Origin: Henricia sp. BOLD:AAB3569
Lineage: Eukaryota; Echinodermata; Asteroidea; Spinulosida; Echinasteridae
Assembly: GCA_037783545.1 (NCBI GenBank)
Contig: JBBELK010001111.1
Span: forward strand, 248,001-312,000
Direction of reading: 5' to 3'
DNA: 64,000 nt
The notes below the pieces were generated by a model that worked only from the letters and a program-made list of their open reading frames with translations, had not been told where the DNA came from and searched no databases. Made by a program: the position numbers and the translations under genes. Numbering within the stretch: the first letter of the stretch is position 1; each line of letters starts with the position of its first letter. Below, in pieces: positions 1 to 64,000 of this stretch.

Positions 1-152
1 ATACCAATCATTTGACGCAAAAAATCAGTGTATGAGGTATATAACACAAATATCGGTGATCTTGAATAGCAGTACTGCCGTTTCAAGATCACCTCGGGAC
101 GATAGCTTGCATTATATACCTCATGCGTAGATTCCAGTCATCTGATTGGTTA
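1..152. mobile_element. Palindromic MITE, left end possibly cut by the window
   Basis: The two ends are inverted copies: CAATCATTTGACGC and ATGAGGTATATA on the left match TATATACCTCAT and ATCTGATTGG on the right. An inner pair (GTGATCTTGAA / TTCAAGATCAC) extends the stem. There is no coding potential. The target duplication cannot be judged because the left flank is missing. Confidence 0.6.
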
Positions 153-221
153 AAAGTGGGGGCATTGAATCGGCTAGACCCGGCGCGTATGCCAACTGGT
201 CAATAGTCTTTGCCATGCCCC

Positions 222-382
222 GGGCATAGTCATTTAGCGGGTTCCGGACGCGCGCATTACATGTGTTAGCATATAGCTAGTTGTGCACCAACTATGCAGC
301 TGGGCATAGTCATTTAGCGGGTTCCGGACGCGCGCATTACATGTGTTAGCATAGCTATAGCTGTGCACCAACTATGCAGCTG
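222..382. repeat. 80-bp tandem duplication
   Basis: Two adjacent copies start with GGGCATAGTCATTTAGCGGG at 222 and 302. They differ by a few bases near the middle (ATATAGCTAGT against ATAGCTATAGC). The unit is GC-rich with CGCGCG. It lies in what is probably VAC14 intron 5. Confidence 0.85.
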
Positions 383-714
383 TGCGCTTCACGTAAACAT
401 TCATCAGGACGGTAATGGCGGAATCTCGACGTCATTTTGTCGTCTGTCGTAGATGATGAAGTCCTTAAGAAAGTAAGAGAAGTGGCCTACAGTTAAAACT
501 GTGTCAGGTGAAATGTGCTACTAAAGTGCCAGGTGATTATGCTACAATGTTTGCTGTAAATATACAACTTTTCCGCCGTAGACCAGCTTCCGAAATCGAA
601 ACGCGAAGGACCACTGTCATGACTGTATAATGTCTCGTTACTTTTAACCAACCAGATGACAAAAATCTACACATTCGGTTTATAAAACAAATATTGACTG
701 CTGTTTATTCGGGT

Positions 715-830
715 CATGGTTAAGATTATAGGCCCTCGGTGATCTCGAAGCCATGACTATGCCCCTCGGCTTCCGCCTCGGGGCATAGTCATGGCTTCGA
801 GATCACCTTGGGCCTATAATCTTAACCATG
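715..830. repeat. Long near-perfect hairpin
   Basis: Arms 715-766 and 779-830 are inverted copies starting CATGGTTAAGATTATAGG and ending CCTATAATCTTAACCATG, around a loop of about 12 bases. Only one or two positions mismatch over about 52 bp. It is probably a short fold-back MITE. No clear target duplication is visible. Confidence 0.8.
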
Positions 831-1097
831 CCCCTCATTGCAGTCAATATTTGTATACTATCAATTTCTGTATACTATTTTATACAGGGAAAAAAAATCA
901 TGTGGTGTTTGCTATTATTGCTATCGATACCTTTAATCAGGTTTTTCTTGTTAACTCATGAAGTAAAATTTTGCGTCACTACAAATGGTGTATTGGGGCT
1001 TTCACCAAGTCCGGGTTTCTGTTCGTAAAATTTATACAATTTTGTGCACAAAATGGCAAAAATCAGATATTGCACTGAATATTTCGAGTCCTTTTAA

Positions 1098-1229
1098 AGG
1101 CACAGGCTCGTCAGCAATGCGCGCCCGCCAAATGTGTTACATGCAATACGCAGCTCTATAGCAAAGGCATGGAGCTGCGTGTTTCGAGCACGAATTTGGC
1201 GGGCGCGCATTGCTGACGAGCCTGTGCCT
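1098..1229. mobile_element. Fold-back MITE with TTAA target duplication, copy A
   Basis: The element is almost wholly two inverted arms beginning AGGCACAGGCTCGTCAGCAA and ending with its complement, flanked by TTAA at 1094-1097 and 1230-1233. A related copy lies at 27348-27482. TTAA duplication is typical of piggyBac and Kolobok superfamilies; the superfamily assignment is inference. Confidence 0.8.
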
Positions 1230-1309
1230 TTAAGCAGACTTGTATGAAAAAAAAGGTTCATGTCCAAGCAATGTCATTCTTATCACTGACTTTAATCCAA
1301 CAATTTTTC

Positions 1310-1612
1310 GTGACTCGGACTCGACTCGAGTCACATTGGAAAACGACTCAGACACACGAAACTAACAGATTAAGTTTCATGAATTTTGTGAACAAGTGAC
1401 TGGTAGACTCAGGACTCAGACTCGAGGCAAATGACTAGTGACTTAAGACTCAGACTGTGCACTATGACTAGATATTGGTGACTCGACTACAACACTAGTA
1501 CTTCACGAATCCAAGTCAGCTCATTTGAGATTGAAGACTCAGTAAATTCAGTAAAAATATGGGACTTGATGAATTGACTCGAATCCAGAGTCTTGAGTCC
1601 GAGTCGTTACAA
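1310..1612. repeat. Degenerate GACTC/GAGTC motif field
   Basis: About 300 bp are densely filled with GACTC and GAGTC, e.g. GACTCGACTCGAGTC near 1317 and GACTCAGACTCGAGG near 1417. Spacing is irregular, so it is not a clean tandem repeat. It lies in intron 5 of the VAC14 homologue. Confidence 0.6.
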
Positions 1613-1645
1613 CACTTGTTATTTTCTTTCTCTACCCCTACTCAC

Positions 1646-1753
1646 CCATGAGAGAATGAATTGCCTGACAAATGAGTTGGTGGTGTATATCCTTTCTCTC
1701 AGCAATGTGACGAAAGCCACAAGATCAAAGGCTGGGCTCTCAGTCACAATGTC
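1646..1753 (-). CDS. VAC14: VAC14 coding exon 5
   Basis: The 108 nt encode 36 residues starting [14 protein letters not shown] and ending VRQFILSW. The acceptor is TTAACAG|GAC and the donor TGG|GTGAGT. It directly follows exon 4 in the protein alignment. Confidence 0.93.
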
Positions 1754-4700
1754 CTGTTAACAAAATATAATATATAGGGCCTAATAATAATTCATTTTAT
1801 TTTATTTATTTATTAAAAGGCAATATAAAAATATTCCATTTTCCTCTCTAAAAACACAGCCGAGTCATTCCAAAATTGGATGTAAAATCGCCAAACATGA
1901 TTCACTGGCCACTGGCGTCATTATCGTTTACTTACTACACATTCCATCGGTGACCTAATACCTGTTCAGCGCGCCTCTAGACAAAATAACAACCAGTAGA
2001 GAACGCTGCTAAGATTTACATGTACTTACCTTCATCAGTCTATCTAGGAGTTCTGATCCATTCTTCACATTAATGTCTGGATCAGCAGCTAACTGTAGTC
2101 AGTGACGAACAAGACAAAGTAATGAAAAAGTAGTGCACACTTGAACTGAAAATGTTGGCATACATTCAGTGATCTCCACTGCCGCCCGGACAAAAAACTT
2201 GGCCGCCCGGACAAAAATAATGAATTTTTCCCTCTAAAACACTGTGAAAGTACAGCCAAGTTATTCCAAAATGAGGTGTAAATTCACTTAACATGCAAAT
2301 CTATCGCATAAACGTCGATATAACGGCCATGACAGTTGCATGCATTTGTTTTGAACAGTGCCCTCAATTGGTGAATGTGTTGTATAGCAAGGTACGGGTG
2401 GATCGTTGCGAGCACGTGCAAGTCCCAAGTCAAGTCAAGTCAAGGCTCAGGTACATGTACATGCAAAACTGCATGTGTACATGTTGTATACAGTAGCTTT
2501 ATAGTTTCCTGCATGTGGATTACTTTTTTTCTGAGAAAGTTGCATGGTTTTTGTTTTGACTTTGTTCATTTCCTTTTCAACTACATCTACCTCAGAGAAG
2601 GAAGTGCACATACACGTTACTTAGACTTTAATAAGTTATTGTATGATTGATAATTTGAAAACGAGGTTTTAAACGTAACATGCAAGGACACTACGGTTAC
2701 ATTCACCACCACTTTTTTGGCCTTGTCTTACATGTATGTCGGCCTAACAGATGATTACGATAAAATTCAAAAGGCATGATTATCTTCCGAATACAGGCAT
2801 TACAACACACTATATTTAACTGGCATAATGCTCATATTTAGTGTACATCTACCGGTATTTGAAGAAACTTTCGAGGTGGGCCATGTCACAAATTTGGGGG
2901 TCTTGGAGTCCTGTCTTTAAAAATTCATTAAAAAAAAAATCCTTCAATCGAAATCCTGCAATTTTGTCTGTAGTATACCTTCTAGGACAGGGATCTAATC
3001 GATATAAATTTTGTTCCACTAAATAGGGAGGATTAAGGAAATGGTGATTAAATTTTTAGCCAACTGCATTGGTGACCCCTTTTCGTGAACAGACCCAAAG
3101 TGATATGGTATCAAAATCTCAACACTCATGATAAAAATGGGGGAGGGGGGTCACAAAATGTGATCTGGACACACTACGTTTTAAGCAGTTGCTGAACTTG
3201 CAACATAATGTTTGTTTGTGGAACAGTTTCTTCTTCTTTTCTTTTTTTTGGGGGGTGGGGGGTGGTAGGCCTGGGGGGTGGGGGGTGGTAGGCCTGGGGG
3301 GTGGGGGGTGGTAGGCCTGGGGGGTGGGGGGTGGTAGGCCTGGGGGTGGGGGGTGGTAGGCCTGGGGGGTGGGGGGTGGTAGGCCTGGGGGGTGGGGTTT
3401 TGTGTTTGTTTGTTTTTGTTTTTTGCAGAAATAAATTTTGAATACACACATGTACCTGGCTTAGAACCTTAAAGATAGTGTTGAAATGTAGTAGTACCGC
3501 ACTTCGTGCAATCTTGACTATGTTGTAGAGAGCTTCACAGGCGAAATACCTGGTTCTGTTGTCTGGATCACTGAAGCATTCAATGACCGGCGTGATGAGT
3601 TGGGGCAGGTATGCGGTAGATTCCTACAAACAACAAATGAAGCTCAGTTTATATAAAACATAAGGGCAGTTCCATGTTACATTTTGAACAGTTAACTGGA
3701 CTTCCATGGTCTGCCATACCAACACCCATGCCCGACAGTTCTCTTTAAATAATAACTACGTAGTGCTGTAATACAGATGGCAAGTTCGGGTGGCAAATTC
3801 AACACTCTTCAACACAATTCAACACAATCTTTTTTCATATGCTATCATTTAAAGTCAGTTTATATACGCAAATATATAATTGCAAATTTTGTGGAAATGT
3901 CCACCTGATCATAGAATTGCCCACAGACTTAACATGTCCTTTGTGCAAATTAGGTCTGGTATTACATGTAAATTATTAAGGGAATACGTGGCTGCTGTAG
4001 GCTGAGAAGCCCGACCAAAATACAATGTACCAGACTCTTGGCTCCAACCACCATAGATACATGTATCATGTGTTTTGTCTTGCACAATGGACTAATTGGT
4101 TTTGTGGCAAAAATTGCTAACTAAAGGTTTCGTACCATTAATTCAACACAAAAACATGCATAGATTGGTTTTCCTAAGTATTACTGCATCTATGTGGCTG
4201 AAATTTCTTCAAGGCAGTTTATGAACATTATTCTTTAGTTATGTACAGCTATTGTTCCTGTTTTTAAAAGTTGTCCATTCATGTAACCTGTCTTTGAATG
4301 CACGACTGGTAAAATGTTTCTCAAGCTAACCTTCCCCATTCCAATAGCTAGAGCAGCCAACCCGATCAAACCTCCTTTGCGAGCGTGGCCATTTGCAGAA
4401 AGAGCAAACTCACTTCCAAGAATGTGCAGTAGCTTGTCGATCTGGTCGGTGCTATTTGACTGCATCAAATCGCGAACAAGTCTGGCAATGGAATCAAAAA
4501 GCACAAATGGTATGAATTTTGTCACTGGTTGCTGTGTTTTAGGTCTATGGAACAGAGCAGAAAGGAAATGAATGAATGTTTTTCACTCCTAAAATCACTT
4601 TCCTTTAAAATATTAGCGTTTTGGTGGTTATTAAGTCAATGAGAATAAGTGGCGACACGTAAATGGAATTACCGGTATTTCCAGATAAATTATTAATGGG

Positions 4701-6960
4701 ACAATACTGTAACGAAATGTGGTTTTGGTGCTTGTATTTTTGGCGCGCTATCGCGCTTAGGCGCGCCATACCTGGGGAGCGCATGCGCTGTTATCAGGAG
4801 AGCCGGTGGGCGCGCGATTGTGTTGCGTGGACAGTTCTTTCCGGGAAGTCGGTGGATGCGGACGCGAGTGTTGGTGCTGGGAAGGCCGTAGAAGCGGACA
4901 TAAGAGCGCGTGGGGTGAAGGCTCGGGAGGCCCGTGGAAGTGTCAGCGGTTGAGTTGTTGTTGACGGTAGTGTTCGGGACTAGCGACGAGTTGGCCGAAA
5001 CCAGTACAGCACTAGAGATTTGAGAGCCCGGGTAAGCATCACACGCTAACGGCATTCCGAGTGGGATTTACTGCTTATATTTGACACCAAGATTAGTTCC
5101 GACATGCATCTGTGCCACATTTTGTGTAGATTTCCCCCACTATTACCTTTAAGGAGCCACCTTTCCCTTTAGAAACCTCCGTTGCCCTTAAGGATTCAAA
5201 TCCCCTTAAGGAACCAGCGTTCCCTTAAGAAGCTTATATTTCCCTTAAGTATCAGTTGTTCCCTTAAGGAATCGCCATTCCCTAAAGGTGCTACAAATTC
5301 CCTTCATATACAGTTGTACCTTATTTTCCGTAACGCATGTTTGAGTAAATAGAGATCTGTTGACAGTGGTTTATGGATTAAAGGGAAACCCCCCTGTTGA
5401 TGGATAGACATACCCCTTTTCAGTTATTTCGTGTGCCAGTTAATGAGTCCAAGTCTGCCCTACCCTCACCCCGGAGTGACGCGCGGCGATATACGGTCTC
5501 CAAACGGACCGCCCCAAGTGCTGCTGGACTGCCGCTTGCCCGAGCAGTGTACCGAGTCAAGAGGACGCGGACGGGTTTCGCCACAATACCTTGATTGTTT
5601 CAAGCAAAGTGGCGATGGGGCAAAGTGGCGATGGGGCAAAGTGGCGATGGGGCAAAGTGGCGATGGGGCAAAGTGGCGATGGGGCAAAGTGGCGATGGGG
5701 CAAAGTGGCGATGGGGCAAAGTGGAGATGGGGCAAAGTGGAGATGGGGCAAAGTGGCGATGGGGCAAAGTGGAGATGGGGCAAAGTGGCGATGGGGCAAA
5801 ATGGAGATGGGGCAAAGTGGGGATGGGGCAAAGTGGGGATGGGGCAAAGTGGCGATGGGGCAAAGTGGCAATGGGGCAAAGTGGCGAGGGGCAAAGTGGC
5901 GATGGGGCAAAGTGGCGATGGGGCAAAGTGGAGATGGGGCAAAGTGGCGATGGGGCAAAGTGGCGATGGGGCAAAGTGGAGATGGGGCAAAGTGGCGATG
6001 GGGCAAAGTTGTGATCTTCGCGCGCTTCACACACTGCTCGGCCGGCAGCAGTTTCACACACTCTTGTATGGAGGCGGGCGTGACAAAAACACAGAATTTT
6101 CATGGAAATGCCAATGGAAAAGGTATTCTAAAATCGTCCAAGCTATCAATTCCAATAATTATTTTCCTTAAATTCGAGTTGTGGCATAAACTAAAAAAAT
6201 ACCCGCCAAATGGCATTGAGCAAATAAATATCAGAGCCAAGAACTGAGGAGGGACAAATTTCATTTGCTTGAGTTTGCCACAGATTTGGGGTTAGAAACG
6301 GAACCGCCCTGTTCACAGGTCTAGTCCAAGCATGGAGGAAGAAACAAGATTCTTTCTCCATGGTCCGAGTCGAGTTGTACACTCACTTTCACTCACTCAA
6401 GAGGGTGTGGGCGAAAAACGGACCCTCCGGATCCCTCCAGATCTTCCGGATCTTTTTCAAAAATGGCTATTTAACGAACAGAAAGTGCCTAGTTCATGAG
6501 TTTGACTTCTTAAAACACTTACATACCTTTTACCGCCATATATACGGGCCTTATTTTTAAAGATCCGGCGTGGAAAAAAAACAAATTTCTTTTTTCTTAG
6601 TAAGTTAGTGTCCTGCACTGTACTTCCTACGCCTATGATCTCTTCGAAAATTTCACTTTGTGGAAAGTCGATGTGGTGTATGATTACAAATTGGTGCAAT
6701 ACATGGTGGTAAAAGGTATGTAACTGTAAGCATAGTTAGAAGTCAAACTAGGTACTTTCTGTTCGTTAAATATCAGTTTTTAACAAAGATCTGGAAGATC
6801 CGGAGGGTCCGACTTTCACAAACTCCCCACTCACGATCACATGCATGACTCACCTTTCAATCTCCAACGCCGCCCCCTTTCTTTTCTCGTACAGTTTATC
6901 GCTTAGTGCTCTGGCACATGCCGGTGGCAAGGGCCCATAGTCTTGAACCCGATCCGCCAT
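1646..6960 (-). CDS. VAC14: VAC14 homologue, N-terminal part (five coding exons)
   Basis: VAC14 is the HEAT-repeat scaffold of the PIKfyve-FIG4 complex on endosomal and lysosomal membranes, which makes and turns over PI(3,5)P2. Five minus-strand exons join in phase: 6960-6854, 4481-4331, 3623-3456, 2092-2030 and 1753-1646, giving 597 nt or 199 codons. Diagnostic stretches are [11 protein letters not shown] (exon 1), [11 protein letters not shown] (exon 2), [16 protein letters not shown] (exon 3), NGSELLDRL (exon 4) and LLRERIY plus RQFILSW (exon 5). They align co-linearly with the N-terminus of animal VAC14. All junctions have GT donors and AG acceptors. The rest of the gene, about three quarters, lies left of the window; I could not find exon 6 in 1-1640. 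The gene looks intact as far as visible. Its introns are full of MITEs and minisatellites. Confidence 0.93.
1754..2029. other. VAC14 intron 4
   Basis: A short AT-rich intron between exons 4 and 5. It contains a diverged copy (about 1832-1905) of a sequence that recurs at 2225-2293 in intron 3, sharing CTAAAA..ACAGCC and ATTCCAAAAT. I see no other feature. Confidence 0.8.
2030..2092 (-). CDS. VAC14: VAC14 coding exon 4
   Basis: This 63-nt micro-exon encodes [20 protein letters not shown] plus K. The acceptor is CTACAG|TTAG and the donor AAG|GTAAGT. It matches the conserved [13 protein letters not shown] segment of VAC14. Confidence 0.93.
2093..3455. other. VAC14 intron 3
   Basis: No coding signal. 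It holds a short direct repeat GCCGCCCGGACAAAA at about 2183 and 2203, a copy of the sequence in intron 4, and a G-rich minisatellite near its 5' splice site (listed separately). Confidence 0.8.
3250..3399. repeat. 23-bp G-rich minisatellite
   Basis: Six to seven copies of GTGGTAGGCCTGGGGGG plus TGGGGG. TAGG recurs at 3266, 3289, 3312, 3335, 3357 and 3380, a period of 23 bp with one 22-bp step. Runs of five to six G on the plus strand could form G-quadruplexes. In the VAC14 transcript the C-rich complement would be present, about 55 bp downstream of the exon 3 donor. Confidence 0.92.
3456..3623 (-). CDS. VAC14: VAC14 coding exon 3
   Basis: The acceptor is TTTGTAG|GAATC and the donor CCAG|GTACAT. 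The 168 nt encode 56 residues including [20 protein letters not shown] and [11 protein letters not shown], the best-conserved block of the VAC14 N-terminal repeats. Confidence 0.93.
3624..4330. other. VAC14 intron 2
   Basis: Unremarkable AT-rich intron of about 700 bp. No repeat, RNA gene or coding segment is apparent. Confidence 0.75.
4331..4481 (-). CDS. VAC14: VAC14 coding exon 2
   Basis: The acceptor is TTGCCAG|A and the donor AAG|GTTAGC. It begins by completing the split Arg codon of exon 1 and encodes [18 protein letters not shown] and [18 protein letters not shown], the first HEAT-type helices. The 151 nt bring the frame to exactly 86 codons. Confidence 0.92.
4735..5060. other. CpG-rich patch, possibly a solo LTR or alternative promoter
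   Basis: A sharp change to CpG-dense sequence (GGCGCGCTATCGCGC, GGCGCGCCATACC) within an AT-rich intron. Open frames in this patch show no recognisable domain. A solo LTR beginning near TGTAACGAAATG (4709) is possible, but I cannot find matching ends or a target duplication. Identity is unknown. Confidence 0.35.
5146..5312. repeat. Degenerate repeats of about 24 bp built on TTCCCTTAAGGAA
   Basis: About seven imperfect copies of CCCTTAAGG or close variants (ACCTTTAAGG, CCCTTTAGAA, CCCTTAAGGA, CCCTAAAGG) are spaced at roughly 22-25 bp. Each core is itself palindromic. They lie in VAC14 intron 1. Confidence 0.75.
5606..6008. repeat. 16-bp minisatellite, about 25 copies
   Basis: A near-perfect tandem array of GTGGCGATGGGGCAAA with point variants (GGAGATG, GGGGATG, GGCAATG) and one unit shortened by one base near 5884. 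All frames are open because the unit has no stop. The resulting [20 protein letters not shown] peptides should not be annotated as proteins. Confidence 0.97.
6419..6811. mobile_element. MITE with long terminal inverted repeats
   Basis: The ends CGGACCCTCCGGATC and GATCCGGAGGGTCCG are inverted. Homology continues inward for about 115 bp (AACGAACAGAAAGTGCCTAG against CTAGGTACTTTCTGTTCGTT). No ORF and no clear target duplication. Confidence 0.75.
6854..6960 (-). CDS. VAC14: VAC14 coding exon 1
   Basis: The start codon is at 6960-6958 (CAT on the plus strand). The exon encodes a 35-residue start beginning [13 protein letters not shown] and ends ...ALEIE plus two bases of an Arg codon. The donor is AAAG|GTGAGT at 6853. 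This start is chosen because the encoded length and residues match the conserved VAC14 N-terminus. Confidence 0.93.
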
Positions 6961-7100
6961 GCTGTCTGCAAATCCAAGTTTTAAAATGGCCCACAAAAGT
7001 TGGATAATTTGTAATATTTGTACACACTTTTACGTGTAGTTTTCACGGCCTATTTCGCACATCCAGTTGCATGTTTTTTTCCGGTCGTGCGAGCTGCCAT
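6961..7100 (-). promoter_or_regulatory. Probable VAC14 promoter / 5'UTR region
   Basis: This is the sequence directly upstream of the VAC14 start codon. No TATA box is obvious. The position is the only strong evidence; the transcription start is not determinable here. Confidence 0.35.
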
Positions 7101-7763
7101 ATTTACGTAGACTAGTTTCAGGACCTCCCCTTCCGTCACGAACACGAAAATTCATGTAGACTTGCCCAAGTCTGAACCAACTCTATTCCTTTATCGTGTA
7201 TGGTCTGTAATAATGCGAGCGTACAGCGCCCTCTGGACTAGTGGCCTGTCTAATCTCGGACCATCGATATATAGACACTAAATAAAGCAACGACGTCTAA
7301 AATTGAAGCTACCGTCGGTACCCCACCAAATACAATGTCTTGCTATGCCTAGACTGCGTGCACCAACGCGCTTTCGGGCGAGCACACAAACTATATATCT
7401 ATTAACAATAGATATCTGTGGGCGAGCACCAGTGTGCCTAGACTGGTCCCCTGTCCATGTGCACTACGCTGCTCTCATATACGACGGAGGGGAAGTAAAT
7501 ATGTGGACAAGGGAACCAGTCTACAGTGTGCCGCGCTCGCGCAACTTTCGTGAAATGCGTCGCCATTTATAGCACAAGTTGTGCAATATTAAAGTTGTGG
7601 CGTATTATTAATCAGCGTCAAGCTAGCACCGGATTCAGCACCATATTCAATCGTCAAATGAGCACCAGATTCATCACCGGATTCAATCGTCAAGTGCTGT
7701 ACGCTGCATACACGTACGCACGTCGTACGAAACTACGGAAGCCTATAAAGCACAAATGGTCAA
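7101..7763. other. Intergenic segment between VAC14 and the satellite array
   Basis: No convincing coding sequence. Short related stretches (AGCACCAGATTC near 7661 and AGCACCGGATTC near 7625) resemble part of the neighbouring satellite unit and may be decayed edge copies. Confidence 0.5.
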
Positions 7764-10700
7764 AGTTGTTTCCGTTCTTTAAAACCGGTGCATAGAACAT
7801 TTCATTTTATACAAATTTCAACCCATATACCTGGGTACATCCCCAGACATTCCTGTGGTGGTCTGGTGTTTTCTTCTTTGGAAAATTTAAGCACCTGCCT
7901 GGGTCCACTTTCTGTTGTTGATCGCGTACACAACTACATGGACGGTAAGAGCGCGTCATGTGAGCAAAGACGAATGGTCCAAGATCTTTTTCTCCATTTA
8001 AAAAACGGTGCATAGGAGTTATTTCATACTTTGACAAATGTCTACCTATATAACTGGGTACATCCCCAGAAATTCCTGGGGTGGTCCGGGATTTTCTTCT
8101 TTAGAAACGTTTAAACACCAAACCCAGCACCAGATTCGAGCGTACGCCGAGCGGCAAACGGGTCTGTTCTGTCCTTGTTCGCAGGCAGGGCAGCAAGAGC
8201 AGAAGCGAGCAAGCGCATGGTCCAAGTTGTTTCCGTTCTTTAAAAAAAACGGTGCATAGGAATTATTTCATACTTTGACAAATTGCAACCTGTGTACCCG
8301 GTTACATCCCCACAAATTCCTATAGGGTGGTCCTGGATTTTCTTCTTTAGAAATTTTAAAGATCAAACTTAGCACCAGATTCGAGCGGCAAACGGGTCCG
8401 TTCTGTCCTTGTTCGCCTATATGGCCATGCAGCAGGGTGCAGGCAGGGCAGCAAGAGCAGAAGCGAGCAAGGGCATGGTCCAGGTTGTTTCCGTTCTTTA
8501 AAAAAAAAACGGTGCATAGAAATTATTTCATACTTTGACAAATTTCAACCCATATACCGGGGTACATCCCCAGAAATTCCTGGGGTGGTCCGGGATTTTC
8601 TTCTTTAACAATTTTAAACACAAATCCCAGCACCAGATTCGAGCGTATACGCCGAGCGGCAAACGGGTCCGTTCTGTCCTTGTTTGTCTACATGGCCATG
8701 CAGCAGGGCCTAGGAGGCAGTGCAGCAAGAGCAGAGAAGCGAGCAAGTGTATGACCCAAGTTGTTTTCGTTCTTTAAAAAAAAAACGGTGCATAGGAATT
8801 ATTTCATACTTTGACAAATTTTAACCCATGCATATACCGGGGTACAACCCCAGAAATTCCTGGGGTGGTCCGGTGTTTTCTTCTTTGGAAATTTTAAGCA
8901 CCCGCCCTGGTCCAGTTTCTGTCGTTGTTTACATGGACGGTAAGAGCGCGATATGTGAGCAAAGACGAATGGTCCAAGATCTTTTTCTCTATTTAAAAAA
9001 TGGTGCATAGGAATTATTTCATACTTTGACAAATTCAAACCCATATACCGTGGTATATCCCTAGAAATTCCTGGGGTGGTCCCGGATTTTCTTCTTTAGA
9101 AAGTTAAACACCAAATCCATAGCACCAGATTCGAGCCTTCGCCCAGCGGCAAACGGGTCCGTTCTGTACTTGTTCGCCTACATGGCCGTGCAGGCAGGGC
9201 AGCAAGAGCAGAAGCGAGCATGAAGCTCACGTTCCGAGTTGTTTCCGTTCTTTAAAAAAAACCGTGCATAGGAATTATTTCATACTTTGACAAATTTCAA
9301 CCCATATACCCGGGTACATCTCAAGAAATTCCTGGGATGGTCCGGGATTTTCTTCTTTATAAATTTTAAACACCAAACTGAGCACCAGATTCAAGCGTAC
9401 GCCGAGCGGCAAACGGGTCCGTTCTGTCCTTGTTCGCCTATATACATGGCCATGCAGCAGGCAGTGCAGCAAGAGCAGAAGCGAGCATGAAGCTCATGGT
9501 CCAAGTTGTTTCCGTTCTTTAAAAAACCGTGCATAGGAATTATTTCATACTTTGACAAATTCCAACCCATATACCCGGGTACATCCCCAGAAATTCCTGG
9601 GGTGGTCCGGGATTTTCTTCTTTATAAATTTTAAACACCAAACTTAGCACCAGATTCGAGCGTACGCCGAGCGGCAAACGGTCCGTTCTGTCCTTGTTCG
9701 AGTATATACATGGCCATGCAGCAGGCAGTGCAGCAAGAGCAGAAGCGAGCATGAAGCTCATGGTCCAAGTTGTTTCCGTTCTTTAAAAAAAACCGTGCAT
9801 AGGAATTATTTCATACTTTGACAAATTTCAACCCATATACCCTGGTACATCTCCAGAAATTCCTGGGGTGGTCCGGGATTTTCTTCTTTATAAATTTTAA
9901 ACACCAAACTGAGCACCAGATTCAAGCGTACGCCGAGCGGCAAACGGGTCCGTTCTGTCCTTGTTCGCCTACATGGCCGTGCAGGCAGGGCAGCAAGAGC
10001 AGAAGCGAGCAAGCGCATGGTCCAGGTTGTTTCCGTTCTTTGAAAAAAAAACGGTGCATAGGAATTATTTGATACTTTGACAAATTTCAACCCATATACC
10101 CTGGTACATCTCCAGAAATTCCTGGGGTGGTCCGGGATTTTCTTCTTTATAAATGTTAAACACCAAACTGAGCACCAGATTCAAGCGTACGCCGAGCGGC
10201 AAACGGGTCCGTTCTGTCCTTGTTCGCCTATATACATGGCCATGCAGCAGGCAGTGCAGCAAGAGCAGAAGCGAGCATGAAGCTCATGGTCCAAGTTGTT
10301 TCCGTTCTTTAAAAAAACCGTGCATAGGAATTATTTCATACTTTGACAAATTCCAACCCATATACCCGGGTACATCCCCAGAAATTCCTGGGGTGGTCCG
10401 GGATTTTCTTCTTTATAAATTTTAAACACCAAACTTAGCACCAGATTCGAGCGTACGCCGAGCGGCAAACGGTCCGTTCTGTCCTTGTTCGAGTATATAC
10501 ATGGCCATGCAGCAGGCAGTGCAGCAAGAGCAGAAGCGAGCATGAAGCTCATGGTCCAAGTTGTTTCCGTTCTTTACAAAAAACCGTGCATAGGAATTAT
10601 TTCATACTTTGACAAATTTCAACCCATATACCCGGGTACATCCCCAGAAATTCCTGGGGTGGTCCGGGATTTTCTTCTTTATAAATTTTAAACACCAAAC

Positions 10701-12592
10701 TTAGCACCAGATTCGAGCGTACGCCGAGCGGCAAACGGTCCGTTCTGTCCTTGTTCGAGTATATACATGGCCATGCAGCAGGCAGTGCAGCAAGAGCAGA
10801 AGCGAGCATGAAGCTCATGGTCCAAGTTGTTTCCGTTCTTTAAAAAAAACCGTGCATAGGAATTATTTCATACTTTGACAAATTTCAACCCATATACCCT
10901 GGTACATCTCCAGAAATTCCTGGGGTGGTCCGGGATTTTCTTCTTTATAAATTTTAAACACCAAACTGAGCACCAGATTCAAGCGTACGCCGAGCGGCAA
11001 ACGGGTCCGTTCTGTCCTTGTTCGCCTACATGGCCGTGCAGGCAGGGCAGCAAGAGCAGAAGCGAGCAAGCGCATGGTCCAGGTTGTTTCCGTTCTTTGA
11101 AGAAAAAAAACGGTGCATAGGAATTATTTGATACTTTGACAAATTTCAACCCATATACCCTGGTACATCTCCAGAAATTCCTGGGGTGGTCCGGGATTTT
11201 CTTCTTTATAAATTTTAAACACCAAACTGAGCACCAGATTCAAGCGTACGCCGAGCGGCAAACGGGTCCGTTCTGTCCTTGTTCGCCTACATGGCCGTGC
11301 AGGCAGGGCAGCAAGAGCAGAAGCGAGCAAGCGCATGGTCCAGGTTGTTTCCGTTCTTTAAAACAAAAAACGGAGCATAGGAATTATTTCATACTTTGAC
11401 AAATTTCAACCCATATACCCGGGTACATCCCCAGAAATTCCTGGGGTGGTCCGGTGCTTTCTTCTTTGGAAATTGTAAGCACACGCCCGGGTCCAGTTCC
11501 TGTCCTTGTTCGCGTATGGACTGTATATAGGCGAAGAGCGCGGTACGTGAGCAAAAAAAAACGAATGGCCCAAGGATTTGTCTCCATTTAAACAAACGGT
11601 GCATAGAAATTATTTCACACTTTAACAAATAGCAACCTGTATACCCGGGTACATCCCCAGAAATTCCTGGGGTGGTCCGGGATTTTCTTCTTTAGAAATT
11701 GTAAAGACCAAACTTAGCACCAGATTCGAGCGGCAAAAGGGTCCGTTCTGTCCTTGTTCGCCTACATGGCCATGCAGCAGGCAGTGCAGCAAGAGCAGAA
11801 ACGAGCATGAAGCTCATGGTCCAAGTTGTTTCCGTTCTTTAAAAAATGGTGCATAAGAATTATTTCAAACTTTGACAAATGTCAACCCATATACCCAGGT
11901 ACATCCCCAGAAATTTCTGGGGTGGTCCGGTATTTTCTTTTTTAGAAATTGTAAAGACCAAACTTAGCACCAGATTCGAGCGGCAAACGGGTCCGTTCTG
12001 TCCTTGTTCGCCAACATGGCCATACAGCAGGGTGCAGGCAGGGCAGCAAGAGCAGAAGCGAGCAAGCGCATGGTCCAGGTTGTTTTCGTTCTTAAAAAAA
12101 AATGGTGCATAGGAATTATTTCAAACTTTGACAAATTTCAACCCATATACCGGGGTACATCCCTAAAAATTCCTGGGGTGGTCCGGGATTTTCTTCTTTA
12201 GAAATTTTAAAGACCAAACTTAGCACCAGATTCGAGCGGCAAACGGGTCCGTTCTGTCCTTGTTCGCCTACATGGCCATGCAGCAGGCTGCAGGCAGGGC
12301 AGCAAGAGCAGAAGCGAGCAAGCGCATGGTCCAGGTTGTTTTCGTTCTTAAAAAAAAATGGTGCATAGGAATTATTTCAAACTTTGACAAATTTCAAACC
12401 ATATACCCAGGTACATCCCCAAAAATGCCTGGGGTGGTCCGGGATTTTCTTCTTTAGAAATTTTAAAGACCAAACTTAGCACCAGATTCGAGCGGCAAAA
12501 GGGTCCGTTCTGTCCTTGTTCGCCTATATACATGGCCATGCAGCAGGGTGCAGGCAGGGCAGCAAGAGCAGGGTACCCGGGTACATCCCCAG
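7764..12592. repeat. Satellite array of about 264 bp, about 19 copies
   Basis: Units run from GTGCATAGGAATTATTTCAT through CCCATATACCCGGGTACATC, CCCCAGAAATTCCTGGGG, TTTTCTTCTTTAG, AGCACCAGATTCGAGCG, GCGGCAAACGGGTCCGTTCT and GTTGTTTCCGTTCTTT. Unit starts are near 7797, 8019, 8259, 8522, 8798, 9011, 9268, 9537, 9807, 10064, 10329, 10592, 10859, 11121, 11380, 11609, 11855, 12112 and 12367, i.e. 213-276 bp apart. Two sub-types occur: a common one with the GCGGCAAACGG block, and a rarer one (7797, 8798, 11380) with a GGTAAGAGCGCG or GAAGAGCGCGGTACGTGAGC block. Neighbouring units around 9270-11380 are nearly identical, so amplification is recent there. Each unit contains CCCCAG-N6-CTGGGG, a perfect short stem. 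The short ORFs on both strands are by-products. Confidence 0.97.
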
Positions 12593-12739
12593 AAATTTGT
12601 TTGCTTTATAAAAATGTGTTTTTAGCAAAATCTTATGTGATGTGTATCACAATTGACTGGTGTTCTGCTATTCTTGCTAATAACACAAGTTGATATACAA
12701 TTGTGACTATTAACCCATTTTTATAAAGCAAACAAATTT
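12593..12739. mobile_element. Fold-back MITE truncating the satellite
   Basis: The ends AAATTTGTTTGCTTTATAAA and TTTATAAAGCAAACAAATTT are inverted copies with ATG/CAT beyond. The element sits inside the last satellite unit (after CATCCCCAG) and the satellite does not resume on its right. Confidence 0.8.
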
Positions 12740-12817
12740 TGGATTAAGCAATTTGTTTAGCTAAACAGCTTTATGAAATTGGCCTCTGGCCCCAATGTAT
12801 TTATCTTTAAACTTTAA

Positions 12818-13646
12818 AGGTGCACACCGGCCTACTGTTTACATGATTTAGTGATGTAGCAGCATTGACAATACTTTTTTGATGGTCGTTGTGAAAAAAG
12901 ATCATCAAAATATCCCGTAATTTACTAAAGAAGTGCAAAATTAACAAAAACGGTCAAAAGACGGGTTATACGCTTTACCAGCCGTTGCAACTACGCGCGA
13001 GCCTCACGACTTTGTCACAAACGATTCGCTCTTCTCCTGCCCAGGATATCTCCAATTTTCTGCTCACGATTTCACTGGACAGCCCGGACGACCGAATAGG
13101 AATTTCCGTTTTCTTTTGAGGAGTTGGCATCATGTTTTTTTCTTCACGAACGTACACCGCAGCAACACACCCGGCCGTGTGTGGACTCAGGCTATTTGCC
13201 GTGCTGCGCGGGGCAAATATCGTATACTCCACGGTAGCCTGCCGTAGCACGCGCTCGCTCCCGTTCTCCGGACTCTCGAAACAAACAATTATGTTCGAAT
13301 TTTCATACTATGTTTAACTTTGTTTCATACCTGTATAAATAGTCTCTCTTTTGTCAATTACTTATAAATATTGGGGGAAAATCAGAGTTGAATTTGGTGC
13401 AGTTCTGCAGTAACAAACATTTATACGGCTGGAAATACAACTAACTTGTAAGGACCACGTGACTTTTCGGAACTAGAATTTGGTTCCGAAAAGTCACGTG
13501 ACCTTGAATTTTTCAAAAGTGCTCAGAAACGGCCAAATTTGACGGCGTCTTTTCAGGATATATTTAATTTTCTCTCGAAGGCGCTTCAAAATAATGTATG
13601 GGTCTATTTCGAGCCCAAAATAGCCCAACAAAGCCGGTGTGTTCCT
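12818..13646. mobile_element. Non-autonomous DNA transposon with TTAA target duplication
   Basis: The terminal inverted repeats AGGTGCACACCGG (left) and CCGGTGTGTTCCT (right) are each flanked by TTAA (12814-12817 and 13647-13650). The body carries a central hairpin, CACGTGACTTTTCGGAAC with its complement (13456-13502). Related fragments lie at 22455-22667 and 26368-26536. No transposase ORF is present. TTAA suggests Kolobok or piggyBac mobilisation (inference). Confidence 0.8.
13456..13502. repeat. CACGTG-bounded hairpin inside the TTAA element
   Basis: CACGTGACTTTTCGGAAC pairs with GTTCCGAAAAGTCACGTG around a short loop. The related copy at 22527-22566 keeps the palindrome design with different stem bases (GATTTATCCGAACCAGA / TCTGGTTCGGATAAATC), implying that the structure is maintained or re-formed. 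Confidence 0.75.
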
Positions 13647-13746
13647 TTAAACCGTGATCGGTTCGTTAATAGTGCAACACTGGCACCATGTGCAACTACA
13701 TTGGCCACGCCCACCTTTGACGTTGGAAAGTAAAACAAACTGCACA

Positions 13747-13924
13747 ATTAGCCAATGGGCGTTGGGAAATCGGTGGTCTCCTCCGTGTATATGTATAGCC
13801 CTTGTTATTGGGAGTAAGCGAAAGCCCTGCAGCTGCTAGCTGAACGCATGACACCTACACACAATACGCGACTCTGGAAATTGTGAAAGTTTATTTGCGA
13901 ATTCGCCATTTGGAAGGATTCAAA
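13747..13924 (+). promoter_or_regulatory. Probable promoter and 5'UTR of an unidentified gene
   Basis: A CCAAT-type element (AGCCAATGGGCG, 13749) and an AT-rich stretch (GTATATGTATAG, 13786) lie 140-175 bp upstream of a short ATG exon with a strong donor. This is a prediction from motif context only. Confidence 0.35.
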
Positions 13925-13982
13925 ATGCCTTTCAAAAGAGTCTACCTTGAAGACAAAAACGTCAAAAGTGCCATCAAGACAG
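13925..13982 (+). CDS. First coding exon of an unidentified gene
   Basis: ATG at 13925 opens a 58-nt frame encoding MPFKRVYLEDKNVKSAIKT plus one base, ending in the strong donor ACAG|GTGAGT. The ATG context (TTCAAAATGCC) is acceptable. I do not recognise the family. No matching second exon is visible, and the DIRS inverted duplication begins about 360 bp downstream and may lie in its first intron. It could also be a random ATG plus donor. Confidence 0.4.
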
Positions 13983-14340
13983 GTGAGTGTGACTGTGTGA
14001 TGGGGGCGTCATGTTGACAAAAGCAGCATTTGCTTTTACTAAACATTTACGTCCATCAGTAAGAATAAAATAGGTAAAACTTTTATGCCCATGCAGAAAA
14101 AAACAAGCATCCATGTCAAAGCTAAGACCTGTCCCCAAAAAGCGAAAAACAAACATGCATAAACTCACCGATTTCTGTGAGAGAATGTGCATATTTTATT
14201 ACCGATTGATTCAAAAACTATTTGCACTATTTTGCATCCTAAAAACCGTAAATTGCAATTTTTGTAGCCAAAGAGGAGAAATCCAAAAATGAGCGCCCCA
14301 CATAATTTGATAAACTCCGAGCCCAACACACTGTCTTGCT
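13983..14340. other. Sequence between the short exon and the DIRS arm
   Basis: No coding or repeat signal recognised. It is presumably intron 1 of the gene starting at 13925. Confidence 0.4.
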
Positions 14341-14404
14341 ATATAGTATGGAATTCCATATGTGCCAATCAATCCGCGTCTCCTTTTTATCCCGTCGCGT
14401 TTTT

Positions 14405-14562
14405 TTTCCCGTCGCATTTTTTCTTTTCGTCGCATTTTTTTCTCTTTTCGTCGCCTTTTTTTTCTTTTCGTCGCCTTTTTTTTTTTCGTCGCATTTTTTT
14501 TTCGTCGAAATTTTTTTTGTTTGTCGAATTTTTTATTTTCGTCGCATTTTTTTTTTCGACTA
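14405..14562. repeat. Minisatellite of CGTCGC plus T-run, left arm
   Basis: About ten units of CGTCGCATTTTTT, CGTCGCCTTTTTT or CGTCGAATTTTTT with variable T-runs and TTCTTTTCG linkers. The right arm carries the complement (21241-21425). Long frames rich in Phe across it are spurious. Confidence 0.9.
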
Positions 14563-14810
14563 CTGCTACTCACGTCTGTTCAAGGCCCATAAAGATAACG
14601 GGCACATACTATTTTTCTGGGCTTGGGCGCGTGATTCCACGCCGCCGGAGTCGAGTAGAATCGATTCCACTTCGAATCGCGTTTCGATATTTTTTGAGGA
14701 ATCGATTACCTGTAGAAATCGATTACCTGTCGAAATCGATTCCCTTTCATCTATATTCTAGAACCAATAAATGAAATGAATGAAATAAAATTAAGCCGAA
14801 GGCATTTTTG

Positions 14811-15515
14811 TTATGGATCTGACCCCTGAACCACCCTGATGACTAGCTGAACCTGGTGCATCGTTTGTACTGGTGACGCGCCGTAGATCAACCAGTCGTC
14901 CAGGTACATGCAAAGGTTGACACCCTGCAGCCTGAGGTACGCTCCCACCGCCCTGGTAACCATCGTGAACACCCTGGGCGAAGTGGAAATCCCGAAGGGA
15001 AGGCACGTCCATTCGCACGTCTGGCCCAGGATTTCGAATCTGAGCCAGCGCTGGTCTAGGGACGAGACCGGGACGTGCAGGTAGGCATCCTTCAAATCGA
15101 TAGAGGATGCCCACCTTCCCTTAAGCGGGCAGCGTAGGATGGACGCAAAAGTCTCCATCCTGAACTTGCGGGGCCGTATGAAACGGTTTAAGGGCTTGGG
15201 GTTCAGGATGGGGCGCCAGTCCCCGGTCTGCTTGGGAGCCAAGAAGAACGTCAACCAAAACCCCTCGCGATAGGGGGGAGGGGGGTCGACCGGAGAGATG
15301 GCGCCCTTGGCAAGCAGGGCAGAGACCTCTGTCATAAAGATGACATCCTTCTGACCCCCATCCTGTGGATAAGGGGGTAGGTTTCGGTTAAAAAGTCGCT
15401 GGGGGTACCGCCGTGAATTCCAGGCGATAACCCCGAGACACAATCTCCAGAACCCAAGCGCCCGGGAGCTGAGATGGCTGGCCACTCTGGACGAACGTCT
15501 GTGGGCAAGGAGCAT
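14811..15515 (-). pseudogene. DIRS-type reverse transcriptase fragment, left copy
   Basis: The frame encodes the fingers-palm part of a reverse transcriptase: GDWRPILNPKPLNRFI, SIDLKDAYLHVPV (first catalytic Asp), LPFGISTSPRVFT and YLDDWLIYG (catalytic Asp pair). This LPFGxSxSPRVFT..YLDDWL pattern is typical of DIRS elements, which integrate with a tyrosine recombinase. The frame ends soon after YLDDWL (...VVQGSDP). RNase H, methyltransferase-like and recombinase domains are absent, so this is a truncated, inactive copy. Confidence 0.88.
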
Positions 15516-15620
15516 GCCTGGACCTGTGGAGGCGGGAGAAGAGGAAAGCCAAGATCGAGTTGGCCCTTCTCCGCCTACTGCTCGGGCGCACAGGACAAGC
15601 CGAGCTTCTCGGCCGCCCTA

Positions 15621-15876
15621 CACTTTCAGAAATAATGGTTCAAATCTGCACCCTCACGGGTGCTTATCTTTGATACAATAGCAGCACCCCTATAGGAGCA
15701 AATGTGCACCATGTGAACATGATTTGCACCTTGAAAGGAGCGAGTCTGCACTTTAGGGGTGCACATATGTTCAAATGGTGCAAATTTGCTCTCATAGGGG
15801 TGCACATTTCCTCCTATAGGGGTGCTGCTATTGTATCAAGATAAGCACCCCAATTGCACACTAATTTCTTAGTGTG
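15621..15876. mobile_element. MITE with TA target duplication, verified by an empty site
   Basis: The element has inverted halves (GGGTGCTTATC..GATACAATAGCAGCACCCC against GGGGTGCTGCTATTGTATC..GATAAGCACCCC). The ends are CACTTTCAGAAAT and ATTTCTTAGTGTG. TA lies at 15619-15620 and 15877-15878. The other DIRS arm holds the empty site with a single TA (CCGCCCTACGCAC on its minus strand, near 19450), which proves an insertion with TA duplication. This fits a Tc1/mariner-type mechanism (inference). Confidence 0.92.
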
Positions 15877-15878
15877 TA

Positions 15879-16690
15879 CGCATCACAGCAGGGGTACACG
15901 CTGGAAGAGTGTCCACCTCCTCTGGGTCCATAGTGGCCGCCGGCGGGGCCAGGACGGATGTAGCCTCGTCAGGAGGATCGTCCGAACCCGAGTCATCCTC
16001 ACCGCTGCTAGCCTCCGAGACATCGAAGGTTAGTGGGCGGTAGGAACCCGCGGAAGACGGGGCAGCCGATGGAACCAAAGGAGAAGGAGCAGGCGCGCAT
16101 CCATCTGGGTAGAGGGCACCGTTCCCGATGGACCTGCGGGCTCGTGAGCCGGCACTGACTGGTCAGCCCCAGTACAACGGTTGGGCTGGACCCGACCGAG
16201 CCCCAACGATGGCCCAAACCGGTTCTTCGTAGGCTCGACGCCTCCTGTCCCTTAAGGTACGCTATCCGAGGTTCGGGGGTCACTTGCGTAACCGCCGTGC
16301 TCAGCTCTCATACCTGGGCCTACCGAATCGGCAGTACCCCTTCCTTTGAAGAGAGAGATGAGTTCCCGTAACAACGGTGCTACCTCGCTACCCAGAGGTT
16401 GTTCGGTAGCGGCCCCAACTGACCCAAGACCAGGGGGCCGAGCAGCCGGTGGTCGGGTCACGGCGTAGCCATAGTCCGGTGGAGCCATGGTAGAAAACCC
16501 GTGCCGGACTGGTCCACCCCGACGTGCCAACCAGGCTGGGGTGTATTGGTTACGTACTGCTGGGCAGCTAACTCCGAAGGGACTAGCTGTGACAGGTACT
16601 CAGCACCAGCGGGACCCAGCCAAACTGGCTGACCCGCCTGTGCCCCGGTAGCATAAGCACCAACGTCATGTCCAGCTACCGGGTCCCCCG
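15879..16690 (-). pseudogene. DIRS gag-like region, left copy
   Basis: Frames on the minus strand encode gag-like sequence matching the right arm, including GQPVWLGPAGAEYL, PLGSEVAPLLRELISLFKG and DVSEASSGEDDSGSDDPPDE. It keeps an 11-bp stretch (TACCGGGGCAC, near 16650 on the minus strand) that the right copy lacks. It is interrupted by frameshifts. Confidence 0.7.
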
Positions 16691-18460
16691 GCATGATGTG
16701 GTTGCAACGTTGTGACGATCTCCTTTAATTTTTCACCTCCTTTGATTTTTCACCGGAAATCGCAAAGACTGTATGAATCCGAATCGAGTACTTTTGAAAA
16801 CGGCCACAATGCACTGAATTCGCGGCAACTACACTGCGGCAACATGTTTGCACCAGTTGCAGACTACCAGCGACGCGGTGTCATGGCGATATGGTTTTTC
16901 TATTACGTGTAGGGTTACCAGTTTATGTCAGACACAGAAATATTTAAAATTTTATTAACTTTTTGCTCAATCAACATTTCGCACACTCGGTGATAAATGA
17001 GATTTTAAGGATTTTTATAGTGGACCCCGAATCGGTAATTTTGAGGTGGTGTCAAAATGGTAACGAAACTGTCCCCACGCATGATATAATTCCTATCTAA
17101 GGTCTCCGGAAGTCAACGAGTCTCGCAGAGTCCCGCTCGTTCTCGAGGTCAACTTACACGTGCCCACTTGTGAAGGCATACAGAGTTCATTCCGCATACA
17201 GAGTGCACCCCACCACTCAGTTGTCGTGTCTTAATAACATATTATAGTATGCACACAAATCTACTATAAGCAAGGTGCCCACATTATTACCCCTGGTCAC
17301 TAGGCTCACTGGAGAGCATACAGCCCTGTTGGACTCTCATGATGAGAGCGCCCAATCAAACACAGAACACTTTCACTCTTATACATGTACATGTAGGTAT
17401 CCATTTGCTCCCGGTGAAACCAGATAGTCCATAACAAAGTGTCTTGCCCAAGGGCACACTCACATTGCCATCACCTGCATTCGAACTGACTGTAGAATTG
17501 ACCAGGTATTAAATATGACATATTAGACTGCTCTCCTTTAGTAACATGTTGTATACTATGTATAATGCAATTAAAACTAGCGTTATTGAGCAAAATATTT
17601 ACCTTTTTACAAAAATTCAAAAACCCATGAAGGAAAACAGATACCAAACCAAATGTTATACTAAAGATAGATTGGATACAGTATTTTAAGATATGTAAGT
17701 TTCAATTGCTTGGGTAGTGACCTATCGGGGAACCACCCCTCAGAAGAGGAGGCTCATTTTGCCATTTTTCTTTGCGGACCCACTTTTAAACCTAGACCAC
17801 GCCCCCAAAAAGGGTGGAATTGCTTTGTCCTTGATATGAAGCAAACCCATGTGCCTAGTGTGTGTGCATATAAAATATGAAGTCAATTCAACCATCCATG
17901 TGGGCACCATGGGGAGCAAAAAATCAAAACAAGTTACCACGATAATCAAAAATGAGAGTTTTCGGGGAGCGACATCTCGAAAAGGAAACGTGGTAGCGTA
18001 CTTTTGATAACAGAATCATGCAGATTAGATGCCAATCTATGTGTATATAAATTTTCAGGTAAACATTCCCAAGCATTTTTGAGCTACAGGCCTCCAATGG
18101 CACGGCTAAGATTGGGAAAATGTGGGTAGGGTAGGCATTTTCTGGAGGTCATATCCCAGCAACGAGTTGGAGTTGGCCTCTAAAATTGTGTAAATGTTCA
18201 TGACGTAGGTTGAAGTATTTTTATAAAATGTTTGGACCAAATCCGAGTCGGACCCCTGACAACCTCTAGGTGATTTCACACGGAATGACCCAATCAGGTG
18301 CGAATCCACATACAATCGCGGACGTCCCTTTGTTCCTCTTTTGTTTGGACATAGTCTATTTTTCCTTACTCTCGTTGGTTTTGTACAGGAGCGAATCGCG
18401 GACGTTCGCTTGCCAATCGCGGACGATATTGTTCTCTTTGTTAGACCTCCCTAAAACGTC
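16691..18460. other. Spacer between the inverted DIRS arms
   Basis: About 1.75 kb of unique, mostly AT-rich DNA with no recognised domain. Short frames here carry no motif. The DIRS sequence on the right extends about 200 bp further inward than on the left, so part of 18460-18676 is DIRS sequence absent from the left arm. Confidence 0.6.
18285..18445. repeat. Repeated ATCGCGGACG motif near the DIRS 5' end
   Basis: CAATCGCGGACGT, GAATCGCGGACGT and CAATCGCGGACGA occur at about 18315, 18393 and 18414, just upstream of the gag-like region. They may belong to a DIRS terminal repeat; this is a guess from position. Confidence 0.4.
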
Positions 18461-18469
18461 CACGATTGT

Positions 18470-20261
18470 TTGGGAGAACAAGCGCAGCTATGCGGGGTTT
18501 CCTCAGCCGGCCGCCGGCTCACCCAACACCTACCCAGTTTGGACCGGGAAGCGGTGTGCCGCGGCAGGGGTCTTTCCCGTTCATGGCCCAACTGGCCCGG
18601 CCAGTTTCGAACTTCTACACGGGTACACCCGCGACCGCGTTCAGCGCAGGGTATCCTGCACCGTCCCCGACCGCGGGAGACCCGGTAGCTGGACATGACG
18701 TTGGTGCTTATGCAGGCGGGTCAGCCAGTTTGGCTGGGTCCCGCTGGTGCTGAGTACCTGCCACAGCTAGTCCCTTCGGAGTTAGCTGCCCAGCAGTACG
18801 TAACTAATACACCCCAGCCTGGTTGGCACGTCGGGGTGGACCAGTCCGGCACGGGTTTTCTACCATGGCTCCACCAGACTATGGCTACGCCGTGACCCGA
18901 CCACCGGCTGCTCGGCCCCCTGGTCTTGGGTCAGTTGGGGCCGCTACCGAACAACCTCTGGGTAGCGAGATAGCACCGTTGTTACGGGAACTCATCTCTC
19001 TATTCAAAGGAAGGGGTACTACCGATTCGGTAGGCCCAGGTATGAGAGCTGAGCACGGCGGTTACGCAAGTGACCCCCGTCCCTCGGATAGCGTACCTTC
19101 AGGGACAGGAGGCGTCGAGCCTACGGAGAACCGGCTTGGGCCATCGTTGGGGCTAGGTCGGATACAGCCCAACCGTTGTACTGGGGCTGACCAGGTCCAT
19201 CGGGAACGCCGCCCTCCACCCAGATAGATGCGCGCCTGCTCCTTCTCCTTTGGTTCCATCGGCTGCCCCGTCTTCCGCGGGTTCCTACCACCCACTAGCC
19301 TTCGATGTCTCGGAGGCTAGCAGCGGTGAGGATGACTCGGGTTCGGACGATCCTCCTGACGAGGCTACATCCGTCCTGGCCCCGCCGGCGGCCACTATGG
19401 ACCCAGAGGAGGTGGACACTCTTCAAGCGTGTACCCTTTGCTGTGGTGCGTAGGGCGGCCGAGAAGCTCGGCTTGTCCAGTGCGCCCGAGCAGTAGGCGG
19501 AGAAGGGCCAACTCGATCTTGGCTTTCCTCTTCTCCCGCATCCACGGGTCCAGGCATGCTCCTTGCCCACAGACGTTCGTCTACTGTGGGACAGGTCGGG
19601 GGCTGTTCCCCAGAAGTCTGGAATTTTCTCGGGAGGAACAGCTGCGCCTTCTTGACTTGGCGGTGTCCTCCAGCCTTCGGCTAGGCGCCTTCTCCATGAT
19701 CGTCGCCCACGACATGCGTCGGTTGTTATGGGCGACAGAGCAGATGCCGCCATGGAGGTCTCCGATGCTGCAATGGTAATGGCCGCGCTTGTAACCTGGA
19801 AGACAGAGACCTCGATGGCGCTGACCCTCCGGCGTAAAAATGTATGTTTTTCCCTCTGGTCGCTAAGCTCAGACCTGGCTTCTCGGGTCTCGAAGACCAA
19901 ACCTGAGAAACAGGACATCCTCTTCGGAGGCGCGTTCTGTTCTTCCCTGCTCGCTTTGGCCGAGCGGGTTGAGAGTGAGCAAGCGCTAACGCAAGCACAG
20001 GCACAGGTTTCTGGTTCCCAAAAAACCTTCGAGCAAGAAGAGCAAGGGCAAGCGCCCTTCCTGTTCGAGCTCTGGCAGGCCCGCCAAGCAGGAGAAGTCA
20101 GGCACTTCCTAGGACACCAAGCAGTCCGGTGCCCCGGGTTCTTCTCAGAAGAATTTCAGGGCCAGGTCTGGCCAGCCTCCCAATTCGAAGGGCAAGGGCC
20201 CAAAGAAGGGAAAGCAACGTCGGTCCTGAGGGCTTGGCGGCCGCGGAATCCCCTCATGTAA
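18470..20261 (+). pseudogene. DIRS gag-like region, right copy
   Basis: Proline-rich N-terminal sequence (FLSRPPAHPTPTQF, ARPVSNFYTG) is followed by GQPVWLGPAGAEYLPQL, PLGSEIAPLLRELISLFKG, an acidic stretch DVSEASSGEDDSGSDDPPDE, AEKLGLS and a C-terminal part (TMALTLRRKN-like region near 19800, LALAERVESEQAL). The frame changes several times (an 11-bp deletion near 18715, others near 19230 and 19440), so it cannot be expressed as one protein. Assignment to DIRS gag rests on its position upstream of the reverse transcriptase. Confidence 0.7.
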
Positions 20262-20313
20262 CGGGATCCCTACCACCTCCGGTGGGCGGCCGCCTTCGGT
20301 TGTATGCTCCGGA

Positions 20314-20988
20314 GTGGCCAGCCATCTCAGCTCCCGGGCGCTTGGGTTCTGGAGATTGTGTCTCGGGGTTATCGCCTGGAATTCACGGCGGTACCCCAAG
20401 CGACTTCTTAACCGAAACCTACCCCCTTATCCACAGGACGGGGGTCAGAAGGATGTCATCCTTATGACAGAGGTCTCTGTCCTGCTTGCCAAGGGCGCCA
20501 TCTCTCCGGTCGACCCCCCTCCCCCCTATCGCGAGGGGTTTTGGTTGACGTTCTTCTTGGCTCCCAAGCAGACCGGGGACTGGCGCCCAATCCTAAACCC
20601 CAAGCCCTTAAACCGTTTCATACGGCCCCGCAAGTTCAGGATGGAGACTTTTGCGTCCATCCTACGCTGTCCGCTTAAGGGAAGGTGGGCATCCTCTATC
20701 GATTTGAAGGATGCCTACCTGCACGTCCCGGTCTCGTCCCTAGACCAGCGCTGGCTCAGATTCGAAATCCTGGGCCAGACGTACGAATGGACGTGCCTTC
20801 CCTTCGGGATTTCCACTTCGCCCAGGGTGTTCACGATGGTTACCAGGGCGGTGGGAGCGTACCTCAGGCTGCAGGGTGTCAACCTTTGCATGTACCTGGA
20901 CGACTGGTTGATCTACGGCGCGTCACCAGTACAAACGATGCACCAGGTTCAGCTAGTCATCAGGGTGGTTCAGGGGTCAGATCCATAA
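20314..20988 (+). pseudogene. DIRS-type reverse transcriptase fragment, right copy
   Basis: Same domain content as the left copy: PILNPKPLNRFIRPRKF, IDLKDAYLHVPVSSLDQRW, LPFGISTSPRVFT and CMYLDDWLIYG. It ends at the same residue (...VVQGSDP, then TAA). It differs from the left copy by a handful of substitutions, e.g. GQTYEW here and GQTCEW on the left. Confidence 0.88.
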
Positions 20989-21240
20989 CAAAAATGCCTT
21001 CGGCTTAATTTTATTTCATTCATTTCATTTATTGGTTCTAAAATCTAGGTGAAAGGAAATCGATTTCGACAGGTAATCGATTTCTACAGGTAATCGATTC
21101 CTCAAAAAATATCGAAACGCGATTCGAAGTGGAATCGATTCTACTCGACTCCGGCGGCGTGGAATCACGCGCCCAAGCCCAGAAAAATAGTCTGTGCCCG
21201 TTATCTTTATGGGCTTTGAACAGACGTGAGTAGCAGTAGT

Positions 21241-21425
21241 CGAAAAAAAAATGCGACGAAAAAAAAAATGCGACGAAAAAAAAAAATGCGACGAAAAAAA
21301 AAAAAGGCGATGAAAAAAAAAAGGCGACGAAAAGAAAAAAAAGGCGACGAAAAGAAAAAAAATGCGACGAAAAGATAAAAAATGCGACGAAAAGAAAAAA
21401 TGCGACGGGAAAAAAAACGCGACGG
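21241..21425. repeat. Minisatellite of A-run plus GCGACG, right arm
   Basis: About twelve units of AAAAAATGCGACG or AAAAAGGCGACG. It is the complement of 14405-14562 but has a different unit number and A-run lengths, so the array has changed since the duplication. Confidence 0.9.
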
Positions 21426-21473
21426 GATAAAAATGAGACGCGGATTGATTGGCACATATGGAATTCCATAATA

Positions 21474-22299
21474 TAGGCCTATACGCGCCTGTTGTATGTA
21501 CTGTGTTAGAAGTTCATGCTTTTCTCTATCACAATAGTAGGAAAGTGGATTAAACGTTTTTGCGAATTGGACTTTTAAACTTTTCTGTTGAACATTTTAT
21601 TTATGCGCAATTTTCTACTTTTTTTTATTTTTAGGCTGTGGCTTAAAAAAGTTTTCCTTTTTGCCATGCATTGGCGGTTCAAAAGTGGACATCCACATTT
21701 CCGCTATCAGAATTAAAGAAAAGTAGAAAAGGTATAGAATGAACAGTTTTGCAAAATGCATCTTTCTCCTTTTCTGCTTATTAACATAGCATATTAAACG
21801 TTTGCTTCTTCTATGAAAACTATACCCGCTCAAAAAAAAACGAGTCAAATTGTCAGCCAATGCATGGGCGCTGGCAATGAGTGGCGCGGGGCATAATGTA
21901 GGTTTACTCCGGATATACATGTAGGCCTACTATCCAAAGATGCGGCAACAACAGACGCACGGCAGTTTTGAGGTTACTACCTTTTATGTTGCCGACTTCT
22001 GGCGCGGGCTATACCATTTATCACCGAGCTACTATCAAAACGAACTATCATATTGAACGTCGCCGTGCAGAAACATGGTGGTTCAAAGGTGCATGGATAT
22101 ATGATTTTCCACTGCCAAAACTAGCAGCTTCAAATGGACGAGTCTATCTGTCAGCCAATGGGCGCTGGGAATAAGTGGCGTGGGGCATAATCCAAAGTTT
22201 CGGCAACAACAGACGTGGTAGTTTTTACTTTTTTTGGTTAGGGTTACGGTAATGGTTAGGGTTACGGTTGAATTCATTAAACAGTGATGAGCTTGCAGC
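21474..22299. other. Unannotated stretch with a duplicated 110-bp block
   Basis: No gene seen. A block with TGTCAGCCAATG, GGGCGCTGG, GTGGCG and GGGGCATAAT occurs at about 21849-21960 and again at 22149-22230. Both copies continue into GCGGCAACAACAGACG or TCGGCAACAACAGACG. Confidence 0.6.
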
Positions 22300-22378
22300 A
22301 AGTTCGCTTGGTGTAGTGTGGTTAGAGTGACAGACTTCTGTTATGAATGTCCCTGGTTCGATCCCACTTGTGGCAGAT
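22298..22378 (+). ncRNA. tRNA-like SINE head or tRNA pseudogene
   Basis: An A-box-like TTGGTGTAGTGTGGTTAGAG is followed about 40 bases later by a perfect B box, GGTTCGATCCC. The cloverleaf is not cleanly closed and no 3' processing signal is visible, so it looks like the Pol III promoter of a SINE or a decayed tRNA, not a functional tRNA gene. Confidence 0.45.
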
Positions 22379-22454
22379 TTTGTGAAATACTACTTACTTT
22401 GTTTTAAAAGATAAAGTAGTTAGAAGCTTGACAGAGCCAGAAAAAAATGGTACT

Positions 22455-22667
22455 ATAGTCTTTGTTTAGTACTGCAGTAATGCATTTTTATACGGCTTGG
22501 AACAAAACTAACTCCAAGAACACATGATTTATCCGAACCAGAGATCTGGTTCGGATAAATCACGTGAGCTTAATTTTTTTGCAAAATGCTAAAAAACGTC
22601 AAAATTTTGTGGGTTTTTTTCAGGATCTTTTAAGTTTATTTTGGAAAGACTTTCAGATTCATTTATT
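22455..22667. mobile_element. Fragment of the TTAA element family, interrupted
   Basis: Similar to 13390-13600: CTGCAGTAA, TTTATACGGCT, the CACGTG-associated hairpin (22527-22566) and TTTTTTTCAGGAT. At 22668 it is broken by the 3.7-kb element. Its continuation (GAGCCCAAAATGGCCCAACA, matching 13609) resumes at 26371. Confidence 0.7.
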
Positions 22668-23198
22668 AGGCCTGCGTCAAACGTCGTGCTTCTGCCGTGT
22701 CGAATGCAATTCATTTAGGTGCGGCAAAAGCGCGACGGTGTTTGCACTTGCGTCAAACGTCGAATTTAATTGCAAAATGACAGTCGTATTTAATTGTGTA
22801 TGTATATGGCTCATTCTCCGCTAAAGTGCTCAAATTGCTATTTATGTGTCGATTGCACATTTCGGACTGATGAAATCATTAAAAAGAATAATGTATGGTG
22901 AATTTATTTGTGATTCGGATTTGTTTAATAAATTTATGGGGTAAAATTATGGTTACCCACCAAATATTTGAGAAATGGTGACAGTAAGGTCATATATGTT
23001 GCGATTTCCTGATGTCGCCGGTCTAAGTGTATTTTACACAAACGCTCCAGTTCGTTCCTGGGGTGACATACCGAATGTTTATCATTTTACATCATAAGCT
23101 TATAGTATGTACTCATTGCACAATGACAAATTTAAAAAGTTGAACTCATAAATTTTGCATAAGCCACGCGAAAATACATGTCGCCAATTTCACAACCA

Positions 23199-24776
23199 GA
23201 TACGTTACCGTTTTTTTCTGAACTATCTGAACATGTTACATTCGAGGAATATCCACATAGAGCTAGCCCAGGCAACAAGCCAAACCAGTAATTATATTGT
23301 ACATATGCCATAAGTATAACTGTTTTCACTTTAAAAAATATAGACCTGTCCTTGGAGAAAAAAAACACCGTGTTACGCACGAGTTGCGACAGATACGTTA
23401 CCTACATTCCCCTATCCTATGGAGAAACCCAGCGGTATCAGCCCTATTGCACCATACCAGTCAATAGAGGGCTGGGCCATGACCAATCAAGGAGCGATAG
23501 ATGTAGTGTACGGTAGCGCAGTTTGGAAATGACGGCATGTTTCGTTAATGGCCGGACAGATACGTTACGCGAGATACGTTACCGAAACGAGATACGTTAC
23601 CAAAAAGAATTTGAATTTTTGAGTCTTTTAACCCTTTTCTTAATGCAAATACCGCAAAAGACATGTTTTTACACAAATGTTCATGATTAAAAGGTTTAAA
23701 ACTTGTAAAAGAGGGTCAACGCATAATTGCAGTATGACGTTTGAAAAGTAGCATCAAAACATATGGCCGCGGACAGATACGTTACGCCAGATACGTTACC
23801 GAAACCAGATACGTTACCAAAAATAATTTAAATTTTTGAGTTTTCTACCTTTTTCTTAAAGTTGCACTGCCCGTGTTTGGGCTGATTTGGGCGTACAATT
23901 TTTTTTTAAAGTTAAATAGGTATTTTTCTAGAATAGAAAAAGTTATCAGCTTTCATTTGGTACCAAGAACGTAAAAATCCGTCAAGGATTAATGCCAGTC
24001 GATTAAAAACAAGAAATGATTAAAAGGCTGGCAGGTCATTTAATCGACAGGGTTATGACGTAAATGTACATGTGCGCGTACATGTGTACATTGTACACAT
24101 ACTATGTACATATGAGCGTACGCGCACATGTAAACATGTGAAGCACGTTTCAAGAAAAAGGCTTGTATCTCCAATTCCCGACGTCGGAAATTTAAGTTTT
24201 TGATATTTTTCGTTACAGAGACACGTAAGCTTTCTAAATTCGTTCGCTTGTGTAAATTAATTTTTTAAATCCTTTCACCGAAACACGGGCAATGCAACTT
24301 TAATGCAAATATCGCAAAAGACATGTGTTTGTGTATAACTGCTTAAATACGATATGTAACCCTTTTTGGCTGTTTCAAATTTGATTTGCCAGATACGTTA
24401 CCAGACACATCCTTATATTATTTATTGCGTTGTCTGAGTTGGGGAAGAAAAATCTGTGTTATTTCATGTTCGTTGAATTTGTCGTGACCAGTTTATTAGT
24501 TTACGGCGGTTAATCAAAAACTGCGAGACGGGGAGCAATTAATAAAGCGAGAACAATTATGTCGACATCCATTTCAAACAGACCTTACCCTGATTTGTTT
24601 CAACAACACACGGGCAAAAACGTGTTTTAGATTATTTACCAGTCAAAAATCTCAATTAAACCGACGTGTTTTCAATCGGATATGAGGCCTAACACCACCA
24701 TTCACACAGTTTAAACCTTATCATACTCAATTCACAGACATGCATTTTCTACAAGTATAATTGTGGTAACGTATCT
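23199..24776. repeat. Ten dispersed copies of AGATACGTTACC
   Basis: The 12-mer, or a one-base variant, occurs at 23199, 23391, 23558, 23572, 23589, 23774, 23789, 23805, 24391 and inverted at 24765. Two clusters of three lie in a tandemly duplicated segment of about 215 bp (23555-23770 and 23771 onward). Confidence 0.85.
23860..24299. mobile_element. 440-bp MITE with TTAA duplication, verified by an empty site
   Basis: The ends AGTTGCACTGCCCGTGTTT and AAACACGGGCAATGCAACT are inverted, with TTAA at 23856-23859 and 24300-24303. The adjacent tandem copy has the uninterrupted sequence TTTTCTTAATGCAAATA near 23636, so the TTAA duplication is directly demonstrated. The centre contains a second palindrome of GTACATGT / ACATGTAC elements near 24066-24125. 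Confidence 0.92.
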
Positions 24777-26160
24777 GTTATGTTGTTAAAACACGTTTTA
24801 CAAGGTCTGACTTTGTGTTCGTATTTCTAGAAAGGTAGATGAGTCAAAGATCACCAATGCCTTGTTTGATATTCTGGAGCTATTACACTTTACGATTTTG
24901 ACCATATTTGTTTTTTTCACTGTTGTCAACATTTCGCCAATTGTCACTCCCAACTTGAACACTTTAGCGGAGAATGGGCCATATGTATGCCCGGCCAATT
25001 CCATGAAAAAGATCATGCAATTTAAACATCCAACTCATTTGATTTCATTTGAAAACGAAATAAAACCCCTTACATTCAAAAAGAGTCATTCGATTCCATT
25101 AGTTTAGCATTTACTCAACCAATAAAATATAAGTAGGACTATATTTAAATATCATTAACGAACGTTTTCGACAGGTTTTCATTCAAAATTCGTTTTTGTG
25201 GTAGGTCTTTGCGTTTTCGGAATCGTAAAGCACTGCAATATTCTAAGGATCAGTACATGTACATCTCTCCTCCAAGTCGATATTGAACATAAAAATAAAA
25301 AATATGCATAGAAAAGGAAATAATGCACATGCATACAGAAAATGAAAAGGTGAACCTTTTCCCTGTGCTTTAGCAATGGACGTATCAGATTACCAGCGAA
25401 TGTTTAGACAAGTTGAGTATAGGCCTGGTCTATTGACAAACTATAATCCACAGAAACATTTTGTTGCAATCAAAGAAATTATGCAAAGTAATCAAATAGG
25501 TCAAATTTGCATTTATATTTACGGGCTCAAATGTTGAAATTGATTAATCTTAAAAAAATAAAAGATATATATAGTATAGTTTAGATAGACTTGAATGTCT
25601 TTAAAAGGGAATTAATGTAAATGAAAAGGAAAGTGCATGCACGAAAACGAAATTGGGTGCAATGAACCTTGACTCACTGAACGCGAAATTAAAAAAAGGT
25701 GAATTTGAAAACCTGTTAATGAAAATGAACCTTAAAAGAGGTGAGGATTGTCCCTTTTCAAGTAACAAAATTTCCACCAAGGAGTGCAAAAATGATGCGC
25801 ATTCGGTTGCACTGGCTAAATATTTATTTCTGTCTCAAAATCCACACCCCAGCGAGCATGAAAAACTAAACGAAAGCATTACTTTTTTTTGTTCATGTTT
25901 CAACTTTCCTCCAAAAAGCTGTTTAGATCAAGTCAATTCACTGCACAAACATTTCCCAATGGATAATTTTTTCAGCCGACAAAACGCTTTCGACTGTCCG
26001 AAAGCCACACCGCGGCACCCTGCGCTGGCGCTTCTGACATAAAATGCGCCGATTTGTGGGGCTGTTTGTTTGTTTGCTGTTTTAATCCTCGAGTATGTGC
26101 TTGCGCATGCGCATTCCAACTTCGTCAAGCCGAAGTACGAATTTATTTTGATTCGACACG
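24304..26160. other. AT-rich body of the 3.7-kb element
   Basis: No convincing gene. Frames such as the one at 25653-26042 have no domain I recognise and no conserved neighbours. Confidence 0.5.
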
Positions 26161-26370
26161 ACGATAGCACGACGTTTGACGCAACCGTGACGTCGTGCAA
26201 CTGCCGTGTAGCACGGCAGAGGCTGTCGTGTAGCACGGCAGAGTCGAACTTAATAAAAACATTTGCGTCAAACGTCGTGCTCTTGCCGCGCTCTTGTCGC
26301 ATTTAATTGAAAATATTCTAAGTTATTGAGTTCGACACGGCAGAAGCACGACCTTTGACGCAGGCCTTTT

Positions 26371-26536
26371 ACGAGCCCAAAATGGCCCAACAAAGCCGGT
26401 ATTTTCCTTTAATTACGGGATATTTTGATGATTTTTTTTCTCACAAGGACCATCAAAAATGGTTATTGTCAATGATGCTACATCACTAAATCATGTAAAC
26501 AGTGAGCCGGTGTGCACGTGTTCCTTTAACCTGCCG
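26371..26536. mobile_element. Composite remnant of the TTAA element family
   Basis: 26371-26408 is the right end of the interrupted copy (GGCCCAACAAAGCCGGT). It is followed directly by an inverted left end of the same family (ATTACGGGATATTTTGATG through CCGGTGTGCACGTGTTCCT) ending in TTAA. It matches 12818-12950 in reverse. Confidence 0.7.
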
Positions 26537-26541
26537 CCATA

Positions 26542-26691
26542 GACCATATCGCATATCGTTTTTCACCAACAGAGGACGCCCTATGCAATGCATTATGGGA
26601 TCGAAAAAGGGTCAAATTTGACCCATTTTCGATCCCATAATGCATTGCAAAGGGCGTCCTCTGTTGGTGAAAAACGATATGCGATATGGTC
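26542..26691. mobile_element. Fold-back MITE flanked by TA
   Basis: Nearly perfect inverted arms start GACCATATCGCATATCG and end CGATATGCGATATGGTC. The inner stem reaches GGTCAAATTTGACC at the centre. TA lies on both sides (26540-26541, 26692-26693). Its ends resemble those of 55935-56076 (GACCGTA). Confidence 0.85.
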
Positions 26692-26693
26692 TA

Positions 26694-27347
26694 TTGCTAG
26701 GTTTAGTGATTGTGATATCTTTATATGACTTTTTTTAGCAGCCATGAACAAATAAAAACAATGAACTCTTAGTACGCATTAGTCTTTCACTCTCTAGTGC
26801 ATTACTGATTAAATTTCAGTATTTTTTTCACAAAACTATATACGAATAGTACGTGAATAGGCCTACATAATTTAATTATGGATTAGGTAAAAAGCTGGGG
26901 TATATTAAGAAGACTCAGTGTACAGTTTTTCGAATGTTTTTTTGAATGTTTCTTTTCGTTCGGTGTGGGGTGTCGGGTGTTCTTTCAATAAGCCCTTTTC
27001 CCTTGCCTTATTAAAGATCATCTCGAGAAGTATAAAATTATAGAAAAATACAAGTTACAAAACTGTTCATTCGCCTTTCTTCAGATTATGTCTGTATTTT
27101 TTTGATAGCAGATATCCACTTTTGAACCTATGTTTCACAACATGTTCGTACATGCGCCACCGAGAAGAAAACAAATAATCGGAGAGGGCGTTTTGTTAGG
27201 TCGACATTATGGCAGAACAAAAGGAGAGGGCACAATTTTATTTAGGTATAAATTTTCTAAACAATTGTATTTCATTCCCAAAACTTGATTTGCATGTAAT
27301 GGAGAGACATAATTATTAATAAAATAAATGAGTGCAAAGTAAAAAGT
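26694..27347. other. Unannotated AT-rich stretch
   Basis: Nothing recognised: no domain-bearing frame, RNA signature or clear repeat. Confidence 0.5.
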
Positions 27348-27482
27348 AGAGGCAGAGGCTCGTCAATGCGCGCGTGAGGCCAAATTCGTTCCACGAAGTA
27401 CGCAGCTCCATAGCAAAGGCATGGAGCTGCGTATTTCGTGGCAGGAATTTGGCGCGTGCGCATTGCTGACGAGCCTGTGCCT
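27348..27482. mobile_element. Fold-back MITE, copy B of the family at 1098
   Basis: GAGGCTCGTCAATGCGCG on the left pairs with GCGCATTGCTGACGAGCCTG on the right, with the shared core GCATGGAGCTGCGT. TTAA is kept on the right (27483-27486) but the left flank is degenerate. Confidence 0.75.
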
Positions 27483-27660
27483 TTAAGGGCTCTTGCCTGT
27501 CTTCTCAAATCACGATGAGAACAATGGCATTTGCCAAGCAAACTGCTGTTTCACCACGAACGGATTAGTGTGGAAGAATATTAAATAGGCGTTACTACAA
27601 ATTAAAAACATAAATTAATGTACGAAAGTGTCCTTTATTACGATGTGAAAACACCAATCA

Positions 27661-27803
27661 TTGGGGCGGGGGCGGGGCGGGGGCGGGGCGGGGGCGGGGC
27701 GGGGGCGGGGCGGGGGCGGGGCGGGGGCGGGGCGGGGGCGGGGCGGGGGCGGGGCGGGGGCGGGGCGGGGGCGGGGCGGGGGCGGGGCGGGGGCGGGGCG
27801 GGG
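27661..27803. repeat. 11-bp GC-rich minisatellite (GGGGCGGGGGC)n
   Basis: About 13 near-identical units of GGGGCGGGGGC abut the 5' end of the left SINE. Runs of four and five G every 5-6 bases give strong G-quadruplex potential. Each unit also contains a GC-box-like core. Long Gly/Ala and Pro/Arg frames here are artefacts. Confidence 0.95.
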
Positions 27804-28072
27804 GCGGTCGGGTTGGGGTACGGGTTCTTTCCTCGCCTTTCACCTCTGGCGTCCCGGGTTCGAATCCGGGGCGTGTATGTGGATTGGGTTTGCAGTCCCA
27901 ACTTGACCGCGTGGGTTTTCCCCTGGGGCATTTCTCTGGGGGTTTTCCTCCCACTTCTAAAACTGCAACTCCTTCTTCGTCATCTCAAGTTGATAATATA
28001 GTATAGTTAAAGCTAAAACCGTATAGTTGATGGCATAAAGGGCCTTAGTTGCCGAAGATGCCATAAAATATA
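27804..28072 (+). mobile_element. tRNA-derived SINE, left copy
   Basis: The head has an A-box-like GGTTGGGGTACGGG and a perfect B box, GGTTCGAATCC (27858-27868). The body includes GGGTTTTCCCCTGGGG and GGGGGTTTTCCTCCCAC, resembling conserved SINE central domains. The 3' part ends ATGCCATAAAATATACTACA followed by an (ACG)n tail. TGGCAT (28031) and ATGCCA (28058) can pair. It matches 46446-46728 in the same orientation. Confidence 0.85.
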
Positions 28073-28155
28073 CTACAACGACGACGACGACGAAAACCGT
28101 ATAGTTGATGGCATAAAGGGCCTTAGTTGCCGAAGATGCCATAAAATATACTACA

Positions 28156-28190
<35 letters not shown>
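28073..28190 (+). repeat. SINE tail: (ACG)n with a duplicated SINE 3' end
   Basis: After the first (ACG)n tail (28074-28092), the last 60 bases of the SINE (ACCGTATAGTTGATGGCATA to CCATAAAATATACT) are repeated at 28095-28154, followed by a longer (ACG)n run to 28190. This is a step in tail amplification. Confidence 0.9.
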
Positions 28191-28690
28191 AACAGACAAC
28201 GACAACGACAACGACCAACAACAGACAACGACAACGACCAACGACCAACAACAGACAACGACAACGACAACGACCAACAACAGACAACGACAACGACAAC
28301 GACCAACAACAGACAACGACAACGACAACGACCAACAACAGACAACGACAACGACAACGACCAACAACAGACAACGACAACGACAAACAACAGACAACGA
28401 CAACGACCAACAACAGACAACGACCAACAACAGACAACGACAACGACAACGACCAACGACCAACGACCAACGACCAACAACAGACAACGACAACGACCAA
28501 CAACAGACAACGACAACGACAACGACAACGACAACAAACAACAACAGACAACGACAACGACAACGACAACAAACAACAACAGACAACGACAACAAACAAC
28601 AACAGACAACAGACAACAGACAACAGACAACAGACAACAGACAACAACAGACAACAGACAACAGACAACAGACAACAACAGACAACAGAC
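28191..28690 (+). repeat. Transition zone: ACAACG / ACCAACAACAG repeats
   Basis: Units shift from CAGACAACGACAACGACCAA (28191-28560) to CAACAGACAACAGACAAC (28560-28690) before the GTGCCA satellite begins. Units blend without a break, consistent with stepwise mutation and amplification of one tail. Confidence 0.92.
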
Positions 28691-31600
28691 AACAGCCAAC
28701 AACAAGTGCCAACAACAAGTGCCAACAAGTGCCAACAACAAGTGCCAACGACAAGTGCCAGCAAGTGCCAACAACAAGTGCCAACAACAAGTGCCAACAA
28801 GTGCCAACAACAAGTGCCAACAACAAGTGCCAACAAGTGCCAACAACAAGTGCCAACAAGTGCCAACAACAAGTGCCAACAACAAGTGCCAACAAGTGCC
28901 AACAACAAGTGCCAACAACAAGTGCCAACAACAAGTGCCAACAAGTGCCAACAACAAGTGCCAACAACAAGTGCCAACAACAAGTGCCAACAACAAGTGC
29001 CAACAACAAGTGCCAACAACAAGTGCCAACAACAAGTGCCAACAACAAGTGCCAACAACAAGTGCCAACAACAAGTGCCAACAACAAGTGCCAACAAGTG
29101 CCAACAACAAGTGCCAACAACAAGTGCCAACAACAAGTGCCAACAACAAGTGCCAACAACAAGTGCCAACAACAAGTGCCAACAAGTGCCAACAACAAGT
29201 GCCAACAACAAGTGCCAACAAGTGCCAACAACAAGTGCCAACAACAAGTGCCAACAAGTGCCAACAACAAGTGCCAACAACAAGTGCCAACAAGTGCCAA
29301 CAACAAGTGCCAACAACAAGTGCCAACAAGTGCCAACAAGTGCCAACAACAAGTGCCAGCAAGTGCCAACAACAAGTGCCAACAACAAGTGCCAACAAGT
29401 GCCAACAACAAGTGCCAACAACAAGTGCCAACAAGTGCCAACAACAAGTGCCAACAACAAGTGCCAACAACAAGTGCCAACAACAAGTGCCAACAAGTGC
29501 CAACAACAAGTGCCAACAACAAGTGCCAACAAGTGCCAACAACAAGTGCCAACAAGTGCCAACAACAAGTGCCAACAACAAGTGCCAACAACAAGTGCCA
29601 ACAAGTGCCAACAACAAGTGCCAACAACAAGTGCCAACAAGTGCCACCAACAAGTGCCAACAACAAGTGCCAACAACAAGTGCCAACAACAAGTGCCAAC
29701 AACAAGTGCCAACAACAAGTGCCAACAAGTGCCAACAACAAGTGCCAACAACAAGTGCCAACAAGTGCCAACAACAAGTGCCAACAAGTGCCAACAACAA
29801 GTGCCAACAACAAGTGCCAACAACAAGTGCCAACAACAAGTGCCAACAAGTGCCAACAACAAGTGCCAACAACAAGTGCCAACAACAAGTGCCAACAACA
29901 AGTGCCAACAACAAGTGCCAACAACAAGTGCCAACAACAAGTGCCAACAACAAGTGCCAACAACAAGTGCCAACAACAAGTGCCAACAACAAGTGCCAAC
30001 AACAAGTGCCAACAACAAGTGCCAACAACAAGTGCCAACAACAAGTGCCAACAACAAGTGCCAACAAGTGCCAACAACAAGTGCCAACAACAAGTGCCAA
30101 CAACAAGTGCCAACAAGTGCCAACAACAAGTGCCAACAACAAGTGCCAACAAGTGCCAACAACAAGTGCCAACAACAAGTGCCAACAACAAGTGCCAACA
30201 AGTGCCAACAACAAGTGCCAACAACAAGTGCCAACAAGTGCCAACAACAAGTGCCAACAACAAGTGCCAACAAGTGCCAACAACTGCCAACAACAAGTGC
30301 CAACAACAAGTGCCAACAACAAGTGCCAACAAGTGCCAACAACAAGTGCCAACAACAAGTGCCAACAAGTGCCAACAACAAGTGCCAACAAGTGCCAACA
30401 ACAAGTGCCAACAACAAGTGCCAACAAGTGCCAACAACAAGTGCCAACAACAAGTGCCAACAAGTGCCAACAACAAGTGCCAACAACAAGTGCCAACAAC
30501 AAGTGCCAACAAGTGCCAACAACAAGTGCCAACAACAAGTGCCAACAAGTGCCAACAACAAGTGCCAACAACAAGTGCCAACAACAAGTGCCAACAACAA
30601 GTGCCAACAACAAGTGCCAACAAGTGCCAACAACAAGTGCCAACAACAAGTGCCAACAAGTGCCAACAAGTGCCAACAAGTGCCAACAACAAGTGCCAAC
30701 AAGTGCCAACAACAAGTGCCAACAACAAGTGCCAACAACAAGTGCCAACAACAAGTGCCAACAACAAGTGCCAACAACAAGTGCCAACAAGTGCCAACAA
30801 CAAGTGCCAACAACAAGTGCCAACAACAAGTGCCAACAAGTGCCAACAACAAGTGCCAACAACAAGTGCCAACAACAAGTGCCAACAAGTGCCAACAAGT
30901 GCCAACAACAAGTGCCAGCAAGTGCCAACAACAAGTGCCAACAACAAGTGCCAACAAGTGCCAACAACAAGTGCCAACAACAAGTGCCAACAAGTGCCAA
31001 CAACAAGTGCCAACAACAAGTGCCAACAACAAGTGCCAACAACAAGTGCCAACAAGTGCCAACAACAAGTGCCAACAACAAGTGCCAACAAGTGCCAACA
31101 ACAAGTGCCAACAAGTGCCAACAACAAGTGCCAACAACAAGTGCCAACAACAAGTGCCAACAAGTGCCAACAACAAGTGCCAACAACAAGTGCCAACAAG
31201 TGCCACCAACAAGTGCCAACAACAAGTGCCAACAACAAGTGCCAACAACAAGTGCCAACAACAAGTGCCAACAAGTGCCAACAACAAGTGCCAACAACAA
31301 GTGCCAACAAGTGCCAACAACAAGTGCCAACAAGTGCCAACAACAAGTGCCAACAACAAGTGCCAACAACAAGTGCCAACAACAAGTGCCAACAACAAGT
31401 GCCAACAACAAGTGCCAACAACAAGTGCCAACAACAAGTGCCAACAACAAGTGCCAACAACAAGTGCCAACAACAAGTGCCAACAACAAGTGCCAACAAC
31501 AAGTGCCAACAACAAGTGCCAACAACAAGTGCCAACAACAAGTGCCAACAACAAGTGCCAACAACAAGTGCCAACAAGTGCCAACAACAAGTGCCAACAA

Positions 31601-34600
31601 CAAGTGCCAACAACAAGTGCCAACAAGTGCCAACAACAAGTGCCAACAACAAGTGCCAACAAGTGCCAACAACAAGTGCCAACAACAAGTGCCAACAACA
31701 AGTGCCAACAAGTGCCAACAACAAGTGCCAACAACAAGTGCCAACAAGTGCCAACAACAAGTGCCAACAACAAGTGCCAACAAGTGCCAACAACTGCCAA
31801 CAACAAGTGCCAACAACAAGTGCCAACAACAAGTGCCAACAAGTGCCAACAACAAGTGCCAACAACAAGTGCCAACAAGTGCCAACAACAAGTGCCAACA
31901 AGTGCCAACAACAAGTGCCAACAACAAGTGCCAACAAGTGCCAACAACAAGTGCCAACAACAAGTGCCAACAAGTGCCAACAACAAGTGCCAACAACAAG
32001 TGCCAACAACAAGTGCCAACAAGTGCCAACAACAAGTGCCAACAACAAGTGCCAACAAGTGCCAACAACAAGTGCCAACAACAAGTGCCAACAACAAGTG
32101 CCAACAACAAGTGCCAACAACAAGTGCCAACAACAAGTGCCAACAAGTGCCAACAACAAGTGCCAACAACAAGTGCCAACAAGTGCCAACAAGTGCCAAC
32201 AAGTGCCAACAACAAGTGCCAACAAGTGCCAACAACAAGTGCCAACAACAAGTGCCAACAACAAGTGCCAACAACAAGTGCCAACAACAAGTGCCAACAA
32301 CAAGTGCCAACAAGTGCCAACAACAAGTGCCAACAACAAGTGCCAACAACAAGTGCCAACAAGTGCCAACAACAAGTGCCAACAACAAGTGCCAACAACA
32401 AGTGCCAACAACAAGTGCCAACAAGTGCCAACAACAAGTGCCAACAACAAGTGCCAACAAGTGCCAACAAGTGCCAACAACAAGTGCCAACAAGTGCCAA
32501 CAACAAGTGCCAACAACAAGTGCCAACAAGTGCCAACAACAAGTGCCAACAACAAGTGCCAACAACAAGTGCCAACAACAAGTGCCAACAACAAGTGCCA
32601 ACAACAAGTGCCAACAACAAGTGCCAACAACAAGTGCCAACAACAAGTGCCAACAACAAGTGCCAACAACAAGTGCCAACAACAAGTGCCAACAACAAGT
32701 GCCAACAAGTGCCAACAACAAGTGCCAACAAGTGCCAACAACAAGTGCCAACAAGTGCCAACAAGTGCCAACAACAAGTGCCAACAAGTGCCAACAAGTG
32801 CCAACAACAAGTGCCAACAAGTGCCAACAAGTGCCAACAACAACAACAACAAGTGCCAACAAGTGCCAACAACAACAACAACAACAAGTGCCAACAACCA
32901 ACAACAACAACAACAACAAGTGCCAACAACCAACAACAAGTGCCAACAACAAGTGCCAACAACCAACAAGTGCCAACAACAAGTGCCAACAACAAGTGCC
33001 AACAACAAGTGCCAACAACAAGTGCCAACAACAAGTGCCAACAACAAGTGCCAACAACAAGTGCCAACAAGTGCCAACAACAAGTGCCAACAACAAGTGC
33101 CAACAAGTGCCAACAACAAGTGCCAACAACAAGTGCCAACAAGTGCCAACAACAAGTGCCAACAACAAGTGCCAACAAGTGCCAACAACAAGTGCCAACA
33201 ACAAGTGCCAACAAGTGCCAACAACAAGTGCCAACAACAAGTGCCAACAACAAGTGCCAACAAGTGCCAACAACAAGTGCCAACAACAAGTGCCAACAAC
33301 AAGTGCCAACAAGTGCCAACAACAAGTGCCAACAACAAGTGCCAACAACAAGTGCCAACAAGTGCCAACAACAAGTGCCAACAACAAGTGCCAACAACAA
33401 GTGCCAACAACAAGTGCCAACAACAAGTGCCAACAACAAGTGCCAACAACAAGTGCCAACAACAAGTGCCAACAACAAGTGCCAACAACAAGTGCCAACA
33501 ACAAGTGCCAACAACAAGTGCCAACAACAAGTGCCAACAAGTGCCAACAACAAGTGCCAACAAGTGCCAACAACAAGTGCCAACAACAAGTGCCAACAAC
33601 AAGTGCCAACAACAAGTGCCAACAACAAGTGCCAACAACAAGTGCCAACAACAAGTGCCAACAACAAGTGCCAACAACAAGTGCCAACAACAAGTGCCAA
33701 CAACAAGTGCCAACAAGTGCCAACAACAAGTGCCAACAACAAGTGCCAACAACAAGTGCCAACAAGTGCCAACAACAAGTGCCAACAAGTGCCAACAACA
33801 ACAAGTGCCAACAAGTGCCAACAAGTGCCAACAACAAGTGCCAACAAGTGCCAACAACAAGTGCCAACAAGTGCCAACAACAACAACAACAAGTGCCAAC
33901 AAGTGCCAACAACAAGTGCCAACAAGTGCCAACAAGTGCCAACAACAAGTGCCAACAAGTGCCAACAAGTGCCAACAAGTGCCAACAACAAGTGCCAACA
34001 AGTGCCAACAACAACAAGTGCCAACAAGTGCCAACAACAAGTGCCAACAACCAACAAGTGCCAACAACAAGTGCCAACAACAAGTGCCAACAACAAGTGC
34101 CAACAAGTGCCAACAACAAGTGCCAACAACAAGTGCCAACAAGTGCCAACAACAAGTGCCAACAACAAGTGCCAACAAGTGCCAACAACAAGTGCCAACA
34201 AGTGCCAACAACAAGTGCCAACAACAAGTGCCAACAACAAGTGCCAACAAGTGCCAACAACAAGTGCCAACAACAAGTGCCAACAAGTGCCAACAACAAG
34301 TGCCAACAACAAGTGCCAACAACAAGTGCCAACAACAAGTGCCAACAACAAGTGCCAACAACAAGTGCCAACAAGTGCCAACAACAAGTGCCAACAACAA
34401 GTGCCAACAACAAGTGCCAACAACAAGTGCCAACAAGTGCCAACAACAAGTGCCAACAACAAGTGCCAACAACAAGTGCCAACAAGTGCCAACAACAAGT
34501 GCCAACAACAAGTGCCAACAAGTGCCAACAACAAGTGCCAACAACAAGTGCCAACAAGTGCCAACAACAAGTGCCAACAACAAGTGCCAACAAGTGCCAA

Positions 34601-35906
34601 CAACAAGTGCCAACAACAAGTGCCAACAAGTGCCAACAACAAGTGCCAACAACAAGTGCCAACAACAAGTGCCAACAACAAGTGCCAACAAGTGCCAACA
34701 ACAAGTGCCAACAACAAGTGCCAACAAGTGCCAACAACAAGTGCCAACAACAAGTGCCAACAACAAGTGCCAACAACAAGTGCCAACAACAAGTGCCAAC
34801 AACAAGTGCCAACAACAAGTGCCAACAACAAGTGCCAACAAGTGCCAACAACAAGTGCCAACAAGTGCCAACAACAAGTGCCAACAACAAGTGCCAACAA
34901 CAAGTGCCAACAACAAGTGCCAACAACAAGTGCCAACAACAAGTGCCAACAACAAGTGCCAACAACAAGTGCCAACAACAAGTGCCAACAACAAGTGCCA
35001 ACAACAAGTGCCAACAACAAGTGCCAACAACAAGTGCCAACAACAAGTGCCAACAACAAGTGCCAACAACAAGTGCCAACAAGTGCCAACAAGTGCCAAC
35101 AACAAGTGCCAACAAGTGCCAACAAGTGCCAACAACAAGTGCCAACAAGTGCCAACAACAACAAGTGCCAACAAGTGCCAACAAGTGCCAACAACAAGTG
35201 CCAACAAGTGCCAACAACAACAACAACAAGTGCCAACAAGTGACAACAACAAGTGCCAACAACCAACAACAAGTGCCAACAACAAGTGCCAACAACCAAC
35301 AAGTGCCAACAACAAGTGCCAACAACAAGTGCCAACAACAAGTGCCAACAACAAGTGCCAACAACAAGTGCCAACAACAAGTGCCAACAACAAGTGCCAA
35401 CAAGTGCCAACAACAAGTGCCAACAACAAGTGCCAACAACAAGTGCCAACAACAAGTGCCAACAACAAGTGCCAACAACAAGTGCCAACAAGTGCCAACA
35501 ACAAGTGCCAACAACAAGTGCCAACAAGTGCCAACAACAAGTGCCAACAACAAGTGCCAACAACAAGTGCCAACAAGTGCCAACAACAAGTGCCAACAAC
35601 AAGTGCCAACAAGTGCCAACAAGTGCCAACAAGTGCCAACAACAAGTGCCAACAAGTGCCAACAACAAGTGCCAACAACAAGTGCCAACAACAAGTGCCA
35701 ACAAGTGCCAACAAGTGCCAACAACAAGTGCCAACAACAAGTGCCAACAAGTGCCAACAAGTGCCAACAAGTGCCAACAACAAGTGCCAACAAGTGCCAA
35801 CAACAAGTGCCAACAACAAGTGCCAACAACAAGTGCCAACAAGTGCCAACAAGTGCCAACAACAAGTGCCAACAAGTGCCAACAACAACAACAACAAGTG
35901 CCAACA

Positions 35907-38432
35907 AGTGACAACAACAAGTGCCAACAACCAACAACAAGTGCCAACAACAAGTGCCAACAACCAACAAGTGCCAACAACAAGTGCCAACAACAAGTGC
36001 CAACAAGTGCCAACAACAACAAGTGCCAACAAGTGCCAACAAGTGCCAACAACAAGTGCCAACAAGTGCCAACAACAACAACAACAAGTGCCAACAAGTG
36101 ACAACAACAAGTGCCAACAACCAACAACAAGTGCCAACAACAAGTGCCAACAACCAACAAGTGCCAACAACAAGTGCCAACAACAAGTGCCAACAACAAG
36201 TGCCAACAACAAGTGCCAACAACAAGTGCCAACAACAAGTGCCAACAACAAGTGCCAACAAGTGCCAACAACAAGTGCCAACAACAAGTGCCAACAACAA
36301 GTGCCAACAACAAGTGCCAACAACAAGTGCCAACAACAAGTGCCAACAAGTGCCAACAACAAGTGCCAACAACAAGTGCCAACAAGTGCCAACAACAAGT
36401 GCCAACAACAAGTGCCAACAACAAGTGCCAACAAGTGCCAACAACAAGTGCCAACAACAAGTGCCAACAAGTGCCAACAAGTGCCAACAAGTGCCAACAA
36501 CAAGTGCCAACAAGTGCCAACAACAAGTGCCAACAACAAGTGCCAACAACAAGTGCCAACAAGTGCCAACAAGTGCCAACAACAAGTGCCAACAAGTGCC
36601 AACAACAACAACAACAAGTGCCAACAAGTGACAACAACAAGTGCCAACAACCAACAACAAGTGCCAACAACAAGTGCCAACAACCAACAAGTGCCAACAA
36701 CAAGTGCCAACAACAAGTGCCAACAACAAGTGCCAACAACAAGTGCCAACAACAAGTGCCAACAACAAGTGCCAACAACAAGTGCCAACAAGTGCCAACA
36801 ACAAGTGCCAACAACAAGTGCCAACAACAAGTGCCAACAACAAGTGCCAACAACAAGTGCCAACAACAAGTGCCAACAAGTGCCAACAACAAGTGCCAAC
36901 AACAAGTGCCAACAAGTGCCAACAACAAGTGCCAACAACAAGTGCCAACAACAAGTGCCAACAAGTGCCAACAACAAGTGCCAACAACAAGTGCCAACAA
37001 GTGCCAACAAGTGCCAACAAGTGCCAACAACAAGTGCCAACAAGTGCCAACAACAAGTGCCAACAACAAGTGCCAACAACAAGTGCCAACAACAAGTGCC
37101 AACAACAAGTGCCAACAACAAGTGCCAACAACAAGTGCCAACAACAAGTGCCAACAACAAGTGCCAACAAGTGACAACAACAAGTGCCAACAACCAACAA
37201 CAAGTGCCAACAACAAGTGCCAACAACCAACAAGTGCCAACAACAAGTGCCAACAACAAGTGCCAACAAGTGCCAACAACAACAAGTGCCAACAAGTGCC
37301 AACAAGTGCCAACAACAAGTGCCAACAAGTGCCAACAACAACAACAACAAGTGCCAACAAGTGACAACAACAAGTGCCAACAACCAACAACAAGTGCCAA
37401 CAACAAGTGCCAACAACCAACAAGTGCCAACAACAAGTGCCAACAACAAGTGCCAACAACAAGTGCCAACAACAAGTGCCAACAACAAGTGCCAACAACA
37501 AGTGCCAACAACAAGTGCCAACAAGTGCCAACAACAAGTGCCAACAACAAGTGCCAACAACAAGTGCCAACAACAAGTGCCAACAACAAGTGCCAACAAC
37601 AAGTGCCAACAAGTGCCAACAACAAGTGCCAACAACAAGTGCCAACAAGTGCCAACAACAAGTGCCAACAACAAGTGCCAACAACAAGTGCCAACAAGTG
37701 CCAACAACAAGTGCCAACAACAAGTGCCAACAAGTGCCAACAAGTGCCAACAAGTGCCAACAACAAGTGCCAACAAGTGCCAACAACAAGTGCCAACAAC
37801 AAGTGCCAACAACAAGTGCCAACAAGTGCCAACAAGTGCCAACAACAAGTGCCAACAAGTGCCAACAACAACAACAACAAGTGCCAACAAGTGACAACAA
37901 CAAGTGCCAACAACCAACAACAAGTGCCAACAACAAGTGCCAACAACCAACAAGTGCCAACAACAAGTGCCAACAACAAGTGCCAACAACAAGTGCCAAC
38001 AACAAGTGCCAACAACAAGTGCCAACAACAAGTGCCAACAACAAGTGCCAACAAGTGCCAACAACAAGTGCCAACAACAAGTGCCAACAACAAGTGCCAA
38101 CAACAAGTGCCAACAACAAGTGCCAACAACAAGTGCCAACAAGTGCCAACAACAAGTGCCAACAACAAGTGCCAACAAGTGCCAACAACAAGTGCCAACA
38201 ACAAGTGCCAACAACAAGTGCCACAACAAGTGCCAACAACAAGTGCCAACAACAAGTGCCAACAAGTGCCAACAACAAGTGCCAACAACAAGTGCCAACA
38301 ACAAGTGCCAACAAGTGCCAACAACAAGTGCCAACAACAAGTGCCAACAACAAGTGCCAACAACAAGTGCCAACAACAAGTGCCAACAACAAGTGCCAAC
38401 AACAAGTGCCAACAACAAGTGCCAACAACAAG
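35907..38432 (+). repeat. 1263-bp higher-order repeat within the satellite
   Basis: The rare variant GTGACAACAACAAGTGCC followed by AACCAACAA inserts marks positions near 35907, 36097, 36627, 37170, 37360 and 37890. Spacing 190, 530 and 543 bp repeats exactly, so a 1263-bp block is duplicated in tandem. A further marker near 35239 shows that the family extends left with a different spacing (668 bp). Confidence 0.85.
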
Positions 38433-41400
38433 TGCCAACAAGTGCCAACAACAAGTGCCAACAACAAGTGCCAACAAGTGCCAACAACAAGTGCCAACAA
38501 CAAGTGCCAACAACAAGTGCCAACAAGTGCCAACAACAAGTGCCAACAACAAGTGCCAACAACAAGTGCCAACAACAAGTGCCAACAAGTGCCAACAACA
38601 AGTGCCAACAACAAGTGCCAACAACAAGTGCCAACAACAAGTGCCAACAACAAGTGCCAACAAGTGCCAACAACAAGTGCCAACAACAAGTGCCAACAAG
38701 TGCCAACAACAAGTGCCAACAACAAGTGCCAACAAGTGCCAACAACAAGTGCCAACAACAAGTGCCAACAACAAGTGCCAACAAGTGCCAACAACAAGTG
38801 CCAACAACAAGTGCCAACAACAAGTGCCAACAACAAGTGCCAACAACAAGTGCCAACAAGTGCCAACAAGTGCCAACAACAAGTGCCAACAAGTGCCAAC
38901 AAGTGCCAACAACAAGTGCCAACAACAAGTGCCAACAACAAGTGCCAACAACAAGTGCCAACAACAAGTGCCAACATCAAGTGCCAACAACAAGTGCCAA
39001 CAACAAGTGCCAACAAGTGCCAACAACAAGTGCCAACAACAAGTGCCAACAAGTGCCAACAACAAGTGCCAACAACAAGTGCCAACAAGTGCCAACAACA
39101 AGTGCAAACAACAAGTGCCAACAACAAGTGCCAACAAGTGCCAACAACAAGTGCCAACAAGTGCCAACAACAAGTGCCAACAACAAGTGCCAACAACAAG
39201 TGCCAACAACAAGTGCCAACAACAAGTGCCAACAACAAGTGCCAACAACAAGTGCCAACAACAAGTGCCAACAAGTGCCAACAACAAGTGCCAACAACAA
39301 GTGCCAACAAGTGCCAACAACAAGTGCCAACAAGTGCCAACAACAAGTGCCAACAAGTGCCAACAAGTGCCAACAACAAGTGCCAACAAGTGCCAACAAC
39401 AAGTGCCAACAAGTGCCAACAACAAGTGCCAACAACAAGTGCCAACAAGTGCCAACAACAAGTGCCAACAAGTGCCAACAAGTGCCAACAACAAGTGCCA
39501 ACAAGTGCCAACAACAACAAGTGCCAACAAGTGCCAACAACAACAAGTGCCAACAAGTGCCAACAACAAGTGCCAACAAGTGCCAACAACAACAAGTGCC
39601 AACAAGTGCCAACAACAACAAGTGCCAACAAGTGCCAACAACAACAACAACAACAACAACAAGTGCCAACAACAACAACAACAACAACAACAAGTGCCAA
39701 CAACAACAACAACAACAAGTGCCAACAAGTGCCAACAACAACAACAACAAGTGCCAACAAGTGCCAACAACAACAACAACAACAAGTGCCAACAACCAAC
39801 AACAACAACAACAACAAGTGCCAACAACCAACAACAAGTGCCAACAACAAGTGCCAACAACCAACAAGTGCCAACAACAAGTGCCAACAACAAGTGCCAA
39901 CAACAAGTGCCAACAAGTGCCAACAACAAGTGCCAACAACAAGTGCCAACAAGTGCCAACAACAAGTGCCAACAACAAGTGCCAACAACAAGTGCCAACA
40001 ACAAGTGCCAACAACAAGTGCCAACAACAAGTGCCAACAAGTGCCAACAACAAGTGCCAACAACAAGTGCCAACAAGTGCCAACAAGTGCCAACAACAAG
40101 TGCCAACAAGTGCCAACAACAAGTGCCAACAACAAGTGCCAACAACAAGTGCCAACAACAAGTGCCAACAACAAGTGCCAACAAGTGCCAACAACAAGTG
40201 CCAACAAGTGCCAACAACAAGTGCCAACAAGTGCCAACAACAAGTGCCAACAAGTGCCAACAAGTGCCAACAAGTGCCAACAAGTGCCAACAAGTGCCAA
40301 CAAGTGCCAACAAGTGCCAACAAGTGCCAACAAGTGCCAACAACAACAAGTGCCAACAAGTGCCAACAACAAGTGCCAACAACAAGTGCCAACAACAAGT
40401 GCCAACAACAAGTGCCAACAAGTGCCAACAACAACAAGTGCCAACAAGTGCCAACAACAAGTGCCAACAAGTGCCAACAACAACAAGTGCCAACAAGTGC
40501 CAACAACAACAAGTGCCAACAAGTGCCAACAACAAGTGCCAACAAGTGCCAACAACAACAACAACAACAACAACAAGTGCCAACAACAACAACAACAACA
40601 ACAACAACAAGTGCCAACAACAACAACAACAAGTGCCAACAACAACAACAACAACAACAACAACAAGTGCCAACAACCAACAACAACAACAACAACAACA
40701 ACAACAACCAACAACAACAACAACAACAAGTGCCAACAACCAACAACAACAACAACAACAAGTGCCAACAACCAACAACAAGTGCCAACAACAAGTGCCA
40801 ACAACCAACAAGTGCCAACAACAAGTGCCAACAACAAGTGCCAACAACAAGTGCCAACAACAAGTGCCAACAACAAGTGCCAACAACAAGTGCCAACAAC
40901 AAGTGCCAACAACAAGTGCCAACAACAAGTGCCAACAACAAGTGCCAACAAGTGCCAACAACAAGTGCCAACAAGTGCCAACAACAAGTGCCAACAAGTG
41001 CCAACAACAAGTGCCAACAACAAGTGCCAACAAGTGCCAACAACAAGTGCCAACAACAAGTGCCAACAACAAGTGCCAACAACAAGTGCCAACAACAAGT
41101 GCCAACAACAAGTGCCAACAACAAGTGCCAACAACAAGTGCCAACAACAAGTGCCAACAACAAGTGCCAACAACAAGTGCCAACAACAAGTGCCAACAAG
41201 TGCCAACAACAAGTGCCAACAAGTGCCAACAACAAGTGCCAACAAGTGCCAACAACAAGTGCCAACAAGTGCCAACAACAAGTGCCAACAACAAGTGCCA
41301 ACAAGTGCCAACAACAAGTGCCAACAACAAGTGCCAACAACAAGTGCCAACAACAAGTGCCAACAACAAGTGCCAACAACAAGTGCCAACAACAAGTGCC

Positions 41401-41972
41401 AACAACAAGTGCCAACAACAAGTGCCAACAAGTGCCAACAACAAGTGCCAACAACAAGTGCCAACAAGTGCCAACAACAAGTGCCAACAACAAGTGCCAA
41501 CAACAAGTGCCAACAACAAGTGCCAACAACAAGTGCCAACAACAAGTGCCAACAACAAGTGCCAACAACAAGTGCCAACAACAAGTGCCAACAACAAGTG
41601 CCAACAACAAGTGCCAACAACAAGTGCCAACAACAAGTGCCAACAAGTGCCAACAACAAGTGCCAACAAGTGCCAACAACAAGTGCCAACAAGTGCCAAC
41701 AACAAGTGCCAACAAGTGCCAACAACAAGTGCCAACAAGTGCCAACAAGTGCCAACAACAAGTGCCAACAAGTGCCAACAACAACAAGTGCCAACAAGTG
41801 CCAACAAGTGCCAACAACAAGTGCCAACAAGTGCCAACAACAACAACAACAAGTGCCAACAAGTGCCAACAACAACAAGTGCCAACAACAACAACAAGTG
41901 CCAACAACAACAACAACAACAACAAGTGCCAACAACAACAACAACAAGTGCCAACAACAACAACAACAACAA

Positions 41973-42486
41973 GTAACAACAACAACAACAACAAGTGCCA
42001 ACAACAACAACAAGTGCCAACAACAACAACAACAACAACAAGTGCCAACAACAACAACAACAACAACAACAAGTGCCAACAACAACAACAACAACAACAA
42101 CAAGTGCCAACAACCAACAACAACAACAACAAGTGCCAACAACCAACAACAACAACAACAAGTGCCAACAACCAACAACAACAACTGCCAACAACCAACA
42201 ACAACAAGTGCCAACAACCAACAACAACAAGTGCCAACAACCAACAACAACAACAACAACAGCCAACAGCAACAACAACAACAAGTGCCAACAACAACAA
42301 CAAGTGCCAACAACAACAACAACAACAACAAGTGCCAACAACAACAACAACAACAACAAGTGCCAACAACAACAACAACAACAACAACAACAAGTGCCAA
42401 CAACAACAACAACAACAACAACAAGTGCCAACAACCAACAACAACAACAACAAGTGCCAACAACAACAACAACAACAAGTGCCGCC

Positions 42487-42518
<32 letters not shown>

Positions 42519-44133
42519 GTGCCGCCAACAACAACAACAACAACAACAAGTGCCAACAACAACAACAACAACAAGTGCCAACAACAAGTGCCAACAAGTG
42601 CCAACAACAACAACAACAACAACAAGTGCCAACAACAACAACAACAACAACAACAACAAGTGCCAACAACAACAACAACAACAAGTGCCAACAACAACAA
42701 CAACAACAACAAGTGCCAACAACAACAACAACAACAACAAGTGCCAACAACCAACAACAACAACAACAACAAGTGCCAACAACCAACAACAACAACAACA
42801 ACAAGTGCCAACAACCAACAACAAGTGCCAACAACAAGTGCCAACAACCAACAAGTGCCAACAACAAGTGCCAACAACAAGTGCCAACAACAAGTGCCAA
42901 CAACAAGTGCCAACAACAAGTGCCAACAACAAGTGCCAACAACAAGTGCCAACAACAAGTGCCAACAAGTGCCAACAACAAGTGCCAACAAGTGCCAACA
43001 ACAAGTGCCAACAACAAGTGCCAACAAGTGCCAACAACAAGTGCCAACAACAAGTGCCAACAAGTGCCACCAACAAGTGCCAACAACAAGTGCCAACAAC
43101 AAGTGCCAACAACAAGTGCCAACAACAAGTGCCAACAACAAGTGCCAACAAGTGCCAACAACAAGTGCCAACAACAAGTGCCAACAAGTGCCAACAACAA
43201 GTGCCAACAAGTGCCAACAACAAGTGCCAACAACAAGTGCCAACAACAAGTGCCAACAACAAGTGCCAACAACAAGTGCCAACAACAAGTGCCAACAAGT
43301 GCCAACAACAAGTGCCAACAAGTGCCAACAACAAGTGCCAACAAGTGCCAACAACAAGTGCCAACAAGTGCCAACAACAAGTGCCAACAAGTGCCAACAA
43401 GTGCCAACAACAAGTGCCAACAAGTGCCAACAACAACAAGTGCCAACAAGTGCCAACAAGTGCCAACAACAAGTGCCAACAAGTGCCAACAACAACAACA
43501 ACAAGTGCCAACAAGTGCCAACAACAACAAGTGCCAACAACAACAACAAGTTCCAACAACAACAACAACAACAACAAGTGCCAACAACAACAACAACAAG
43601 TGCCAACAACAACAACAACAACAAGTAACAACAACAACAACAACAAGTGCCAACAACAACAACAAGTGCCAACAACAACAACAACAACAACAAGTGCCAA
43701 CAACAACAACAACAACAACAACAAGTGCCAACAACCAACAACAACAACAAGTGCCAACAACCAACAACAACAACAACAAGTGCCAACAACCAACAACAAC
43801 AACAACAAGTGCCAACAACCAACAACAACAACTGCCAACAACCAACAACAACAAGTGCCAACAACCAACAACAACAAGTGCCAACAACCAACAACAACAA
43901 CAACAACAGCCAACAGCAACAACAACAACAAGTGCCAACAACAACAACAAGTGCCAACAACAACAACAACAACAACAAGTGCCAACAACAACAACAACAA
44001 CAACAAGTGCCAACAACAACAACAACAACAACAACAACAAGTGCCAACAACAACAACAACAACAACAACAAGTGCCAACAACCAACAACAACAACAACAA
44101 GTGCCAACAACAACAACAACAACAAGTGCCGCC

Positions 44134-44165
<32 letters not shown>

Positions 44166-45276
44166 GTGCCGCCAACAACAACAACAACAACAACAAGTGC
44201 CAACAACAACAACAACAACAAGTGCCAACAACAAGTGCCAACAAGTGCCAACAACAACAACAACAACAACAAGTGCCAACAACAACAACAACAACAACAA
44301 CAACAAGTGCCAACAACAACAACAACAACAAGTGCCAACAACAACAACAACAACAACAAGTGCCAACAACAACAACAACAACAACAAGTGCCAACAACCA
44401 ACAACAACAACAACAACAAGTGCCAACAACCAACAACAACAACAACAACAAGTGCCAACAACCAACAACAAGTGCCAACAACAAGTGCCAACAACCAACA
44501 AGTGCCAACAACAAGTGCCAACAACAAGTGCCAACAACAAGTGCCAACAACAAGTGCCAACAACAAGTGCCAACAACAAGTGCCAACAACAAGTGCCAAC
44601 AACAAGTGCCAACAACAAGTGCCAACAAGTGCCAACAACAAGTGCCAACAAGTGCCAACAACAAGTGCCAACAACAAGTGCCAACAAGTGCCAACAACAA
44701 GTGCCAACAACAAGTGCCAACAAGTGCCAACAACAAGTGCCAACAACAAGTGCCAACAACAAGTGCCAACAACAAGTGCCAACAACAAGTGCCAACAACA
44801 AGTGCCAACAACAAGTGCCAACAACAAGTGCCAACAACAAGTGCCAACAACAAGTGCCAACAACAAGTGCCAACAACAAGTGCCAACAACAAGTGCCAAC
44901 AAGTGCCAACAACAAGTGCCAACAAGTGCCATCAACAAGTGCCAACAAGTGCCAACAACAAGTGCCAACAAGTGCCAACAAGTGCCAACAACAAGTGCCA
45001 ACAAGTGCCAACAAGTGCCAACAACAAGTGCCAACAAGTGCCAACAACAACAAGTGCCAACAAGTGCCAACAAGTGCCAACAACAAGTGCCAACAACAAC
45101 AACAACAAGTGCCAACAAGTGCCAACAACAACAACAACAAGTGCCAACAACCAACAACAACAACAACAACAAGTGCCAACAACCAACAACAAGTGCCAAC
45201 AACAAGTGCCAACAACCAACAAGTGCCAACAACAAGTGCCAACAACAAGTGCCAACAACAAGTGCCAACAACAAGT
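41973..45276 (+). repeat. Higher-order repeat of about 1.65 kb within the satellite
   Basis: The unique variant AAGTAACAACAAC occurs at 41973 and 43625 (1652 bp apart). It is followed in both by the same order of markers: AACTGCCAAC (42185, 43832), CAGCCAACAGCAAC (42258, 43905) and GTGCCGCCAAC units. A third, shorter copy of the marker block starts near 45735 (AACTGCC at 45918). Confidence 0.8.
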
Positions 45277-46204
45277 GCCAACAACAAGTGCCAACAACAA
45301 GTGCCAACAACAAGTGCCAACAACAAGTGCCAACAACAAGTGCCAACAACAAGTGCCAACAACAAGTGCCAACAACAAGTGCCAACAACAAGTGCCAACA
45401 ACAAGTGCCAACAACAAGTGCCAACAAGTGCCAACAACAAGTGCCAACAACAAGTGCCAACAACAAGTGCCAACAACAAGTGCCAACAACAAGTGCCAAC
45501 AACAAGTGCCAACAACAAGTGCCAACAAGTGCCAACAACAAGTGCCAACAAGTGCCAACAACAAGTGCCAACAAGTGCCAACAACAAGTGCCAACAAGTG
45601 CCAACAAGTGCCAACAACAAGTGCCAACAAGTGCCAACAAGTGCCAACAACAAGTGCCAACAAGTGCCAACAACAACAAGTGCCAACAAGTGCCAACAAC
45701 AAGTGCCAACAACAAGTGCCAACAAGTGCCAACAACAACAACAACAACAACAAGTGCCAACAACAACAACAACAACAACAAGTGCCAACAACAACAACAA
45801 CAACAACAAGTGCCAACAACCAACAACAACAACAAGTGCCAACAACCAACAACAACAACAACAAGTGCCAACAACCAACAACAACAACAACAAGTGCCAA
45901 CAACCAACAACAACAACTGCCAACAACCAACAACAACAAGTGCCAACAACCAACAACAACAAGTGCCAACAACCAACAACAACAACAACAACAGCCAACA
46001 GCAACAACAACAACAAGTGCCAACAACAACAACAAGTGCCAACAACAACAACAACAACAAGTGCCAACAAGTGCCAACAACAACAACAAGTGCCAACAAC
46101 AACAACAACAACAAGTGCCAACAACAACAACAACAACAACAAGTGCCAACAACCAACAACAACAACAACAAGTGCCAGCAACAACAACAACAACAAGTGC
46201 CGCC

Positions 46205-46236
<32 letters not shown>

Positions 46237-46395
46237 GTGCCGCCAACAACAACAACAACAACAAGTGCCGCCAACAACAACAACAACAAGTGCCGCCAAC
46301 AACAACAACAACAAGTGCCGCCAACAACAACAACAACAAGTGCCGCCAACAACAACAACAACAAGTGCCGCCAACAACAACAACAACAAGTGCCG

Positions 46396-46438
<43 letters not shown>

Positions 46439-46445
46439 GTGCCAA

Positions 46446-46728
46446 GGGGGGCGGTCGGGTTGGCGTAGAGGTTTTTTCCTCGCCTTTCACCTCTGGGGTC
46501 CCGGGTTCGAATCCGGGGCTTGTATGTGGATTGGGTTTGCAGTCCATACTTGACCGCGTGGGTTTTCCCCTGGGGCATTTCTCTGGGGGTTTTCCTCCCA
46601 CTTCTAAAACTGCAACTCCTTCTTCGTCATCTCAAGTTGATAATATAGTATAGTTAAAGCTAAAACCGTATAGTTGATGGCATAAAGGGCCTTAGTTGCC
46701 GAATATGCCATAAATTAACAACAGCAAC
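46446..46728 (+). mobile_element. tRNA-derived SINE, right copy
   Basis: Full-length relative of 27804-28072, same direction. It has an A box TTGGCGTAGAGG, a B box GGTTCGAATCC (46505-46515), the body GGGTTTTCCCCTGGGG, and an end TATGCCATAAATTAACAACA followed by GCAAC. It starts directly where the satellite ends. The tail here is only a few ACA units, unlike the left copy. TGGCATA (46678) and TATGCCA (46704) form a 7-bp stem. Confidence 0.87.
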
Positions 46729-46742
46729 GTATGTGCCATCTG
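46729..46742. repeat. Left target-site duplication of the LINE
   Basis: GTATGTGCCATCTG here is repeated exactly at 49774-49787, bracketing the LINE. Confidence 0.93.
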
Positions 46743-46995
46743 ATCAGGGACTTTCGGTTGGGACGTTGACAAGGTCGGACGAGTTTCGTTTTTTGTCAAA
46801 TTGGACCTGCCATTCGATATTTTCTACCATCTTTTAAGTTTAATCCTGTACGCTTTCCTGTGCTCTTGCAGGTTTTGCATAGTCTTGGCGAAAAGGTAAG
46901 GCAGTAGTATAAATTCGGACTGTATAATAAACTATTAAACTATTAAACTATTTTCCATACCAGAGAGTCGGCCCTTGGGCGCGGTCCCAAACAAC

Positions 46996-48599
46996 ATGGC
47001 CGACAATGACGATGAAAATAACTCAGATTCCGATATGTGGTTGAACGAATTGTCCCAACAAAACATCAAACAAGATGAACAGGGAAAAAGCAACAAACCT
47101 CAATCTACTCTGTAGCGGCTAATCAGCCAAGCACAAGAGGACAGCTCTTATATTTCTAGTTCCAGCCAACCTTCATCTAAATCATCTAAAAAGAGACCGC
47201 TCAATCACTCGCAAAGTTCTAATCAAACTGACAACAGTGACTCGGATTATGGTTCTTCCACAGGTCACCAAACAAAACGTAGAAATGTAAATTTGTATCC
47301 TACCATGGTTGTCATAACATCACCGGACATCAAACTAGCTGCTGTAAATCCCGTGAAAATAGGCAAAGCCATAAATGATATCAACAAAGACTACATAAAG
47401 AATGTCACAAAAGAACGGCCAAGGAGGCATAACAGTACGCTATCACACACACGCTCAGGCACAAAAAAGGGAAATAGGGAAGGTCTGCTTGAGAAAAGCC
47501 TCTCGGTGTGCCTCACCTTCAACAAACCCACACTCCCTGACTACTTCCAAGTTGGTTAGGAAATTTTCAATGTCAAATTGGGGTGATACTATATACCGGA
47601 AAACACCGGAAAACACCGGAAAATACCGGAAAACACCGGAAAACTCAACGGAAAACACCGGAAAACACCGGAAAACATACTAAATACCGGAAAACACTAA
47701 ATACCGGAAAACACCGAAAAACACCGGAAAACATACTAAATACCGGAAAACACACTAAATACCGGAAAACACACTAAATACCGGAAAACACCGGAAAACA
47801 CACTAAATACCGGAAAACACCGGAAAACATACCAAATACCGGAAAACACACTAAATACCGGAAAACACCAGAAAGCACTTAAAACACCACCCCCACTACC
47901 TGCAGAAAACACCATAAAATACTGTTTTCCGGTGTTTTCCGGTATTTAGTATGTTTTCCGGTATTTAGTATGTTTTCCGGTGTTTTCCGGTAAATAGTAC
48001 TACGGTCAAATTGTACATCCCGCCTGTTGTAGGGTGCTTCAAGTGTCAGCGCTTAGGTCATGTGTCAAGCCAATGCAGAGGGGCAATGAGATGTGTTAGA
48101 TGTAAACAGCAGTGTGAACAGAAGGAGAATGCCCGCTGCTGTCGTTGCGGAGGAAATAATTCGGCTCCTTATGGTGGTTGCTCCACTATCAGAGAAGAAA
48201 AGAAGATTTAAAGCACCCGTGTCACCTATAATATATATTATGCAGAAACAGCGAAGGCTATCAAAACCGACGTTATCTTTGAACCCAACAGCACATCATC
48301 ATCCGCCAACTTATCATCACCCGCAAGCTCATGTAAACAAGGATCAAGTGAACCGACCGTTTCAAAATCAACCAACATAAACTCAACGCTACCTGAACCG
48401 CCCTAAACCTCTCCTTCGTAAAGCAGATGCCTCCACACAGACTGAAACACAAAGTACTGGAACTCAAACTAGCCCAACCTCTTTCTTCAGCCAAGCTGAC
48501 CACGCCCTTGTTGAAATGCTGATGGGAGCTCTACAAATATTTGAGTCCATCAAGCACAAGGCACAACAAGCACAAAGAGAAATGCCATCAAAACACTAG
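46996..48599 (+). pseudogene. LINE ORF1 (CCHC nucleic-acid binding protein), broken
   Basis: The frame opens at ATG 46996 (MADNDDENNSDSDMW), has a TAG at 47113, stays in frame to 47559 (VVITSPDIKLAAVNPVKIGK), is interrupted by the 47586-48002 repeat insert, and resumes with CFKCQRLGHVSSQC, RCVRC and CCRCGGNNSAPYGGC (48032-48170). This is the triple zinc-knuckle pattern of I/Jockey-type ORF1. A late part, HALVEMLMGALQIFESIKHK, ends at TAG 48597-48599. The product would bind LINE RNA in the RNP. Frameshifts and the stop make it a pseudogene. Confidence 0.82.
47586..48002. repeat. Decamer array ACCGGAAAAC with an inverted end (fold-back insert)
   Basis: Left part: many copies of ACCGGAAAAC and ACTAAATACCGGAAAAC. 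Right end (47930-48000): the complement, GTTTTCCGGTGTTTTCCGGT. The outer ends ATACTATATACCGG and CCGGTAAATAGTAC are nearly inverted, so the whole insert can fold back. It interrupts LINE ORF1. Confidence 0.85.
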
Positions 48600-48609
48600 T
48601 TGAACATAT

Positions 48610-49260
48610 TTCCCATGCATTCATGTGACTGTCTTAGTGCTATTCAAGCCATTACTGAACCGATTCCTGACAATAAACTTATTTGTGATATTCGCCATGT
48701 TCTAGTTAATCTTTATAATCAGATTAATACAGTATTTTTTATATAGATTCCTGGACATTGTGCCTTGCCAAACTAGCTACCCAGAAAGACCGCATAGATT
48801 TTAATATCCCGCTTAGTAATGGTGAAGTTAAACATTTAATGAAACAACAAATCAAACATCAGTGGCAAAGATGATGAGACGACTCTAAGCCTTCCCATCT
48901 TAAGTTAATTCAACCCCGTAATCCTGCCAGATTCCCCACTTGGAGATTTGACCGGAGAAATGAGACTATTCTACATAGACTTAGATTAGGTGTATGTAAA
49001 AATCGTAATAGTTTCCTTCACTTAATAGGTAAACACCCTTCTGGTTTGTGTGATGAGTGTAAGCAGTATGATGATATTACACACTTTCTTTTGTATTGCA
49101 AAACATTCAACACACAGAGATTTGCTATCAAAAATTGACTGGGCTTATTGGATTCTGACATGACATTGAACAAATTACTTGGAGAAAGCAAAAACGCTAA
49201 CAAAATACTCTATTTCATCACAAATTGTAACGTGGAAACATAACTTTTTGGTGTATTTGT
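48610..49260 (+). pseudogene. LINE ORF2 remnant: RNase H end and C-terminal domain
   Basis: Frames show IQAITEPIPDNKLICDIRHV, then IPGHC and KLATQKDRIDFNIPL (end of RNase H, as in IPGH..A..AKLA of related LINEs), then ETILHRLRLGVCKNRNSFLH and CDECKQYDDITHFLLYCKTF. The last is the C-terminal zinc-like motif of I/Jockey-type ORF2 (C-x2-C-x7-H-x4-C). Everything upstream in ORF2 (endonuclease, reverse transcriptase) is deleted, the junction lying just after the ORF1 stop. Confidence 0.75.
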
Positions 49261-49716
49261 CTATAGTTTTAAAGTCTTTTTTTTCCTTTTTATTTCTAAA
49301 CTATTCATGTAAAGTCCCTGAATTTATCTACTGCCTTCAAGTGGTGGTGTTTATGATTGTTCTTATGTGTCTTATGATACATATGTAACTTTAAAGTATT
49401 TGGTAGGGAGGAGTGAGTGAGTGGTTGACTGGGCACAGTGCTGCCCTTCATCACCTGGAGGCTTGCGGACCTGTGACAATACCGGCTGGGCCTTGTGCTC
49501 TCAAATTGCCTGGGAAACGGCCGCCCTTGCAGGACCCTGGTGGCGCTGTGCCTGGGTGACCACAAACTCCTGTTCCTTACCCCCACCTTCTTTTTGCCTT
49601 TAAAAATATATATATTTTCTGTTTCACTTTGTCAACGTCCTGACCTACAGTCCACCTATCATTTCCCAAATGCACTGTTTGGAAACTCTGCAGAATGTGC
49701 TAATTTTTGTATGTAG

Positions 49717-49749
49717 TGGCACAAAGGACATCACCTGTCATATGTGCCA
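49717..49749 (+). other. LINE 3'-terminal stem-loop
   Basis: TGGCACA (49717-49723) pairs with TGTGCCA (49743-49749), immediately before the TAATTAACAACAAC tail. The SINE has the same structure with TGGCATA/TATGCCA. In stringent LINEs such a 3' structure is the reverse transcriptase recognition site; that role here is inference. Confidence 0.7.
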
Positions 49750-49773
49750 TAATTAACAACAACAACAACAACA

Positions 49774-49787
49774 GTATGTGCCATCTG
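49774..49787. repeat. Right target-site duplication of the LINE
   Basis: Exact copy of 46729-46742 (GTATGTGCCATCTG). Confidence 0.93.
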
Positions 49788-50021
49788 CGTATCGACAGGC
49801 ACCACGTTAACACAAATACAAACTAGACAGTTTCGGCAAGCTCAAAATCCGCGCGCGTAATACGTATCCGTACCATTTTCAGCTTTGACGTCATCACTTT
49901 ATGCGGTCTCCTCGTACGTGATGCGGATCAGCCACACGTAGGACAACGTATGGGAGCCGTTTGACACGGGAGCGGTACGTATAAAATTAATCTCGACTTG
50001 TTTACACCAATTTAGTGTTAT

Positions 50022-50205
50022 CGCCACTATAGGAGTAGTAGTTGGATGTCCAAACATACACGATCAAAATAGAACTCGTTTTCATGAGAAACTACGGCTT
50101 TTAATACTGCAAACAGGTCAAGTATTAACACAATCCAAACAGTGAAAACCAAAACAGGAAGTGAAGTAAAGGCGACCACCAGAGGGCGCTAGACTGAACT
50201 GGCGT
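50022..50205 (-). repeat. 3' LTR of the Ty3/Gypsy-type element
   Basis: 184 bp, from CGCCACTATAGGAGTAGTAG to GACTGAACTGGCGT on the plus strand. It is almost identical to 55629-55812 (e.g. GCTAGACTG here, GCTATACTG there), so insertion is fairly recent. The ends are not the usual TG..CA. Confidence 0.88.
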
Positions 50206-50502
50206 GACTCCTTCTATTTACCTTTAGTCCATTATTTTAAAAGGGGAAAAGATGGCAATCAAACGGACAAAAGGTCCAAACGTAGAATGTCCTCATAAAA
50301 ATAGAACAGTCAAATCGGGAGATTACAGCGAGCAATCAAACAAGGGCAACAGGCGAATAGAAAAAAAACATGATAATGCACTGTTGAACCTAAGTAACAC
50401 TATAACACGGGAAAAAACAGGAAGGCTGTCATAGGGGTGGACTACCCTCGAGCCTTTGGGGATTATTCTGCCCCAAACATAGAAAAGTTTCCAACAGACT
50501 AA

Positions 50503-51282
50503 TCAAAAGTCAACAATAAAGTCTTTCAAGTGACCGGGGGGGCGGCGCTGACAACTGGAGCGTCTGGGTTGAGTATGTGATGGGTTAGACATCTCTTGTG
50601 AAACACTTGTAGATGTGTCAGGCTGATCAGCAAACGAGTCATAAGTCATGGTTACATTGGGACTAGAATCTGGAGCTGGATGGGCACTGTCGGAAACGGC
50701 GTCGGATGCACTATCGGCTGGAGCAGATAGTTCATGCGGAATGTCCGGCGGTTCGGGGGGCTGTGGCACTGGTTCGGAGTAATCATCATCATCGTGGGCG
50801 TTATTGCAAAAGTGTGGCAGGGTACGATCCACATTGCAGGGAACTTTGTAGCACTCAGAGTTCTTGACACGGTACGAGCTGCTCCTAAGTTGGGAGCCAA
50901 CAAATTTGCGGATGTTGCACCACAGACCGTCGACAGACGAGACAAGATAGCGACTTCGTGCACAAGACTTGTTGCGGTCACTGTATAGGTAAACCAGGTC
51001 GCCAACCTCAACCGGTGTGTCAGGTGGAGGAGACTTCAGAGGGGCTTTGCATTTTTCGCTGTGCGGGTGGTTACGAGAGCGATGTTGGTGCTGGGCCTGG
51101 ATCATGTTAAGATCAGCAAACGGAATCTGTTGGTTGGTGAATTGGTCGCGTTGGAACCACATTTCGCGTGCCGACAAACCTCGGTTACGAATACGAGAGT
51201 TCAAGACTGCGGTGGCAAGCGAAAGCGTGAGTGGTGTTGCTGGACTGCCGGTTGGGTCTTGGCGTAGTAGCTCGTCTTCCAA
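50503..51282 (-). pseudogene. Integrase C-terminal part and tail
   Basis: Begins [20 protein letters not shown] and includes GLSAREMWFQRDQF and PVEVGDLVYLYSDRNKS, typical of the region after the integrase core (the GD.V...... SH3-like barrel). A Pro/Ser/Asp-rich tail follows. It is in a different frame from the upstream part; the shift lies near 51285-51330. Confidence 0.75.
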
Positions 51283-53114
51283 TTCGCGAACTGCTTTCTC
51301 AGCGATTGGGTTCTTGTTGGGGTTTTTGATAGGCCAATCTCAATACAAATTCGATGTTGTTGGAGTAGTTTGTCCTGGACTAGCCGAGTGAAGCCTGGTG
51401 CTGGGTCTGTGCGGATCACAGAGAGGGGGCCGTCTAATGGGCGAAGCTCGATGCAAAGGCGTATAAGGGCTGTGCGGAGTGTGTCGTGGCGTTCATCGTC
51501 AATAATGCAGGACGTGGTGTAGGAGGTTGAGCATTCTCGCAAGATCAGGATTAGTTGACGGTTGCGCTTGATCACGTCTGATGCAAAAGAGATTCCAACC
51601 GAATCTGGAGGCTCGCCTGTAGACTGCTTAATGGTAGTGTGGGGCGTGTTCAGTAGTGATGCGCAATGGTGACAGCTGGAGCTAACTTCGTTAACAGACT
51701 TGTCTAAATCGAGGGCAAAGAAGTAGCGACGAGTCACAGAATTGAGTTGGTGGCGTGTTGGATGGTCGAGTTGGATGTGAAGCGCAGTAAGGAGGCCATG
51801 GAGTACTTGACGAGGCACGATGATGCATTCACGTGTAGGGAACAGTGGCACGTCTTTGCGAACTATCAGTAGTCCATCCTTAGCAACTGATGCGACTTGC
51901 AGGTACCGCTTGACATCCTTGATGCTTGTGGCTTTTTTGGGAGGACGGGTGCCCTGGATCAGGTGAGCGTGAGTGCGGCGCAAATCTGGGCACTCCGACT
52001 GAACTGCCAACCATGCAGCTCTGCTTGTAAATGGGAGCTTGGCGTCGCCGGAGAGGACCTCCTGGGCAGACACTCGCATGACAGTGGAATCTTCAATGTG
52101 TCTGACAAAGGTACATACTTGGCAAGTAGGGTCATGGCAATCCGGGGCATTGCGGCTAGCGAAATCGGAGGGGACATTTGCGGAACCAGCAAGGTGGCGA
52201 ATGGTGGCTTGGAAGCGACTTACGGTGGAGAGGAATGTAGAAATTCGCGGGCTTGCTGAGAATTCACCACGGCACAACTTTTCGTATGCTTGGACGCATG
52301 GTTTGCTGTCGGTGAGGACACATGCGTGATGCTTGGATTGAATGATGAATGGGCCAAAATGTTTGGTGGAGGCAGCAATGGAGAGAGCCTCTACTTCGCA
52401 GGGTATCCAGGTTGGCTGTCGTCCGCGTAGTTTGGTGCTGAAAAAACCTGCGAGGCAAGGTTTGCCTTTGCGAGTAATATACAGAGTTGAAACAATGCTG
52501 TGTTTCTTGACAGAACCATCGGTCACAATCCACAATTGGTCATCGGGACGAGGAAGAGTGATGGTGTGAGTTGAAGACAGAGCAGCTTGTGCCTTCTGAA
52601 GAGTATCGCGAAGATCATCGGTCCAATTCAATTTCTCTTGAGTCGGACGACCGGCTACTGCCTCCTCTAAGGGGGAGAGGAGAGATGAGCAGTTGGGAAT
52701 AACACGGGCGAGGACTTTGAAGGCCCCAATGAAGGATCGCAGACCTCCAACCTTTACTGGTGTAGCACAAGTGGAGAGTGTCGCTACGCGGTGGGGGCTA
52801 GCATGGATAGAACCATTGGACCAAATCCATCCCAGTATAGTGGTGCTTTTCGGACAGATGATGGTCTTGCGAGATGAGAGACGGAGGGCGTTGGTGTACA
52901 GGGCATGTAAAACCTGCCTCCAGTTGAGAAGGAGTTCTTCGATTGTGTCACCTCCACAGAACAGATCGTCTGCAAGCTTTGCTACGATGCCTCTCTCAAG
53001 TAGGTCTCCTAGGACACGGCACATAAGTTCCTCAAGTGCGGTTTCAGAGCCGGGCAATGCCCATTGCGGATCTGGTATACACCCGTACACCTTTGAATGG
53101 GGTCGCCACACCAC
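51201..53114 (-). pseudogene. Reverse transcriptase palm, RNase H and integrase core
   Basis: The frame of 637 codons carries [14 protein letters not shown] (catalytic Asp pair at about residues 49-50), an [13 protein letters not shown] connection, RNase H beginning near [13 protein letters not shown] (about residue 205), and integrase with H-x-H / C-x2-C zinc ligands (LDHPTRHQ, then CHHC, about residues 445-480), followed by the core with a [14 protein letters not shown] Asp motif. It overlaps the upstream pol frame by a frameshift near 53060. Confidence 0.82.
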
Positions 53115-53538
53115 AGTATTTCATGGACTGTCGGGAGAGAGGAATTTGGTAGAATGCGCTGGTTAGGTCAGTGGCGATGAGGTAACGCCATTGTGCGATT
53201 TTTCGAAGAGTTGAGTCAACGTCGGGCATGAGTGACGGTTGAGGTTTGCTGTAGCGGCCGACATCAGCGAAGGCTGTGACTAGGCGGAAGCCTCCGTTGG
53301 GCTTTTTGATGAGGAAGGAGGGGTTGAGGTATTCTACAGAGATGCCAACATCTTCAGGGCGGGCAAATACTCCCAGTTTTTCAAGTTCATCTAACTTGTG
53401 CTGAAGCTCCTGGAGTTTATCCTGAGCGTATTGAGGAAGTCGGCCTTTGCGCTGAGGGGGTTGAACTGGACCCATGTTTACGACTGCTTGAAAGGGGCCT
53501 GCAGAGCCATTGTAGCCTGGGAAAGCGGGGTCAAACAC
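53044..53538 (-). pseudogene. Reverse transcriptase N-terminal part
   Basis: Contains [31 protein letters not shown] and [15 protein letters not shown] (first catalytic Asp). It follows the protease segment in the same frame after the TAG at 53551-53553. It ends by frameshift after VYTRSAMG, where the next frame continues with [12 protein letters not shown]. Confidence 0.82.
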
Positions 53539-53550
53539 CTCGTCATACTC

Positions 53551-54126
53551 CTAGAGTAGAGAGCGGAACTTTGACTGAATAGACGGCGTCAAAGTGTTAT
53601 CGGGGTCGATAGCGACAGAGACAGAGAAGCGAGGGGCCGCGTTGGGTGTGCGTGGGGGCTGGCGGGGAGCAGGTTTGGTGACTGTCGGGGTGGCTGATTG
53701 TTCATCGGGCATTTGAGGTATGAACAATGACCGTACTTGGCAGAATTGTTCCTGTCGTCGTAGAACGCGGGGCTCGGTGGTGAGATTTGGGATGCGCACT
53801 TTGCCAGCGACACTATGTATGAGGCTTGGAGGGGGCCATAGAGTCGACGACTGTGATTTGGCACTTGTGTCGGTGCGGGGCTCGAGTGCGAAAAGGTTTT
53901 CATTTGTGAAGACGTCGCTGGGAAGTTGAACTTCGATGAACTCACCCGGCCATACGGTAGTGCCATGGGAGGGGGCTCGGAGTACATGGGCTCGACGAAC
54001 CGTATGGTTTGAGGGTGGCTTTCCTTCGGAACCATACAGGTAGGTAGGACCGTCACCCAGAATAACTTGGCGTTTGGCTGGCCGAATTGAAATGTCATTG
54101 ATTTCCATGAATGGAGTACCAGCCAA
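53551..54126 (-). pseudogene. Post-protease pol segment
   Basis: Begins AGTPFMEINDISIRPAKRQV, a motif common between protease and RT in divergent Gypsy-type polyproteins. It is in the same frame as gag-protease, separated by a TGA at 54169-54171, and ends at the TAG at 53551-53553. Confidence 0.72.
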
Positions 54127-54168
54127 AATTTCGACGTCAAGATTTGCTACGACAAGGCCCTCGAACTT

Positions 54169-55416
54169 TCAGTTTCTGCTATCTCTCGTGAGGGTTAGTT
54201 TGGTCTCCCCTACGACGTTCAGGGGGGATGATCCGTCTGCCTGGTGTGCCGATTGGGAACTCTTTGAGATCTTGACCCCAAGTTTTATGGCTGTAGAGTT
54301 GCGAATCAGATTTCCAGTTGCTCCGCTGTCGATTATGATGCGTGTCACGTGATGGCCAAGAAATGCGTCAAAGTATGGAGATTGACGAATTTGGACACGG
54401 AGTGCGGATGGTTCAGGGAACTGGTCGACTGGTACACATGTATGCTCAAGGGTTTCCTCATTGGAGTCATCCACCTCTTCGTAAATGCTGGCAACTTGGC
54501 GAGCTCTCGCTATGTATTTGCGGTCTCGTTCGGGTAAGTGTGGGCACTCGCTAAGGAAGTGGAGAGAGTCTGATCGACCAACCTGCTTACACAGTGGACA
54601 CGACTTGAACGGTTTACTGTTCTGGGGTTGCGGTGTCGTCTGTCTAGGTTTCGGTCTCGTGGACGAGGTTGGCCGAAAGGTGGAAGTGCGCATTGATCGT
54701 GCGTCCTCGGATGTGTGGAGTTCATCCATGAGGGAGTCGAGGGCTTGTGAGATCTCGGGTTTGATAGATGCCAATGTGCGTGAGCGGAGTTCGGTACCAT
54801 AGCGTTGTTTGACAAGTCTAGGGAGGGTGGGGTGGATGAGCCTCAGCCACGTGAGTACGACAAAATTTTCGAGTGTGGGGGTGAGCTCCTCATCTTCTAT
54901 AATGGGTATGCCATGATGGCATATGCCGGAGTCGCGAAGGAGAAGGCTGTCTTCAACAAACGCTACAAGGCGTTGATACAGATCTTCTGGGCGCTCGTCT
55001 GGTTTTAGCTGAATTGAGGCAAAGTCAATGAAGTGACCCCCTGTTGACTGAAACCCGAAATGTAAGCGTACTGCCTGCCAGATGTTGGAAATAGAGGTGG
55101 AGTTGCGAACGATGGTGTTACGGGATATGACTGGGCAGTAGTTTGCGATTTGCCCGAGCATGAGTTCCAACATGGTGACCTTTTGTTGAGCGGTGCGGCG
55201 TTTTGAATCCTCAATGTCCGGACCATCGTCCGTGAATCCACGGAGTGGGGAAGACTTGGACTTCTTCTCCCACTTGAAGTCTTCGGTGAGAAATTGGGCG
55301 AAGTTTGGATCGAGGGAGAGGGTGTACTGGAGATTATGCTTCCAATTCTCGAAGGAATTAACTGTCTCATTCTTGCTGAGGGACCATTGTTTCGGAGCCC
55401 TATGTGAAGAAGCCAT
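54169..55416 (-). pseudogene. gag-protease ORF of the Gypsy-type element
   Basis: 415 codons from [17 protein letters not shown]. The capsid-like part (about 1-260) is followed by a single zinc knuckle, [17 protein letters not shown] (about 273-290), and an aspartic protease active site, [12 protein letters not shown] (about 360-372). The frame stops at TGA and continues in the same phase into pol, so the stop may be a lesion or a suppressed terminator. Confidence 0.82.
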
Positions 55417-55628
55417 AATGAGATAGGGAGTGAGTAGTCCGTAGAGAAATACGAGAAGTAAATAAAACAGCTGCGTGTTCAGCTGGCTGATCGCTCACCG
55501 TTATTCGTGATATGTACGTAGAGACTGGAGTCCGTAGACGGCCACAAACAGGGAGCTATCCGTTGTGTTGAATAGCGTCCGTTTACTGGATTCGAGATGC
55601 GTAGGATTGTTTCGAAACGCTGCCACCA

Positions 55629-55812
55629 CGCCACTATAGGAGTAGTAGTTGGATGTCCAAACATACACGATCAAAATAGAACTCGTTTTCATGAGAAACT
55701 ACGGCTTTTAATACTGCAAACAGGTCAAGTATTAACACAATCCAAACAGTGAAAACCAAAACAGGAAGTGAAGTAAAGGCGACCACCAGAGGGCGCTATA
55801 CTGAACTGGCGT
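55629..55812 (-). repeat. 5' LTR of the Ty3/Gypsy-type element
   Basis: 184 bp matching the 3' LTR. On the minus strand it is followed by TGGTGGCAGCGTTTCGAAAC, the expected place of a tRNA primer-binding site. Confidence 0.88.
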
Positions 55813-55934
55813 ATGGCACACGGATACGTCTGCGAACACGTACCATTAAACTGAGATGCCGAAACTGTCTAATTATTCGTTAAAGTGACTTGTCCGCAAC
55901 ATTTGTAAGGTTTTCCCCCTATCCACTGTATATA

Positions 55935-56076
55935 GACCGTAGCGAATAGCCGCCATTTCGTGGGGCACATTTTGTTACTTAAACCGTCCAACAATGGAAG
56001 CACAATATGTGCAACCATGCATGTCCTCAAAGAACAAAGAAACTGCCCCACAAAATGGCGGCTATTCGATACGGTC
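55935..56076. mobile_element. Fold-back MITE, GACCGTA ends, TA-flanked
   Basis: The arms GACCGTAGCGAATAGCCGCC and GGCGGCTATTCGATACGGTC are inverted, with TATA on both sides. The end sequence is related to 26542-26691. Confidence 0.78.
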
Positions 56077-56080
56077 TATA

Positions 56081-56589
56081 GTTTTTTGTTTCATTCCGCA
56101 AATATGCGGATAAAGTCCACTTAAGTTGAGAAATGTACAAGAAAAATAAGGCAAATGCTTAATTGTATGGTTAAAGTTTATACATGTATGTTTCATGTGT
56201 GTGAATAAAGGGGTAGGCGTGCCTATCGGTAAGTCCTCCCATTGTTGTATTTCGGAGTATTGAGTGTTAAGAAATTAAAGAGGAAGAATCCCCCTTGACG
56301 AAAATCCAGCATTTAGGCTTTTTTCGATAGTCCAAACATCCCTCTTGCCGACGTGGATTTTTATTATTTTTTAATTGTCGGTTTTAAGTGGATAAATTGC
56401 AAGCAAAAGTGCGCTTTTCGAAAATGAGATTTTCGCGATTTCTGAAACGCTCATTAGGTATTCATGATATGCGCGTGACCCCGTGACGCAATCCTGAGAA
56501 AGAGAAGTCAACACGATAGTTAGCTCCATACGTTTACACGCAAAAAACTTAGAAAACCGTCTCTTTTAGATGGTGTTTTTTGAAGAATT
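56081..56589. other. Unannotated stretch
   Basis: AT-rich DNA without a recognised gene or repeat. Confidence 0.5.
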
Positions 56590-57042
56590 TTGTTGTTCCA
56601 AAAAGCCAGAGATATGCCCAGTAGCTGCGTGGTTGCATGTTTTACTAGACACTATGAAAAAAAAAGAGCAGAAAGATTTTCTTTTCTATTACCAAGAGAG
56701 AGAAAAATGAGTCGCTCATTCTATAACTTGTACGGCCGATGTCCAAACACGTGGAAACTACGCCGCAGTGGACCGTACACAGACCGCTGTGAATGCCGGT
56801 CGTTCCGTGACAAAATCACCCGTCGCAATGCACCAGTATTTAATTCAAAAGAGAGTCACTGTTGGCCACAATTTCATCGTTTTTTTCACAAAACAGGTAA
56901 TAGTAGATTGCTGTCATATTACATGAAGTGTTTTTCACGTTTGTATTTTGAATTAAAAGGACAAAATAGGCATGATAAACATTCACTTCGTTTATTTTCC
57001 ATTCAATACTGCACAGACCGTTTTGTATGTTTCTCAGGATGA
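56590..57042 (+). pseudogene. Uncertain frame with a THAP-like start
   Basis: An internal ATG near 56614 gives MPSSCVVACFTRHYEKK, reminiscent of the start of THAP domains (C-x(2-4)-C then aromatic/basic residues). The expected downstream C-x2-H and AVPTIF-like motifs are not found, and the frame drifts into unrecognisable sequence. Donor or transposon remnant origin is unproven. Confidence 0.2.
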
Positions 57043-57755
57043 CGTCAACACCCTGTTGATAAACAAGCCGAGTGACCTCGAGCGTTTCAGAATTTGGGTG
57101 AAGAGGGTCGGAACTGCTTTACGTTTTAAGCAAAAGTCTGTCGATTTTTTGTGAAAAACAAGTTGTGATGGTGTTGTAGACACATACACCTCCATGATAA
57201 ACAGAAAAACTAAATAAATGTGGAAGGGGGGATTCTAGCTGTTTAACTTTTACCAATAATAATTATTGGATATGCACATTCACCGAAAGATTGGTTGATT
57301 AAATTTAACCAATGCATACTGTATCACCCAAGGCTTGGATAAGGCTGTTACCCAACACCAGTTCGGTATTTTGCGGCCCAAAGATGGGTATATTGATATT
57401 TGAACCAACGTTGGGTAACAATTTGGGCAAAATTTACCAATTTGTTTTTTAAACAGTGTATAAGACATCTGCCACGTATGGAGGGGTCGGAAGGATTCGA
57501 TGAGGGACCTCTGATTAGTCAAACAGTGTATTGTGTCTTTCTTACAAGGCTACCAAATTAATCGCCAAACAAATTGAGTTTCTACAACTATACCCCTCAA
57601 TAAGGTCCTGAAACGGTTTGGTTTTTTGTTTTCATGTGGTTTTGAACAAAGGGAATGGATTAGTTTAGGCGTTTGGTTCCTAATGCAAGCCGCGGGCATC
57701 ACGCTTGAACCCTATAAGCGTCTCAAAGGTCAAAAGTCTATTACTTTTACCAACT
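57043..57755. other. Unannotated AT-rich stretch
   Basis: No gene is supported. Short partial inverted sequences around TTGGGTAACA (57409) and TGTTACCCAACA (57346) may be a decayed MITE. Confidence 0.45.
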
Positions 57756-58000
57756 GGGTCTTTCTATAAATTAGTGGTCCAATGTTGGTATCCCCCGTTA
57801 CATTTTACATCTTGGTTTTGTAAATTCAGGACACATTCTTCAAATACTTTCCATCTCAAAGAGTGAGTACATAAAGTACAATTCATACAAAATGGTTTTA
57901 AAGCCATTTTAATGATTTTTGTACGAAAAATAACACATATCAGGTGTAACGGGGGACACTAAATGTCACACTTTTGGACCCCTAATTTATAGAAAGACCC
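57756..58000. mobile_element. MITE with GGGTCTTTCTATAAATTAG ends
   Basis: GGGTCTTTCTATAAATTAG at the left and CTAATTTATAGAAAGACCC at the right are exact inverted copies. Inner pairs TATCCCCCGTTACA / TGTAACGGGGGACA extend the similarity. Flanks CAACT and CACTG do not give a certain target duplication. Confidence 0.8.
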
Positions 58001-58228
58001 CACTGTCAAAAAATTGTCTTGAACGTATGCAACGAACTGAACGAAACAACTTATGACCTCACCTACCCGCCAGATTATCTCTTTCCATTATAATAACTAT
58101 GGTGAGTGTAACGCGTGGGGCCTTGTGGTCTGTGAATACATTTTAAATTGATATATTAATTAATAAATCTATTTTTTTGCCACACTTTTCTCGTAGTTTT
58201 CAGCAAAACCAGTTGGGAGTGGATAGAC

Positions 58229-59155
58229 GTGAGATCATGGAGGCCAGCAAACTGCTTCTGGAGTCAAGTGTCTTCTGAGCTGGGCATATCGCAACAACAT
58301 TTGCGTCACAGTCTATATAAGAGGTTTGCAGACACACAATTTCTCAGACAGCTCTTTTACAGTGAGAAGAGTAATGAGACTAAACCTGCAGATGGTTCGA
58401 GGACCAATGGCGAGGGCGTTTCTTTTCCTGACGCGCCGTCCTGTGATAGCCCGTTCCAAGATGCCCAACTTGCCACTGAAGAAACTGACTGCACAGACAT
58501 GCCAATGCAGTACACTAATTACGTCGGGCCTGAGAGATACGAAAGTACAAAACGGGTCGGGAAACGGCATAAGAAACCCCCATGTCACTTGGAGGACTAC
58601 TTCGTTTCGTGTCCGTCAAGGAGGGAAAATTTCTGCATTTGCTGTATGCCAAATGATGGCAAACCCTACGTCATGTGCGATTCGTGTGGCACGTGGTATC
58701 ATTTTTCTTGTATGGGTTTGGCGGCAACCCCCCAACGAACAGCAAAATTGAAAAGAGAATCGACGAGTTTCACCTGTAACAGTTGTGCTCCAAAATGTAC
58801 AAGAGGGATCCAAAATGCTGGAAGCTCCTGTTGGTTTTCGTCGCTAATGCAAGCTCTTTACCCAACCCCAATCGGATATTTGATACGAGAGTGCCAAACC
58901 CCGTCAGGTTCACGATTCCGGGATGTTATTTACACATTGAAGGCAATACTTCAGGAGCTGACTCTTAGCTCTCCCGTGCCCGTTCAAACTGAGCGGTTTC
59001 ACGAACTCATGCATGCCCTGAAGTCCATGAATGACACAACATTTCATGAAAGTCACCATGAAAAACCAGCTTCGGTAGTCTTGATTGCCATGCAGAAAAT
59101 CCCCCATCCCATTCACATGCTACATTTTTTCCCCCGGTATCTCCTGACGATTTAG
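58229..59155 (+). pseudogene. PHD finger plus ubiquitin-specific protease Cys-box protein
   Basis: Residues about 135-186 form a PHD finger: FCICCMP, then VMCDSCGTWYHFSC and FTCNSC, the C4-H-C3 ligand set with the aromatic before His. PHD fingers read histone H3 tails. Directly after comes GIQNAGSSCWFSSLMQAL (Cys at about 201), which matches the Cys box of ubiquitin-specific proteases (GLxNxGxSC). The USP His box is not found in this frame, so the domain is partial. The frame ends at 59155 after a T6C5 homopolymer; a one-base change there would join it to the next frame. Confidence 0.72.
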
Positions 59156-60459
59156 AGTCCATGACAGCGGGTGAAGACAACCCTTCTCCTGACCGAACGC
59201 ATGTTCCACCTTTGTGGGATCAAGCAGATGAGCATGATTCGCTGTCCGAGCCAGCAAGTGATGTACCTCTACCAGACTTTGAGTACGAACCTCAACAGGA
59301 GCATTCGTTTGATGTAGAATTTGAGTCCGCTTCTGGATCCAATGAAAACCACATGTTTGATCAAACATCTCCAGACCATATTTCAGACGATGGCTCACTA
59401 CAGTCGGGATGGCCGACTCACAGCATAAAGTCAACGACAGATGAAAAAGGAATGAATAAGCGTAGTAATTCTTTTGGTAAGCCGATTTCACTTGAAAGTT
59501 TAAGAGCGTGTGCTAATGCAAATCTTGTGGACGTTTTCACAGCTGACATACCGGAAAAGGCACATTTCTCAATTGACATCAAGAAGTGGCAACAACTCAG
59601 AGAAAAACAGACTGGAAATAAACTGCCAATGGATTGGGTAAACGCAATTTATGATGGTATTTCAAAAAGCAATCCGTACTGCCCACTTATGTTTCAAAGA
59701 CATTTCGTAGCAAGGAAAAGAAGCCGAAAAATTAACTGTCCAATCTTTCGAGCGCACGCAAAATGCTCAATCCCAACATGTTCTGTAAATGCAACGGTTG
59801 TAATGCGGAGAGAGGCCGAGTGTGAGGTCACATACAGAGGAAAGATATCTCACCCAGGTGATAAAACAGGACAACGCCCTATCAGAGCAAACGTGAGGAA
59901 AGAACTGCAGAATGAGCTGAAGTCCAGTCACTACCCATCCCGTCTCAGGAATGACCGCCTGCACGATATGAAGTCTGACGTGTTTGAAAGCGGTAACTTA
60001 ACCGGAGTAGGTCAAGACGCAGGAATCTTTCGACAAATTGCCAACGAAGGAAGACGCCAACTCAGGGAATCGAATGAAATGTTTGAAAGCTTGTTAATTA
60101 AGAAAAGGGAACATCTCTCTCCGTATCTGCGACAAATCGGATTAGCTCCCAGTTTCCTTATTACATTTACCGATGCCGGTGTACGTTTATTTCACGATCT
60201 CGCCACCACAGTGCCAGTGCACTGGGATGCAACTGGTTCCGTTGCCTGGAAATCTAACCAGAGCGATTACTTGTATTACGCTATGGTGATGCCCAACCCA
60301 ATATTACAGGGGGAACGCATTAAATCTTCACCCTGTCCAGTCAGCGAGATTGTGACCGTTTTCAGGAGAGAACTTACCAGAGTTTCTATCCAGAGCATGG
60401 AGAATTGTAAGTGGAAAGGCACGGGAAGACGATTTAACGATGATGCTTATCCATACTGA
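59125..60459 (+). pseudogene. Transposase-like protein with D-A-T-G motif
   Basis: From about 59125 the frame reads an acidic linker (DLESMTAGEDNPSP, FEYEPQQE), then WQQLREKQTGNKLP, KSNPYCPLMFQRHF and cysteine-containing CPIFRAHAKCSIPTC, and VHWDATGSVAW followed by YYAMVMPNP and PVSEIVTVF. A catalytic Asp in DATG(S/G) followed by YYA.V and P..E is the pattern of Mutator/NOF-like DDE transposases. A possible second Asp lies in the shifted frame after 60436 (LMLIHTDANHLL). Family assignment is tentative. Confidence 0.6.
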
Positions 60460-61345
60460 CGCAAACCATCTTCTCAGAGATGTAAAGGCTCTCTGTCGTA
60501 AGTACTACGGCAATAAGGATGTCCAATGGTTTCCAATGGGAGTAATTAGAGTACTTACTCTGATCCGCACAATGGAAGAGTTCCGCAGCGTGTTTTACTA
60601 ATTTTGCATTGTTTTGCTGTCCCGCAACAAATCCGATGTCGGTAAAAGTCACTTTCGCAAACTCTGTATCATGATCCGAAGTCGAAACATATCTGCATCT
60701 AAGTTACACGATATGCAAGACGAGAATGAGTTATTGGCAGACAACGAAATGCCCCAAACTGCATGTATGACAGAAGAGGAGGCATTGTTGCAACAGCCAC
60801 CTGAGTTTGCCAATGAAAGTGAGTTGTTAATGGACAAAGCAAAGGAGGTCCTTCGAAGCATCCCACAATCAGACACTTCGAATAAGTTTCATGGCCAACT
60901 CCTCCTCGATAAATTTGTTAAATTTCTCATGCCAAGTCTTCCCATCTGGACACAACTGCTACTGGGGGATCTACGGAGGCATAACACGAAATACATCGAT
61001 TTCAGATACGACACAAGTCGGTATTTTATACAGCATTACCCAACATCGCAAGGCTACATGGAATCTTACAACAAGATTTTCAAGCATATTCAGCTATCAG
61101 GTTTCAGATTCCGTTTGGATGAACTCGCAGAGAAAATGTACAAGGCCACAAAAACCCAGCAAAGACAGTTTGCTCTTCAATACAGAACAAGAACAGTCCG
61201 GAAAAGACGAAAGAACACCATGTTGCTCAAAGAAACCTGGAAACGCACCCCAAAGAAGTTGAAGATGGACTACGAAACGCGAGCTGAAAACAGTTTGCTG
61301 CAGGGGGTGGCAACACAAGATAAGAGGACGGCAGACAGTATTGAC
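60436..61345 (+). pseudogene. Transposase C-terminal part, frameshifted
   Basis: Frames joined by shifts near 60437 and 60600: LIHTDANHLLRDVKALCRKY, then from 60614 a basic region with LLLDKFVKFLMPSLPIWTQL and SQGYMESYNKIFKHIQLSGF. It ends in RKRRKNTMLLKETWKR, perhaps a nuclear-localisation stretch, and runs into the protease domain with another shift near 61345. Confidence 0.5.
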
Positions 61346-61967
61346 ATCGACAATGCTTGCTGTAAACAACTGGTTAGACGATCAAATCATCAACCCGTAC
61401 ATGATCCTTATCAAGAACAGCACTCGCACAAAAGGTGGGGTGTTTGTATGCAACACATTTCAAGATCAAAGAATGCTCAGTGATGGGAATAAAGGTGTCC
61501 GGAAAGTTGCAACAAGATGGTACAAGGACATGAGCCTTGCTGCTTGCAGGTTCATATTATGCCCTGTAAATATCAGAATGACTCACTGGATTCTACTTGC
61601 TGCCGATGCGCAAAGTCGAGTTATCTACGCACTGGACCCCATGCACACTAGGACAACGTTTGGACTTCGCCGATTTCTGTCCTTTGTTGAGGCACGCAGT
61701 CAGTATGAGGGTGCAGTCAATCGGTCATCGGTGGGCCAATGGAGAACAGTATACGCAGAGGAGAAAAGATGGCCCAAACAAACAAACGACACTGACTGTG
61801 GTGTGTTTGTGCTGCTGTATGCCAGAGCAATAGCCCATGGGTATTCACCACGGTTTAACCAGAATCAGATGGCAAGAATTCGAGGGCACATGTTGTCAGA
61901 GCTACAACAAGAACACCTATTGCCTTTCACGTCTACCGTGAAGGGGGTGTGTGTGACAGGGCAATAA
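61341..61967 (+). CDS. Ulp1/SENP-type SUMO protease domain (C48)
   Basis: The frame begins with the Ulp1 signature LAVNNWLDDQIINPYM and carries the catalytic set in order: His in NIRMTHWILL (residue 82), Asp in YALDPMH (99), Gln in WPKQTND (147) and Cys in DTDCGVFVLLYA (153). All four catalytic positions are present. Such proteases remove SUMO or related modifiers. In transposons they are usually fused to or encoded next to the transposase. The domain itself appears uninterrupted to its stop, although it is cut off from its upstream partner by a frameshift. Confidence 0.82.
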   Translation: MTSTMLAVNNWLDDQIINPYMILIKNSTRTKGGVFVCNTFQDQRMLSDGNKGVRKVATRWYKDMSLAACRFILCPVNIRMTHWILLAADAQSRVIYALDPMHTRTTFGLRRFLSFVEARSQYEGAVNRSSVGQWRTVYAEEKRWPKQTNDTDCGVFVLLYARAIAHGYSPRFNQNQMARIRGHMLSELQQEHLLPFTSTVKGVCVTGQ

Positions 61968-62089
61968 TATTGTGATTTGCTTTTCCTCAGCGCCTTGCCT
62001 TGTTACACAGTCATGCCCCTGGAATCGTCGTACATGTAATACAATCCAGAAGTCGGTCTATCACACATAACTCGGGTAAAAATGACTAT

Positions 62090-62450
62090 AGACTAATCCG
62101 GTAACTAAGGTCTCCTTCCCTGTATATTCCGCCATAGCTGGGGGGCGTCCAGTGCATGGGCTGTGCGTTTTGTGTTGCTGTTAGGACGAAAAGCGCTCAT
62201 CGAAAAGCGCTCATCCATTACATGCACAAACGCGACCCACCGCGTGCACGCGACGCACCTCCTTCGCGTACACGCGACGCGCCCGCCTTCGCGTATAACA
62301 ACCCTACAAAGACGCCAAACTTGTTCGACATGTTCGAAGTAAACAAATGCACCTTCGGCAACAGCAAAAACATACAGTTCATTCAGTGGAAGCCCCCCAG
62401 CTATGGCGGATGTACAGGGAAGGAGACCTTAGTTACCGGATTGGTGTATT
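62090..62450. repeat. Inverted repeat around a CpG-rich loop
   Basis: AATCCGGTAACTAAGGTCTC and CCGCCATAGCTGGGGGGC (62096-62152) are inverted against GCCCCCCAGCTATGGCGG and GAGACCTTAGTTACCGGATT (62392-62447). The arms are about 55 bp. The loop is rich in CGCGACGC. The right arm recurs in direct orientation at 63308-63363. Confidence 0.8.
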
Positions 62451-62639
62451 GATTGCTTTCGATGACGTACAACATCCGGGAATGTCTGGTGGTCAACGGT
62501 CACGTACGCGCGAACATGCACGCGCCAATAGACGCTCATGAACACGCGTAAAAAATACTCACCAGCGTATTTTCATTCGAAGATGCCGCACGCGGGCGTT
62601 GTGATACGTTCAAATTATTGAGCATGCACTCGGCTTTTA

Positions 62640-62719
62640 AAAACAAAAGTGCTTTTATATAGTTGATCGCGATGTTTAGCCTGAAGAAATGTGTTTTTAT
62701 CTTTCTCGATACAACAGCC
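62640..62719 (+). promoter_or_regulatory. TATA-like promoter, copy 1
   Basis: CTTTTATATAGTTG (62653-62666) lies 54-67 bp upstream of a GCCATGG start in both duplicates. Motif evidence only. Confidence 0.4.
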
Positions 62720-62756
62720 ATGGCGCAACAACATAAAGCAACTTCAAGCAACAGAG
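62720..62756 (+). CDS. Short first coding exon, copy 1
   Basis: A strong start context (CAGCCATGG) opens MAQQHKATSSNR plus one base, ending at the consensus donor AGAG|GTAAGT. The family is unknown and no second exon is visible before the next copy. Confidence 0.4.
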
Positions 62757-62975
62757 GTAAGTGCAACCAATGCGCTTTTCTTGGTCTTTTTGCCGGTTAC
62801 TACTCGAGCCACGTGGGTCATGAAAAATGCCCACCAAAATGGTGGATGGAAGGGGTGACGTCACCGGAAAGCAATCAATACCATGCATTCCGAAAAGTAC
62901 TATACCCCTAGCAACTCCCGCGCGCGGATCTCGGTCGTGTGTGTGTGGGCGCAACCACGCCTGCATTACGCGTAA

Positions 62976-63219
62976 CACGCGCGATCGAACTAAAACAACT
63001 TCACGCACAGCTAGCAGTTGTACGTACGAACGCGGTGGACACTGTAGAAAAGTGAATGCCAAAAAAAATTGATGAAACTGATTTCATTTGTATTTAAGCC
63101 AAAATTAAGCAGAATATGTGGGAGAGGTGTTATAAAACAAATATTGACTGCTTTATCTCGTGGTATAGTAAAACTAGCCTCCCGAGGTGACCCACGGAGC
63201 ATTCTATTTTCCCGAGGCG
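62976..63219. other. Unique sequence between the duplicates
   Basis: AT-rich linker without a recognised gene. It is absent after copy 2, where a third partial copy follows instead. Confidence 0.6.
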
Positions 63220-63891
63220 AACACAACCCTACAAAGACGCGCAACTTGTTCGAAGTAAACAAATGCAGCTTCAGCAACAACAAAAACATACAGTTCATTC
63301 AGTGGAAGCCCCCCAGCTATGGCGGATGTACAGGGAAGGAGACCTTAGTTACCGGATTGGTGTATTGATTGCTTTCGATGACGTACAACATCCGGGAATG
63401 TCTGGTGGTCAACGGTCACGTACGCGCGAACATGCACGCGCCAATAGACGCTCATGAACACGCGTAAAAAATACTCACCAGCGTATTTTCATTCGAAGAT
63501 GCCGCACGCGGGCGTTGTGATACGTTCAAATTATTGAGCATGCACTCGGCTTTTAAAAACAAAAGTGCTTTTATATAGTTGATCGCGATGTTTAGCCTGA
63601 AGAAATGTGTTTTTATCTTTCTCGATACAACAGCCATGGCGCAACAACATAAAGCAACTTCAAGCAACAGAGGTAAGTGCAACCAATGCGCTTTTCTTGG
63701 TCTTTTTGCCGGTTACTACTCGAGCCACGTGGGTCATGAAAAATGCCCACCAAAATGGTGGATGGAAGGGGTGACGTCACCGGAAAGCAATCAATACCAT
63801 GCATTCCGAAAAGTACTATACCCCTAGCAACTCCCGCGCGCGGATCTCGGTCGTGTGTGTGTGGGCGCAACCACGCCTGCATTACGCGTAA
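63216..63891 (+). repeat. Direct duplication, copy 2
   Basis: Matches 62300-62975 at a constant offset of 916 bp (e.g. AGCCCCCCAG at 62391 and 63307). Confidence 0.9.
63636..63672 (+). CDS. Short first coding exon, copy 2
   Basis: Identical to 62720-62756, with the same donor and the same TATA-like segment upstream (about 63569). Confidence 0.4.
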
Positions 63892-63892
63892 C

Positions 63893-64000
63893 ACGCTTTC
63901 GATGACGTACAACATCCGGGAATGTCTGGTGGTCAACGGTCACGTACGCGCGAACATGCACGCGCCAATAGACGCTCATGAACACGCGTAAAAAATACTC
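63893..64000 (+). repeat. Third, partial copy of the duplicated block, cut by the window end
   Basis: From GCTTTCGATGACGTACAACA onward it repeats 62453-62564 and 63369-63480. The offset from copy 2 is 524 bp, so this junction differs from the first one. Confidence 0.88.

Follow-up and report, generated by a model that had tools for sequence, protein, structure and literature searches.

We propose that a satellite of Henricia sp. was probably born once, at the 3' tail of a single SINE copy, and was then carried along with that SINE. The window analysed, a stretch of 64,000 nucleotides (C1111:248001-312000 of a 740.7-Mb assembly in 2,104 contigs, so that all lengths given here are assembly lengths), contains an unbroken array at 28153-46445 that runs from (ACG)n through ACAACG and CCAACAACAG to 10- and 13-bp units of the form GTGCCAACAA(CAA)n, with a SINE on the same strand at each end (Table 1). 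An initial annotation had already described an unbroken passage from the (ACG)n tail of the left SINE to units bearing (CAA), and both Tandem Repeats Finder (TRF) and direct reading confirm it; the span given there, 28073 to 46443, starts within the first copy of the tail and ends 2 bases short of 46445.

TRF divides the array into two overlapping parts, the first with 6- and 29-bp units (ACAACG and ACCAACAACAG) and the second with 1,461 copies of a 13-bp unit, ACAACAAGTGCCA. When the window array is split at GTGCC, 773 of 1,280 segments read GTGCCAACAACAA and 329 of 1,280 read GTGCCAACAA, and unit length follows 10+3k bp in 1,211 of 1,279 units, corresponding to GTGCCAACAA followed by anything from no CAA to many. 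Two aspects of the internal structure were absent from the initial annotation. Runs of identical units recur within the array, up to 79 units or 1,057 bp at an offset of 1,263 bp and also at offsets of 1,510, 530 and 1,647 bp, which indicates higher-order duplication of blocks from hundreds of bases to about 1 kb. In addition, 10- and 13-bp units dominate the left part, and long CAA-rich units rise toward the right end, becoming commonest from about 41.7 kb on; GTGCCGCCAACAACAA occurs 11 times in the window array, always within 42479-46365. The array is free of stops in several frames, with open reading frames of thousands of residues on both strands; we rejected a coding role and regard these frames as a by-product of composition. 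Its behavior is that of an unstable repeat, selfish or neutral, for which no host function is needed. Scans of viral contigs for the array unit and for the SINE 3' end gave 0 matches each.

Table 1. Positions of the array, its flanking elements and associated repeats in the window
Feature	Position	Strand	Basis
Window sequence at the apparent C1 deletion point (AATTCCCGACGTCGG in the window, AATTCGACGACG in C1)	24174..24186	+	Comparison with C1
(GGGGCGGGGGC)n, 13 copies, expanded run at the left SINE's 5' head	27663..27807	+	TRF
Left SINE, putative tRNA-type head with B-box-like GGTTCGAATCC, proposed founder of the array	27800..28083	+	blastn to right SINE; genomic copies
Perfect 78-bp tandem duplication of the left SINE 3' end and (ACG)n	28015..28171	+	TRF, 2 copies, 100%
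Transition zone: (ACG)11, ACAACG, CCAACAACAG, CAACAG, CAACAGCC	28153..28705	+	TRF and direct reading
Main array, GTGCCAACAA(CAA)n units of 10/13 bp with higher-order duplications	28672..46445	+	TRF, unit coding
Final GTGCCA of the array, possibly the 5' copy of a 6-bp target-site duplication flanking the right SINE	46439..46444	+	Sequence repeat
Right SINE with (ACA)n-type tail	46446..46728 (46447..46729 by blastn)	+	Reading; blastn
GTATGTGCCATCTG, left copy of the 14-bp target-site duplication of the LINE-like insertion	46729..46742	+	Exact repeat
GTGCCA of the array core, recurring 3' of the right SINE	46733..46738	+	Sequence repeat
LINE-like fragment with remains of a zinc-knuckle ORF1 and, by eye, of an ORF2 C-terminal-like region; 3' end GTGCCATAATTAACAACAACA	46743..49773	+	zf-CCHC; 3'-end alignment
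Right copy of the 14-bp target-site duplication of the LINE-like fragment	49774..49787	+	Exact repeat

The left SINE is 95.1% identical to the right SINE over 284 bp in a same-strand blastn alignment. Its head contains GGTTCGAATCC, which resembles the B-box consensus; ARAGORN detected no tRNA in the SINE, and Rfam returned no match to it at the gathering threshold. The 3' region of the SINE can be locally aligned to the LINE-like fragment's 3' end, a sharing of the kind that joins a SINE to its partner LINE. The element may be a member of a named superfamily, MetaSINE for instance. Five 8-kb stretches sampled from other contigs contained no array and one SINE relative, which lies at L019:6421-6603 and has a different 3' end. 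The G-rich run at the SINE head is also present in the five other copies with visible heads (both C43 copies, C132, C599 and the first C849 copy). Downstream of the SINE body, direct reading reveals a gapless gradation from ACG to ACAACG, CCAACAACAG, CAACAG, CAACAGCC and finally GTGCCAACAACAA, and this transition zone measures 534-664 bp across the eight SINE-bearing copies described below. A search by eye for a target-site duplication of the left SINE recognised none, which counts against the origin that we favor, in that the tail would have had to end next to GTGCCA.

We searched the whole assembly for the exact 21-mer of the left transition and found it at 9 places on 7 contigs (one each on C1, C132, C599, C777 and the window contig C1111, and two each on C43 and C849), a count that misses any edge lacking the exact 21-mer. 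At eight of these nine left edges, that of the window included, the array starts from the same left SINE with the same order of motifs and is continuous with its 3' tail, as in an expansion seeded by a SINE tail; the ninth, on C1, has no SINE. The long, homogenised head-to-tail arrays with left edges at these places are satellite DNA in their structure. Between the window and the seven other copies, left-SINE bodies differ by 0-1 substitutions over 220-263 aligned bases, against 10-11 to the right SINE, with 43 bp missing from the body on C599. To the left of the SINE, four of the seven (the first C43 copy, C132, C777 and the first C849 copy) keep the window's flank as far as the locus was read (window 27040-27217). 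In the second C43 module the shared flank breaks off at 27323 and in C599 at about 27613; the second C849 module, which starts within the SINE head at a tandem-duplication joint, has none of it.

Arrays in the stretches read are as short as 0.46 kb and as long as 18.3 kb: the window array has 18.3 kb, and the others have 5.0 kb on C1, 1.2 and 2.8 kb on C43, 1.8 kb on C132, 8.2 kb up to an inversion on C599, at least 9.9 kb on C777, and 0.46 kb and at least 9.9 kb on C849. Two contigs carry tandem modules, with transitions 6.4 kb apart on C43 and 1.37 kb apart on C849. A two-unit 26-mer matched the whole assembly 7,037 times (3,465 + 3,572) and its reversed control pattern 0 times, thereby excluding chance. 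The stretches read hold 1,941 of the 7,037 matches (C1111, 505; C849, 415; C599, 361; C777, 333; C1, 155; C43, 105; C132, 67), and the other 5,096 may represent continuation of the C599, C777 and C849 arrays beyond those stretches, or may lie away from any SINE.

The one left edge without a SINE, on C1, appears to derive from a deletion. On either side of the array, C1 and the window are colinear (window 12245-14346, 21471-24173 and 46439-62437; 98.3-100% per piece outside satellite sequence), and a 266-bp satellite extends the match leftward to window 7611. Colinearity ends within that satellite on the left and, within the stretch read, near C1111:315272 on the right. The C1 contig lacks window 24178 to about 28150, including the left SINE, and is joined at GACG, the motif of the tail; its array has the same polarity as that of the window. 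The simplest account of this comparison would be a deletion between GACG and the (ACG)n tail in which the SINE was lost. We also considered an independent insertion of the array at the GACG site of C1 and rejected it, given the colinearity of both C1 flanks with the window. C1 and C1111 could be haplotypes or segmental duplicates, and we prefer neither reading.

These left edges also bear on whether a pre-existing GTGCCAACAACAA satellite was instead joined to the SINE tail by recombination within the (ACG)n/(CAA)n microsatellite, making the gradient a product of the junction. The 5,096 of 7,037 26-mer matches that fall outside the located stretches would suit such a history, as would the demonstration by C1 that breakage occurs at the ACG motif. 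However, each of the eight SINE-bearing copies displays stepwise intermediates over 534-664 bp in place of a single junction, and the search with the exact 21-mer, which passes over arrays lacking it, found no array edge away from the left SINE apart from C1, which we read as a deletion derivative. We regard a pre-existing satellite as unlikely and continue to favor growth from the SINE tail.

At the right boundary, the final GTGCCAA of the array adjoins the first G of the right SINE (junction sequence ACAAGTGCCAAGGGGGGCGG), with one A (46445) between GTGCCA and the SINE. The LINE-like fragment beyond it is a putative LINE on the evidence of its zinc knuckle and the 14-bp duplication that bounds it; Pfam recognised zf-CCHC in one frame, and the other two frames tried had no match. 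The GTATGTGCCATCTG 14-mer occurs only twice within the window and belongs to non-array flank past the tail of the right SINE. If both insertions are removed in thought, the last GTGCCA of the array comes to stand beside TCTGCGTATC, and on that ground we take GTGCCA to be captured flank. The LINE-like fragment offers an equal candidate source for this core in its 3' end, TATGTGCCATAATTAACAACAACA, which has GTGCCA near an (ACA)n tail and contains TATGTGCCAT near (ACA)n. GTGCCA is thus probably captured flanking DNA or a sequence like the LINE 3' end, and the unit does not appear to be the pure SINE tail that had been supposed; the sequence suggests an array unit of SINE tail plus captured flank.

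Outside the window we reached six right ends (the C777 array and the second C849 array run beyond the stretches read), and they differ widely. Two of the six, on C1 and in the second C43 array, lead into the right SINE, the LINE-like fragment and the downstream sequence known from the window, with 99.3% identity over 7.2 kb between the second C43 array's downstream sequence and the right flank of window type. Another two run into the next tandem module. The first C43 array ends CAACAAGTG/TCGGGTG in sequence that is 99.6% identical to window 26970-27213, where the window near 26970 reads GGGGTGTCGGG and GTG is shared, and the first C849 array ends CAACAAGT/ACGGG within a SINE head that reads GGGGTACGGG, with GT shared. 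Both joints resemble the product of a tandem duplication, with microhomology of 2-3 bp. The C132 array exits into unrelated sequence without the right SINE; this flank matches neither the window nor the C1 stretch, and against the C1111 stretch it gives a single match, of 57 bp at 82%. The C599 array flips to its reverse complement at a near-perfect palindrome, GTGCCAAC-T-GTTGGCAC. The observation that the array ends at another SINE in the same direction thus holds for the window (46445/46446) but not as a general rule. Because only two of the six other right ends meet it, the right SINE looks like, and is best read as, a later insertion. The continuation of the C1 array into the same LINE-like sequence led us to ask whether the array was the 5' part of a mobile LINE, a reading that we rejected because the 14-bp duplication bounds the LINE-like fragment apart from the array and because the C132 array occurs without that fragment.

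A further possibility is that the two SINEs are the ends of an old tandem duplication of SINE, tail and GTGCCA, between which the array arose by unequal exchange. Such a dimer would account for their common orientation and for the presence of GTGCCA both at the array end and again after the tail of the right SINE, and tandem modules of SINE and array do exist in this locus family (C43 and C849). Yet the bodies of the left and right SINEs differ by 10 substitutions and 11 gap columns and their tails differ, whereas the left-SINE copies are near-identical, and the C132 array exits without a right SINE; we judge this history quite improbable. We give still less credence to the possibility that assembly errors account for the array length, for the block duplications or for the inversion on C599, with several contigs being haplotypes of fewer real loci. 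The structures are known from the assembly alone; the C599 switch is near-palindromic; and C1 and C1111 are colinear at about 99%. Against this, array edges and unit order recur on seven contigs in differing arrangements, and the right flank is common to three contigs (C1, C43 and C1111), a number too high for two haplotypes of a single locus. Some contigs may nonetheless be haplotypes of one locus.

We hypothesize that the satellite, in the single birth that we favor, arose as follows. A SINE with a tail of (ACG)/(CAA) type would have inserted, and the tail, which is present next to the SINE today, would have lengthened by slippage as its motif drifted from ACG to ACAACG to CAACAG, the order now seen along the transition zone. 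A new unit may then have come from a tandem duplication of 13 bp (ACAACAA+GTGCCA) where the tail met the flank, a step proposed because GTGCCA also occurs in non-array DNA beyond the right SINE. This unit, by then not a pure microsatellite, would have expanded by slippage and unequal exchange, with the observed duplication of blocks of up to about 1 kb. A second SINE would have inserted at the right boundary with GTGCCA as its target-site duplication, and a LINE-like element later on its 3' side with the 14-bp duplication; in both cases it is the repeats that are visible today. Finally, the region, or the module of SINE and array alone, would have been duplicated to several places, partly in tandem, as the copies and the 2-3 bp shared at their joints suggest, and the copies would have diverged in length and structure.

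The 0-1 substitutions among the SINE bodies point to one founding event with a duplicated module and not to many births. Near-identical bodies would fit recent copies, haplotypes of a few loci or gene conversion, but hardly independent births. The initial proposal that a SINE-tail microsatellite grew into a satellite is upheld in part by a left edge at the SINE tail in eight of nine copies with the same motif order, with C1 read as a deletion, although copies of one ancestral module constitute one case and not recurrent conversion of tails into satellites. A more specific version, which we advance only tentatively and consider less probable than the single birth itself, is that the founding unit was a tandem duplication across the boundary between SINE tail and insertion site, and that the module of SINE and array is now spreading as a unit, its length changing about 40-fold among copies whose SINE bodies are at most 1 base apart. 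If this flank capture is true, the pre-array site would have had the tail of the left SINE next to GTGCCATCTGCG.

Satellites seeded by transposable elements are already known, and the present one belongs with them, although its founder junction is of unusual completeness and its unit seems to be more than tail. The founder junction is usually lost in satellites; here the founder SINE, intermediate motifs, mature unit and near-identical copies of variable length coexist, and models of satellite birth (slippage, captured flank, unequal exchange and module duplication) are testable with reads and population data. Near-identical modules of SINE and satellite occur at several places with very different lengths, which opens the birth and first spread of a satellite to stepwise study. 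Our literature search combining SINE or microsatellite tails with satellite and tandem-repeat terms gave no match, and one on sea cucumber satellites and SINEs gave nothing related. A protein search returned three proteins, of which the single named one, from the sea cucumber Apostichopus japonicus, had 53% identity over 52% of the query, in keeping with a host that is probably an echinoderm or a relative. Minisatellites derived from Alu and (GAA)n arrays are generally described on a smaller scale than the present array.

The closest parallel may be found in human disease loci, for which the array would be an animal counterpart outside primates at similar scale. According to PMC8773600, the pentanucleotide expansions of ATXN10 (ATTCT, SCA10), BEAN1/TK2 (SCA31), RFC1 (AAGGG, CANVAS) and SAMD12 (FAME1) sit in Alu poly-A tails, and the SCA37 repeat lies in the middle A-rich region of an Alu. 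The scale of the array had been called unusual for a SINE tail, a claim weakened by the 800-4,500 ATTCT repeats that the same source gives for SCA10, of which 4,500 pentamers would by our arithmetic span about 22 kb (PMC8773600). The Alu-tail expansions resemble the Henricia array in having a SINE 3' tail as seed, a change of motif with expansion and large length differences between alleles, whereas the Henricia unit is mainly 10/13 bp with a non-tail hexamer and its module of SINE and array is found on several contigs. PMC9659126 and PMC11121367 describe satellites and minisatellites from SINEs, including PcH-Sat from the Nin-SINE of limpets, in which a SINE likewise yields a tandem repeat family at several places; PcH-Sat as presented there is built from part of the SINE body, whereas here repetition is confined to the tail and adjoining bases and the founder junction is still readable. 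The Alu-derived minisatellites and (GAA)n arrays in the available part of PMC9659126 are also tandem repeats seeded by the tail, but the descriptions there include no module dispersal of the kind suggested by the Henricia copies.

One SINE has expanded at both of its ends: besides the satellite of 10/13-bp units that extends from its tail, the SINE at the left edge of the array has grown an 11-bp G-rich tandem repeat at its 5' head, where other copies carry a G-rich run of different length. We also observed a related SINE in a stretch sampled from another contig, with a 3' end and tail unlike those of the array-flanking SINE. On contig C599 of the same assembly, the array turns to its own reverse complement at position 303875 (L034:8276), at GTGCCAAC-T-GTTGGCAC, a switch that may represent either a true inverted duplication or an assembly artefact of the fold-back type.

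Features in the window and at one further locus (L019)
Feature	Position	Description
~266-bp satellite	7750-12571	arrayed
~7.1-kb insertion	14346-21471	long, inverted arms
G-rich tandem repeat	27663-27807	11-bp unit; grown at 5' head of left SINE
ACCGGAAAAC repeats	47595-47985	in LINE-like fragment; tandem, nested, one inverted copy
LTR retrotransposon	50022-55812	184-bp end repeats, 99.5% identical
ORFs	58160-61967	match PHD finger; UCH-like and Ulp1-type peptidase matches weak
Related SINE	L019:6421-6603	head and middle region as in array-flanking SINE

The ~7.1-kb insertion is a presence/absence difference between the window and the colinear contig C1, whose matching site lacks it; its arms (14342-15491 versus 20308-21475) are 95.8% identical, and it carries a reverse transcriptase domain. 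The left limit of colinearity between C1 and the window's contig, C1111, falls within the ~266-bp satellite, which C1 also carries at 390444-396060 and, inverted, at 441635-442425. The nested ACCGGAAAAC repeats are longer and duplicated in C1.

The LTR retrotransposon, which encodes RT-RNase H domains and has an integrase zinc-binding match below cutoff on the minus strand, occupies the same position in C1, and a copy on contig C43 was seen in part. The ORFs beyond it probably represent a mobile-element gene, and the sole named relative of one part of them is from Apostichopus japonicus.
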